This document shows positions 1-64,000 of a DNA stretch of 64,000 nucleotides, one piece after another. The notes below the pieces were generated by a model. That model was not told the DNA's origin and searched no databases. It saw only the letters and a list, made by a program, of their open reading frames with translations. How positions within the stretch are numbered: the first letter of the stretch is position 1; the number at the start of each line of letters is the position of its first letter. The translations under genes and the position numbers were made by a program. Source of the DNA: Steromphala cineraria (lineage: Eukaryota; Mollusca; Gastropoda; Trochida; Trochidae); the NCBI GenBank assembly GCA_916613615.1, contig OU744727.1, positions 720,593 to 784,592 of the forward strand. Reading direction: 5' to 3'.

Positions 1-184
1 ATGTGAATTTTACCATTGCCTTTGGTGCCGTCGGCGCCGATGGTGTGATTGTTTCAAATACTTTGGAATGACGGCAAATGAATGTCCATGAGGCTCACAC
101 TGATTTTCTCTGTAAAATGCTCCTGAGTTGTTCTTACTTGCACATGTCTAAATCTGTTTCAATCTATTACAGATGATATAGAAG

Positions 185-2164
185 ATGCCAAGATTTAGAG
201 GAAGGAGACCGAGGACTCGGAACTATGGGGGGCCGTATGCTTCAGACGACGAGTTCTCTTCCGAAGTCCATGCTGATGAAACTTCTGATATGGAAACTAC
301 TGATGATAGTGATGTGAATAGTGATAGTGATGGATTGGTATCGGACATGGACAGTGATCCAGACATAAGGAACATTGCAAGACGTATACTTGCTGCTACG
401 GCGGGGGCAGCTTCTGCTGGTTCTTCCACTGACGAGTTCGTTGACTTGGATGATCAAGACAGTGACACCTCTGGTACAGGGGATGGTGATTTTGCGGCAA
501 ACTGGAAGGACGGGCCGAGGCCACGTGGACGTGTTGATCTGCCTTTTACGGGACAGACTGGGCTGGGACAGTTCAAAGAATTGCCTGAGCAACCAAAACC
601 TATTGACTATTTCGAAATGTTCTTACAAGAAGATGATTACGGATTAATGGCAACGGAAACCAATAGATACTTTCACCAAGAATGCGACGACGAGGTCCTC
701 CCGCCCAAGTCAAGAATGCGCCAGTGGAAGGATACGAATGCTGAGGAAATGAAAGTATTCGTAGCCATGACTATCGCCATGTCCTTAGTTGTACAGAGGA
801 ACTTTTCAGAGTATTGGTCGACTAGTGATGTTACCTCGACGCCTTTCTTCCCAAAGTGTATGCCTAGAGACAGGTTTTGGTTGTTGCTCACGTTTCTTCA
901 CTTATCTGATAACAGTACAATGCCAGGACGAAACACACCACAGTTTTCCCCACTCAATAAACTTGGAATATTGTATAACCGCATCATACATCGGTTCTCA
1001 AGAGTTTATATACCGCATCAACATATCTCAGTTGATGAGGGATTGGTGCCTTGGAAAGGCAACCTCAGCTTCAAGGTTTACAACCCTGACAAACCTAAGA
1101 AGTATGGCATCAAGGCTTACATGTTGTGTGACTCGCACAATGGATACGTCTGTAAATTCAAACTCTACACTGGAAGAACCAACGAAGTTTCTATTGGAGG
1201 GAAAACGTATGATTTGGTCATGGATTTGGTCAAAGATTACTCTCGCAAGGGATATCATGTTTATATGGACAATTTCTATTCATCTGTGACATTGTACATC
1301 AATCTGTGGAAGTGTGGTTTCGGTGCGACGGGGACTTTGCGAGGAAATAGGAGCGGAATCCCAGTCAAACTGAAGAGAAAAACGAAGAAACCAGAGAAAG
1401 GTTCTATGTTGCAGCAACACAACAAAGAACTTCTGATCGTCAGGTATGAGGACAGAAAGTCAGTCTTGCTTATGTCCACTGTTGAGGACACGGAAGATGT
1501 CGAGTCGGGAAGGAAGAACAGGGTGACTGGAGAACCAATTACAAAACCTCGGATCGTTCATGAATACAACAAGTACATGGGTGGCGTCGACCGGGCCGGT
1601 CAGATGTTGTCGTACACACCGTTCAAGATGAAAACTCTAAAGTGGTGGAAGCGTGTGTGGTTTCATATCCTCAACGTTGCTCTTTTGAATGCCTACGTTC
1701 TGTACAAAGAACTCTCCAAAGATAAAACACTAAAGACAAACAGAGAATTTAGAAAAGAAATAGTTCAACACATCATAACATTTGCCGACAGAGATAAGGT
1801 TGCATCTCTCGGCAGACGTCCCCGGGGTCGGCGATGTACGACCGACGACAGTATTGTACGCCTGCATGGCCGTCACTTTCCTTCAAAGATCGAGCCTGTA
1901 GGAAGAAAGAAGAATTTGTCACGCACCTGTGTTGTATGTTCTAAAGCCAGACGTGAACTCTTGCGGCGTGGAGCGGCAGCTGCCAACCAGCCAGCAAGAA
2001 AGAAGAAAAGAGTAGGAAGAGAATCTTGTTTCGAGTGTCTAGACTGCAATGTTGCTTTGTGTGTAGAACCATGTTTCCGCCTATACCACACATCACAAGA
2101 TTTCTGTAAAGCCTATATCAGTATGATAGAGAGGGAAGAGGAAGATGGGGATGAAGATAATTGA
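185..2164 (+). CDS. piggyBac transposase, copy 1
   Basis: The 659-residue intronless ORF is a DDE/DDD transposase of the piggyBac family, which cuts and pastes at TTAA sites. The acidic N-terminal third (residues 20-100, rich in D/S/E) is poorly conserved in the family. The catalytic core runs from about 140 to 510. The aspartates sit in SVDEGL (D284), VYMDNF (D362) and GGVDRAG (D469). The D284-D362 spacing of 78 residues equals that of the Trichoplusia ni enzyme (D268/D346). Residues 582-636 form a C-terminal Cys/His-rich zinc-binding domain (CVVC, CFECLDC, CVEPC), as usual for DNA binding in this family. The ATG at 185 is the first in frame and heads a complete family-length product. It differs from copy 2 at only three residues (G74S, G97D, D100E), so both look functional and recently copied. 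A polyadenylation signal (AATAAA) follows near 2300. Confidence 0.95.
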   Translation: MPRFRGRRPRTRNYGGPYASDDEFSSEVHADETSDMETTDDSDVNSDSDGLVSDMDSDPDIRNIARRILAATAGAASAGSSTDEFVDLDDQDSDTSGTGDGDFAANWKDGPRPRGRVDLPFTGQTGLGQFKELPEQPKPIDYFEMFLQEDDYGLMATETNRYFHQECDDEVLPPKSRMRQWKDTNAEEMKVFVAMTIAMSLVVQRNFSEYWSTSDVTSTPFFPKCMPRDRFWLLLTFLHLSDNSTMPGRNTPQFSPLNKLGILYNRIIHRFSRVYIPHQHISVDEGLVPWKGNLSFKVYNPDKPKKYGIKAYMLCDSHNGYVCKFKLYTGRTNEVSIGGKTYDLVMDLVKDYSRKGYHVYMDNFYSSVTLYINLWKCGFGATGTLRGNRSGIPVKLKRKTKKPEKGSMLQQHNKELLIVRYEDRKSVLLMSTVEDTEDVESGRKNRVTGEPITKPRIVHEYNKYMGGVDRAGQMLSYTPFKMKTLKWWKRVWFHILNVALLNAYVLYKELSKDKTLKTNREFRKEIVQHIITFADRDKVASLGRRPRGRRCTTDDSIVRLHGRHFPSKIEPVGRKKNLSRTCVVCSKARRELLRRGAAAANQPARKKKRVGRESCFECLDCNVALCVEPCFRLYHTSQDFCKAYISMIEREEEDGDEDN

Positions 2165-2639
2165 AGAAAGAAAAAAGAAGTAGAAGTGTGGACTGAACTC
2201 TAGACCTTGTTAGGTTCTATAAAGCTGTTATTCGCACCTTTGAAGGTGATTATTGTTATACTTATATATTTGTTGATTATATTGTAAAAGCATTTATAAA
2301 AATAAATTTTTCTTTTTTTATTTCGTAACAGAGACAGAGAAAGTCAATGTGAGCTGTCCGTGGAAGTTCAACTGAAGCCGCATCATGAACCCCCACCCCT
2401 TCTTTGGCACTATATACAATTTTGGAAGGGGGTGGGGATCAAATCATTTACATGATTGTAAAGAGCGAAGAACGAGCTTCAGTCCAATGTGTCATTTGTA
2501 AATGCGCACGAAAAACTAAAGAAACTGCAAGCTATCTGTCGGAAATATCAAACCTTTTCTCAAAAATGATTGGGGTTACCCACCTTGCGGCATTCATATC
2601 TCACGGAACGTTTGAGATAATTTCAAATTTTTTTCTCCA

Positions 2640-3535
2640 TTTTGTAGAGGAGTAAATTGTCTTCATTTCAATGTATCATTTGTCTATGCGCGCACAATGA
2701 TAAAGAAGCGGCAGCGATGCACGGAATAAATGACATCGTCCACCCGCGCTACTTGCGCGCCGGCGTTCGCTAATTGAACTTGTATTTAACTCCCGCACCT
2801 TGTGGCACTCATATCTCACGAACCAATAGAGATATTTTTATAATTTTTATATCAACTTGTAGAGAAAAGAATTGTCTTTTTTTCCATGTATCATATGTCT
2901 ATGCGCGCAATGAAGAAGCGGTGCGCGCTCTACTTGCGCTCCGGCGTTCGCTAATTGAACTTGTATTTAACTCCCGCACCTTGCGGCACTCATATCTCAC
3001 GAACCATTAGAGATATTTTTATAATTTTTATATCAACTTGTAGAGAAAAGAATTGTCTTTTTTTCCATGTATCATATGTCTATGCGCGGACAGGAATAAA
3101 GAAGCGGCAAGCGAAAGATAAGTGATCGTTCACACGCGCTACTTGCGCTCCGGCGTTCGCTAATTGAACTTGTATTTAACTCCCGCACCTTGCGGCACTC
3201 ATATCTCACGAACCATTAGAGATATTTTTATAATTTTTATATCAACTTGTAGATAAAAGAATTGTCTTTTTTTCCATGTATCATATGTCTATGCGCGCAC
3301 AAAAATAAAGAAGCGGCAAGCGAAAGATAAGTGATCGTTCACACGCGCTACTTGCGCTCCGGCGTTCGCTAATTGAACTTGTATTTAACTCCCGCACCTT
3401 GCGGCACTCATATCTCACGAACCATTAGAGATATTTTTATAATTTTTATATCAACTTGTAGATAAAAGAATTGTCTTTTTTTCCATGTATCATATGTCTA
3501 TGCACGCACAAAAATAAAGAAGCGGCAAGCGGAAT
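2640..3535. repeat. Subterminal tandem array of piggyBac copy 1 (about 5 units)
   Basis: Five units of roughly 180-215 bp are each recognisable by GCGCGCATAGACATATGATAC (minus-strand reading) and by the segment covering TCATATCTCACGAACC. They lie between the transposase 3' end and the terminal repeat. The matching array in copy 2 has about eleven units, so array length changes between otherwise near-identical copies. Confidence 0.85.
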
Positions 3536-3864
3536 TAAAGACTTTCTTTTGATGACTGTGGGAAAAAAAATATGAGGCGCATCGTAATGTTTTTTTATAT
3601 ATTTATAAAGAGGCACAGTGTATCTAGAGGTCCATGTAAAAAGAATTATTCTGTGTGCATAAATAAACATTTTACAAGGCTCTAAATAAAAATCCGGGAT
3701 CCGCGAAATAGATACACCAATTGTTGTAAAAGACCCGGGACTCGCTACATAAACATATTCAGTGGGCGGTGCAATCAGGATATGACGGTGGCTGGCACCG
3801 GACAAAACAATGTCGCCACGGGGGCTAGTTGAGCAAAAATATATAGCCGCATCGTGAGGGTTAA

Positions 3865-4234
3865 AACAATCAAGTACAAATACGATGTAGATAATATATC
3901 CTCCCCATATAAAATAGCTACATCGTTAAATTTGATTATTCTCAACTTCCTATAGCCCGAACTTCTTTATCAAGTGATAAGGTGTTAACAAGTAATTGAA
4001 ATTCCTTGTGCTGAGGGAAGTATTTTGAGTTATATGTCGGAATCAAATGAAATAACGGATCTAGCAACAGTCAGGAGTCAAAATAATGTGTTTTCCCCCT
4101 TACATTTGGAAAACGTATGAAACTTTACCTTTCTGAAGGTTTATCTTCCAATAAGGACATTTTCGCTAGTTTTCCATAAACATGGTTATTTCCTATCAAG
4201 GTGTGCAGTGAATCTTTATTGAACAAGATAATTC
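3865..4234. other. 370-bp spacer between the two facing piggyBac elements
   Basis: This non-repetitive, AT-rich sequence is bounded on both sides by TTAA and a piggyBac terminal repeat. I see no ORF, RNA gene or known repeat. It would form the loop of the large inverted repeat made by the two elements. Confidence 0.6.
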
Positions 4235-4559
4235 TTAACCCTTACGATGCGGCTATATATTTTTGCTCAACTAGCCCCCGTGGCGACATTGTTTTGTCCG
4301 GTGCCAGCCACCGTTATATCCTGATTGCACCGCCCACTGAATATGTTTATGTAGCGAGTCCCGGGTCTTTTACAACAATTGGTGTATCTATTTCGCGGAT
4401 CCCGGATTTTTATTTAGAGCCTTGTAAAATGTTTATTTATGCACACAGAATAATTCTTTTTACATGGACTTCTAGATACACTGTGCCTCTTTATAAATAT
4501 ATAAAAAAACATTACGATGCGCCTCATATTTTTTTTCCCACAGTCATCAAAAGAAAGTC

Positions 4560-6660
4560 TTTAATTCCGCTTGCCGCTTCTTTATTTTTGTGCGTGCATA
4601 GACATATGATACATGGAAAAAAAGACAATTCTTTTATCTACAAGTTGATATAAAAATTATAAAAATATCTCTAATGGTTCGTGAGATATGAGTGCCGCAA
4701 GATGCGCGAGTTAAATACAAGTTCAATTAGCGAACGCCGGCGCGCAAGTAGCGCGTGTGAACGATCACTTATCTTTCGCTTGCCGCTTCTTTATTCCTGT
4801 CCGCGCATAGACATATGATACATCGAAAAAAAGACAATTCTTTTCTCTACAAGTTGATATAAAAATTATAAAAATATCTCTAATGGTTCGTGAGATATGA
4901 GTGCCGCAAGGTGCGGGAGTTAAATACAAGTTTAATTAGCGAACGCCGGAGCGCAAGTAGAGCGCGCACCGCTTCTTCATTGCGCGCATAGACATATGAT
5001 ACATGGAAAAAAAGACAATTCTTTTCTCTACAAGTTGATATAAAAATTATAAAAATATCTCTAATGGTTCGTGAGATATGAGTGCCGCAAGGTGCGCGAG
5101 TTAACACAAGTTCAATTAGCGAACGCCGGAGCGCAAGTAGCGCGTGTGAACGATCACTTATCTTTCGCTTGCCGCTTCTTTATTTTTGTGCGCGCATAGA
5201 CATATGATACATGGAAAAAAAGACAATTCTTTTCTCTACAAGTTGATATAAAAATTATAAAAATATCTCTAATGGTTCGTGAGATATGAGTGCCGCAAGG
5301 TGCGCGAGTTTACACAAGTTCAATTAGCGAACGCCGGAGCGCAAGTAGCGCGTGTGAACGATCACTTATCTTTCGCTTGCCGCTTCTTTATTTTTGTGCG
5401 CGCATAGACATATGATACATGGAAAAAAAGACAATTCTTTTCTCTACAAGTTGATATAAAAATTATAAAAATATCTCTAATGGTTCGTGAGATATGAGTG
5501 CCGCAAGGTGCGGGAGTTAAATACAAGTTCAATTAGCGAACGCCGGAGCGGAAGTAGCGCGTGTGAACGATCACTTATCTTTCGCTTGCCGCTTCTTTAT
5601 TTTTGTGCGCGCATAGACATATGATACATGGAAAAAAAGACAATTCTTTTCTCTACAAGTTGATATAAAAATTATAAAAATATCTCTAATGGTTCGTGAG
5701 ATATGAGTGCCGCAAGGTGCGGGAGTTAAATACAAGTTCAATTAGCGAACGCCGGAGCGCAAGTAGAGCGCGCACCGCTTCTTCATTGCGCGCATAGACA
5801 TATGATACATGGAAAAAAAGACAATTCTTTTCTCTACAAGTTGATATAAAAATTATAAAAATATCTCTAATGGTTCGTGAGATATGAGTGCCACAAGGTG
5901 CGGGAGTTAAATACAAGTTCAATTAGCGAACGCCGGAGCGGAAGTAGCGCGTGTGAACGATCACTTATCTTTCGCTTGCCGCTTCTTTATTTTTGTGCGC
6001 GCATAGACATATGATACATGGAAAAAAAGACAATTCTTTTCTCTACAAGTTGATATAAAAATTATAAAAATATCTCTAATGGTTCGTGAGATATGAGTGC
6101 CGCAAGGTGCGGGAGTTAAATACAAGTTCAATTAGCGAACGCCGGAGCGCAAGTAGAGCGCGCACCGCTTCTTCATTGCGCGCATAGACATATGATACAT
6201 GGAAAAAAAGACAATTCTTTTCTCTACAAGTTGATATAAAAATTATAAAAATATCTCTAATGGTTCGTGAGATATGAGTGCCGCAAGGTGCGCGAGTTAA
6301 CACAAGTTCAATTAGCGAACGCCGGAGCGCAAGTAGCGCGTGTGAACGATCACTTGTCTTTCGCTTGCCGCTTCTTTATTCCTGTCCGCGCATAGACATA
6401 TGATACATGGAAATGAAGACAATTCTTTTCTCTACAAGTTGATATAAAAATTATAAAAATATCTCTAATGGTTCGTGAGATATGAGTGCCACAAGGTGCG
6501 GGAGTTAAATACAAGTTCAATTAGCGAACGCCGGCGCGCAAGTAGCGCGGGTGGACGATGTCATTTATTCCGTGCATCGCTGCCGCTTCTTTATCATTGT
6601 GCGCGCATAGACAAATGATACATTGAAATGAAGACAATTTACTCCTCTACAAAATGGAGA
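4560..6660. repeat. Left subterminal array of piggyBac copy 2 (about 11 units)
   Basis: Units of about 180-215 bp recur near 4591, 4801, 4981, 5196, 5401, 5611, 5791, 6001, 6181, 6391 and 6605. Each carries GCGCATAGACATATGATACA, AAGACAATTCTTTTCTCTAC and GGTTCGTGAGATATGAGTGC. Two sub-types alternate: a shorter one containing AGAGCGCGCACCGCTTC and a longer one containing GTGAACGATCACTTATC. Short open frames inside the array repeat with it and are not genes. Confidence 0.9.
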
Positions 6661-7129
6661 AAAAAATTTGAAATTATCTCAAACGTTCCGTGAGATATGA
6701 ATGCCGCAAGGTGGGTAACCCCAATCATTTTTGAGAAAAGGTTTGATATTTCCGACAGATAGCTTGCAGTTTCTTTAGTTTTTCGTGCGCATTTACAAAT
6801 GACACATTGGACTGAAGCTCGTTCTTCGCTATTTACAATCATGTAAATGATTTGATCCCCACCCCCTTCCAAAATTGTATATAGTGCCAAAGAAGGGGTG
6901 GGGGTTCATGATGCGGCTTCAGTTGAACTTCCACGGACAGCTCACATTGACTTTCTCTGTCTCTGTTACGAAATAAAAAAAGAAAAATTTATTTTTATAA
7001 ATGCTTGTACAATATAATCAACAAATATATAAGTATAACAATAATCACCTTCAAAGGTGCGAATAACAGCTTTATAGAACCTAACAAGGTCTAGAGTTCA
7101 GTCCACACTTCTACTTCTTTTTTCTTTCT

Positions 7130-9109
7130 TCAATTATCTTCATCCCCATCTTCCTCTTCCCTCTCTATCATACTGATATAGGCTTTACAGAAATCTTGTG
7201 ATGTGTGGTATAGGCGGAAACATGGTTCTACACACAAAGCAACATTGCAGTCTAGACACTCGAAACAAGATTCTCTTCCTACTCTTTTCTTCTTTCTTGC
7301 TGGCTGGTTGGCAGCTGCCGCTCCACGCCGCAAGAGTTCACGTCTGGCTTTAGAACATACAACACAGGTGCGTGACAAATTCTTCTTTCTTCCTACAGGC
7401 TCGATCTTTGAAGGAAAGTGACGGCCATGCAGGCGTACAATACTGTCGTCGGTCGTACATCGCCGACCCCGGGGACGTCTGCCGAGAGATGCAACCTTAT
7501 CTCTGTCGGCAAATGTTATGATGTGTTGAACTATTTCTTTTCTAAATTCTCTGTTTGTCTTTAGTGTTTTATCTTTGGAGAGTTCTTTGTACAGAACGTA
7601 GGCATTCAAAAGAGCAACGTTGAGGATATGAAACCACACACGCTTCCACCACTTTAGAGTTTTCATCTTGAACGGTGTGTACGACAACATCTGACCGGCC
7701 CGGTCGACGCCACCCATGTACTTGTTGTATTCATGAACGATCCGAGGTTTTGTAATTGGTTCTCCAGTCACCCTGTTCTTCCTTCCCGACTCGACATCTT
7801 CCGTGTCCTCAACAGTGGACATAAGCAAGACTGACTTTCTGTCCTCATACCTGACGATCAGAAGTTCTTTGTTGTGTTGCTGCAACATAGAACCTTTCTC
7901 TGGTTTCTTCGTTTTTCTCTTCAGTTTGACTGGGATTCCGCTCCTATTTCCTCGCAAAGTCCCCGTCGCACCGAAACCACACTTCCACAGATTGATGTAC
8001 AATGTCACAGATGAATAGAAATTGTCCATGTAAACATGATATCCCTTCCGAGAGTAATCTTTGACCAAATCCATGACCAAATCATACGTTTTCCCTCCAA
8101 TAGAAACTTCGTTGGTTCTTCCAGTGTAGAGTTTGAATTTACAGACGTATCCATTGTGCGAGTCACACAACATGTAAGCCTTGATGCCATACTTCTTAGG
8201 TTTGTCAGGGTTGTAAACCTTGAAGCTGAGGTTGCCTTTCCAAGGCACCAATCCCTCATCAACTGAGATATGTTGATGCGGTATATAAACTCTTGAGAAC
8301 CGATGTATGATGCGGTTATACAATATTCCAAGTTTATTGAGTGGGGAAAACTGTGGTGTGTTTCGTCCTGGCATTGTACTGTTATCAGATAAGTGAAGAA
8401 ACGTGAGCAACAACCAAAACCTGTCTCTAGGCATACACTTTGGGAAGAAAGGCGTCGAGGTAACATCACTAGTCGACCAATACTCTGAAAAGTTCCTCTG
8501 TACAACTAAGGACATGGCGATAGTCATCGCTACGAATACTTTCATTTCCTCAGCATTCGTATCCTTCCACTGGCGCATTCTTGACTTGGGCGGGAGGACC
8601 TCGTCGTCGCATTCTTGGTGAAAGTATCTATTGGTTTCCGTTGCCATTAATCCGTAATCATCTTCTTGTAAGAACATTTCGAAATAGTCAATAGGTTTTG
8701 GTTGCTCAGGCAATTCTTTGAACTGTCCCAGCCCAGTCTGTCCCGTAAAAGGCAGATCAACACGTCCACGTGGCCTCGGCCCGTCCTTCCAGTTTGCCGC
8801 AAAATCCCCCTCCCCTGTATCAGAGGTGTCACTGTCTTGATCATCCAAGTCAACGAACTCGTCAGTGGAAGAACCAGCAGAAGCTGCGCTCGCCGTAGCA
8901 GCTAGTATACGTCTTGCAATGTTCCTTATGTCTGGATCACTGTCCATGTCCGATACCAATCCATCACTATCACTATTCACATCACTATCATCAGTAGTTT
9001 CCATATCAGAAGTTTCATCAGCATGGACTTCGGAAGAGAACTCGTCGTCTGAAGCATACGGCCCCCCATAGTTCCGAGTCCTCGGTCTCCTTCCTCTAAA
9101 TCTTGGCAT
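7130..9109 (-). CDS. piggyBac transposase, copy 2
   Basis: The 659-residue transposase on the minus strand is 99.5% identical to copy 1 at the protein level. It has the same triad (D284, D362, D469), the same RRP/RGR-rich stretch near 543-551 and the same C-terminal Cys-rich domain (582-636). All three amino-acid differences from copy 1 fall in the acidic N-terminal tail (residues 74-100), outside the catalytic core. The gene lies inside a complete TTAA-flanked element with intact terminal repeats, so this copy has everything expected of an autonomous element. The start was chosen as the first ATG giving the full acidic tail. The 5' leader ends in TCTGTAATAGATTG (minus strand) without a clear intron. 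Activity is an inference. Confidence 0.95.
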   Translation of the reverse strand: MPRFRGRRPRTRNYGGPYASDDEFSSEVHADETSDMETTDDSDVNSDSDGLVSDMDSDPDIRNIARRILAATASAASAGSSTDEFVDLDDQDSDTSDTGEGDFAANWKDGPRPRGRVDLPFTGQTGLGQFKELPEQPKPIDYFEMFLQEDDYGLMATETNRYFHQECDDEVLPPKSRMRQWKDTNAEEMKVFVAMTIAMSLVVQRNFSEYWSTSDVTSTPFFPKCMPRDRFWLLLTFLHLSDNSTMPGRNTPQFSPLNKLGILYNRIIHRFSRVYIPHQHISVDEGLVPWKGNLSFKVYNPDKPKKYGIKAYMLCDSHNGYVCKFKLYTGRTNEVSIGGKTYDLVMDLVKDYSRKGYHVYMDNFYSSVTLYINLWKCGFGATGTLRGNRSGIPVKLKRKTKKPEKGSMLQQHNKELLIVRYEDRKSVLLMSTVEDTEDVESGRKNRVTGEPITKPRIVHEYNKYMGGVDRAGQMLSYTPFKMKTLKWWKRVWFHILNVALLNAYVLYKELSKDKTLKTNREFRKEIVQHIITFADRDKVASLGRRPRGRRCTTDDSIVRLHGRHFPSKIEPVGRKKNLSRTCVVCSKARRELLRRGAAAANQPARKKKRVGRESCFECLDCNVALCVEPCFRLYHTSQDFCKAYISMIEREEEDGDEDN

Positions 9110-11194
9110 CTTCTATATCATCTGTAATAGATTGAAACAGATTTAGACATGTGCAAGTAAGAACAACTCAGGAGCATTTTACAGAGAAAATCAGTGTGAG
9201 CCTCATGGACATTCATTTGCCGTCATTCCAAAGTATTTGAAACAATCACACCATCGGCGCCGACGGCACCAAAGGCAATGGTAAAATTCACATATTTGGA
9301 CGTTTCATGACTGTCCCGGCTAACCCCGGTTCTTTTATTCATACGACTCCCCAAAAGTCGAAAACCTGGGCTTTCTTCTGACTTCCTAGGCGACGAGTTG
9401 GCGAGTCGCGAACGAAACAACCATCTACGTCAGGGAAGCTCTGATTGTCAGTTGTGGATTACAAAAGTTTTGCAACTTTTGATAGGTTCCACGGACCTAA
9501 CCGCCGCAGCGTCGCGGCGAAACCCAAACAAAATTGCCGATGTCAAAAAAAGGACATCAACACATTTTGCGGGGCTTCTTGCATCTTTATTTCTCTTTGC
9601 GCATATACATATGATATACCAAAATGATGGCACTTTTATTCTCTTTCCAACGATATATCGTGTGTTAGAGCGCGCCGCTTGGTTAGTGAAATATCAAGCG
9701 CGAAAGTACATACTTTTGCGGCCTTTATAGTATAATTATTTGCATGGGCGGACATACAAATGATATGCCAAAATGAAGGCAATTTCATCCTCTTTCCAAC
9801 GATATCTCATGTGTTAGAGCGCGCCGCTTGGTTAGTGAAATATCAAGCGCGAAAGCAATCTCTCGGACTTTGTGTTCTGAAATCCGAGGCACTGGGCAAC
9901 GTTGCCCATGAAATTGGTTGTTCTCGAATGGAAGGACCTCGCCCGACATATAAGGAAAATGTTTCAGACCTCGGAATAACACCGAAAATAGTTTTTGAAT
10001 TTCACTAAACATGATATTGATTTTGAAAGTTTGGGTGCTAAGGGTCAATTTTTCCCATGGTTTGCGGCGAGGCCCGCACTAGAAATAGTGAAAATTCTCG
10101 AATGAATGTTCCGAGCACCCTCGATTTTTCATGGGAAAAATTCCCACAAACGTTCCGTCCCTCTCGGGAGAAAATTCTCGGTCTCCGAAAAAGTTGAATA
10201 AGTCAAAAACCGATTGCTTCGCGTCAACAACATTTATACCGCAGATAGAGCCCCGACTTTTCCACCTCTCCAATAAGTCACTTTTCACAAATAAATTTTT
10301 TTTATTTTGTTATTGACGAAAACGGTTTTATGTAAATATTTCAATAATTAGTAACTTCTCCTTTCTTCCAGGGACGTGAAAGGGTAGACATTGACACTCA
10401 AAGTTTGGACATGTGCAGTTTCAGCAAATGGCATCACAAACAAAAATGTTCACGCAGTTCTAAAAAACCCGAGTGCAGCCGAAATTTAGTGGGAAATTTT
10501 TCTCACAAAAACGACTACAGTCGGAAAAAGCGTCTCGATCATGACAATATTTCTGTTTCCGAGTTATAACTTTTTAGGCAGAACTGGAAGCAAACTTTCG
10601 CTTCGACAGTTTTTAGCTTTGGGGGCTAAGGGTAAATTTGTACCATGTCTCGTGGCGAGGCCCGCACTAAAAATATTGAAAATCCTCGAAAGAAAACTCC
10701 GAGTACGCTCGATTTTTCATGGGAAAAAAGTCCATACCTCACGGCGAAGCTCGGAAGTGGTCAAAATCTCCGGCCTTCGTCATAACCCGAGAGTGAAAGT
10801 GGCCCAAAAAAAGCCCATACCGCCGGGTGGTCTCGGAAAAGTAGAACAAAAGCACGATCGTGCTCAAAACCCGATAGTGTGAATGTGGTCATGGGACAAC
10901 TTTCCCATTACATCATGGCGAGACCCGGGACAAAATTTCCGATGGCCGGAAGTGGTCAGAACACTCGGACGTCCCTTTCGTCATGGGAAAACGTTCCCAT
11001 TACCTCATGCCGAGACCCGGAAAAAAATTTCGATGCCCGGAAGTGGTTCGGAACCTCTGACGTCATCGCAACCCGATCATGTAAGTTTGGTAATGGGACA
11101 AGTTTCCCATTACGTCATGACTAAAAACCGGAAAAAATGTTTTATGTCAAAAAGACCTACACACATTTTGCGGGGCTTCTTGCATCTTTATTTC
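9110..11194. other. Non-coding interior of piggyBac copy 2 with spaced GGG...CCC dyads
   Basis: No gene is seen. The block has two isolated units of the right-array type near 9599 and 9746. A roughly 120-bp unit then occurs twice (about 10026-10145 and 10608-10735, both with GCGAGGCCCGCACTA). Three units of about 100 bp follow near 10890, 10981 and 11092, each with a dyad of the form ATGGGA(N)nTCCCAT. A perfect 16-bp palindrome, TGGGCAACGTTGCCCA, lies at 9893-9908. These could be protein-binding or promoter sites of the element, but that is inference. Confidence 0.6.
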
Positions 11195-13110
11195 TCTTTG
11201 CGCATATACATATCATATACCAAAATGATGGCACTTTTATTCTCTTTCCATCGATATATCTTGCTTTATAGCGCGCCACTTGGTTAGTAAAATATCAAGC
11301 GCAAAAGCTTTTTTTTTGCGGCCTTCATAGTACAATTATTTGCAACTGCGCATATACAAATTATACACCAAATTGAAGACAATTTTATTCTCTTTCCATC
11401 GATATATCATGTTTTATAGCGCGCCAATTTGTTATTGAAATATCATGCACGAAAGTCGAAAACTTTTAAATATTTTTAGTACAATTATTTGCAACTGCGC
11501 ATATACAAATTATACACCAAATTGAAGACAATTTTATTCTCTTTCCATCGATATATCATGTGTTAGAGCGCGCCACTTGGTTAGTGAAATATTGAGCGTG
11601 AAAGAACACATTTTGTCTGCTTTTGCGGCCTTTTGCGGCCTTTTGTGGCCTTTATAGTGCAATTATTTGAAACTGCGCATATGCAAATTATACACCAAAT
11701 TGAAGACAATTTTATTCTCTTTCCATCGATATATCATGTGGTAGAGGGCGCCACTTGGTTAGTGAAATATCAAGCGCGAAAGAACACATTTTGAAATATT
11801 TTTTAGTACAATTATTTGAAAACTGCGCATATACAAATTATACACCAAATTGAAGACAATTTTATTCTCTTTCCATCGATATATCATGTGTTAGAGCGCG
11901 CCACTTGGTTAGTGAAATATCAAGCGCGAAAGAACACATTTTGTCTGCTTTTGCGGCCTTTTACGGCCTTTATAGTACAATTATTTGCAACTGCGCATAT
12001 ACAAATTATACACCAAATTGAAGACAATTTTATTCTCTTTCCATCGATATATCATGTGGTAGAGCGCGCCACTTGGTTAGTGAAATATCAAGCGCGAAAG
12101 AACACATTTTGGCTGTTTTTGCGGCCTTTTGCGGCCTTTTGTGGCCTTTATAGTGCAATTATTTGAAACTGCGCATATGCAAATTATACACCAAATTGAA
12201 GACAATTTTATTCTCTTTCCATCGATATATCATGTGGTAGAGCGCGCCACTGGGTTAGTGAAATATCAAGCGCGAAAGAACACATTTTGAAATATTTTTT
12301 AGTACAATTATTTGAAAACTGCGCATATACAAATTATACACCAAATTGAAGACAATTTTATTCTCTTTCCATCGATATATCATGTGTTAGAGCGCGCCAC
12401 TTGGTTAGTGAAATATCAAGCGCGAAAGAACACATTTTGTCTGCTTTTGCGGCCTTTTACGGCCTTTATAGTACAATTATTTGCAACTGCGCATATACAA
12501 ATTATACACCAAATTGAAGACAATTTTATTCTCTTTCCATCGATATATCATGTGGTAGAGCGCGCCACTTGGTTAGTGAAATATCAAGCGCGAAAGAACA
12601 CATTTTGGCTGTTTTTGCGGCCTTTTACGGCCTTTATAGTACAATTATTTGCAACTGCGCATATACAAATTATACACCAAATTGAAGACAATTTTATTCT
12701 CTTTCCATCGATATATCATGTGGTAGAGCGCGCCACTTGGTTAGTGAAATATCATGCACGAAAGTCGAAAACTTTTAAATATTTTTTAGTACAATTATTT
12801 GAAAACTGCGTATATACAAATTATACACCAAATTGAAGACAATTTTATTCTCTTTCCATCGATATATCATATGTTAGAGCGCGCCACTTGGTTAGTGAAA
12901 TATCAAGCGCGAAAGAACACATTTTGTCTGCTTTTGCGGCCTTTTACGGCCTTTATAGTACAATTATTTGCAACTGCGCATATACAAATTATACACCAAA
13001 TTGAAGACAATTTTATTCTCTTTCCATCGATATATCATGTGTTAGAGCGCGCCACTTGGTTAATGAAATATCAAGCGCAAAAGAACACATTTTGTCTGCT
13101 TTTTGTCAAC
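11195..13110. repeat. Right subterminal array of piggyBac copy 2 (12 units, higher-order)
   Basis: Twelve units of about 148-179 bp start near 11200, 11348, 11497, 11676, 11826, 11993, 12171, 12320, 12488, 12658, 12808 and 12976. Each contains GCGCATATACAAATTATACA, CTTTCCATCGATATATCATG and GCGCGCCACTTGGTTAGTGA. Three consecutive units (11826-12319) are repeated almost exactly at 12320-12807, giving a higher-order period of about 490 bp. The unit shares a core (GCGCATA.ACA.AT.ATAC, GAAGACAATT.T.TTCTC) with the left array in the same orientation. Repetitive open frames here are by-products. Confidence 0.9.
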
Positions 13111-13364
13111 AATTCAACAGAGAAAATACATGTTTTCACGGGGCTCGCTGTCTGCGCCAGTTAAACCAATTTTCATAAAACAACGGCGTTTAGCGAGGCG
13201 CGGAAAATAATTACGAGCAATCCGGGAGCCGCCAAAACTGCTTGCAGTAAATTTTTGCCTTCTCGTGAAAGTTAGAGTCCGGACTCCGGATTTCGCCTAG
13301 AGGGCTTGCGCGCCAGTTTATATTTGGCACGGAAATATACCGCTCCCCGCATCGTAAGGGTTAA

Positions 13365-15308
13365 ACATTTCTGGCAAGTTGTTTGCTTATATTTTAGAAA
13401 GGCGTTTACGCGCCTGGGTCGATATAAATGAATTGTTAGATGAATCTCAACCTGGTTTAGACCCGATTACAGCATAACAGATAACTTATTTGTATTGCAA
13501 TCTCTATGTACAATATACCTTTCCAAATCTTTAGGGCGTTTTTACTGCGCTTTCATTGATTTTAGGAAAGCGTTTGATGTTGTAGACCGTAAGAAGCTAT
13601 TATTTATGTTACATACCAAGGTTTGTCACGGCAAAATGTATAATATGTTAAAAAATATGTACGAATCAGTTTCAGCGTGTGTTAGAACTAGCTCAGGTGT
13701 AACTGAAATGTTTGATACTTCAACAGGGGTGAGGCAAGGCTGTGTCCTGAGCCCCCTGTTGTTCATCATTTTTATTAACGAATTAGTAATTATTTGTATG
13801 AAGCCTGCAATAATGGAGTTTTTGTTACCCCTCAAATCAGAGATCTACTCTTACAACTGTTTGCAGACGATATAGCTATTGTTTCGTTTATTGTTAATGG
13901 CCTACAGCGACACTTGAATATCTTGGAAGCATTTTGTGACAAATGGGGTTTGGATTTAAACATGAACAAATCTAATATCGTTGTATTTAGAAACGGAGGT
14001 TATTGTTGCTATGCGTGAGAAGTGGTCTTTTCGCGGCAAACAAATGAAGGTTGTAACTTACTATAAATATTTGTCGCTTATATTTGGTCTATGGTTTGCA
14101 AAACCCTTGCCGCCCAAGCTAAGAATGCATTATTTTCTAATTCAAACTTTTTAAAGTAAATAAGTTTATTTATTTTGATATTGCATGTACTCTTTTGACT
14201 CAAAAGTATCGCCCATTTTGCTATATGGATCAGAAATTTGGGGAGCAAACTAAACTAGTGTCCAAAAGAAACGATACCATACAAATCCCAAAATAACTCA
14301 GTCCAGTGCAGATTGATAAGACTAAAACATAGTAATATCATTTCTTCAGTAGTCAACTAACTTCTATGCAAAATTTTGAAACATTATCTTTTCATGTTAG
14401 CGAGAAACATGCATTTAAAAAAATCATCGATCTGGAATCTCCTTAACTAGGCGAGATAGCAGAGAGAAATTGGACACTTTCGCTTGTTTTAAAACGTTCT
14501 AGTGCAGTGACGCGTCAACGAATTTATGTCAAATAAAGTGCATTACATCAACAACAAAAATGTCTGACCTAAATTCAATACTTTTTAATTTTAAAGTGAA
14601 GTGACAAAAGTTCTGTTCATAAAACAATTTGAAATTTCGATTTATGCACCCCATGTGCATTTTAAAAGACGCAAAATCAAAAGTATCTTTTCCTGAAGAA
14701 TGAGAATGTGCATACTTCTTTACAAGACATATGCCTGTTAGACACACTTAAATTCGACTCTGTCAGGTTATAGAATTTTGTTTCGGACGACTTTGAAAAC
14801 TTGGTATCGTTTCTTTTGGACACTAGTTTATTTCGCAGTAATTAAATCTGTCCACTCATTAAACATGTATTTTAAAAGATTTCTAGCAGTTGGAAAATTT
14901 GCTTCTAATAAGGCCATACTTGGAGAAACAGGCCGGTACCATATCCACATTGAGAGTAAAGTGAGAGTTATTAAATTTTGGATTAAACTTAGTCTTTTAA
15001 TAATGTCAGAGTATAGACTACCGTATCAATCTTCAAATGTTACTAGCTTTAGGTAATCGCGGAAACCATTCATGGGCTCCTGGCGTAAGAAATATGTTGT
15101 TTTTCAGTGGATTTTCCTATGTCTGGATTAATAAGGATGTTGGTGATAAACATCTCTTTCTGGCAATGTTTAAGCGACGTTTAAAAGATAGTTTTATACA
15201 AAGGTGGTATAAATCACTTGACGCATCCACCTTTTAACTCATTATTCTCATTGCAAATCAAAATTTGGGCCAGAAAACTATATAAGTGCCCTCAATAATA
15301 AGTCTCTT
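13365..15308 (+). pseudogene. Degenerate LINE reverse transcriptase
   Basis: A non-LTR retrotransposon polymerase is broken by frameshifts and by insertions. Translated pieces in order are GKLF and ERRLRAW (13370-13420), the catalytic FIDFRKAFDVVDR block (13550-13590), GVRQGCVLSPL (13728-13760), the FADDIAIV active-site block in a shifted frame (13862-13885), the thumb-like LLYGSEIWGAN (14218-14250), then KRFLAVGKFASNKAILGE (14875-14930) and a C-terminal block (15037-15237). A 576-bp MITE splits it at 14251 and the piggyBac derivative ends it at 15309. The 5' part (endonuclease) is absent. The style (GVRQGCVLSPLLF) is shared with the LINE pieces at 46.8, 50.9 and 53.3 kb. Confidence 0.85.
14251..14830. 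mobile_element. 576-bp MITE with TA target duplication, inside a LINE
   Basis: The element is 14253-14828, with inverted termini AACTAGTGTCCAAAAGAAAC on the left and its exact complement on the right. The match extends into GATACCA. It is flanked by TA at 14251-14252 and 14829-14830. Removing the element and one TA joins the LINE reading frame without a break (GSEIWGAN continues into YFAVIKSVHS). TA duplication suggests a Tc1/mariner-type mobiliser. No transposase is encoded. Confidence 0.85.
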
Positions 15309-15898
15309 TTAACCCTTACGATGCGGCTTTATATTTTTGCTCTACAAGCCCACGTGGCGGAATTGTTTTGTCCGGTGCCAGCCACCGTTATATCCTGATT
15401 AACCGCTTCTTTATTTTTGTGCGCGGATATACATATGATACATGGAAATAAAGACAATTCTCTCTTCTATACGATGATGTAAAAATTATAAAATTATCTC
15501 TAATGGTTCGTGAGATATAAATGCCGCAAGGTGGGTACCCTCAATCATTTTGAGGTAAACAATTTTTTTGCGGCACTTGTCGCAACGCTTTGCCGCTTCT
15601 TTATTTTTGTGCGCGGATATACATATGATACATGGAAATGAAGACAATTCTCTCTTCTACACGATGATGTAAAAATTATAGAATTATCTCTATTGGTTTG
15701 TGAGATATGAATGCCGCAAGGTGGGTACCCTCAATCATTTTTGAGAAAAGGTTTGATATTTTATATCCGGGAGCAGCCAAGATTGCTTGCAGTCAATATA
15801 TAGCCTTATCCTGAAAGTTACGGATTTCGCCAAGAGGGCTTACGTGCCATTTTATATTTGGCCCGTAAATATCACGCGCCCCGCATCGTAAGGGTTAA
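15309..15898. mobile_element. 582-bp piggyBac-derived MITE
   Basis: The element is 15313-15894, between TTAA at 15309-15312 and 15895-15898. Its terminal repeats are CCCTTACGATGCGG on the left and CCGCATCGTAAGGG on the right, as in the 9.1-kb element. The left 90 bp and right 150 bp align with the two ends of that element. The inside holds two diverged left-array units and then jumps from AAAGGTTTGATATTT (like 6736-6754) to CCGGGAGC (like 13220). It is therefore an internal-deletion product lacking the transposase. Confidence 0.92.
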
Positions 15899-16861
15899 TT
15901 CAACTTATCCTGAGGTTATTTGTAATGTTGCAACTTATGTGAAAAAATTAATGTACAATATGAAATCTTAGGTCAAATCTTCAAAGTCACGTGGCCAACA
16001 ACGATAACTGTAAATTCAACTGTACTTTGGGCCACCGAGCCTTTTATACTGAATAGACATGTCTGTCTGTCTGTCGGATAGAAATATTTCACTGTACTTG
16101 ATTATTTTAACAATTTCTATCATACAGCATGTCATGGTAGGTACTTTAGACAATCTTTTACCAAATCAATCCGTAAATTTCATTTCTGTGTTTCAACGTG
16201 GTCCCGTAGCAGATTCGAATGGTTGTCATACCTCAAAAAGATTCTCATTGGCTGTCACATATTCCTTTAATTGCCAAATGATTTTGATAGAAAATAAAAA
16301 TCAATAAGTAAGATTAACAAATAGTTTCTATCCAAAAACAGAACAAGATGAATTATCAATCAAAAATTAGGAAATTGAATTTTTTTTGGAAATGTTTGAG
16401 ACTGAATCAACTAATTGTAGGGCACGTAACATACCGCATGGCATTACGTCACCCACAGAGCGAGAGGGAACCTGTCAAAATGGAACTGTTGATTTGTTTT
16501 TGTTTTCACGTCAAATAAGGTAAATTATCAAACTCCTGCAACCAAACCTGTCTCTTTGCTATTCAACAAGCAACTACAATCTCTGCAACTTGTCAAGACA
16601 CGATAAGTGATGGATATTTGCTAGAAAACAATTTGGTTGCAGTTGCCTATAAGGGACTGCAACCAAACTCAATTTCATTACGATTCTACATTCTGCAACC
16701 AAACTCAAGGCTTCAAGGAAATAATTGATTTATAGTAAATAATTTTAGCTGTCAGAATATCTTCATTTCAATCATTTTCAAGGAAAAGGTTGCATTTTAT
16801 TGATGTTTTAGAAACCGAGTCATTCGGACCCTTCAATTACTCTTAGTAGTCTCATGTTCAA
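15899..16861. other. Non-coding stretch
   Basis: There is possible LINE 3' remnant sequence up to about 15970, then AT-rich DNA. TGCAACCAAAC occurs three times (about 16538, 16670 and 16696), and a short CTGT run lies near 16060. No credible gene is seen. Confidence 0.5.
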
Positions 16862-17255
16862 AACATTGAAAAGGTGTTTAAACGTCTAGATGTAAAGGGT
16901 ATCAAATTGAACCAGTCGAAATGTACTTTTCAGAAACAGTCCACGGACTACTTGGGATTTCGGGTTGATCATGAAGGAATACACCCATCAAACTCAAAAG
17001 TGGAGGCTATCAGAAATGCACCAAGACCAGGAAGTGTTACAGAGCTGCAATCCTTCCTGGGCATCGTGAACTATTACAGAAAGTTTGTTCCCAACATGTC
17101 CGAGCTGTGTTCGCCTTTAAACGAACTCTTCAAGAAAGGAGTCAAATTTGATTGGACTGACCTATGTCGATCTGGATACAAAGAACGTTGTACATATCTG
17201 ACAACGTCGCATGTTCTCGTTCACTGCGACCCAGAGAAAACCTTCAGTCTAAGTA
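16862..17255 (+). pseudogene. Ty3/gypsy reverse-transcriptase fragment
   Basis: The fragment is the 3' part of a gypsy-type reverse transcriptase: IEKVFKRLDVKGIKLNQSKC, then LGFRVDHEGIHPSNSKVEAI, then ELQSFLGIVNYYRKFVPNMS and LFKKGVKFDWT. After these come a rearranged start of the RNase H region (HVLVHCDPEKTF) and unrelated sequence. There are no protease, integrase or LTRs near it. It is a dead remnant, truncated on both sides. Confidence 0.85.
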
Positions 17256-17394
17256 AACCTAGCCTCACTATTATCCGTTACACTGCTATACTGAGTCTAG
17301 AAAGGCTTGGTTGAGAGTCGCGTCAGCCCACGTGACCAAGTTGACCAATCAGAACTGACCTTACCAAGCCACAATAGTTTGCCTTCGCACGTAT

Positions 17395-18120
17395 AACATT
17401 GTTGATAAGTGGCTAACCGGTATCATCAAACCAATTTATAAAAATAAAGGCGATCCTAAAAACCCCGGAAATTACAGACCTATAACATTACTGAGCTGTT
17501 TTGGAAAACTTTTCACGTCTATCGTAAACATGCGATTGAATAAATTCATCGAATCAAACGAAACTCTCTCGGAAGCTCAGGCAGGTTTCAGAAAAGATAA
17601 CTCGCCAACAAATCATATTTTTACTTTATATCACCTTTCGGAACTATTTAAAGGGGCAGTAGCACGTTTTTTGATAATTCTATAATTTAAATTTCTCACT
17701 GATAATTGTAAGTGAATGGTAAATGTATTATTTTGACAGTGTCAAAAATCTCATTACACAAGCCAATCATCCATTGTCAGAGGACAAAAAATGAAGATTC
17801 ACATAAAATCCATTGGCGGCCATTTTTTTGTGAACACCTTTAAATCATTTTTTGTAAGAAAAGGAATCGCATGGCTAAACTTAACGTTATATATTGGAAT
17901 TATTACTGCTCCATTTAGTTTAAATACATTGTCTTTCAATTGAAATCATTAATTTTCATTTTCCTTACATCACCCTATATTCCCCCTAAAAACGTGCTAC
18001 TGTCCCTTTAAGTGCCGCAAAAAGAAACTATATTGCGCATTTATCGATTTTCAAAAAGCATTTGATACCGTCTGGAGATCTGGGCCTCTGGCAAAAACTT
18101 TTACAAAATAAGTTAGGCGG
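17395..18120 (+). pseudogene. LINE reverse-transcriptase fragment split by a MITE
   Basis: The frame reads GIIKPIYKNKGDPKNPGNYR, PITLLSCFGKLFTSI and AQAGFRKDNSPTNHIF up to 17651. After a 356-bp insertion it resumes with LYCAFIDFQKAFDTVWR (18028-18078), the motif carrying the first catalytic Asp. It then ends at the boundary of the segmental duplication. It is a 5'- and 3'-truncated non-LTR retrotransposon. Confidence 0.85.
17648..18011. mobile_element. 356-bp TTAA-flanked MITE
   Basis: The element is 17652-18007 with 20-bp inverted termini AGGGGCAGTAGCACGTTTTT / AGGGACAGTAGCACGTTTTT (one mismatch). It lies between TTAA at 17648-17651 and 18008-18011. Deleting the element plus one TTAA restores the LINE frame exactly (ELFK into CRKKKLYCAF). 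TTAA duplication is the piggyBac signature, but the termini differ from the CCCTTACG family. It has no coding capacity. Confidence 0.88.
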
Positions 18121-18165
18121 AAGGGTTTGTCATTCCTTAACTACTATGGATAGGTAGACAAGTAG

Positions 18166-19385
18166 AACTTGATCCAAAGTTATTCCCTTCATTGAAAGTA
18201 AGTATAAATATATACAATTATTGATAAATATGTTTTCAATGTGAATAATTTACTATTCATTTATATTGCTTGTTGATGTAAATGTTTCGTGGAGGGTTCA
18301 ATTTCCTGCGTTAATTACCATGCTATTAAAATTTAGATGATAATGTAAATTTATACTCATCAATATTAATCACTCACTATTTTTTATCCATAGTGTGTAA
18401 ATTAATGTTATAAAGAAGATAACATGGAAGTCTATGGAAAAAATATTTCACCACAATAATATTATCCAAGTTGTGTTCAGCAATAACTCACTCACTCACT
18501 TGTGTAGAGAAAATTAACTCTAGACTAGTGCTTACTCTCATAGTTTTTTGTTTTTTTATTTAAGTATCTCTATTTAAATTCTTTCAAGTGTGAAAATGAA
18601 TTACACCAACTGTGAAAAGTATGTGAATGTTAAAAGGTACACTACATCGATAAAAAAAATCTTATGTAAGAGTCCCGATCAAATATATGGTTAATACCAC
18701 TTTAAAGAATGTTATATAGTCTACTTTAACCAATCAGTATAATCTCTACACCGTCCGTTAATTAGGTCTGATTCGATAAAAGCGAGAGTCACTTTTATTG
18801 TGATGGAAGTGGCCCTTTAAATATGGTGTTTAGAGAATTACACTCTAGACATAGCACAACTCTCATAGTTTTACTACCATCCTTATAAAGTATCTAAAAT
18901 CTCACACCTAATAGATTTCTCTCAACTAAGACTCTCACCTCTAACTTTCTTGATTCGTAAAATTGTTTTCTCTTTGTATTTTTTGATAATAACATTTCAT
19001 TTGATTTTAGCACATCATTGGAGATGGAGCCTCTTGTATTGATGTTCGAGGAGCATGGGAGGGTTACATCAACGACTACATTTGTCATGGTGTGTGCTTT
19101 AAATTTAATTAAAATCTCTATAATGAAATTAAATCAATGTTATTGTTTGAATTCAGTGATTTCAAATTCTTTTAAAAGTTTTGATATTGATTTCAGATTC
19201 TACAACTGTCTCGTCCATTACTCTTACCACGACAACAACTAGGAATAGGACTAGAACTAGGACAACATCTTCCATTACTACCTTTAATACCTCCCCTACC
19301 CTCCTCACTACGTCGACAATCCTACCTAGCACCCTTGCTACCCCTTCCTCCCATGCTACACCCGTTTCATCCACTACTATCCTCG
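18166..19385 (+). pseudogene. Copy A of the secreted Thr-rich protein gene: exon 1 remnant and exons 2-3
   Basis: Only the last codons of exon 1 remain (ELDPKLFPSLK, ending at the GTAAGT donor near 18195). The signal-peptide part is deleted relative to copy B, with GATAGG at both breakpoints. Exon 2 (19011-19089, acceptor TTGATTTTAG, donor GTGTGT) encodes HIIGDGASCIDVRGAWEGYI and NDYICH. Exon 3 (19197-19385, acceptor TTGATTTCAG, donor GTATGT) encodes a Ser/Thr-rich, mucin-like stretch (DSTTVSSITLTTTTTRNRTR and onward). Intron phases are 0, 1 and 1, so the splices are frame-compatible. Exons 1-2 together read like a short leucine-rich cap (VTVIHLL, LFPSLKHI, SCIDV), but I do not recognise the family. 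Exon boundaries are predicted only. Confidence 0.6.
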
Positions 19386-20512
19386 GTATGTATGTTTACA
19401 TTCTCAGTGAACAGTGTGCTGAGGTCACAGGTGAATGGGTTAAGTAGACAGTCAACGGAGGTCAGATGAGTGTATAGCAGGCCATATGGTTTAAACATAT
19501 TTTTATTTCATAAAATGAAATATGAATTGGTGAACAAGCCACAAGGCTTATTTGAACACCGCTCCTAAACAGAGAAACCTGGACATTTTATACAATATAA
19601 TTAGAAAAATATAATGTATAAAACCATCTTTATAGTCGAATCAGTTTATGTTAAAGAATAATGTTGCTGGAAATGCCTATGACATGAGGTCACAGGTGAA
19701 TGGGTTAAGTAGACAGTCAACGGAGGTCAGATGAGTGTATAGCAGGCCATATGTAACGCATTTCTTATAGTAGGGTAGATGTAACGTGTAGGCTAGATGT
19801 AACGTTATACTTATAGTTTTCTTGTGGGTTTTGTGTATTTTATTTTGAAAGTAGAAGACTGCCTACTTATTGCTTTGTGTAAAGTAGCTTACTTTATACT
19901 TTTATAGTTTATGTATTCAAGTATCTAAGCAGTATTCAAGCTAAGTTTATTACTTTATATGTGGTGATAAAATAAAACTTTCTCCCAACACATCTGTTTT
20001 TCATTTGAAATTGCTGTGTGTGCCTGGGTATACAATAGATATGTGAGGTCGGCAAGTGCTCACAATGTAATATAACGTGTCGTATTGACTCATGGGGAAT
20101 TCCCATCGTCATTCTGACGCCCTGGCATTTATGTCAACTTTGAGAAAGTTTTTGAATATGTAATATGTTGAAATGTCTTAGACTTTTCTTTACAAAATAA
20201 TTTATCACACATTCTCGGTTCGCGTATCAGCTTATGTAATTGTCTTTGAAACTTTCACTAAACATGTCTCAGGTAAACTTAAACAAAATACTTTAACATT
20301 ATAAATCATGAAAAGTGAAAAGATGAATATAGATGTGATAACAAGCTTTAAGTTTATATTATACTCAACCTCATGGTATAACTATAACACCATTCCCATG
20401 GCACGACGTCACAAAGGTCAAGTGTTATGACATCATAATGATTGTGTCAACGTCACAATGGCCTGGGCGAGTTTAAGATTTGTATAGTTGGGTTTGTTCC
20501 TGTTAGTTTATT
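19386..20512. other. 3' region of copy A with a repeated 66-bp segment
   Basis: A segment beginning AGGTCACAGGTGAATGGGTT occurs at 19419-19485 and again at 19686-19752. Copy B has it once, near 29835. A polyadenylation signal (GATAAAATAAAAC) lies near 19966-19980, shared with copy B at about 30100. The rest is non-coding and aligns with 29890-30445, then with 31048-31091 and 32902-33058 of copy B. Confidence 0.6.
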
Positions 20513-21182
20513 GCCCTTTTTACATGCGCACTTTACTCCTGAGAGTATAATTACTTCTAGGAGTATTTTTGCTCCTAGGAGTAAAAGTATATTTACTTTA
20601 CGTTCCATTGGAATTTAAGGACCCTTAAGTATATCATGATTTGCTTACAGTAGAAATATATTTTTTCATAGAAAACTCAATGTGTGAAATGCGAATCTTG
20701 AGGCAGAGAAGAATTTAACACAATTTTACCATAGATTTTGTTTGGTCAATCAACTTCTAGTGTAAAAGGAGTGAACGCAGCTGGTTTTCGGTTTTAAAAG
20801 AATGACACCAACAAAAAACCCACATTTCCTTCATTAGGAAACATGCTCTCGACAAGTTAAAAAGAATAATCTTGAATGCAAGTTATTATTAATGAAAACA
20901 CAATAGTAGTGTTTAAAAACTATATAAATGCAAGTCATTTACCTCAACCTTATCATTCAACTATGCTAATACTATAGAAAATGACAGGATACTCACAGGA
21001 GTAAAAGTAAATATACTTTTACTTTACCTCTAGGGGTGGAGTATTTAACTCCTAGGAGTAAATATACTCCTGTAAGTAAATCTGTTTTGGGCTGTTTACA
21101 TGGCACGTTTACTCCCTGTAGGTATATTTACTCCTAGGAGTAAATATACTTCTAGGAGTAAATGTGCGCATGTAAAAAGGGC
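20513..21182. mobile_element. 670-bp MITE with CTCCTAGGAG subterminal palindromes
   Basis: Inverted termini are GCCCTTTTTACATGCGCA on the left and TGCGCATGTAAAAAGGGC on the right. TTAT is present on both sides. The element is absent at the matching site in copy B (about 33058), which gives an empty site. Both ends carry clusters of the palindrome CTCCTAGGAG (near 20575, 21055 and 21130). A second, internal copy of the terminus (GGGCTGTTTACATGGCAC) lies at about 21090. It encodes nothing. Confidence 0.85.
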
Positions 21183-21736
21183 TTATGTATAATATAACTG
21201 TTTTCTCTCTCATAAATTTCACAGCGAAAACTATAAGATCTCATCGTTATGAGGACAACTGGTTGTTTGCGATAGAAGAACACTATTTTAATGTCTATAA
21301 CACTAGAAATTCTAGCTGCGAACGCCTTAGATCCTTTCAACTCGGACTTCCCTACACAAAAAGAGTTCGTCTTAAAATGCATATAACAAACGGTTAGATT
21401 ACAATATCGATAAATAGTTGCGTTTGTAAAATTTCCAGGATTCATTGTTATTCAACACCCGCAAATTTGAGCGTTTAAAACCCAAACATTTTGACCAAGT
21501 TTTAATTATAATAATATTATTAACCTTTATATCTAGGACCTGTCCAGGACAAAAATCCTTTATATTTATTGGATAGTGGGTGAGCCTTAGCCTAGGTTGT
21601 CACTAATTGATATCATAAACAATTCAGTCACTGGTGATATACATGGTAAAATAATATTCATCATGCTAAAATAATATTCATCAGCTAAAGGGTTTTAACA
21701 AACAAACAAAAATGTATGAATTCTAGATTTACTCAC
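21183..21736. other. Non-coding stretch of copy A
   Basis: This aligns with 33059-33621. Short open frames on both strands exist, but the A/B differences do not favour either frame, and the plus frame is shifted in copy B near 33244. I see no supported gene. Confidence 0.5.
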
Positions 21737-22187
21737 CTATGCCAAAGTCTGTGTAGCGGGTTCTTCACCAGTATCTTCGTTGTCCTCGCTGCAGCAAAAA
21801 AACTGCAGTTTGTTGTAGGTCCGGTTATTTGTTGATTTTTCTCTGTCCGAGATACATCAAATGAGTCGACGATTCTAAGGCTTCAGTGTAACGATCGTTC
21901 ATTAATATTTCAAAGTCTCTCTCCTCCTCGTTTGAATGGACAGTTTTCAGGATCACCTTCCACAGATTTTCCTGTTTGAGTTTGAATTCGTTGACAGATG
22001 TTATGTGTAGAAAACGATTCTTTGGAAGATCGCTAATTTTGGTTCTCGAATCTTCCTGATGTACACCATCTTCATTAAATTTATCAATAAGCTTCTTTTC
22101 AGACAGCTTCATGACTTTAGGTTTAAAAACCTTTTAATCGCCACCATCAGTAAGGATTTCTGTAGTTTTCCTCTTAAGCGATGCCAT
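21737..22187 (-). pseudogene. Copy A of the 152-residue protein gene, disrupted
   Basis: This is homologous to the intact frame at 33622-34080. It starts MASLKRKTTEILTDGGD, but the next codon is TAA where copy B has AAA. Farther on, one extra T in a T-run (about 21838-21842) shifts the frame after MYLGQRK, and one SED codon group near the end is missing. The visible substitutions against copy B (I/M, H/Y, F/L, N/S, E/K) all change amino acids. This fits loss of constraint after duplication. Confidence 0.8.
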
Positions 22188-22448
22188 GATGCGAACAGAA
22201 GCAGGTGATGATGCAGTAGGTGAGTGATGAGAACAGAAGCAGAACTTGTATGGTATCAGTGTGTGATATAAAAAAAAAGTGTAAGTTGACAAAGTGTTTA
22301 TCACTCTTTTATACCAGACCCGAATCCAACAGGTGTAGGCAAGAACCATATACCTATTCAATTTCAAAATTCAATACATACTCAAGTTAGGTTATGTCTC
22401 CACCCTTATTGGCATAGACTGACCAGTTGTGATATGTTGAGACATGTG

Positions 22449-23965
22449 ACATGAGTACAATACCCTTTCAAATTCCAAATTCAATACCCCATTCAATTCA
22501 GGTACCCGCCCTTGTTGAGGCAGGTGGCATGAGTACAATACCCTTTCAAATTCCAAATTCAATACTCCATTCAATTAAGGTCCCCACCCTTGTTGTGACA
22601 GATGACACTAGTACAATACCCTTTCAAAGTCAAATTCAATACCCTATTCAATTCAGGTACCCGCCCTTGTTGAAGCAGGTGACACGAGTACAATACCCTT
22701 CCAAATTCAATACCCTATTCAATTCAGGTACCCGCCCTTGTTGAGGCAGGTGACACGAGTACAATACCCTTCCAAATTCAATACCCTATTCAATTCAGGT
22801 ACCCGCCCTTGTTGAGACAGGTGATATGAGTACAATACCCTTTCAAATTCCAAATTCAATACCCTATTCAATTCAGGTACCCGACCTTGTTGAGGCAGGT
22901 GACATGAGTACTATACCCTTTTCAATTTCAAATTTAATACTCCATTCAATTAAGGTCCCCACCCTTGTTGTGACAGGTGACACTAGTACAATACCCTTTC
23001 AAATTCCAAATTCGATACCCTATTCAATTCAGGTACCCGCCCTTGTTGAGACAGGTGATATGAGTACAATACCCTTTTCAATTTCAAATGTAATACTCCA
23101 TTCAATTAAGGTCCCCACCCTTGTTGTGACAGGTGACACTAGTACAATACCCTTTCAAATTCCAAATTCGATACCCTATTCAATTCAGGTACCCGCCCTT
23201 GTTGAGACAGGTGATATGAGTACAATACCCTTTTCAATTTCAAATTCAATACCCCATTCAATTAAGGTCCCCACCCTTGTTGTGACAGGTGACACTAGTA
23301 CAATACTCTTTCAAAGTCAAATTCAATACCCTATTCAGTTCAGGTTCCCCACCCTTGTTGAGGAAGATGACATGAGTACTATAACCTTTTCAATTTCAAA
23401 TTTAATACTCCATTCAATTAAGGTCCCCACCCTTGTTGTGACAGGTGACACTAGTACAATACCCTTTCAAATTCCAAATTCGATACCCTATTCAATTCAG
23501 GTACCCGCCCTTGTTGAGACAGGTGATATGAGTACAATACCCTTTTCAATTTCAAATTCAATACCCCATTCAATTAAGGTCCCCACCCTTGTTGTGACAG
23601 GTGACACTAGTACAATACTCTTTCAAAGTCAAATTCAATACCCTATTCAATTCAGGTTCCCCACCCTTGTTGAGGAAGATGACACGAGTACAATACCCTT
23701 TCAAAGTCAAATTCAATACCCTATTCAATTCAGGTACCCGCCCTTGTTGAGGCAGGTGACACGAGTACAATACCCTTCCAAATTCAATACCCTTTTCAAT
23801 TCAGGTACCCCCCCTTGTTGAGACAGGTGATATGAGTACAATACCCTTTTCAATTTCAAATTTAATACTCCATTCAATTAAGGTCCCCACCCTTGTTGAG
23901 GCAGGTGACATGAGTACAATACCCCATTCAATTCCAAATTCAATACCCCATTCAATTCATCATTT
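22449..23965. repeat. 78-bp minisatellite, copy A (about 19 units)
   Basis: Units read GAGTACAATACCCTTTCAAA, CAAATTCAATACCC and TTCAATTCAGGTACCCGCCC, then TTGTTGAGGCAGGTGACA. From about 22950 two variants alternate, giving a 156-bp higher-order period. One has CAGGTACCCGCCCTTGTTGAG and the other AAGGTCCCCACCCTTGTTGTG. The period of 78 is a multiple of three, so long frames stay open on both strands (for example 22826-23821), but nothing suggests translation. Confidence 0.92.
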
Positions 23966-24018
23966 CATGTTCAACCCATCGACCGGATCAGCCAGACCTT
24001 TAAGTTGTGCCCTCAGTA

Positions 24019-24345
24019 ATGGACGTGTGTGGAAGATACAACGATATAGAAACTGACTGCGCCAAAGCGGACACCTGTACTGAGATTTATGGACACAAGT
24101 TTACTGACAGACGGAAGTCGTTTGACACCTGGCCTCTTCAAATAAAACAGTCTCCAAAATCATTGCCCAAGGCAGGGTTCCTATACACTGGAAAATCTGA
24201 CAAGGCTTACTGTTTCAAGTCCAAGCTTCGTGTTCATCGTTGGATTCCAGAAGACGACCCCATGACAGAACACTTTAGACTGTCTCCTCACTGTAGCTAC
24301 ATTCACATGGTAGGTGAAGCCAAAATCACCAACAAGCAAGGCTAG
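24019..24345 (+). CDS. BIR-domain (IAP-like) small protein lacking one zinc ligand
   Basis: The 108-codon frame from the ATG at 24019 contains one baculoviral IAP repeat at residues 31-97. It has RRKSFDTWP, LPKAGFLYTGKSDKAYCF, WIPEDDPMTEH and SPHCSYI. BIR domains bind one zinc through C-x2-C-x16-H-x6-C and block caspases or bind IAP antagonists. Here C65, H85 and C92 are at the right spacing, but the second Cys (position 68) is Ser, so zinc binding is doubtful. There is no RING or second BIR, unlike XIAP-type proteins. IAP genes are abundant in molluscs, and BIR proteins also occur in several DNA viruses. The next frame starts 75 bp downstream on the same strand. It could be an exon, a host-gene fragment or a gene of a virus-like element. 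Confidence 0.75.
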   Translation: MDVCGRYNDIETDCAKADTCTEIYGHKFTDRRKSFDTWPLQIKQSPKSLPKAGFLYTGKSDKAYCFKSKLRVHRWIPEDDPMTEHFRLSPHCSYIHMVGEAKITNKQG

Positions 24346-24420
24346 TCATAAAACACCATTGACTCAGCTGCACTTGAACATTTAAAAAAAAGGACTGACA
24401 AACATTAAACATCTCCAACC

Positions 24421-24912
24421 ATGAGCTGTGGCTTGTTAGAAAAACATGCAACTTTCCTGCTGATGTTGGAACAAGCCAACGTTGGACAAAGAAAAGCTTT
24501 GTTAAAGCATGCATCAGGCGAACAGTTTATGGCAGTGATTACTCTCATATTTAACATACTGAGGGGAAACATACCCGTGGGGGATGAGGATAAAACTCGA
24601 CTGTCCCGGAAAAAAAAATGCATTCGTACCTTAGCCGCCAAGAAGATAAGCAAACGTGTCAAACGTGAGTTGTTGATCAACCATCAGTCTGTGCTACCCG
24701 TTTGCATCAGATCCTATCGTGCCTACCTTACATCTGTACCGCCTACCTTTGACGACAACGATGTCTCGTCCGATGGTACTCTTGACCAGAGACACCTACC
24801 AGAGACTGATGTCTGGACAACAGGACGAACAGAAGAAGAATCATCAACAGACAGCAACGAGTCCGCCAGGTCAACAAGAGACAGCAGCGACGACGACGAC
24901 GACAGAGACTGA
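24421..24912 (+). CDS. Small basic protein with acidic tail, virus-like-element type
   Basis: The 163 residues begin MSCGLLEKHATFLLML. Residues 20-95 are basic and helical-looking: QRKALLKHASGEQFMAVI, ILRGNIP, then RLSRKKKCIRTLAAKKIS and KRVKRELL. The tail (105-163) is rich in D, S and T and ends in a run of Asp. The core pattern resembles small uncharacterised proteins that I recall from Maverick/Polinton- and adintovirus-type elements of animals. That is memory, not a search result. The last 152 bp overlap the next gene in another frame. No capsid, polymerase or integrase gene of such an element is visible in the window, so this would be a fragment. Confidence 0.55.
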   Translation: MSCGLLEKHATFLLMLEQANVGQRKALLKHASGEQFMAVITLIFNILRGNIPVGDEDKTRLSRKKKCIRTLAAKKISKRVKRELLINHQSVLPVCIRSYRAYLTSVPPTFDDNDVSSDGTLDQRHLPETDVWTTGRTEEESSTDSNESARSTRDSSDDDDDRD

Positions 24913-25456
24913 ATCAACAAATAAAAACATGGACAACACATCGACTTCAAGAGGGGATGCACAAGATGAAAGCAATCCACAACCTGAAGATAATGTTTTG
25001 CTTCAAGTTCCCGATCTTCTTCTAAAAAAAGTTACTTCTAAAAAAGACATGGGAAAATTAATGGCTTTGTGGTTATTTCTCAAAGACAAAATCAAGTCCT
25101 CGGGGAGTGACTTGAAGGTGACCAATAATTTAGAACTTGTGGTGGGAGATGGAAACTTGGTTGAAGGTTCAAACCTCGTGAAACTGATTCGGTCAGTGAT
25201 CCTACCACCTTCTTCCACTTCTAAGAGACCAACTGGATACAAAGACTTTTGTCAAGTGCTGCATGGCTTACATGTGCCCAAAGATCTTCTGAGAAAAAGT
25301 CATGATAGGAAGACTTCCAGAACAAACTTGCTGCTGCGAAAAGAATGTATATCAAACGTAAATCGAGATTTGGTGTACCCGGAGGACAGTTCAGAAACTT
25401 GGAATCATTTTGAATGTAAAGAAAAGGAGATAGAATTAAATGAGATCACTGAATAA
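24761..25456 (+). CDS. Virus-like-element type protein, overlapping the preceding ORF
   Basis: The frame is 231 residues from the ATG at 24761 (an alternative ATG at 24773 gives MVLLTRDTYQRL). The N-terminal motif LTRDTYQRLM is followed by a low-complexity Q/T-rich linker and then by MGKLMALWLFLKDKIKSSGS, NLELVVGDG, GSNLVKLIR, RPTGYKDFCQVLHGL and HVPKDLLRK. The layout (an MLLTRDEY-like start, a linker, then G-SNI/L-DLI, G-F-L, N/HVP-LL) matches a recurrent module I recall in Polinton/adintovirus-type loci, without verification. The frame overlaps the upstream ORF by 152 bp, a compact arrangement unusual for animal genes but usual for viruses. AATAAA signals follow at about 25478. Confidence 0.55.
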   Translation: MSRPMVLLTRDTYQRLMSGQQDEQKKNHQQTATSPPGQQETAATTTTTETESTNKNMDNTSTSRGDAQDESNPQPEDNVLLQVPDLLLKKVTSKKDMGKLMALWLFLKDKIKSSGSDLKVTNNLELVVGDGNLVEGSNLVKLIRSVILPPSSTSKRPTGYKDFCQVLHGLHVPKDLLRKSHDRKTSRTNLLLRKECISNVNRDLVYPEDSSETWNHFECKEKEIELNEITE

Positions 25457-28400
25457 ACATGTTTATATTAATGATAATAAATATTATTGAAAATATGTTG
25501 ATGTTTTGTCATTTGTCTTTATAGAAATGAAAATTTAAAAAAAAAAAAAATAAATAAATAAAATAAAAAATAAATTGTAACTGTTGCAATTCAATTATTA
25601 AAAAAAGCGTAGCATATTCATTCAGCACAACAACGCTAAAAGAATTTTTGAAATCAGTTCATTATGAAGAAAGTTATTGACATTTTACCACCACAGGAAG
25701 TGAGTCACAGGAAATGACATCATCAAACCTTCTTTAATACATAGCTGAACGAATAACAGTTTAGAAAGGGCTCGAAGGGAAGAACACGATGGAAACGTTT
25801 CAAATGATATCGACTATCATCGTAACGAGTTAAGAAGGATGACGTCATCATGATGTCATTAATGTATCCATAGTGAATTATACATTTGGTAAGAATGGAG
25901 AAAGTTGCAAATGTTTCGACAACAACAACAAAATTTAATTAAATCTATACATTATAAAGATAGTAATGATCAACTGTGATCCAATGGCACATCCTATCAC
26001 CCCTCCTATTTCCCTACAAATTGGAAGAGTCCAATATTTTCAATGTTGGATATCTGGACTTCTAATGAATCGATTTTAAAGTTTCATATATCGTTGGATT
26101 CGTTAAAGTGAGAACTTTCCAATGTTCAAATTGGTGTCATTCCTTTCATAACCTACGGAAAATTAAATCTTAATTATAAGATTATTAGCCAAGAAGATTT
26201 CTACACAAAATATGACAATTGCAATATGATAATAATAATATAAATAATAATATAGAAACATATAAGCTTGCGCTTGTTTGCCAATCCAATTTCATGTGTT
26301 AATGAAATAAAATATGTTTAAATCATAGAAATCGGTAGAAATCAAATCCACGAAATTATTTATGTTACACTGAAATAGCATGCAAGTCTATGGAAATCAT
26401 GTCAAGTGACGAATACTTATGTCCACTGACTATTTTTACAACACATCTGCATGTACTCGGCGACCGTATATCCTTCAAATCAATCAAATGTATGATAAGA
26501 TTAATTTGTTCAGATTCTGTTTATTCATTCACCTGAGACCATACACTCCAAATAGTTCATTTAATTAATGTTTGAGAGGTTATTCTCCGTTCTGTGTTAC
26601 ACGACACATCAACACGATACACCCCCCTTTTTTATTTTTATTTCACGCCCAAAAGAAAGGAGTATATATTTAGGGTGGAATCGTGAGGTGTAGCAGTGAA
26701 AGAGAGTAATACATCTTAGTCTTGAACTTGAAGTAAAGAGTGGATAGAACAAATCAATAGTTTTATAGAAAAAACGAGGGAGTTTCTCAACGAATTGAAA
26801 TATTATTGCTTCTTTATTTCTCTTGCTTTTATCACCTGATAGGGTTAAGATAGGTGTGGGGATGATATTTTTTTTTTAAAAACATGATAGGGTGGAGACC
26901 TAAAATAAATATATGAAAAGAAAAGGAGGTGTGTTTTTTTTTAATGTTTTATGTATAAGTACATATGTTTTATCATGTGAAGTTACTACGCCTTGTTTTT
27001 TAACTCACATCCTCCCCTGGGAAAATTACACATTCTTACTACAATGAATCCCTACCCACTCTACATATGTATAAATTTCAAGACACATGTGCTGCGTATA
27101 AGACAAGATTCAAACCACCAGAAGATTTTTAACATCAGTTATATTTATTTCATATAGATGGGTTTTATGATTATCTTTGATCAGAGTAAAACTAATTTTC
27201 AACTCGGGATTGGAGAAAATCAATCCAAGTTCGGACATTCTGCTAAGTACCAAATATTATCAAGAGTTATCACTTCAAAAGGCTTGTTGTCCATTTTAAA
27301 GTATTAATAAGACATATTTCCAAACTTATCAATCATATTTTATCGAAATTCAATCAAATCTTTGTCAAAGATACACTCGTGAAAGCACGATGTTTTACAT
27401 TGCTTTGAATTTCAATCGTAATTCCGTGACGACAAATACCATTATTTATATAATTCTTTGCTTATGGTTATATTTCTGATCGTTATTCGCCGACTTTTAT
27501 ATACACAATATTTCAATAAACTGCATGTTAATTATGAAAAAATAAAATATAGAAAACGTGTAAGAAAATCTGGTATATTTACACATTTAATATTGTATCG
27601 ACAAAATGTTTTCATGAGAGTATTACGACCACGTTTTATGTCTGTAGATCTTTTTAAAACCGACTTGCTGATTGGTTGACCTACATAATTTAGCCAAGGA
27701 AAAGGCTTGTAACAAATATCTCATATCCAGTAAACACTTCATGCACCAAAGGTTGTTGACTGTCGTTCGTTAACAATTTGTCGAGAATGATATGTAATAT
27801 GATTAAAACAAACAAGAAACACCGTAAGTGAACACTTATAATGTCTTTTATAGTTTTTTAAAATAATATACGTCTTAAAATTAATGTGTCACTTGATGAT
27901 TCATGAGCTTTTAGTTTCAATGCAACTGGCATCATATCGACTTACAGTCAGCAATATATAGAGCTGCGAGAAGGGGGGTCGGTCTATACATGAGATACTA
28001 GGTTTTGACTGGAATTTGGGGGGTTGAGAAAGGGGATCGGCTTATATGCGGGGTCGGCTTATACCCGGTCATATACGGTACTCAACTATCGTCAGATCTA
28101 AAAGACATTCTTTGCTACTTCCTAAAGGATTTGGATATTTTCCGATTATATAATTCGACTAACCCAACCTAGTCTTACAATGCAGAGAGACGGGACTCTA
28201 TCCTCTCATTTAGCAGAGAAGAAAAGACTCTTACAATTCAAAGTGTAAATTGTCGAGTTGTCTATTTACTCGATTTGAATGAGATCAAATAGGTTATTGT
28301 GCTCTTAATAAAAGCAGAAGGGGAGGTTCTCAAAAGTCGCAACCTGAGCGAATTTATGACAAATTATGAACATTTAAACTAAGGGAAATTGATATCACTC

Positions 28401-29235
28401 AATATTGAGAAAATAATATAAATAATGCATATATGTATTGGATTCCTATAGCTATTCTATTTAACCTATTGACACTTAGTACTAGAAGTACTGTTATAAC
28501 ATTGCAGAGGTTTCATTTTTCGAAATGGACTATATACAATCGGACGGGAGAGGTTTCGCGCATCAGTGAACACATCTCATGTAGTGACACCCTATGAATC
28601 GACATACATGCACTATAGTCTGTTTCAGTGTACAAGTATGAGGAAATGTGTTTTAACATCCATTTATTAATAATCAATATTTAGATAATATCTTGGTATT
28701 ATGATTTCAAACATATAGTTTACCATTGATTTTGTATTCACATATACTTTCATGGTCTTCAAATTGTATACAAAATTGTAATGTTATCTACACTGTAGGT
28801 AGAAAGTAATATAGAATATTCCTAATATAAGATTCAGGAATTTAGCAAATGTATGTTAACAATGTGTGAGCTTCACGTTGGTCATCTCACCACATACGAA
28901 GATGTGTTAATGATTCTCGCTTTAACTGATAGAACAATAATCTATATGATAAATCATTTTAGGCTGTGTCACCGAAAAATATAAGAGATAAAATTACTTT
29001 AGAACTTTATTTAACCTCGCTTCACACGAAATCATATTTCAATAAAGGGTTTAGCTGACTTATTCATATCTTAACTGACAAGACAATACATACTGTTTTG
29101 ACAACAATATAATGTTCAACATAGATTTTAGATATTTTATTCATCTTATCTACTTTATGAAAATGTTAATGGTTAGTGACATTCATGATATTGTGTTGAT
29201 TGTATGTATTTAAAAAAGTAATTTGTTTGATAACA
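25457..29235. other. Long non-coding stretch
   Basis: An A-rich tract (about 25535-25577) follows the ORF cluster. The rest is AT-rich and low in GC, with no frame of convincing composition. A recognisable repeat end lies at 27959-28081. A CGTGT/ACACG-flanked patch near 26600-26700 has TATA-like AGTATATATTTAGG but leads to no clear gene. Confidence 0.5.
27959..28081. repeat. Dispersed repeat end (GTCGGCTTATA type)
   Basis: Degenerate internal repeats GGGGTCGGTCTATAC, GGGGATCGGCTTATATG and GGGGTCGGCTTATACCCGG end in TCATATACGGTA. I recall this style of terminus as common in animal repeats (class uncertain). No coding part is present. Confidence 0.5.
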
Positions 29236-29431
29236 AGGGTTTGTCATTCCTTAACTATTACGGATAGGTAGACAATGAAACATGTTGATCTTTTGATCTA
29301 TAGGTCGTAAGGGTGATATTTAAATGACAACCAGCCGCTAAAAAATATTATCACATTGCGCGTGAGTCTCGTGCAGAATATTTACGCGCTTTATTTTAGT
29401 CCGTGTTTTTATCACTTTTCTATCGGGCATC

Positions 29432-29674
29432 ATGATAATGAGAAGGATATTTATGTGGGTCCTGCTCACAATTGTAGTATTGATGATAAATGAAGGAGTG
29501 GGTACCCCCATAGTTCGAAATTGTTATGTGAGACAAGTATTAAGATGTCGTCGGCTTGGTGGGGGTATATATGAACATATCCATGGAGATACATACCACA
29601 AAGTTACAGTCATTCATTTACTAGGATCGACCGATAGGATAGAACTTGATCCAAAGTTATTCCCTTCATTGAAA
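29432..29674 (+). pseudogene. Exon 1 of the secreted-protein gene, copy B (partial gene)
   Basis: The exon is 81 codons from the ATG at 29432 to a GTAAGT donor at 29675, phase 0. Residues 1-24 form a signal peptide (basic MIMRR, then a hydrophobic WVLLTIVVLMI core and a small-residue region near GVGT). The mature part has two Cys (NCYVRQVLRC) and a leucine-rich-like strand (VTVIHLLGSTDRIELD, LFPSLK). The following exons seen in copy A are deleted here. After the donor the sequence jumps to DNA matching copy A's 18430 region and then its 3' region. Unless an unseen exon is used, the product would end a few codons into the intron (at about 29701). Confidence 0.6.
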
Positions 29675-31091
29675 GTAAGTATAAATATATACAATTATTG
29701 ATAAAGTCTATGGAAAAAAATATTTCACCACAAATGGGAATAACTCACTCACTCACTTGTGTAGAGAAAATTAACTCTAGACTAGTGCTTACTCATAAAA
29801 TGAAATATGGATTGGTGAACAAGCCACAACGGAGGTCACAGGTGAATGGGTTAAGTATACAGTCAACGGAGGTCAGATGAGTGTATAGCAGGCCATATGT
29901 AACGCATTTCTTATAGTAGGGTAGATGTAACGTGTAACGTTATACTTATAGTTTTCTTGTGGGTTTTGTGTATTTTATTTTGAAAGTAGAAGACTGCCTA
30001 CTTATTGCTTTGTGTAAAGTAGCTTACTTTATACTTTTATAGTTTATGTATTCAAGTATCTAAGCAGTATCCAAGCCAAGTTTATTACTTTATATGTGGT
30101 GATAAAATAAAAATTTCTTCCAACACATCTGTTTTTCATTTGAAATTGCTGTGTGTGCCTTGGTATACAATAGATATGTGAGGTCGGCAAGTGCTCACGA
30201 TGTAATATAACGTATCGTATTGACTCATGGGGAATTCCCATCGTCATTCTGACGCCCTGGCATTTATGTCAACTTTGAGAAAGTTTTTGAATATGTAATA
30301 TGTTGAAATGTCTTAGACTTTTCTTTACAAAATAATTTATCACACATTCTCGGTTCGCGTATCAGCTTATGTAATTGTCTTTGAAACTTTCACTAAACAT
30401 GTCTCAGGTAAACTTAAACAAAATACTTTAACATTATAAATAATATTCATTTTAAAGTTATACCTGAGAGTTGTTTTGTGAATAAGTATCAGAAGTTTAA
30501 AGATAGATTACAGGAATTCATTATAAAATGATATTCCAACTATAATGAGAACAAATACATATTTCAATGTTCCTCTTTGTTAATTATAACATTGAATTCA
30601 ATGTAGCTTTAGCACAGCGAGTTCCTCTTTGACAACAAACACATAGCGCGAGTTCCTCTTTGTCACCTGAGACGCGAACCTGAAATGGTATAAGAGATAT
30701 TAAACCCAAAGTTCTATAATTTACATGGGATATCTTAAAATCATTACTAAACATTCTACAATTTACAAACTGAATGAGATAAAAAGACTTTCATCTTTAA
30801 AATCTAACAGTGTTAACCTGGTAATGGAAATTATCATTATAAAAAGTCATTCCTATCCCCATCCCTAATGACCAGGGAGAATTCCCCATCTCATGAGTCA
30901 AAGTCTAAAAATAACTATGATGCACGAGGTCGATCAGTCCAGTGAGTGGTGAAGAAGTAACACAAGTGCATAATTGGACTTGTATGTTCATGAAAAGATT
31001 AGCACAACAAGTATGTTCATGAAAAGATTAGCACAACAAGTATGTTCATGAAAAGTGAAAAGATGAATATAGATGTGATAACAAGCTTTAA
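29675..31091. other. Non-coding part of copy B
   Basis: 29890-30445 matches copy A's 3' region. 30446-31045 is found only in copy B. It includes GAGTTCCTCTTTG three times (30617-30662) and a tandem repeat of about 30 bp containing AGTATGTTCATGAAAAG (30978-31050, 2.5 units). No gene is seen. Confidence 0.55.
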
Positions 31092-32897
31092 AGAGGCGCT
31101 GTATAACCTTTTTTAAATATATTTTTCAGAAGATATTGGTCAAATAACTATATAACATAAATATTAGGCCAAAACAGCAACGATACACAGTTTCTCAATG
31201 ACGCTACAGCTAAGTAAACACTGCGTAACAAGGCGTCTGCTTGTCGGGGTCCAGCGACAAACCAAAACAAGGCTGAGAGGCCACGGGAAGGGGATACCGG
31301 AAGTGACGTGGCAGTAGGTGAAGCGTTCGTCTGCTTATATGGAAAATGATAGGCGAAATCCGTAGTTCTGCGTTTTCCAAGCGATTAACAGTATGTCATA
31401 TCATTGTGATGCTGTCAACTGTCCTAGAATATCTCCTGATTAAGTTTCCGTAGACAAATTCCCATTACATTGATCGTTTCACACCAAATTGACCCGCTGT
31501 GTTAGGTCAAACAGAGCAATGTGTCAATCTACATCGAACTCACGTGTTCCGATCACTACACCGATTTTCTGTTTCGAGCTCGCATTTTCACTGAATGAAC
31601 AGTTTGGCATGCAGAGAAAAAAGAGATTAGTAAAATATAAAACATAGCACAAAGTTTTTGGCTGATTTATGGTAATAATCCGAATTTACAATGCTCACAT
31701 TTAGATTTGAACGTTGTGTAAAAAGGTTGAATAAACAATGACATTGGTCTGCAGGTGTTATTTACTTTCTTTAGATCAGATACTCACTTATTATACAATT
31801 ACTTTACTGTCTATCGTATTTCCTGTCTGTTTCCTAAATTAAGGCTATCAAATGATGACCATAGGAGGTAGGTTACATAATGCACAATCATCAACACCTG
31901 GCTATTTTATGACATCAGCTTATTAGGTAACATCAAATAGCAATTGTATTCCTTAACATCCCTTTTTTCTCCGATTGGTAAATTATAACCTGTTGAAATT
32001 AGGAATACTTTTTTTGCTCTATCTGATAATTATTTTGAATAAGGTTCATTTAATAAATCTTCACTCTGTTGGGCCATGTATCGGGTTATTGTTGTGAAAA
32101 ATATCTCTTCTATGTACAAGAGTGTATGAAATGCCCTATTAAAATAATGTTTTAAACAAGACAACAGTCATCATCCAATACATGCCTTTCATTGAGAATT
32201 GTAACTTATCCATCACTAAATGAAATAACTAAGAAAAACGTATATTTTTTTATCCTGTTACAAAATGAAGTCAAAGGCATTTAAAAAAAATTGGTTTAAA
32301 TGTATGAAAAATAGTATTGTATAATAATATCCTTTCTGCTGTGCTACTAAAGTAATATTCAATAACAACAAACAACTGTGCACGAAGATATAACGGTTCA
32401 CACGTGAGCAATTGTTTATGACGAAAATACTTCCGGGTTCTCACGTGCAGTCTTATGACAACATTGCGCAAAGCGAGACCATCTACATGCTTTAGCATTA
32501 TGCGCACAACTTCGTTTTTAATCAGGGTCTTACATTTTCATCAATACAAATTGCCAGTTGAATAAATAAACTACCTATTTATTGAAGGTTTGAGATGTTT
32601 GGATGTTGTTTAGGGTGTTTAATCGGCGGTAAAACATCGAGCTGTACTGTTAGCTTGTGTTGTTGTACATAACGAGGGCACACAACGGGGTATCACATCA
32701 CCTACTAACACGTCACGAGTCAGTCACGCTTCAGTGTGATTTATTCTGTTCGCCGGCCTAATTAGGCGGTGTTATTTATACAGTCGTAATTAAGCCGTTT
32801 CTAGGTCGATTTCAGAAATTTAAAGTTGAGTCCATATGAAATTGTTATCACTATTTCATGAATCCCGAAAGTTGCCATATAGCATTTCAGTCCATCT
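31092..32897. mobile_element. 1.8-kb TTAA-flanked non-coding element
   Basis: The insertion is bounded by TTAA at 31088-31091 and 32898-32901. Copy A has the uninterrupted site with one TTAA (20348-20351). The termini are only weakly inverted (AGAGGCGCTGTATAA against AGATGGACTGAAATG). Inside, GTGACGTGGCAGTAGGTGA at about 31304 is opposed by CACCTACTAACACGTCAC at about 32698. There is no long ORF. About 190 bp at its right end recur, inverted, near 60 kb. Confidence 0.75.
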
Positions 32898-32901
32898 TTA
32901 A

Positions 32902-33621
32902 GTTAATACTATACTCAACCTCATGGTATAACTATAACACCATTCCCATGGCACGACGTCATAAAGGTCAAGGGTTATGACATCATAATGATTGTGTCAA
33001 CGTCACAATGGTCTGGGCGAGTTTAAGATTTGTATAGTTGGGTTTGTTCCTGTTAGTTTATGTATTATATAACTGTTTTCTCTCTCATAAATTTCACAGC
33101 GAAAACTATAAGATCTCATCGTTATGAGGGCAACTGGTTGTTTGCGATAGAAGAACACTATTTTAATGTCTATATCACTAGAAATTCTAGCTGCGAACGC
33201 CTTAGATCCTTTCAACTCGGACTTCCCTACGCAAAAAGAGTTCGCTCTTAAAATGCTTATAACAAACGGTTAGGTTACAATATCGATAAATAGTTGCGTT
33301 TGTGAAATTTCCAGGATTCATTTTTATTCAACACCCGCAAATTTAAGCGTTTAAAACCAAAACATTTTGACCAAGTTTAAATTGTAATAATAATTAACCC
33401 TTAACCTTTATATCTAGGACCTGTCCAGGACAAAAATCCTTTATATTATTGGATACCATAGTGGATGAGCCATAGCCTAGGTTGTCACTAATTGATATCA
33501 TAAACAATTCAGTCACTGGTGATATACATGGTAAAATAATATTCATCATGCTAAAATAATATTCATCAGCTAAAGGGTTTTAACAAACAACCAAAAATGT
33601 ATGAATTCTAGATTTACTCAC
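32902..33621. other. Non-coding stretch of copy B
   Basis: This aligns with copy A 20349-20512 and 21183-21736, the MITE being absent. I see no supported gene. Confidence 0.5.
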
Positions 33622-34080
33622 CTATGCCAAAGTCTGTGTAGCGGGTTCTTCACCAGTATCTTCGTTGTCCTCGCTGTCCTCGCTGCAGCAAAAAAACTGC
33701 AGTTTGTTGTAGGTCCGGTTATTAGTTGATTTTCTCTGTCCGAGATACATCAAATGAGTCGACGACTTTAAGGCTTCAGTGTAACGATCGTTCATTAATA
33801 TTTCAAAGTCTCTCTCCTCCTCGTTTGAATGGACAGTTTTCAGGATCACCTTCCACAGACTTTCCTGTTTGAGTTTGAATTCGTTGACAGATGTTATGTG
33901 TAGAAGACGATTCTTTGGAAGATCGCTAATTTTGGTTCTCGAATCTTCCTGATATACACCATCTTCATTAAATTTATCCATAAGCTTCTTTTCAGACAGC
34001 TTCATGACTTTAGGTTTAAAAACCTTTTTATCGCCACCATCAGTAAGGATTTCTGTAGTTTTCCTCTTAAGCGATGCCAT
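33622..34080 (-). CDS. Hypothetical 152-residue charged protein, intact copy
   Basis: The frame starts MASLKRKTTEILTDGGDKKV. It is basic at the N terminus and rich in K, E and D throughout (KLSEKKLMDKFNEDG, RTKISDLPKNRLLHI, KLKQESLWKVILKTVHSNEE). It has an acidic tail SEDSEDNEDTGEEPAT and two adjacent Cys (FFCCSED). There is no signal peptide or membrane segment. The middle (LLHITSVNEFKLKQESLWKV, FEILMNDRYTEAL) could be helical. I do not recognise the family. Copy A of the duplication has a stop codon and a frameshift. Its start lies about 260 bp from the 78-bp satellite, which therefore sits in its upstream region. Confidence 0.55.
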   Translation of the reverse strand: MASLKRKTTEILTDGGDKKVFKPKVMKLSEKKLMDKFNEDGVYQEDSRTKISDLPKNRLLHITSVNEFKLKQESLWKVILKTVHSNEEERDFEILMNDRYTEALKSSTHLMYLGQRKSTNNRTYNKLQFFCCSEDSEDNEDTGEEPATQTLA

Positions 34081-34339
34081 GATGCGAACAGAAGCAGGTG
34101 ATGATGCAGTAGGTGAGTGATGAGAACAGAAGCAGAACTTGTATGGTATCAGTGTGTGATATCAAAAAAAAAGTGTAAGTTGACAGAGTGTTAATCACTC
34201 TTTTATACCAGACCCGAATCCAACAGGTGTAGGCAAGAACCATATACCTATTCAATTTCAAAATTCAATACATACTCAAGTTAGGTTATGTCTCCACCCT
34301 TATTGGCATAGACTGACCAGGTGTGATATGTTGAGACAT

Positions 34340-35200
34340 GTGACATGAGTACAATACCCTTTCAAATTCCAAATTCAATACCCCATTCAATTCAGGTACC
34401 CGCCCTTGTTGAGGCAGGTGACACGAGAACAATACCCTCTCAAATTCCAAATTCAATACCCTATTCAATTCAGGTACCCGCCCTTGTTGAGGCAGGTGAC
34501 ACGAGTACAACACCCTTTCAAATTCCAAATTCAATACCCTATTCATTTAAGGTCCCCACCCTTGTTGTGACAGGTGACACTAGTACAATACCCTTTCAAA
34601 GTCAAATTCAATACCCCATTCAATTCAGGTACCCGCCCTTGTTGAGGCAGGTGACATGAGTACAATACCCTTTCAAATTCCAAATTCAATACCCCATTCA
34701 ATTCAGGTACCCGCCCTTGTTGAGGCAGGTGACACGAGTACAATACCCTTTCAAATTCCAAATTCAATACCCTATTCAATTCAGGTACCCGCCCTTGTTG
34801 AGGCAGGTGACACGAGTACAATACCCTTTCAAATTCCAAATTCAATACCCTATTCAATTAAGGTCCCCACCCTTGTTGTGACAGATGACACTAGTACAAT
34901 ACCCTTTTCAATTTCAAATTCAATACTCCATTCAATTAAGGTCCCCACCCTTGTTGTGACAGGTGACACTAGTACAATACCCTTTCAAAGTCAAATTTAA
35001 TACCCTATTCAATTCAGGTTCCCCACCCTTGTTGAGGCAGGTGACACGAGTACAATACCCCATTCAATTCCAAATTCAATACCCCATTCAATTCAAGTTG
35101 ACGCCCTTGTTGAGACAGGTGACACGAGTACAATACCCTTTCAATTCAAATTTCAATACCCCATTCAATTTAGTATCGAGGCAGGTGAGATGCAGGTGTC
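34340..35200. repeat. 78-bp minisatellite, copy B (about 11 units)
   Basis: The units are the same as at 22449-23965, including the CAGGTACCCGCCC and AAGGTCCCCACCC variants. The array decays from about 35160 onward into scattered CAATACCYATTCAAT pieces up to about 35350. It is shorter than copy A by some eight units. Confidence 0.9.
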
Positions 35201-35439
35201 ACGAAGACAATACCTATTTCAAATTCAATGGGTATTGTTCCTATATCAATAAAGGAGGATACTGGTATTCAATTCAATACCCATTCAATTTAGGTATCCA
35301 CCCTTATTGATATAATAACAATACCCATTCATTCAGAGAACAATACCTATTCATCTCTAAAAGGGTCAAGAGGGTCAAAAGGGTCAATGATGACGTCATT
35401 AAACCTTATTCAGGCTAATCACTTATCACTTTTCATCTA

Positions 35440-35690
35440 CTCACAATCACTGTATTGAGAAGATTGTTTTCGGCTTATGGCATACCACATCAACTGGTCT
35501 CGGACAATGGTCCACAGTTTACCTCATATGAGTTCACAGAGTTCCTGAAAAAAAATGGTGTTCAACACATTCTATTATCTCCTTACCATCCTAGCTCGAA
35601 TGGAGAGGCTGAGAGATTCGCCCGTAATTCAAAACTGCAATGAAGTCTATGAAGACTACTCCCGGATACCTGGATCAACACACCTGTAAG
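35440..35690 (+). pseudogene. Ty3/gypsy integrase core fragment
   Basis: The frame reads RLFSAYGIPHQLVSDNGPQF, SYEFTEFLKKNGVQHI and SPYHPSSNGEAERF. It holds the second Asp (SDNGPQF) and the Glu (NGEAER) of the DDE integrase triad. A frameshift after NGEAERF ends the frame at 35643. Recognisable sequence goes on to about 35690, where a LINE tail begins. The end of the same gypsy pol appears at 42976-43059, past the LINEs. Confidence 0.85.
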
Positions 35691-35692
35691 TT

Positions 35693-36600
35693 TATAATAA
35701 TTATAATAATAATGCATCGCATTTGTAGAGCGCAAATCTCCAGAAGGACTCCTTGCGCTTTTTCTCTCACAGTCTTAGATAATTAAGGGAAGGCTTGTTG
35801 AAACAGGTATGTTTTAAGCCCAGTCTTGAAGGCACTAAGTGTTGGTGAATTTCGCAGTTCATTTGGGAGAGCATTCCAGACTGAGGGTGCACTGTATTTG
35901 AATGAGCGTTCTCCTGCTGACTTTAAATTGCATTTAGGCGTTTTTAGTAGTTTTTCACTGCATGATCGAAGAGTTCTGGTGGCCTGGTAGGTGGATAACT
36001 TCTTAGAAAGGTACGGTGGTAGTAAACCATCAAAGTGGCGATACACAAGTGTAGCAATCTTGTAGTTGCATCTGTAAGTGATAGGTAGCCAGTGAAGTTG
36101 TCGCAGCATAGGAGTCATGTGATCATACTTCCGTCTCCTCAAGACGATACCCGCTACCCCGTGCTGTACTCGCTTGAGACGAGCAATCTCATCAACGGGT
36201 AGACCATAACAGACTGAATTGCAATAGCCCAATCTGGAAGTGATATGGCATCGTACAAGACTGGCTGCTGCATCTTCAGTGAGATATGGTCTGATTGAGG
36301 AAAGTCGGCGCATCTCAAGAAAGCAAACTCGAGAGATTTTGCTGATGTGGCTGTGGAGAGAAAGTGTTTGATCTAAGTGCACTCCCAGAACTTTACACAC
36401 GATTGAAACGGAATCTCACTTTCTCCTATTCTGGCTGACATGTCTTAGATGTTCTTAAGACGGATAGGTGTACCCACTGGCATGAGTTCGGTTTTGTCAG
36501 TGTTCAATTTCAGCTTGTTACTGAGCATCCATTTAAGAACATCATCAATACATAATTGTGGAGTGGACGTGTCTCTCTCGGCTCTCTCGGCTCTCACCAC
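35693..36600 (-). pseudogene. 5'-truncated LINE, reverse-transcriptase C-terminal part
   Basis: Reading on the minus strand, the fragment has WMLSNKLKLNTDKTELMPVG, a frame break, then KVLGVHLDQTLSLHSHISK, SRLGYCNSVCYGLP, HMTPMLRQLHWLPI, GLLPPYLSKKL and FKTGLKTYLFQQAF. This is the usual end of CR1/L2- or Rex-type LINE polymerases, and the exact clade is not certain. It ends in an ATT-rich tail at 35693-35712 behind a conserved GCGCAAGGAGTCC segment. The endonuclease and RT active site are missing. Confidence 0.85.
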
Positions 36601-36864
36601 GCCGTCTGAATTCTCAACTACTTCGACCTTACTAAAGCCAAAATTGGATGAATGTTGTGAAAACAGGTATGGCATACTAACAGTGATTATCTGAATTATA
36701 TGCCTGAATGAAGTTGTGAAAACTATTCCAAAATGCTGTGAGTGTTGAACTTGAGGTAACCTTCATGAATGTCGGCCATCTTGATTTGGTGACAATACCA
36801 TACCTTTTGTGAATGTTTATCTGTAACACCTTCATATGTGTCTCTTAAATCCTGTGACATCTTA

Positions 36865-37806
36865 ATGGATACACACCTAGTGTCATCAAAGCGTAATAGA
36901 TCGGACGTATCTTCTTCAACCGAGTCCGACACTTTGACCAAAAGACAGTGTAATTTGAGCCCCAGTAGTCAGTGTCCTGATACCTCAAGTGAACTATCTA
37001 ACTCCATAATGAGTGAGCACGGATCAAATGATATTGTATTCGAAAGCGAGGAACCAAATGAAAGCCCTCTTGTTAGTCAGTTTCGTGAGGCTTTGCAAGA
37101 TAAGACTATTCTATCTCTGATAGGAGCTGCTGTTAGTGAGGCCATTGCACCAACTATAGCCACAACTATCAAGCAGGAGATGCATGCTGTGGTCCAAAAA
37201 ACAAGAGAATTAGAAGATGAACTCGTAGTCCTTAAGGAAAATATAGTCGAAAAAGATAAGCTTATCGAAACTCTAGCTGATAGTTTAGACAGATTAGAGC
37301 AGCACTCCAGGGGTAACAATATTCGTGTCACAGGTATTCCTGAAAAGCATGGAGAAGACACTAATCAACTCATCGTTGATGCCGCTAATGCAGTTGGGGT
37401 AGTCATCACGCCCACAGACATAGACGTCAGTCATAGAGTCCCCCGTTTCCCCCCAAAACCTCAATCTCAAGCAAGGCCTATTCTTGTGCGTCTTCGGGCA
37501 AACTCAACCAAACAAAACTTGATGTCCAACAGATCTAAGCTGAAACATCAAGATGCATGGCCAGGCAGTAAGGTCTTTATTAATGAAGACCTAACTAGGA
37601 AGAGGGCAATGTTGGCGCGAAATGCTCGGGATCTAGTCAAGGAGAAAAGGTTGGAATCGTCATGGGTCACAGGAGGAGTTGTGATTGTAAAAATGAAAGA
37701 CGGTACACAGAAGAAGGTGTCAACAATGTCGCAATATCAAGACATATATGAGGCTACACGACTGATAACTACATTCAGTCTAAGTCAGAATCCAGCAGGC
37801 AATTAG
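36865..37806 (+). CDS. LINE ORF1 protein (coiled coil plus RNA-binding domain)
   Basis: The 313 residues from the ATG at 36865 give a Ser/acid-rich N-terminal part (1-75), a helical segment and coiled coil at about 105-150 (ELEDELVVLKENIVEKDKLI, LADSLDRLEQHSRG), and an L1-ORF1p-like RRM/C-terminal region. That region has NNIRVTGIPEKHGE, DIDVSHRVP, RPILVRL, and KVFINEDLTRKRAMLARNAR. Such proteins trimerise and coat LINE RNA as chaperones. ORF1 of this kind is known in several CR1/L2/L1-type elements. The frame is uninterrupted and the stop is 1.6 kb before ORF2. Confidence 0.85.
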   Translation: MDTHLVSSKRNRSDVSSSTESDTLTKRQCNLSPSSQCPDTSSELSNSIMSEHGSNDIVFESEEPNESPLVSQFREALQDKTILSLIGAAVSEAIAPTIATTIKQEMHAVVQKTRELEDELVVLKENIVEKDKLIETLADSLDRLEQHSRGNNIRVTGIPEKHGEDTNQLIVDAANAVGVVITPTDIDVSHRVPRFPPKPQSQARPILVRLRANSTKQNLMSNRSKLKHQDAWPGSKVFINEDLTRKRAMLARNARDLVKEKRLESSWVTGGVVIVKMKDGTQKKVSTMSQYQDIYEATRLITTFSLSQNPAGN

Positions 37807-39435
37807 TTGCTTGCATGTGGACCGGCGAATATTCATATGTGCTTTGCAGTGAAATAATTTACTCCCATATACTATGCCAACACCTCACTCTTATACAAGT
37901 GTACTTTGATCTAAATGTGTGTCTATATTATTAACACTTCCACTAACAGTACAAGGAAGTGATACTATAATCAGAAAACGATCATCTGTTGTGCGCCCCT
38001 TTTTATTTCATTTAATTATGTTATTCATAAAACAACATCTATTCAAACGTTATTTGCAGATGGTTACATGTCCGTAGATAACCGTGGTTAACCAAAGATT
38101 TATCTCAATTACCTGTTATATAGTCAATCTTAATCTGCGAAAGGTAATACAGTATCTTGGATCGGGTGTTCAATGTTTATATTCTGCTTTATGTATACAT
38201 TTTTGTCGAATCAGTACGGATGAATATAGTCATTATCTGATTTATTTGATTCTTATTTCGTGTCTTATTGCGAGTATGCATATACTCATTGGGTCATTCA
38301 GTGTGGTTAATATTATTTTTCATTGATACACATTGATTATCTATTTTTCAACCCTATAATTTATTATATTCTAAAATACCAATACATTAATACATCTTTT
38401 TGTATTGTATTTTACATCTCTTCATTAACACCAAATTGGCTACTAAATTGCATAACAAAAGGTTACATTATTTTTCAGTTTTATCTCCGAAGTATTCATG
38501 AAGTTAGTAGTACTGACCCATCTCAAATTTTACATTGTACTTCACACACTACAGTGCTATCATTCTTCACAACAAAACACTCACTCAGAATATATGTTTA
38601 TCTTCAATCCCTATGATCGTCGCCAACTTAAAGTCTAAATACAATTTATATAACTAACATAACATTATCGAATAACTTACTTTAAATTTCCAATCTTTTC
38701 CACTCTCCACATAAGCAGGTATCCATATTGAGTATAAGCCAGTCTACACGACACTGCTCGCATACCATGCATCACATACTGCACGGGCTTTTCACTTAGA
38801 ACATGCTTCACAGCAACTGCTTACAACACCCTGACTCGACATCGATGAATATACGATATTCAATGTTTGCTTCTAAATTTGTTTCTATTAATCATATTAA
38901 ATACCATCATACTTTAGTTATTACATATCGATAGCAAACTATTACTTTAAAGTTTGTTATGTACTTTTATTGGGTATTCTCGGATTTGGAAGAATTTTCA
39001 ACGTTTTTATTTATAACATTTTTTTTTTCATTGTCACCATTCTTTAAGGATATGCTTGTTAACTTAATATCTGAGTTTGCGTTTGTGTGAACTCAAATGT
39101 ACTTTTGTTCAATTCTAAAGAATATTATAAGTTAATGTAAGGTCTGGTTGCGAATATGACTTTCCCTCTGTTCACTCCATTGTATGGAGTCCTATTATTT
39201 TTACTTACTTCTTTGTTTTCTTACAAGTTAACGTGTTTAACGTCCACTTCAGTTCAACGCCTACAAATGTCTACACCTACGTTACTTCTGCACTTTGGTT
39301 CCATATATCTTCTATGTCTTCATGCTAGTCGTACTTCAAATTCGTCTGATACAGCTATGATTCACAACGTTAAGCAATATATTCTGACAGCTACACCCAC
39401 TGCCTCTTACTTTGTGTTTTTTGTAAGACAGTTCG
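37807..39435 (+). other. 1.6-kb inter-ORF region of the LINE
   Basis: This is AT-rich with no conserved protein. Its last 280 bp carry a small frame (39156-39446, 96 codons, hydrophobic start MTFPLFTPLYGVLLFLLTSL). The TGA of that frame overlaps the ORF2 ATG by 11 nt (ATGGGGGTTGA). The small frame could be a leader for re-initiation at ORF2, or chance. Related two-ORF LINEs usually have much shorter gaps. Confidence 0.5.
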
Positions 39436-42400
39436 ATGGGGGTTGATATAACTCAGTATAGGATGGCAGTTGGGCTGTTTGCTGGCATTACGGCCAGAGG
39501 AAATAGTCGCCGATTTGACAAATTAACATGTTTCTGTATACTACTTTGCTTATGCTTAGGTGTCCGTTATTTCTTATTGATATCTTTATTTCTAATATGC
39601 TGTGGAGATGTGCATCCTAACCCTGGCCCAGACCTCAGTATTATACATTTGAACATACGTAGCTTAAGGGAAAAAATTGATCTTCTTGTAGCAGAGTATA
39701 ATCACTACGATGTAATATGTTTATCGGAAACTTGGTTAAGCCCTTTTGTCTCAAATGATGATATAATTATACCCGGGTATCACCCACCAGTCCGGAAAGA
39801 TAGACTAACAAGGGGAGGAGGGGTCGCGATATATGTTAAGAATGAATTGTACTTCAAACATGCAACAGATCTGGATGTTCCTGACTTAGAAGCTATTTGG
39901 GTTGAAGTTATTGCAAATGGTAATAGTAAACTTCTCATTGGATCATTCTACAGAGCTGACTTAAGCAATCGATATTGGGATTTGATTGACAATGCATTTT
40001 CAATGGCTAAAAGTAAAAATATACGGTTATTCATACTCGGTGATTTTAACGCTAATATGATAAATACTAGCAACAATAAAATGAATAATCTTCTGACTAT
40101 GTATGATCTAGTTCAGATTATTGATGAGCCAACTCGAGTTACACAAACCTCTAGTACTTTATTAGATATTATACTTACCTCATCGCTAGACATTGTCATT
40201 GATTCCGGCGTCCTTACTCCTGTCTGCAGCGATCATAGTCCAATCTTTGTTTCATTAAAATTTGGAAAATGTTCAAAAGGTGCCTACAAGAGGACTATTT
40301 ATGACTATAACCGTGCAGATTATGACGGGTTAAGTAACAGTATTTTAACATTCGACTGGGACTCGCTATTTAATGACGATATTGACAGCTCCTCTGAAAT
40401 CTTCACATCTACTCTAAATAGATTGATCAATACCTATATCCCTAATAAAGAAGTTGTTATAAGACCACGAGATGGCATATGGATGAATGGCTTTCTGCGT
40501 TCGCTAATGAGGACAAGAAACCGCTTACATAAACTTGCTAAACGAAGAAACAATAGCCTTGATTGGGACCGGTTTAAAGCTGTTAGAAATAAAGTCATAT
40601 CTGAAGTTAGAAAAGCTAAGCGCGCATACGACTTGAAACTTGATACTATTATCAACACTGAGCGGGGATCAAAGTCATGGTGGCGTTTAGTCAAGAAGTA
40701 TATTCAGAATAACAGTAGCTCGGGTAAACCATTCCCTCCAATTACTCATAATGATATCGTTCTTGATGATCCTGACGATATTGCAGACGCTTTTAACGAA
40801 TATTTCACAGATCAAGCTCAAGTTAATGAACCTAATATCGAACCTACTCCTCCCACTTCCAGTGAAAACAAACTAGATATCTTATCTCTTACAGACAGCG
40901 AAGTCCTTGATATTTTACTTTCGCTTGATACAAAGAAAGCCAAGGGTCCGGACAACTTAAGTAATAAATTATTAAAGGTATTGGCGCGTGCACTGTATGG
41001 CCCTGTTACTAAGTTATTTAATATATCTCTTAAAACTTCCCGATTTCCCAATATTTGGAAATTCTCTGCGGTCACCCCGATACACAAGAAAGGTACTGTC
41101 CATGTTTGTAACAATTATAGACCAGTTGCTTTAACGTCGTGTTTGGCTAAAGTACTCGAGAAGTGTATATTTAAGCACGTGTACAACTTTTGCGTCGACA
41201 ATGATATCATATCCGTACATCAATCGGGATTTAAGCCAGGTGACTCGACTGTATATCAGTTAACTGATCTTTATGATGTACTATCAAAGGCATTAGATGA
41301 AGGTAAAGAAATCAGAGCTGTTTTCTGTGATATCAGCAAGGCTTTCGATCGTGTTTGGCATAAGGGGCTATTAGCAAAATTGGAATCTATAGGGATAACT
41401 GGAAATTTGCTTGATTGGTTTAAACATTATTTACACGATAGAAAACAATCAGTTGTTATCAATGGGCGTAAGTCAAGTTCAAAATCTGTATTAGCCGGCG
41501 TGCCTCAAGGTTCAGTTCTTGGGCCTCTCTTATTTCTCATATACATTAATGACTTAACAAACGGAATTGTAAGCAATGTGAAACTTTTCGCAGACGACAC
41601 TTCTCTTTATTTAGTTATTGAGAACCCAATCCAGGCACAAACTCTTCTCAACAGTGACCTTGAACTTATTTCCGACTGGGCAAGCAAATGGCAGGTTAAA
41701 TTCAGCCCTGAAAAGACAGAAGCTATGCTATTTTCAAATAAGACCAACGCAAGTCCCAAATTACAACTTAAACTCAACAATTCGATAATTCCTGAAGTTG
41801 AAGAACATAAACATCTCGGTTTAATTTTACAGGATGATGGAAAATGGCATAAACATATTGACTATATACTACGAAAAGCAAGCCCACTAATAAATTGTTT
41901 GAGAAGTTTGAAATATAGATTGAATAGAATATCACTTGAAACTATGTACATATCTTTTATAATGCCAATCTTTGATTACTGTGACACGATATGGGACAAT
42001 TGTACAAAGGATCAGGCTCTAATGTTAGAGAAATTACACCTAGATGCTCTAAGGACTATATCGGGTGCGGTAAGAGGTACCAGTCATGAAAAGCTTTACT
42101 CGGAAACCGGATATAGCCCCCTGATTGAAAGGCGACAGCACCACAAACTCTGCATGTTCTATAAAATGTTTAATGGATTAACCCCACAATATCTGTCGAT
42201 ATTGGTACCCCCAAACGTTTCTAATTTGAGTAGATACAACTTGAGAAATTCTAATGATCTCCAAAATAATACAGGCCGCACATCTCTCTTTAATAACTCT
42301 TTTCTTCCCTCTACCGTGAGAGCATGGAATTTGTTAGATTTAGACATAAAAAATGCTGAATCGCTATCTCAATTTAAGAAGCTCACTTCTGGTGATAGGA

Positions 42401-42744
42401 TGTTGTCTCTAAAATTCAAAAAGTATGTATCATTTGGTCTTAGGCGCTGCCAAATTCTTCTCTGCCGCTTGCGCATTGGCTGCAGTGACTTAAACTCTCA
42501 TTTATTTGATAGATGTTTATCTGACAACCGTGCCTGTTCCTGTGGCAATATTCGAGAGGATCCATTCCATTATTTTCTTCAATGTCCTCTATATGATAGA
42601 TTTAGAATGACCAAGTTCTTCTTCCAAAACAATGTCACTTTAAATGTTATCTTAAACGGCGACGAATCATTGTCCTGGCCAGATAATGAACTGTTGGTAA
42701 AATCTGTTCACATGTTTATAACTGAATCTCACCGCTTTTCTTAA
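39436..42744 (+). CDS. LINE ORF2: APE endonuclease, reverse transcriptase, with N-terminal 2A-like motif
   Basis: The protein has 1102 residues. Residues 31-56 are strongly hydrophobic and end in GDVHPNPGP (57-65), close to the 2A ribosome-skipping consensus DxExNPGP but with His for Glu. The apurinic-type endonuclease spans 67-275 (HLNIRS, LSETW with E98, GDFNAN with D203, and SDHSP with D266/H267). The reverse transcriptase spans about 500-760 (GPDNLSNKLLK, NYRPVALTS, QSGFKPGDST, FCDISKAFDRVW with D632, GVPQGSVLGPLLF and FADDTSLY with D720/D721). The C-terminal Cys/His motif C-x-C-x8-H-x4-C is at 1034-1050. The enzyme nicks DNA and copies its own RNA at the target. All active-site residues are present and the frame has no breaks, so it may be competent. 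Confidence 0.93.
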   Translation: MGVDITQYRMAVGLFAGITARGNSRRFDKLTCFCILLCLCLGVRYFLLISLFLICCGDVHPNPGPDLSIIHLNIRSLREKIDLLVAEYNHYDVICLSETWLSPFVSNDDIIIPGYHPPVRKDRLTRGGGVAIYVKNELYFKHATDLDVPDLEAIWVEVIANGNSKLLIGSFYRADLSNRYWDLIDNAFSMAKSKNIRLFILGDFNANMINTSNNKMNNLLTMYDLVQIIDEPTRVTQTSSTLLDIILTSSLDIVIDSGVLTPVCSDHSPIFVSLKFGKCSKGAYKRTIYDYNRADYDGLSNSILTFDWDSLFNDDIDSSSEIFTSTLNRLINTYIPNKEVVIRPRDGIWMNGFLRSLMRTRNRLHKLAKRRNNSLDWDRFKAVRNKVISEVRKAKRAYDLKLDTIINTERGSKSWWRLVKKYIQNNSSSGKPFPPITHNDIVLDDPDDIADAFNEYFTDQAQVNEPNIEPTPPTSSENKLDILSLTDSEVLDILLSLDTKKAKGPDNLSNKLLKVLARALYGPVTKLFNISLKTSRFPNIWKFSAVTPIHKKGTVHVCNNYRPVALTSCLAKVLEKCIFKHVYNFCVDNDIISVHQSGFKPGDSTVYQLTDLYDVLSKALDEGKEIRAVFCDISKAFDRVWHKGLLAKLESIGITGNLLDWFKHYLHDRKQSVVINGRKSSSKSVLAGVPQGSVLGPLLFLIYINDLTNGIVSNVKLFADDTSLYLVIENPIQAQTLLNSDLELISDWASKWQVKFSPEKTEAMLFSNKTNASPKLQLKLNNSIIPEVEEHKHLGLILQDDGKWHKHIDYILRKASPLINCLRSLKYRLNRISLETMYISFIMPIFDYCDTIWDNCTKDQALMLEKLHLDALRTISGAVRGTSHEKLYSETGYSPLIERRQHHKLCMFYKMFNGLTPQYLSILVPPNVSNLSRYNLRNSNDLQNNTGRTSLFNNSFLPSTVRAWNLLDLDIKNAESLSQFKKLTSGDRMLSLKFKKYVSFGLRRCQILLCRLRIGCSDLNSHLFDRCLSDNRACSCGNIREDPFHYFLQCPLYDRFRMTKFFFQNNVTLNVILNGDESLSWPDNELLVKSVHMFITESHRFS

Positions 42745-42975
42745 ACGACATACCATAGTTGTAATGTTGACTCACTGTACCATTTGTAGGCGTGAAACGA
42801 ATTATATTTCCATGTATGACATCAAAATATATGTATCAATTTTGTTTTAAGGAGAAGCATTTATATAGGCTTTATTAGCCTGTTTGCTAATCCCTTTTCC
42901 ATATAGATTATACTTTTTGTTTTGTATCACATTAACATGTCTTATGGAAATAAAATATTGTTTAAATCAAAACAT

Positions 42976-43059
42976 GAACGAAACTACTGACACTGGAGAG
43001 CAAAGCCGACGTTATCCATTGCGAGAAAGGAAAGCACCAGATAGACTTGCCTATAAATG
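42976..43059 (+). pseudogene. C-terminal end of a gypsy pol
   Basis: A short in-frame end reads RRYPLRERKAPDRLAYK followed by a stop, typical of the last residues of Ty3/gypsy integrases. It lies immediately after the LINE 3' end and on the same strand as the integrase fragment at 35440-35690, so the two are probably one element split by LINE insertions with some loss between them. Confidence 0.75.
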
Positions 43060-43282
43060 AAATATAGAAGTTGAATTGTTGGGACATGTAGTTCGTTCTT
43101 GATGAAAACTTATTTCGAAATCAATGTGGTATTTATTTTGAAGTAAATGTTTACAAAACTGCAATTATTATGACTTGACAATGTTGACATTCCAGGTCAT
43201 GACAAGGTCATTGTGACAATTTATAATTCTGATGAAGAAACTAAATGGTTTCAGTGAACGTTCAATCAACTTTCTGATTTGT

Positions 43283-43570
43283 TTGTGAACAGTCCGAGTG
43301 GGCTTTTGTCAGGGTGGGCTTTTGTCCTGACACCCTTCTTCGGGATGGGTTAAAAAATCTTGTTTTCAAATAAATATTTTTTTCTTGAGAATATTGTTAA
43401 TGGATGAATCATATGACTAAATAATATCGTATGGTATCGTAATATAGTATTATAATACTCATATTATTACTATATAACAATAAATGAGTCATTTGTCCTA
43501 GGTAGCTTTTGTCCTAGGTGGCTTTTGTCCTTGGTGGCATTTGTCCGGGTGGCTTTTGTCCTGCTCCCAC
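43283..43570. repeat. Short repeats of GGTGGCTTTTGTCC
   Basis: GGGCTTTTGTC occurs twice at 43299-43330. After a 165-bp AT-rich gap, five near-tandem 15-17-bp units (variants of TAGGTGGCTTTTGTCC) run from about 43493 to 43562. The two clusters could be the ends of one degenerate element. Confidence 0.65.
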
Positions 43571-44826
43571 TTGCAACAAACGTCTTGAAAGTAGCAACTG
43601 CAATGGGGTCCACTTCTGTCACTTACAGGTGATGGGTTGACAGGCTGTACACTGCCATATACATATACAAGGGTTTGTGGACTGGGATCATACCCTCAAT
43701 GATCCTCCACTGGTCATCGGTCATGTCTAAGACGCATGCATGATGCATAAATGTCTTTGCTGTAAGTTTGAAAAAAACTTATTTGTAATCTGTGATGTTG
43801 GTTCATACCTATATCATGTTCAAAAGCTTATCAGCTGCAGATATAAGCTGCGATGTATAACTGACCGCACCCATTTTACACGGATATTTGCTTTAATAAT
43901 TGGTTAGTGGACTCTTGACTGAATAAAAACTGTCTGTCTGACATATTAAACACAAATATGTAATGTCAGGTTTACGAATCATGAATTATTGAAATAAAAC
44001 GCACTAGACAATGTGAACCTTTATGAACCATGAGAACAAAACACAGAGAGAATTAAATACCCTTGTCTCATACTGTCTATTCACATACAAATGGTGGTCC
44101 AATAATAACAATACAAGTCTACAACGTGTTGTGAAGTCACAAGTACAGCATCGCCGTGACAACCTAGTTGCGGAAATAGTTTACGCTCGATTTAGATATA
44201 CAGGAAACACAACTACTTACATGTATGTATGGTTATTCTGTTATCACAATAATTTTCTTATCAGATTTCTTGCCAACAAAGTTATGAGATACACGAAACA
44301 GATGTCTTTTTTTATCTTAAAGGCAGATTATATAAGGTTTCCTTTTAATCACCAAACCTTGAGCTTATATGTTTTGTAAAATGTCTTTATTCCCCAATTC
44401 TATTTAAAATGTCACAAGAGTTATTCTTCCTAATATCTGGTTTGAAGAAACCTTTCCTTTAAATACCTTAAAACTTAATAACATTTATGCCTATTTACTA
44501 ACCTTAGCCTTATACAAGCAGCCTACAGCAAGATATTATGTCATGTCTCAAATGTCTGTAATTAACTTTCCAGTACTATATATGCATGCACAAGCGAACA
44601 AAATGACAATTAACATTCATAATGTAACTTTCTATTTCGTAAATAGAGACACGTTATTTCTAGTATATACTTGTTCTCAAAGTATTGTGTACTCGTGATC
44701 ACTTAATCTTATGTTGATACATACTGCTTACTGTGTTATGTTTAATGAGCACTGACTAATGTATTACTTCAGAGGTCATTTATACATATAGTACAATTGA
44801 AGCTGTAAGATCCTGTTCGGAAAATA

Positions 44827-45035
44827 CGCAGTGAGAAGGTGGAAATAAACACCCTTTTTGAAGATTGATAGTACACCAGCTTTGAATGGAACCACTGAGG
44901 CTTGCAGTTACGAATTTGTATAGTCATGTTGGTTAACTGCGCAGAAAGAAGGTAGAAATACATACCACTGTAACAGAGTGACGTACACACGAGTTTTGAA
45001 TGTAACCATCAATGCATGCAGTAAGATATAACACT
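44827..45035. repeat. Diverged tandem pair of about 115 bp
   Basis: Two units share GCAG.GAGAAGGT.GAAATA..CA.C, then GTACAC.AG.TTTGAATG.AACCA and a CAGT end, starting near 44829 and 44939. They are non-coding. Confidence 0.6.
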
Positions 45036-46456
45036 CTGACGTCAGATAATGTCTCAGGGGATGTATCCAATATCAACATTATACAACATTTCACTTGTGA
45101 GCTCAAGATATTCCACTTGTTACTTGCAAACGTCTTGACATATTTTCTGCAAACATGCTCAACTCATTTATGACTCTTGTTTATTTGGAGTCATTACATA
45201 ATATTTTCATAAATTTAAAAATCCATATAACTGGCATTAATTTTATTCAAAATCCGTAACCATTCATATATTATAGACTTTTCTAACATATTTGTGTCCT
45301 AATATGGTTGTAACCATTTGAACCAGCTCTGTAATCATAAGAGATTGTATCCCCATTCAACATAAGCAGTACAGCTGCATATCATAAGTTTTTTCACTTG
45401 CTTGTGTATACCTTAGTGCAATTATCATAATCTTTGGAAGTCTGGAGCACTGACAAAGGATCACCAATTGTCCATGTATAAAATAATCATTATCAAACCA
45501 TAAATGTGGATTGTCTCGTCACTGGTTCGAAATATTGCTATTTGACATGGTTAAATAGATAAAAAAAAGATCAAAATCAGCACAATTACCTTGCCTTAGT
45601 GCAGAAGAATAAATATGACTTTGATCAAAATTTGTTGATCACCTATGAATGATTTTAGAGACAAAAATATAAAATAGTGTTTTCGAAATTTTGACCCCAG
45701 GTCACTTTAATATCCTGCGCAACTTGTAACAGTTATTTGTTAGGTATAACATACAATTGTGTAAATGAAAACAGAATTTCAACTAACGTCGTGAAATTTC
45801 AACATTATCCGTTTCGTTGTTGCAATGCTGTATGTGTAAACCTAGTTAAACTGATGCTCCGTTGACAAGATTGTTATTTGCACTATGCGTATTTCTTATA
45901 GACAAACTAACCACATTGTATATCATCATGCACCTTGTACATAGCAAGCGTTACATACACAGGTATAGCAGGCTATTTCCTTGACCACAGGTGTCATACT
46001 TCAAGGATAACACCGAATTGTTGGTAAATCAATCGTAAAAGCGTTAAGTAAACAGTTACAGTAATGCTTGGCTCCCTTCCTTCACCCACTGAGCTAAGAA
46101 ACCCAAATACCAAAAAAAAACCTACCCTCCCCCATCTGAGCTAAGAAACCCAACAAACCGCCCAACAATGTCTGAACCTGAAATAGCCTTCTTTAAGAAG
46201 GATGTTATTGTCACATTGTCAGCGTCATATTTCTGAGGAACGAAACTGTGCTATCTTATGGAGCGAAGCTCGTGTGGGAACCTATTTCTAGCAACCAATT
46301 AGACCACGACAATGTATCGCATTACCCAGTACAATGTTTATAATAGTTTATAAGGATATACCTCTTTCATTCCGTGCTACAAACAAAGCAGTGTGTGATA
46401 TACTTTTATCTATCAGAGTTTGAACCTGTTAGAAGCAGCACATGATATACTTTACG

Positions 46457-46748
46457 ACAACATTAACAACAACATTAACAACAATATTAACAACATTACC
46501 AACATTAACAGCAACAACAACATTAACAATAATACCCCCATTTCACTGAGATACGGACCCCTACCGTACTCGCGGACGTTCGCGACCGTTCGCGGAATTG
46601 CCTCTTCGGAAAAGCTTCGGTATTTTCACGTGGAAAATAGAACAAAATCATACGGAAAATATACATTTCGAAATACTTTCGGGACGCTTACGAGTCTAAC
46701 GGAACACATACGGTTAAACTACGACACGATTCTCATTCTATCTCAGTG
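46457..46748. repeat. AACATT/AACAAC microsatellite and possible small MITE
   Basis: 46457-46535 is a degenerate run of AACATTAACAAC. 46544-46748 begins CACTGAGATA and ends with its complement TATCTCAGTG, with ACGGAC/CGCGGACGTTCGCG repeats near the left end. This suggests a 205-bp inverted-repeat element abutting the LINE piece. The evidence for that element is weak. Confidence 0.45.
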
Positions 46749-47133
46749 ATTTGGAGGTTTCGTTTTTGGAAGATAAATGCATACCTTATAAACGTAAACC
46801 TCTTAGCATATTTTTATTAATGTATGCGGATGACCTTGTTTTACTCCAGAAACGATAGATGGTCTGCATTCGCAATTGAATTGTTTTTCAAGGTATTGTT
46901 ATCGGTGGGGACTAGAGTTTAATATCGCTCAGACTAAAATAGATTGTTTTAGAAAAGGTGGAAAGCGACGGCACTCAGAACATTGGTGTTTTAATGACTG
47001 TGAAATTGAGGTTGTTGATAGTTTTACATACTGGTGGTATTTAATTATGATAATAAGTTCACTAAGGCTCAACTACAGCTTGCAGATCAAGGCAGGAAGG
47101 CATCATTCTCACTCTATAATAATAAAAGGTCAC
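46749..47133 (+). pseudogene. LINE reverse-transcriptase fragment, 5' part
   Basis: The fragment has the active-site YADDLVLL (46826-46850), then QLNCFSRYCYRWGLEFNIA, CFRKGGKR and CEIEVVDSFTY. After a frameshift it has FTKAQLQLADQGRKASFSLY. It stops at the left end of a 3.8-kb inserted element and resumes at 50936. Frame breaks and the missing 5' half show it is dead. Confidence 0.85.
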
Positions 47134-48498
47134 TACCCAGTAAGCACAACTACATCAGTCCGACATCGGCCTGACGCTGTTAACATTATCGGCCCGACGT
47201 CGGCTAACTCCATCGTGCCGATGAAGTTTTGCTCATCGGTTCTTCATCGGCCCGATGACGGCATAATGTTATCGGGCCACATCAGCTCGGCATCGGTCCG
47301 TATTTGAATCATTAATTACTTTTTGGTAATGAGTAGTAATTTTCCTAGGGTATTGAACTGGAGCACACCTTACTCTGATTAATACAATCATCAGTGGTAC
47401 ACTATTAGCTCTTTAAATCCTAAACTCTTGTGGTTAGGTATTTTCAAAATTCAGGCTTTGGATCACTAAAGTCGTAAAATTATCAATTCTTATATCTTAA
47501 GATAACTTTAATAATAAGAAAACAATTTTTGCGAGGAAATATATGGCCCTTTTACCTTAATGTTAACTTCATTAGATACACAAGGACTCTTTTTCCATAA
47601 CAAAGTATGACACTTTTACATTAAAAACTCCTGGGTGTGTTATTTCAAAATTAAAACCTAGAATAAAACTATTTTCTTTGACAATTATCTGTAAGTCCAT
47701 TTCATGCTAATGCAATTAAAGATTAACAAATGGTTCAATTTGATTAACCTTTTAATCACTGAAAATAATAAATGTATCAGAGCTAAAATTTGGATATTAA
47801 AAGTTCATTGTTTCATCCACTTTCCTCCACATTCCTGTTCGCTTCACCACGGAACATTCCCTTAATGTCATGTTCAATGTCTTTTCAGAAGCTTGCCTTG
47901 TACCCGTGTATTTCGTGACAGCCTCTGAATTAAATAAAAAAATATTTATTAATCTATCTGTAAGGAGATATATTTATGATAAAATAATGATCTGACGAGG
48001 ACTAAATGTGACAATCTAATGTAGGGACCGCACGATGCGCAAAAGTTAATTAAAATTTCGCGACAAATCATTATCAGGGTCTTGTTTATAGATACATGTG
48101 AGGTCGGCCATTTATATTAAATTACACTAGTAAGCAAGAATGTTCTTGGCAACTTAGTCCTATTAAAACATTGTTTTTAATAGAAATTACATATGCGAGT
48201 CTTTCTAAATGTTCCCAGTTCTCAATTCATAATAAAGTGGTAAATAATTGATTATTTAGTCTATATCAGCATCAATTACCAGTAGAAGAATAACCGTAAC
48301 TATTTCTTCTCAAAAGAAAAACACATTAACAGAAAAGCGAAAGATAGGATTAAACTATGAAATAGCAAATTGATATCTCACCCGATGTTGCCGTCAGAGT
48401 CCTAATTCCAATCCTCAGGGTTTTCTATGGGAAGCTACGATACAAGGTGCTAGCACGAAGGAGTGAGAGAACACGGGATCTAACGGCTTTCATTTAAT

Positions 48499-50230
48499 GG
48501 GGGAGTCACACTTACGTTCATTTACCTAGTTAAACGTAGTTCATTGAACGTAGCCACAAAACCGCTAACGTGCCGAAAATGAGTGCATTTTAGTAACTAC
48601 GTAAAACAACGTTTCATTATAGGTTCGTTCACTACGTGTAAGTACGATTAAGTACATGTAAGAACGTTTTACTAGGTTTAACAACGGATAACTACGTTCA
48701 TTGAACAACTGACTAGCTACGTTTGTCTACGTTTAACCACGTTGATCTACATTTAAGAACGTTTATTAGTACAACTAAGTAGGTTGAACTACGTTGAAAC
48801 ACGTTTAGGTACGTCAGAGTACGTTAAAGTAGGGTAAATCACGGCACTACAGTGGTAGGGTATATAAAGACACACGTTTATGTATTTTATTCTACCTCCA
48901 ATTCGGACATACGTGTATGATATTGACCGTGTAATGGCCTACGAAGGAGCAAGTCACAGACACACCATCTTCATTGTTTTTGTCCCCCGCCGCACGAAGT
49001 GCGAAGCGGGGAATATAGTATTCAGCTCCGTACGTCCGTCCGTACGTCCGTCCGTCCATCCGTCCGTCCATCCGTCCGTCTCGCTTCTTGTTAGCGCGTT
49101 ATCTCGGTTTTGGTGACCTTGACCTAATTCTCAAGGTCAGGACGGGACTTTGACCAGTGTGTAAAGCCTTGTTAGCGCTATAGCTCACAAACCCTTCTAC
49201 CTAGAGCCTTCAAACTTAGTATCTGTCTTCATTGGGTGAATACGCAGAAAACAGTCAGTTTGGTGACATTGACCTAATTTTCAAGGTCACGACAGGACTT
49301 TGACCAGTGCGTAAAGCCTAGGTAGCGCAATAACCTTGACATCGTTTTAAGAGTAACATTGAGACACCAACCGGCAATCCCTTTTAGTCAATTTCTCTCT
49401 TGCGGCGGGAGACATGGTCACGTTAGTGACAACTAATTGTTCTCTGCGTTTCGTCGTCCATTTCGATTTTGTTAATATAGAGAGCAAAACATATCATTTC
49501 TTTGTTGATAGAAGTTAATGCTGTATCATTTTCACCTTCCTTTCACTTATCCTCTCACAGTTGTGAAATGAATAGTGTTAAAACGCTTACTAGGTGTCTC
49601 AGTCAATTGTGACCAAAGGTACAAATAAATAAATCTACCTAGTTAGGCGTAGTTTATCGTAGATCAACGTAGTTCTGCTTACTTAAGTGTAGTTAGATGT
49701 AGGGAAACGTACTTAAACGTCAAAGTCTAAATACGAAACGTACCAAAACGTAGTTACACGTAATTGATACCGTAGTTAACCGCACTAATACCTAGTTTTG
49801 TGTACTTAAACGTTCTTCAACTCATATGAAACTAGTGTTGTTTATCGTAGTTTAACGTAGTCAGACGTAGTACAACGTTCTAGAATGTACTTAAACGTAC
49901 TCGATACCTAGTAAAGTGTAGTAAATCGTGGAAAAGTTGTACTACGTTAAAGAACGTTCTTAACTAGGTTCAACTACGATGAACTAAGTTCACATTTTCA
50001 ATTAACTACGTCCAACTACATTGAACTACGTTTCTGGAAACGTAGTTCGGAAATGCTAAACTTTGAACATGTCCAAAAGTTAAATCACAAACTACGTTTG
50101 TCTCACGTCTATGTCTACGTTTTGACCACGGATAACTAAGTATAACTACGGATAACTATGCTTAAGTACAGTTTACTGCGTTAAAGTACGTTCTGCATCA
50201 CTACGTTCATAAACGTAAGTGTGACTGGGG
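48499..50230. mobile_element. Nested MITE rich in AACGTAG/CTACGTT motifs
   Basis: Inverted ends are GAGTCACACTTACGTTCA on the left and CAGTCACACTTACGTTTA on the right (minus reading of 50205-50227). Both flanks (48500-48840 and 49630-50225) hold tens of degenerate copies of AACGTAG, CTACGTT and TTAACTACG. The middle is occupied by another element (48982-49413) and AT-rich DNA. It is non-coding. Confidence 0.75.
48982..49413. mobile_element. 432-bp inner MITE with GTCC microsatellite
   Basis: Ends are GTCCCCCGCCGCACGA on the left and, inverted, GTCTCCCGCCGCAAGA on the right. A palindromic CGCACGAAGTGCGAAGCGGGG lies beside the left end, followed by a (TCCG)n run at 49035-49080. Inside are two copies of GGTGA(C)CTTGACCTAATT..CAAGGTCA..ACGGGACTTTGACCAG (about 49110 and 49262). 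I recall similar repeats in mollusc genomes. Confidence 0.7.
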
Positions 50231-50485
50231 CATAACGGAGTAAATGTATTATTCATGATAATATTACATTCTTATCAAAATAAATGTTATATACTCATCT
50301 GAAAATGTTTGAATGAGGGACAGAAACCCCAAAATAAGGAAACTATTTTTAATGTTTAATTTTATTCATACAATTTTCTTAGAGAAATATGATACCTTCT
50401 CACTACAAATCCGGACTTCAGGGAGGTGCCGCGGGTCCGTTATCGGACTAACATGAGGCTAGTAGTGACGCCTGAAGTTGATTTT

Positions 50486-50875
50486 CACACAATGCTTTTG
50501 GTAGAAATCCTGGAGCCATTGATGTACCAAGTAACTATCAGTATGTGCCTATATATTTCCCCTAAATGTAATCTCACTCATCAGTCCGAAGTCGGTCCGA
50601 TGCAGTTTGCCGATGTTAAAGGGCCGATGGTGCCGATCTTTGGTCAAAGTCGGCCCGATGCAGTTAGCAGTTAGCAGTTCACACAATGCTTTCGGTAGAA
50701 ATCTTCGGAGCCATTGATGTACCAAGTAACTATCAGTATGTGCCTATATATTTCCCCTAAATGTAATCTCACTCATCAGTCCGAAGTCGGTCCGATGCAG
50801 TTTGCCGATGTTAAAGGGCCGATGGTGTCGATCTTTGGTCAACGTCGGCCCGATGCAGTTAGCCGATGTAAAACA
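50486..50875. repeat. 195-bp tandem duplication at the right end of the 3.8-kb element
   Basis: Two units starting CACACAATGCTTT (about 50486 and 50680) continue through AGCCATTGATGTACCAAGTA and GTCGGCCCGATGCAGTTAGC with few differences. The duplication is recent. Confidence 0.85.
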
Positions 50876-50935
50876 TGTGCCGACGGCGCCGATCTTTAGC
50901 CGACGTCGGCCCGATGTAGGTGTGCTAGCTGGGTA

Positions 50936-51864
50936 TCTCTGAACTCTAAATCGTTGTTGTCGGTTTTTGATTGCTATGTCGGCAGTATAATTATTGTGAT
51001 ATGCGTCAGAGGTCAGGGGTTCCCATAAAGGGGTTAATATTGAGACACGTACTGCACTTGTATTTCTGTACAAGATTTTTAGGAGTTAAAAGATCTACAT
51101 GTAATGCCATGGTATATGCAGAACTAGGTCGATTCCCGCTTATATATCTGAGACAGTTAGATATGATAAAATTGTAGTGCAAGTTGCTATATTCTAATAA
51201 TTCTGTCCTTCGTGGTTGTTATGAATGTTCATATGAGGAAGCGGAAACTTGAAGTTTTTATAATTGGGCGTATCAGGTAAAGATGATTTTGATAAACATT
51301 CGTTTTAATGAACTTTGGCAAACAATTTCTCCAACACTTTTACTTGTTGTAAAACAACGAATATTAGATCAGGCAGCACAATGTATCATAAGTAATTTAG
51401 CCAATTCATCAAAATGTGCTATTTATTGTAATATTATCGATAAATGTATGCTACAATATAACCTATGTAAATCAATTCCCATTTTATATCAAAAGTATTT
51501 AGCGAAATTTCGTCTCAGCTCACATAGTCTTGCCATTGAAACTGGCAGATACCATAATGTTGATGTATGTATTGTATGTAAAGATAAAGTTGAAGACGAG
51601 TTTCATTTTATATTAATATGTCCATGCTATAATGATTTTAGGAAAGCATACATTAAACCTTATTTCTATCGACGTCCTTCGGTATTTAAAGTTATTCAAC
51701 TTCTAAGTGTGAAACATATTAAAGAATTATGCAATCTTGGTAAATATTTGTATACATCTGGTGGCTTAAGGAATGAATTGATTGTTAGTACTAAGTGTTT
51801 TTCTCAGTGCATCCTGCTCTACATGTTTGATTATAACCATTGTTTAGTCTTTAACCACCTGTAA
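50936..51864 (+). pseudogene. LINE polymerase C-terminal part (continuation of 46749-47133)
   Basis: After the insertion the frame goes on with SVFDCYVGSII, HLYFCTRFLGVKRSTCNAMV and ELGRFPLIYLRQLDMIK (frameshifted). A clean C-terminal stretch follows (51283-51864) with the zinc-finger-like segment ETGRYHNVDVCIVC, then DEFHFILICPCYNDFRKAYI. The last part is typical of the 3' end of the LINE type also seen at 53-55.6 kb. Confidence 0.8.
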
Positions 51865-52130
51865 CAATTTCTCTCTTTGTTATCTACCGATTATCTGTAG
51901 AGATAAAAGTGATAGAGACACTGAGCTGTCTGGACACGCCAAAGTGAGTTGCAACATCTTGCTGCGTCGCTTCTGAATGCAGTTGCGTTGCGCTCTGTTG
52001 ACATACTTCAGGCCGCAGTACCGATGACGTGTGATCTGTATGGCCCTGCTTGATTCGTCTTAGAGGCGTATACGCCTGTCACGTGTCCGGCGTAATCCGG
52101 GTCTGCAACAGGCAGAGATTGAAACAAGTG

Positions 52131-52342
52131 TATCCGCGTCATCTTCCTACGCAGAGCCTAAAATGCCAGTTTCCGAACTGTCATTTTATGCCTTGCCGCA
52201 GAGACTATACTTTTCTGTGCTGCTATAGTGCCCCTAAAGGCTAGAAACAAAGCACAGAAAACTCAAGGTTATGCAGCAAGGCATAAAACTGACAGTTTGG
52301 AAACTGGTGTTTTAGGTTTTGCATAGGAAGATGTATCCGCGT
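52131..52342. mobile_element. 194-bp fold-back MITE with 9-bp target duplication (Mutator-like)
   Basis: The element is 52140-52333, from CATCTTCCTACGCAGAGCCT to, inverted, CATCTTCCTATGCAAAACCT. The two arms pair over about 85-90 bp with a short loop near 52225-52244. It is flanked by a perfect 9-bp direct repeat, TATCCGCGT (52131-52139 and 52334-52342). A 9-bp duplication with long inverted repeats is the hallmark of Mutator-like elements. It has no coding capacity. Confidence 0.85.
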
Positions 52343-53270
52343 ATGCACAGGAAGTAATGAGCATACCTCAAAGTAGCTTCAATAAACATCTTATTCACAT
52401 CAGACGAATAATAATCCTAACATTGCTTCGAAATATTGATAAAACATCTACTTTCGTTTAATGCACTGTATAAATAAGTCATGATTGTTTTTTTTATTCA
52501 TAATTATAATTTTGATATGTTATCATCAAAAGTATTCATGTCACACAAATTAGTTGTGGAATGTCACACGGAAGATAGTTTTTTTTCGCAAGCAATGATA
52601 ATAAATTGTTCCTATGCATTTAGTCAATTTAAATGTGCTGTTTCCTTCTCTCACAGAGTGGATATTGATCATTTTAACAGAAATAAAAGAAAATCAGAAT
52701 TTCAAAAAGTTGAATCTTGAATTCTGCACGAGAGACCTGATGATCCCAAACTATGGTTCGAGGAAGATTATTTCACACATGGACCAAAGTTGATCCTTCG
52801 TTAGTTCTACTGAAGTTTTATAATTGATGACGGGATGCTGTCATGTTGGTATTAGGAATTATAGATTGTATTTGAATAGAACTAGGATTCAATTTGCTTT
52901 TCCCCGATGAACAAGTTTTAGCATTGAAACAATGCTACTATTGATGAGGCCACCCAGTCTAGTATCCTACAGTCTGTAATGAGTAATATCATGTCGTGAT
53001 TTGCTCTTTCTTTCTTCTCAATATTCTGTTTATTTTCAATTCAGTAAGTATTGTTTATCACTTTCTATAACACTTACTGGAACTCATTTTTAAATCAATT
53101 AATATATTTTTTATTGTAAAGGAATTTTAGAATTTCATCTATTAAGACCTTATTCTTTAAAGGCATAGTCAATTAACCATATCATTATGCGGTATCAATA
53201 TTGTGAACGTAACATTAATGCTGCATATACAGATTTTCTAAAATTGATGCATTCAGAATTGGAAAATTAA
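52343..53270. other. Non-coding stretch
   Basis: This is AT-rich. A 79-codon frame at 52481-52720 has no recognisable motif and is not called. I see no repeats of note. Confidence 0.5.
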
Positions 53271-53274
53271 ATCA

Positions 53275-55648
53275 TTTGCAAAACCTTACTGGTGTCATGA
53301 ACTTCAAACATTATGGAATAATTCGCAAGAAGCTGAACGCAACTGGTTGAAATGCAAGTCTTCAATTCATAAACGAAGTTATAAGTCTATATTTGTCAGT
53401 GCCAGGAAAAGATTCGATAAATCACTACGTAAATATAAACGCCAGTATCAGACCAGTGAACAAGAGCGGCTACTTCAAAAACATAACAATCAGGGTTCTA
53501 GGGATGTCTGGAAAACGATAGGAAAGATAGGCGTGAGCAGTGATAGAACTAATGCGATTCCATGGGAAGTGGTGACGTGTGATGGAGGCGTGACGTCAGA
53601 TAAATCGGCTGTATTAGAAACATGGAGAGGAAAGTATAGTTCACTTTTCGAAGTTGACAACAACCTTAGTTTTGATAAGTTACATTTTTCCAAAATAAAG
53701 GAAGATCTGGCTTCAAGCTGTATTAATCACGATGTGCGCCTTGAAAGAAATGTTCTGAATTCTGAGATAACGTTTGGTTTTGTAAAGTTAGAGATGCTGT
53801 ATACAGGGCTAAACGTGGAAAGGCATGTGGGCTAGATTTAATCCCTGCGGAGGCGTTGAAAAATGGACGTGCTGTTGAATTATTACATAAACTTTTTACC
53901 TTTTGTTTCAATCATTATACCTGCCTAGATACATGGAAACAAAATATCATCTATCCTATCATAAAATCTAATTCGGATTTACGTGACCCTATGGGATACC
54001 GCGAATTTCACTTCCGTCAGTGCCTTGTAAAATATACAGCGATATCTTTAACTTTAGTCTTTCGTCGTGGTTAGAAGATAACAATATACTCTGCGAAAAA
54101 CAGAACGGATTTAGACGTAAAAGAAGCACACAAGAGCATCTATATTCCTCATATTTTGTGATTCAAAATCGGAAAAGTGCTAAAAAATCAACGTTCATAT
54201 GCTATATCATTTGACGTATACACCGGTGTTCGACAGGGATGCGTGCTTTCCCCCACACTTTTCCCCATTTTCATTAATGACCTGGCAAGTGAAATTAACA
54301 GCCTAGAAGTAGGAGTGAAGATTGGTGAGAAGATATTGAGTCTACTTCTTTATGCGGACGATATCGCTCTTATTGCGCCAGATGAGTGTAGTCTACAGCG
54401 CATGCTTGATACAGTATCTACTTGGTGTTCTAAATGGAGACTGTTAGTCAACATCGGTAAAACGAAAGTTGTACATTACCCTACAAACCAAATGCCCCGT
54501 TGTGATAACGTTTTTAAAATTGGGATGGATACTATAGAATATTCTTATGCATATAAGTATCTTGGACTCTGGCTACATGGAAATCTTGATCTTAATATTA
54601 CAGCTAAAGAACTTGCGAAATCTGCAAGTAGAGCCCTTGGAGTAATTATTGGAAAATTTAAATCTGTGGGAGGTATGTCACTGGAAGTTTTTAATACGCT
54701 TTACGGTACCTTAGTTCAGCCAATTCTATCATACGGCGCTGCTGTTAGGGGATTCAGGGAGTTCAGGTGTATTAATAATGTCCAACACCGTGCGTGCAGA
54801 TTTTTCCTTTGGGTGGGAGGTAAAACACCAAACATAGCAGTGAGAGGCGAAATGGGCTATCACCATTAACATTACAACGTATAGAGGTCGTGCGGTTTTG
54901 GGGAAGATTATCACTTATAGACGCCGAGAGTCTCGTAAGTACTGTAACAGCCTGGTCAAAGGGTACCGTAAATCCTGGTATAATACCATCCTTCTGTGGT
55001 TCCAATCCGTCCATTTGAACATAACAGACATTAAATCGCTAACATTACAGGATTTTCAGCTGATCAAAGATCGTTAAGCTGATTTAGACACTGAAAAATT
55101 GGTGGCACGAGATATGGAATGATAGAGGTCTGTTAAACGGAAATAAGTTGAGGACATATAGAATGTTTAAATCTAGCCTAAATGCAGAACCGTATCTTAC
55201 TCAAGTAACAAATCGACAACATCGCAGCCTGTTGGCTAAATTGAGATGTGGAAGTTTGCCTTTAGAATTTGAGGCTGGAAGATTTAATCGCACACCTACC
55301 CCGTTACATGATCGTCTGTGTTTATTGTGTGATGCAAATGTTGTGGAAAACGAAATCCATTTTCTTGGAGAATGCCATCTATATAAGGATATCCGTTCAG
55401 GATTATTGAAGCAAGCTACAGATTTGAATTGTGATTTTCTCTTGTTTACCACTACTGATAAATTAATATCTTTAATCCTAGCTATCCAAATCTTTAGCCG
55501 CTTCTGTAAGCAGCATGTTCCAACTTCGTCGTTCGAGGAGGTTGTAAAAATAATAACAATTATTCCAACAAATAATATAAATGTAAGGCATTTTTATAAT
55601 ACTTCTTATATGAATTGTTTTATTAGCATGTGTTATATTATATGCTAG
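53275..55648 (+). pseudogene. Degenerate LINE polymerase with the first RT catalytic motif deleted
   Basis: The pieces in order are a pre-RT region (KPYWCHELQTLWNN, RNWLKCKSSIHKRSYKS, 53283-53800), an RT start broken by frameshifts (ICEKQNGFRRKRSTQEHLY-type block near 54090-54140), then TGVRQGCVLSPTLFPIFIND and LLYADDIALIAPDECSLQRM (54225-54395). After these come YKYLGLWLHGN, LVQPILSYGAAVRGF and a C-terminal part (55148-55648) with RLCLLCDANVVENEIHFLGE. Between 54200 and 54225 the FIDF-KAFD motif expected in this LINE type is missing. The polymerase is dead from frameshifts and this deletion. Confidence 0.85.
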
Positions 55649-56708
55649 TGTCTGTGAGACTGAGTGTGGGTGTGTTATTTTTGGTTTTAAATTTGGTATG
55701 AGTTTTGTGCCGTACCAGAGCGAAAGATTTAGCGAGGGGTGAGTTTGTGTGCGCATGTGTGGGGTCGGGAGTCGTGTGGGTACTGTCTGTGTTTATGTTT
55801 GACTGAAAGGGTGTGTCTGTGGGAGAGAGGGGCGAATGTGTACTGTGTGAGTCTGATGTTTGACTGTATATCGTGGTTTCTTTTGAGTGCAGTAAGGTAT
55901 TGAGAGTGTTTGTGGGGTGGGGTAAGGATGGGTAATGTGGTGAAAGGTGGTGCGAAATCTGACGAATGCAAATGTATTGTTGTATTTGTTATGAATTTGT
56001 AATTGTAATTGTATGTTTGAGTCTCGTAAGCCTTATGGCTGGGTGCTGACTTTTAACAGCTTTTTAGACTGTGAAATATATATGTACAGCATGTGACACA
56101 TTAATAAAATACTCTTCTTCTTCTTCGCTTTTTCTTCTAGAATTTTCTTTCTTCCTCAGGAGTTTCATTAACTTGACAATGTCACGGGCGACTGACTACC
56201 AACAATAACGGGCTGTTCAACAGTTACACAGAGGTAGCTACTAGGTGTTCCAACTGATAAGATTAATCCATTCGTACTTTACGAAACAAAATACATTAGA
56301 TACATTTTACCAGTGCTATTGCATTATTACTTTTAAAATGATGTTGTGTTAACACATCTCTACAAGTTTCCTTTTTGAAAGGTTTGAGTAGGATAACCAA
56401 ATATCAACATCACACAAGATTATCTGACGTTACAAAGATATGTACAACTACGTCTAGCTTTAACTAAATCTATAACTTAATAACCCAATTAATTAAGTCT
56501 ATAACTGACTAGTGATTACCCCCATTAACTAAATCTATAACTGGTTACCCCAATTAATGAAACCTAAACTAATTGTCCCCATTACTTGTTAAACTATTTT
56601 ATATGAGACTTCTTATCATTACAACTCTTTCAATCAGTTCATTTTTATAACAATGTTTCATGAACAATTTACATAACCGCATTTACATATACTTTGTATG
56701 AAAGAGTC
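55649..56708. other. LINE 3' region and non-coding DNA
   Basis: A GT-rich 3' untranslated stretch leads to AATAAAATACTC and a (CTT)n run at 56109-56127, the likely end of the LINE. After that lies AT-rich sequence in which near-repeats of TAACTAAATCTATAACT occur three or four times (56460-56570). No gene is seen. Confidence 0.6.
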
Positions 56709-57935
56709 ATCAATACTGATATTATTGGTAGCAAAATAAGGCTGGTTCAATGCAGACTCTAGGTTAGATCAAACATATGAGTTACAGATATTATTGGTAG
56801 AAACACAAGGCTGGTGCAGTGCAGACTCTAGGTTAGATCAAACACACGAGTTACAGATATTATTGGTAGAAACACCAGGCTGGTTCAGTGCAGACTCTAG
56901 GTTAGATCAAACATACGAGTTACTGATGTTATTGGTAGAAACACAAGGCTGGTTCAGTGCAGATTCTAGGTTAGATCAAACATACGAGACACTGATATTA
57001 TTGGTAGAAACACAAGGTTGGTTCAGTGCAGACTCTAGGTTAGATCAAACATACGAGACACTGATATTATTGGTAGAAACACAAGGCTGGTTCAGTGCAG
57101 ACTCTAGGTTAGATCAAACATACGAGACACTGATATTATTGGGAGAAACACAAGGTTGGTTCAGTGCAGACTCTAGGTTAGATCAAACATACGAGACACT
57201 GATATTATTGGGAGAAACACAAGGTTGGTTCAGTGCAGACTCTAGGTTAGATCAAACATACGAGACACTGATATTATTGGGAGAAACACAAGGCTGGTTC
57301 AGTTCACACTCTAGGTTAGATAAAAAATACGAGACACTAATATTATTGGTAGAAACACAAGGCTGGTGCAGTGCAGACTCTAGGTTAGATCAAACATACG
57401 AGTTACTGATATTATTGGTAGAAACACAAGGCTGGTTTAGTGCAGACTCTAGGTTAGATCAAACATACGAGTTACAGATATTATTGGTAGAAACACAAGG
57501 CTGGTTCAGTGCAGACTCTTGGTTAGATCAAACAAACGAGACACTGATATTATTGGGAGAAACACAAGGCTGGTTCAGTGCAGACTCTAGGTTAGATTAA
57601 ACACACGAGTTACAGATATTATTGGTAGAAACACAAGGCTGGTTCAGTGCAGACACTAGGTTAGATCAAACATACAAATTACTGATATTATTGGTAGAAA
57701 CACAAGGTTAGTTCAGTGCACACTCTAGGTTACATCAAACACACGAGTTACTGATATTATTGGTAGAAACACAAGGTTAGTTCAGTGCACACTCTAGGTT
57801 AGATCAAACACACGAGTTACTGATATTATTGGTAGAAACACAAGGATGGTTCAGTGCAGACTCTAGGTTAGATCAAACATACGAGTTACTGATATTATTG
57901 GTAGAAACACAAGGCTTGTTCAGTGCAGACTCAAA
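56709..57935. repeat. 69-bp minisatellite (about 17-18 units)
   Basis: The unit reads ATATTATTGGTAGAAACACA, AGGCTGGTTCAGTGCAGACT and CTAGGTTAGATCAAACATAC, then GAGTTACTG. Variants GAGACACTG and TTGGGAGAAAC cluster in the middle (56985-57330), which shows local homogenisation. The 69-bp period keeps a 23-residue frame open for 268 codons (56794-57600), but stops, frame breaks and the absence of flanking gene structure argue against coding. Confidence 0.92.
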
Positions 57936-59894
57936 TCATATGATACCACAAAAAATACTGCATATATCATTCCATAGTTGTATACTGGGTAACGGAGTGA
58001 AAAATGATTTGTAAAAACATTATTCAACTCTATGCGTGATTAATGCATAAATTTTAAATTATGTTTTAAATTCAATACACGTATCATATTATCTATTGTC
58101 CCTTGTCAATTATTGCATATTATGGTTATCAAATTGGCTTCATTACAGCATAAAACACTTCAATTATCCATTCGTTTATATTAGACCCACTTCTAATATA
58201 ACAATTAGGATTGAAACTTCAGAGGTTTTATGAGACGGCCTTCTAATGCATAAAGATGTAAAAGAATCGAAGCTGTGAAACACAATATTCGTCTTTCAAC
58301 CATACGGGTTTCTGAGGAATGGAGAAATAGAACAGGGAGTAATCGAGCTTGTGAACAAACCCGTTTTCTATTTTAAACCTATAGGCCCACCCAAGGTATC
58401 ACGTGCACGTCCCCAGTTCTAGGGCTCTGCAACGTTATTACAAAGAAAATATAACACACCTCAGGTTGTGCAATAATCACAATATATCGCATATTGCTAT
58501 ATATACTCTTGCAACACATGAGCTTTACATTGCAATATTGCAATACGAAAATTGGTGCAATATCAGACATGACCTAAGTTTATATCATAAAAAGCTTTAC
58601 CAGTTGAAAGCCGACAAACCTACACGGTGTATTAGATTACTGAAGTTGGCAGTCAGATCCGGGTAGCTCATCAGTGACGCTGTATAGTTTGCGAGCTCTC
58701 CAACTTGTCAGACACGACTAGGACAGCACAGTGATAGGACGGGTTCTGAAGTTTGAAGAATTATTCTTTATAGAAAAGTACTGTTATTTCTGAGAAGTAG
58801 CTGTCGTAAAAGCAACCCAAATTCTGAAGGCAGATATATGTTTTACTGACAGAAACGTCCAGGACTTAAATACAACGTTTGTTACAGAAGTAAAGAGAGG
58901 AAGAAGAAGACTTTCAGTGATATTCAAACAAATCAAGTTCTGTGGTCGCGACTCTTCTATTCACATTGAAAGGAGGAAACCTGGCAACTGTATGTTTTGG
59001 AATAGATACTTTCAGGAGATATTGTAAGGTACGTTCGTTTATTGTATTGTTATTTGAAACAAATGTTAGTTTATCTGTGAAGATAAATTAGTTTGTTTTA
59101 CTTTAAAATAGGAATAGCATATATCCTCAAGGGGAACACAAGGCAGAAACCAGTACAGAAGTATATGATGAAACAATGTCAATACTTTGATTGTTAAAAT
59201 TAGTGTAAAATAGTAATTAAATGAATTCGAAAAATAACCCATCACATTTTCAACCGGCCAATCACAACCTGACACAACATGTCGCCCTTTCTCATCTGAC
59301 TGTTTACATTCATATATCACGATATAGGATGTTTGGAGTTTGCGTCCTCTGTTATGTATTTTCCATTTACTATACACATTCAAGTTTTCACAAAGATTCT
59401 CAAGCTCGCACTCTTTCCGATCCTCTTGCTTTCGCTAACTTTGGCCTTTCAAAATCTTACTTATAATTATCATTTTTCTGCATCCCTCGGACCACAGTTA
59501 CATTTCCTTTTGACATAAATTACATATATTGACAATATCATGTTTGACAACATTTGTTACAATATACACTGATTAACGCTGGATGGTCCATTACTGGTCA
59601 GCTGAGAAACTAATCAATAATTCCAGCGGTCCAGTTTAGTCCAGGGACTAAAGTTAGCAGGTTATTTCGCCCGCTCTCCATAATTATTCACGAGGGACAG
59701 ATAATCCGTAATTCCGAGCAACGAGTTGGTTGTTCTTTTCTTACCCAAGATCATTTTGATGCCTAAAAGCGGCGACAGAAGAGTAACATTAAAAAACTAC
59801 GCTCAGCCCGTTAAGTTCAAGTTGTACTCATACGCCATTCATAATTTTGCTTACCACATCAGGATGAGCGGCTCTAAGTATAGTTCGCAACGGG
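57936..59894. other. Non-coding stretch
   Basis: This is AT-rich with short, unremarkable frames only. A compact region at 59575-59720 is moderately GC-rich (GGTCCATTACTGGTC, CCAGCGGTCCAG) but matches nothing I recognise. Confidence 0.45.
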
Positions 59895-60115
59895 GATTGA
59901 AATGGTCTATGGCCACTTTCGATATTCATAAAAAGCGGCTTGCAATTTGAATTAGAGTCAACTTTGAATTTTCGAAATCGGACGGCAACCTGCCTAAATA
60001 CGGCTTTTAAAATACACTGCCTAATTAGCCCCGGCGAACAGAATCTGTGGTCACTGAAGCGTGTCCCGAGCGTGTCAACCTACTGTGACGTAGCAGTAGG
60101 TGAGTAGTTTCACCT
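59895..60115. repeat. Inverted, diverged copy of the right end of the 31-33 kb element
   Basis: The minus reading of 59900-60112 aligns with 32697-32885: CACCTACT, ACGTCAC, ACGCTTCAGTG, ATTCTGTTCGCCGG, CTAATTAGGC, GTTGA.TC, CGAAAGT.GCCATA and ATTTCA.TCC. A TAACAAGGC-type block near 60325 may extend the match. Confidence 0.65.
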
Positions 60116-63100
60116 AATGATCATGTTTCAACGGGAAATGACACCTTTTTAATCGTTCATTTAACATACAAATATTCACAAAAACACTCAATTTTTTTAT
60201 ATTCTGAAAGCTTAGATATCCGACGAGTCAATAACGATTTATTCAAGCCAATTATTATTGTACAAAAATGTAGTATCGTATATTTCAAAACCATATCAAA
60301 TGACGCAAAAAGGCGACTGCCTTGTTATATTGGCGCCGTTATGGCTAGACATGTCCGTTAAAGTGATAATCTGATGGTCTGTTGTTTGCTGAATCTTACA
60401 TAACATACACTGACTATTATTTCCGACGGTGACAAATAACAAACCGTTAATGTTTTCAGTGAACAAACCGACTACTTTCTACAATCGAATACCTACAATG
60501 TTAATTTTTTTTTAGTTTATTGCAATATAAAGATATATTTTAAAGCGGAGGTCATTAGACAGTGAATAATTTCACCATGATGTTTTGAAAGAAAAGGAAA
60601 AGTGTGAACGGTTTCAAGTTATTTATTTGATATTTGTTCTCTTATGAAAAGATAGGCGCCACAGTGGATTATCTATAGTACGTTATGATCAATCTCCGTA
60701 TTTTTACAACACATATCAATAATAAAATAATTAAACATTATTTAACAGTGGTTGATCTATTCAAGATATATAAGGTTTCGATTCGTATCGAAAATGAAAC
60801 AATGTTATATTTGGGATCACACTGTTTTGCATATAGCATTTCGCATATTGGTACAGTCACATCCATCAAAGCGATTTCGACAACAAAAGTAGTACAGAGT
60901 ATTTTCTTAGATATTATCGTACTTGCTTCTTGCCTTTTTTATAAATCAGAAATTAACACATAAATCGTTTGTTTTGAAGGAGGTTTGTCTGAAGACATTA
61001 TGGTAGATACGCAAATGGTGACCGGCCCGATGGGCGGGGCGTCACGCTCTTATGAGTTTTCAAAGCTTTCGCCTGTTAATTTCGGCGGCGTTCTAAAAAC
61101 GTTTTATTTTACACTCAATTATTGCGTTTCTATCATATACATGTACATTATATCTCTTAACCTAATCTTTACCTGACATATGGACCTGAATTATTTTTCT
61201 ATTGTATTTTGATGTATATATTTGGTTATTTAGCTTTAGTCTCTCGTAACCTATTTTGGGTGGCTCGCTGTATTTATATGTGAATTCTATATTTGTAACC
61301 TTTTTTGTATATATAATTGCGAGGTGAGACTCTAATAAAAAATCTGTCTGTCTGTCTGTCTGCTGATTAAAAGCCTTATTTATGTGTGTATTATCTCAAT
61401 TATATGCTCTTTGCGTTCTCATAGATAATGGTACTGTAGATAGTGATCATTCTTAGAAAAAGTACATTGCATAACCTCTTTAAATGGTTAACTATTTTTA
61501 TTTCATATTTTTTCACAAAAATGATTGACTTATGTGATGGGAAATTGTTGTTATTGACCGCGCAAAACCAGAAAGAAAAGTAAGACATCGCTAGCTTTCG
61601 TTGTGTTTGACAAGGCTTGTGTGGAATGTCATTACGTCACTATTTGACGCCATGTTTACCGACGTCATAGAGCTATGATGTAAGACAGTTGGCCCGGCGA
61701 CTCTCCCACAAAGCGCCGCCTTGAAGATTGAATATTATTATATTAACGACAAAGAAAACGCCAGACGGGCTTGATTTCCTATTAAACATGTGGTATTATG
61801 TGACTTTCATAGTTTAGGTTTAAGATTTTTCATCTAAATCTACCACTGAAAAAAAAGATCCAAGCAAATCATGAATTGATACAAAATAGTTCGGTCAACC
61901 AATCATAATGCGAGTTATTTGTAGAAAAACTGTAATTCCCATGACCATTATGCAAACTTTAATACCCGGCATATCCTTGCCCGCTTGGTTAACAATATCA
62001 AAGTTTCGGTATATCACTCTTTGTTTCATTTCACCTACAGTAGCCTACAGTTATACACATATCTTCTATATATATTCAGTATTTTGACCTAAGTTAGAGA
62101 ACAAGTAAAATGGTCGATGATATTGATTCAGAGGCAGTTACCAAAATGTTTGCTTGTAAATTTTCTATTTTCTTTTAAAGGTACGTGCATAGCTATATGT
62201 TCATGAAGTAATCGATATTTAGAAGTTTATATGTATTCATGAAATGTTCAAAATTATATAAATTTGACCATACATTGTGCTTGAATGCCACGCTCCTCGC
62301 ATTAAAGGTCACGTGACAAATCAGTAACAACAAACGAACCAGCGTACACATTACGACCAGTTGCCGAGAGATGCTACTCAGACTATCTACTCAATATACT
62401 GAGCAACCTTTACTGATTGCGCAATTGGTATTAAACATTTACCTGAATGTAATAAACCTTCCTTTTGGTAAAATGTAATAAATATCTACGTATATTGTAA
62501 TACTGGTAGTAACAATGATGATTTTCACATAAAACTACTATTGCTTTAAAACCTCAGTCAAAATGCAAAAACATAATAGTTATTCAACATTATTACTGCA
62601 TCGCTTGGTTTGGTTACCCTTAGCCTTAGCCCTTCAATCATGTCGTACACTGACGGTACAGTCTATCATTAAGCTATTTTCAGGCAAATTCATTTGCTTC
62701 TGTCTAATTCTGAGTTCTTTGTTGGCTACCACTGATCTGCGAAAACGCGGGCTGTCTGCTTGACGAAAGGAATGTCGCCGATACATTTTTCGAACGTAAC
62801 GAGTCCTTCTAAGTGTAATATATTCCAACACAATGTAACACTGTGTATAACCGTACACCGGAACTAGTATTTACATGGATATGTGTAATAAAATATAGTT
62901 ATGGCTGTATTGTATTGTATTGTATTGGGTAAGAAATTTACTAGACATCTAAGTCAAATAAGTTTGAAAACACTGAAATGTTCAAATTCAAATCATTAAA
63001 TATTTCAATCGTTTCTATAGATATATTGAACAGTTTGGATCTGCATAGGTTGTTTTGCATTATCATAAATTCATATTATGATTTATTCATGAAAAAATGC

Positions 63101-63719
63101 AGACAATGTTTTGGTTTATTTTACATTTGGAAGAGGGGGTTTATAAATACTTTCATGATAAATAGTTAGGTTTTTTTTCAGACTGATAGAACAAAGGGTT
63201 TTAGTGAATGGGGAAACCATCCAGAGAACATGCATATAAATGAAAGATGTAAAAAATTGGGCTTTGAACAATAAACCAGCAGGGCACAGGACTTTATTCA
63301 ATTTTTTTAAATTTTAAATAGAGTAATTTGAGCCTAAAGGTGAATCATTGTTTTCATTTTATTTAAAAGTATCATTTCTTAAAAAATAGTTTCACAGTTT
63401 ATCTGAAATAATTTAGAATATCTAAGTTAATTGATATCATGCATCCACATGAAAATTTATATTTTACAATCCTGTTTGCTAATTATTTAGGTTATCATGT
63501 AGGTTATTTTAACTGTCAATATGTTAGGGGTTTTTGAATAATTTATGAAATTAAATTTGTTTTAATATTCTGATATAAATGTTAATAATTGAAATAAATT
63601 AAGTCTGTATGACTTGTTTTTGAATCACATTATATTGCATTATTATAAACATTTCCAAAACAAAATAAACAAATTACATATAGTCTCCATCAGTTCAATT
63701 TTTTTATTGATATTTTTAC
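60116..63719. other. Non-coding stretch with microsatellites
   Basis: There are no credible genes. (TCTG)5 lies at about 61342-61362 behind GACTCTAATAAAAAA, which looks like a LINE 3' tail. (TATTG)n lies at about 62908-62932. The 92-codon frame at 60685-60963 and the others here lack recognisable motifs. The rest is very AT-rich, especially 63300-63700. Confidence 0.5.
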
Positions 63720-63935
63720 ACGGTAGATGAGTATCCTTGGTGCTGTACAGCAACATAAAGGAGCCTTTTGTACAAATGGGTACCTGAACAAGGGGGAAGT
63801 ATGGACCTGTACGATCGCGCGGAGCGCTTGTTAATAGGCGGCACCGAAAGTGCTATCCCTCCAGGGTAATAATACTCATGGCGCTTTGAGCATGCTTTGT
63901 CATGGATATATGCGCTGTATAAGAAAGCTATTATT
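63720..63935. repeat. LINE/SINE-like 3' tail ending in ATT repeats
   Basis: The segment is GC-richer than its surroundings and ends GCGCTTTGAGCATGC, then ATATGCGCTGTATAAGAAAG and (ATT)n. This GCGCT-TATAAG-ATT ending is, from memory, common to short retroposons and LINE tails in invertebrates. No polymerase III box is obvious. Confidence 0.5.
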
Positions 63936-64000
63936 ATTATAAATTCAGCCTTTTCAGGCTGAATCCTTATTGTTAACGGCGTGTCTAGTGAGGATTATAA

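What the first reader, a model, noticed from the sequence alone, without database searches (positions are those of the whole stretch)
24019..25577. Compact three-ORF cluster of virus-like-element type next to a satellite
A BIR protein, a basic protein and a third protein overlapping it by 152 bp lie on one strand within 1.4 kb, followed by an A-rich tract. The overlap, compactness and recalled similarity of the last two proteins to Maverick/Polinton/adintovirus-type genes suggest an endogenous fragment of a DNA-virus-like element carrying an anti-apoptotic gene. The A-rich end would alternatively fit a retrocopied transcript.
Basis: partly seen in the sequence, partly recalled or inferred. Interest (0 to 1): 0.75.

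Follow-up and report, generated by a model that had tools for sequence, protein, structure and literature searches.

The report
Broken Maverick virus carrying IAP-type gene
The three genes are a broken piece of a Maverick (a virus-like mobile element), and relatives of its cell-death-blocker-type gene ride in several Maverick lineages across this probable abalone genome, a possible alternative to the RNA-copying explanation given for similar genes in other molluscs.

Summary
The trio is real: BIR ORF 24019-24345, 163-aa ORF 24421-24912, third ORF 24761-25456, overlap 152 bp. In the same genome six other loci carry it in one order behind integrase, penton-like, capsid, protease and ATPase ORFs (polymerase B confirmed in one). 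One 22.3-kb element has 0.78-kb terminal inverted repeats; 3 of 3 elements checked have 6-bp target duplications. The "satellite" is the tandem-repeat part of such terminal repeats. All 9 other close copies align past the A-rich tract, so a retrocopy is rejected. The window copy is decayed: truncated, one BIR zinc cysteine lost, third ORF frameshifted. The one significant viral structure match of the 163-aa model is an adintovirus protein. Wider result: 69 of 147 BIR matches in this genome lie within 10 kb of a Maverick gene (0.5 by random shift), with BIR in three positions in three lineages. Many dispersed single-BIR ORFs, a class read as retroposed in clam and oyster papers, are Maverick cargo here; 78 of 147 matches have no such neighbour. 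Anti-apoptotic function is inferred.

The parts
18129..22434 (+). remnant of a first, truncated right arm of the element (unit 1), colinear in pieces with 29609-34328
   Evidence: blastn 79-99% identity in pieces
21740..22190 (-). decayed copy of the ~151-aa right-arm ORF of the elements (frame broken)
   Evidence: tblastn with the L024 ORF: two pieces, 58-67% identity
22435..23959 (+). 78-bp tandem repeat ('satellite') = tandem-repeat part of a Maverick terminal inverted repeat
   Evidence: TRF; matches the L031 left terminal repeat in inverted orientation
23956..23959 (.). junction of array and element interior; shared word TTCA, read by eye
   Evidence: alignments of six complete-type copies start at 23956
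23956..27216 (+). 3.26-kb block of Maverick interior, 85-91% identical to other elements
   Evidence: blastn to L017/L018 and L023/L024
24019..24345 (+). BIR-domain ORF, 108 aa, second Cys of CFKC lost (CFKS)
   Evidence: Pfam PF00653 E 2.7e-18; alignment
24421..24912 (+). 163-aa basic helical protein with acidic tail; adintovirus-type protein
24761..25456 (+). third ORF, overlaps the previous by 152 bp; C-terminal frameshift relative to 216-217-aa copies
25537..25574 (+). A-rich tract, internal to the element, not a poly(A) end
   Evidence: 7 of 9 other close copies align through it; 9 of 9 align on past it
30355..30772 (+). piece of diverged element right arm
   Evidence: 75.5% to L024 7220-7616
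33625..34083 (-). ~152-aa right-arm ORF (no Pfam match), also in other elements
   Evidence: 61% to the L024 ORF; no family
34329..35170 (+). second 78-bp tandem-repeat array, in the right terminal repeat
35434..35441 (+). right terminus ...CATCTACT of the element; no matching left terminus found in the window
   Evidence: motif scan; ends of other elements

Best explanation
The cluster is the 3' gene block (BIR, 163-aa protein, third protein) of a Maverick/Polinton (adintovirus-type) element that integrated into a gastropod genome, probably an abalone's. It was later cut down by deletion and rearrangement and exists, with its surroundings, at three places within 0.45 Mb of contig C7. In complete-type elements the block follows the capsid, protease and ATPase genes; the 163-aa and third proteins are most likely virion or core proteins (inferred), and the BIR protein most likely restrains host cell death while the element replicates (inferred). 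The window copy itself is a fossil. Shown: gene order in complete-type copies, terminal repeats, target duplications, decay. Inferred: virion role, anti-apoptotic role, spread on C7 by segmental duplication, origin of the junction by short-homology joining.
For: Own-genome search: 9 close uninterrupted copies of the 163-aa ORF (89-100%, window included) and one interrupted close copy among 100 matches. Six loci with the same gene order upstream. Pfam on ten ORFs of L017 and L019: DNA_pol_B_2 1.3e-18, rve 1.4e-9 with Chromo 2.2e-5, Peptidase_C5 3.2e-6, Pox_A32 1.2e-5. The MCP model matches double-jelly-roll capsid proteins: PBCV-1 2.8e-13, mavirus 8.9e-13, Sputnik 1.6e-12. Terminal repeats of 781 bp at 97.6% in the C4 element; 6-bp duplications GGCTTT, TTTAAG, GAGGGT in 3 of 3 elements checked. 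163-aa model: best viral match an adintovirus protein, E 2.9e-5, probability 1.00. dN/dS 0.18-0.23 over 85 N-terminal codons of the 163-aa ORF between the window and six complete-type copies, on few changes.
Against: No polymerase, integrase or capsid remnant is in the window: of 15 element proteins only the trio and the right-arm ORF matched, plus a 17-residue ATPase-end match at 23952-24002 that I read as intergenic. The trio block is about 91% identical to the C4:47.98M element while the right arm and terminal repeat are only 67-81%, so the window locus may be a patchwork of two subfamilies. One of the ten close copies (L003) lacks the BIR at that place. No relative was found in viral contigs by four scans.
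Confidence: 0.95

Rival explanations
1. A retrocopied multicistronic transcript inserted beside an unrelated satellite.
For: A-rich tract at 25537-25574 and intronless ORFs.
Against: Homology to 9 of 9 other close copies continues to at least 26121, past the tract; 7 of 9 align through the tract itself; related elements move as DNA with terminal repeats and 6-bp target duplications.
Confidence: 0.02
2. Host genes: a host IAP and two host proteins that happen to be neighbours, or a domesticated trio kept for a host function.
For: The 163-aa ORF is intact and shows constraint; a host-like gene with three BIRs exists (L057).
Against: The window BIR has lost a conserved Cys and the third ORF is frameshifted; the trio sits in elements elsewhere; constraint is explained by selection on active elements.
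Confidence: 0.03
3. The dispersed single-BIR ORFs outside the window's family are ordinary retroposed IAP copies, and Mavericks merely inserted near them.
For: They look intronless and are dispersed, as described for clam and oyster IAPs (PMC7831173 and PMC8917759, passages); 78 of 147 BIR matches have no Maverick neighbour in my lists.
Against: BIR and integrase lie on the same strand in 36 of 36 pairs within 6 kb, 29 of them within 1.5 kb; 7 of 7 single-BIR loci fetched with 5-6 kb show element genes beside the BIR; 69 of 147 matches within 10 kb against 0.5 by shift.
Confidence: 0.05

Closest known systems
Maverick/Polinton elements
   Same: type-B polymerase, rve integrase with chromodomain, double-jelly-roll MCP, adenain-type protease, A32-type ATPase, long terminal inverted repeats, 6-bp target duplications
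   Different: carries a BIR gene between the ATPase and the 163-aa gene; terminal repeats contain a tandem array; the window holds only a fragment
Adintoviruses (Terrapene box turtle adintovirus)
   Same: the 163-aa model matches its protein labelled 'GasderminX'; integrase with chromodomain
   Different: N-terminal OTU-like domain of PolB and reciprocal hexon match not tested; a BIR gene in adintoviruses was not compared
Molluscan intronless single-BIR IAP genes (Song 2021 PMC7831173; Witkop 2022 PMC8917759; passages seen)
   Same: single BIR, no intron, dispersed over chromosomes
   Different: those papers read them as retroposed; here many like genes lie inside Mavericks; those species were not tested
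Viral IAPs such as baculovirus IAPs (recalled, no call)
   Same: virus-borne BIR protein
   Different: one BIR and no other Pfam domain above cut-off found here

Membership tests
Maverick/Polinton | viral-type DNA polymerase B | tested here: met
   DNA_pol_B_2 1.3e-18 in L017, the one copy tested
Maverick/Polinton | rve integrase | tested here: met
   rve 1.4e-9 in L017; lineage B rve 1.3e-15
Maverick/Polinton | adenain-type protease and FtsK/A32-type ATPase | tested here: met
   Peptidase_C5 3.2e-6, Pox_A32 1.2e-5; a whole-genome search with the Peptidase_C5 family found only one match and not these proteases
Maverick/Polinton | double-jelly-roll major capsid protein | tested here: met
   model pLDDT 79, pTM 0.83; PDB capsid hits from E 2.8e-13
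Maverick/Polinton | long terminal inverted repeats and 6-bp target duplication | tested here: met
   relatives: 3 of 3 checked; the window copy keeps only a right terminus
Maverick/Polinton | hallmark genes present in the window copy itself | tested here: not met
   only the trio and a right-arm ORF matched: the window holds a fragment, not a complete member
Adintovirus | PolB with N-terminal OTU-like domain (definition in PMC11071296, passage) | not tested
   the ORF ahead of PolB in L031 shows C2H2 fingers; no OTU test made
Adintovirus | hexon reciprocally recognizable by BLASTp (same passage) | not tested
   no reference hexon was compared by sequence; the BFVD structure search lists an 'Adintovirus sp.' capsid entry at rank 8
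Adintovirus | integrase with C-terminal chromodomain (same passage) | tested here: met
   Chromo 2.2e-5, 24.7 bits against a cut-off of 25.1, in L017; 29.9 bits, above the cut-off, in lineage B
IAP (BIR) proteins | BIR zinc-binding domain | tested here: met
   BIR 1e-23 in L007; the window copy matches but has lost one Cys
IAP (BIR) proteins | inhibition of caspases or cell death | not testable with these tools
   needs biochemistry
Retrocopy | sequence ends at the poly(A) tract | tested here: not met
   homology continues past it in 9 of 9 other close copies

The most novel reading that the evidence does not exclude
Single-BIR IAP genes of molluscs are in large part Maverick genes: the elements took up a BIR gene, hold it at different positions in several lineages, and by multiplying created the dispersed intronless IAP copies now explained by retroposition, possibly feeding new IAPs to the host.
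Probability: 0.5. Interest if true: 0.75.

Novelty: new variant of a known kind. Interest (0 to 1): 0.6.

Why it matters
Hard clam and oysters have expanded IAP gene families, and the intronless single-BIR class there has been explained by retroposition (Song 2021 PMC7831173, Witkop 2022 PMC8917759; passages). In this genome 69 of 147 BIR matches lie within 10 kb of a Maverick gene, which offers a different, testable source: virus-like elements that carry an IAP-type gene. It also suggests that blocking host cell death matters to these Mavericks, in keeping with a viral way of life (inference). Song 2021 already reports DNA transposons enriched around clam IAP genes (passage), which fits. My searches for Polinton, Maverick or adintovirus together with apoptosis, IAP or BIR terms gave no paper that makes the link as far as the listings show, and passages of PMC8905726, PMC9679248, PMC11071296 and PMC11071308 do not. 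The main adintovirus paper (Starrett 2021) is not held and was not seen, so it may mention this.

Tried and rejected
Retrocopy: rejected (see rivals). Improbable overlap as evidence of a virus: dropped, since 12069 of 20000 synonymous shuffles keep the frame open. Relatives in viral contigs: four scans with the 163-aa protein, its alignment, the MCP alignment and the lineage-B BIR gave none. The Pfam Peptidase_C5 family across the genome gave one match, missing the proteases seen, so it was not used for counting. A BIR tree of 25 rows did not resolve whether the element BIRs are one clade apart from host BIRs, and one row (L044_1) looked mis-cut; it is not used. Four of the 16 short BIR loci (L046, L047, L049, L051) gave no domain by my pattern and were left out of that tree. 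Own-genome searches with the third protein, with the lineage-A MCP and with P0049 did not complete. Pfam hits for the third protein (best DUF4628, E 0.0057) are below the cut-off and not used.
Full report
OBSERVATION. The window holds a BIR ORF (24019-24345), a 163-aa ORF (24421-24912) and a third ORF (24761-25456, 231 aa), the last two overlapping by 152 bp, followed by an A-rich tract. Pfam finds a BIR domain in the first (E 2.7e-18) and nothing above cut-off in the other two. The open overlap is not improbable by itself (open in 12069 of 20000 synonymous shuffles), but the same overlap is kept in related copies, including L012 at about 50% protein identity.

SAME TRIO IN MAVERICK ELEMENTS. 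The genome in which the window lies is held (1.27 Gb, 281 contigs; window = C7:720593-784592). A search with the 163-aa protein gave 100 matches; nine are at 89-100% identity without stops (window included), and one further close copy is interrupted. I fetched 20 kb around each of the nine close copies other than the window's. Six of these (C3:36.74M, C4:9.44M, C4:13.75M, C4:47.98M, C37:19.39M, C39:35.49M) show, upstream of the trio and in one order, integrase, 142 aa, 125 aa, about 431 aa, protease and ATPase ORFs; some of these ORFs are broken in some copies. Of the other three, two are the C7 copies described below and one (L003, C4:14.24M) lacks the BIR at that place. Pfam on ten ORFs (eight from L017, two from L019): DNA_pol_B_2, rve with chromodomain, adenovirus endoprotease, poxvirus A32; the 142-, 125- and 431-aa proteins had no family above cut-off. 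I call the 142-aa protein penton-like from recall. The 431-aa protein, modelled with 24 relatives, matches double-jelly-roll capsid proteins of PBCV-1, mavirus and Sputnik. Its relatives in databases are often named 'F54H12.2-like' and the nearest come from Haliotis at about 80% identity, so the host is probably an abalone (inference). One Haliotis asinina gene model, P0012, joins this capsid protein to a BIR domain, which suggests the same linkage in another species.

ELEMENT ENDS AND THE SATELLITE. The C4 element (C4:47962467-47984809, 22.3 kb) has terminal inverted repeats of 781 bp at 97.6% identity that begin AGTAGATG, flanked on both sides by the 6-bp duplication GGCTTT. Two more elements (C37, C39) have TTTAAG and GAGGGT: 3 of 3 checked; the ends of the other three complete-type loci were not fetched. 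The inverted repeats contain the tandem repeat that the finding calls a satellite; both arrays of the window match them, in the orientation of a right end. The window keeps one right terminus at 35434-35441; no left terminus was found.

WHAT HAPPENED AT THE WINDOW LOCUS. The block 23956-27216 is 85-91% identical to the C4:47.98M element; the right arm (30355-35418) only 67-81% in pieces. At 23956 the array joins the element interior, with a shared TTCA by eye. All six complete-type copies align from exactly that point; their upstream sequence, shown in usable orientation for four of the six, is unrelated to the array and lies behind the ATPase ORF. Short-homology joining is my inference. Unit 1 (18.1-23.96 kb) is a partial tandem copy of the right arm. 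Two further C7 copies (about 1.07 and 1.19 Mb) share the arrangement of array and trio: from within the trio onward the 1.19-Mb copy is 99.3% identical over 9.4 kb, and the 1.07-Mb copy 95.3%, 90.0% and 98.1% in three pieces, so segmental duplication is the likely cause. Decay: CFKS for CFKC in the window BIR (also in the 1.19-Mb copy, not in the 1.07-Mb copy), and a frameshift near the end of the third ORF (tblastn pieces in two frames). That this Cys is a zinc ligand is recalled from the BIR consensus.

RETROCOPY REJECTED. All 9 other close copies align on past the A-rich tract to at least 26121; 7 of 9 align through the tract itself, while the short query stops just before it in two (L008, L009).

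PROTEIN CLUES. The 163-aa model has eight helices in its first 105 residues and a low-confidence acidic tail (mean pLDDT 75, six sequences). Its only BFVD match with E <= 0.001 is a Terrapene box turtle adintovirus protein labelled 'GasderminX' (E 2.9e-5, TM 0.81 by target length); the label says nothing tested. dN/dS between the window and the six complete-type copies is 0.18-0.23 for 85 N-terminal codons of the 163-aa ORF and 0.54-0.61 for the BIR ORF; the first rests on 10-11 changes a pair, the second on 28-31.

WIDER RESULT: BIR AS MAVERICK CARGO. A BIR search of the genome gave 147 matches, 150 of 194 candidates being scored. Eighteen of 147 lie within 15 kb of a 163-aa-type match (0.35 expected), 14 of them within 650 bp. 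I fetched 6 kb around five single-BIR ORFs near the top of the next tier (42-47% identity; ranks 15, 16, 19, 28 and 29, not a random draw): 5 of 5 lie in a second Maverick lineage in which BIR stands just before the integrase (PC4-like - BIR - integrase - 82 aa - penton-like - 124 aa). Two more single-BIR loci followed: L055 is a third lineage (capsid protein 24% identical to lineage A - protease - BIR) and L056 a decayed relative of the second. The one multi-BIR control, L057 (three BIRs), had no match to the element proteins other than BIR in 5 kb. So 7 of 7 single-BIR loci that I fetched with 5-6 kb outside the window's family have Maverick genes; short BIR pieces fetched without context say nothing on this. 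With a lineage-B integrase query (110 of 1380 candidates scored), 36 of 147 BIR matches lie within 6 kb of an integrase match, 36 of 36 on the same strand, 0.15 expected; 29 within 1.5 kb. Adding lineage-C capsid matches (96 matches, 93 of 166 candidates scored), 69 of 147 BIR matches have a Maverick gene (163-aa type, integrase or capsid) within 10 kb, against a mean of 0.5 and a maximum of 3 in 500 random shifts (shifts taken modulo 60 Mb, an approximation). By rank: 14 of 14 (1-14), 30 of 54 (15-68), 20 of 37 (69-105), 5 of 42 (106-147). L056 is not among the 69. A gene with several BIRs gives several matches, so these are matches, not genes; the candidate limits make the counts lower bounds. 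Against a sweeping claim: 78 of 147 have no such neighbour in my lists. They include host-like genes with long or several-BIR frames and 24 matches of ranks 15-68, of which I saw context for one only (L056).

LITERATURE. Song 2021 reads 51 of 159 hard clam IAPs, intronless and dispersed, as indicating retroposition, and reports DNA transposons enriched around IAPs (passages). Witkop 2022 reads intronless single-BIR oyster IAPs likewise (passages). For this genome the data favour transport by Mavericks. I did not test those species. What I searched for a printed link, and what I could not see, is under Why it matters.

MECHANISM. Most likely (about 0.6): in complete-type elements the BIR protein delays host cell death while the element replicates. 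Position behind the ATPase or protease, or before the integrase, leaves the timing open. The window copy probably does nothing of this now, since its BIR lacks a conserved Cys.

Noticed in passing
L034-L038, L056: Second Maverick lineage with a PC4-like protein and a BIR gene directly before the integrase; copies up to 99% identical.
   Followed up: partly
L055 2461-4864: Third Maverick lineage with capsid protein - protease - BIR; capsid copies at 91-100% identity on C3, C4, C7, C32, C41, C42 and C43.
   Followed up: partly
window 33625-34083 (-) and L024 7978-8433 (-): A ~151-aa ORF without Pfam match next to the terminal repeat of the elements, on the strand opposite to the trio.
   Followed up: partly
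window 35450-35660: Sequence just outside the element's right terminus reads like a retrotransposon integrase fragment (by eye, not searched), so the element may have inserted into one.
   Followed up: no
window 1-3525 and 5775-9293: A 3.5-kb inverted duplication at 97% identity beside 181-209-bp tandem arrays.
   Followed up: no
window 20532-21184: Repeated CTCCTAGGAGTA palindromic words, possibly a small mobile element inserted in unit 1.
   Followed up: no
L031 3935-5653: The ORF ahead of the polymerase B region carries C2H2 zinc fingers.
   Followed up: no
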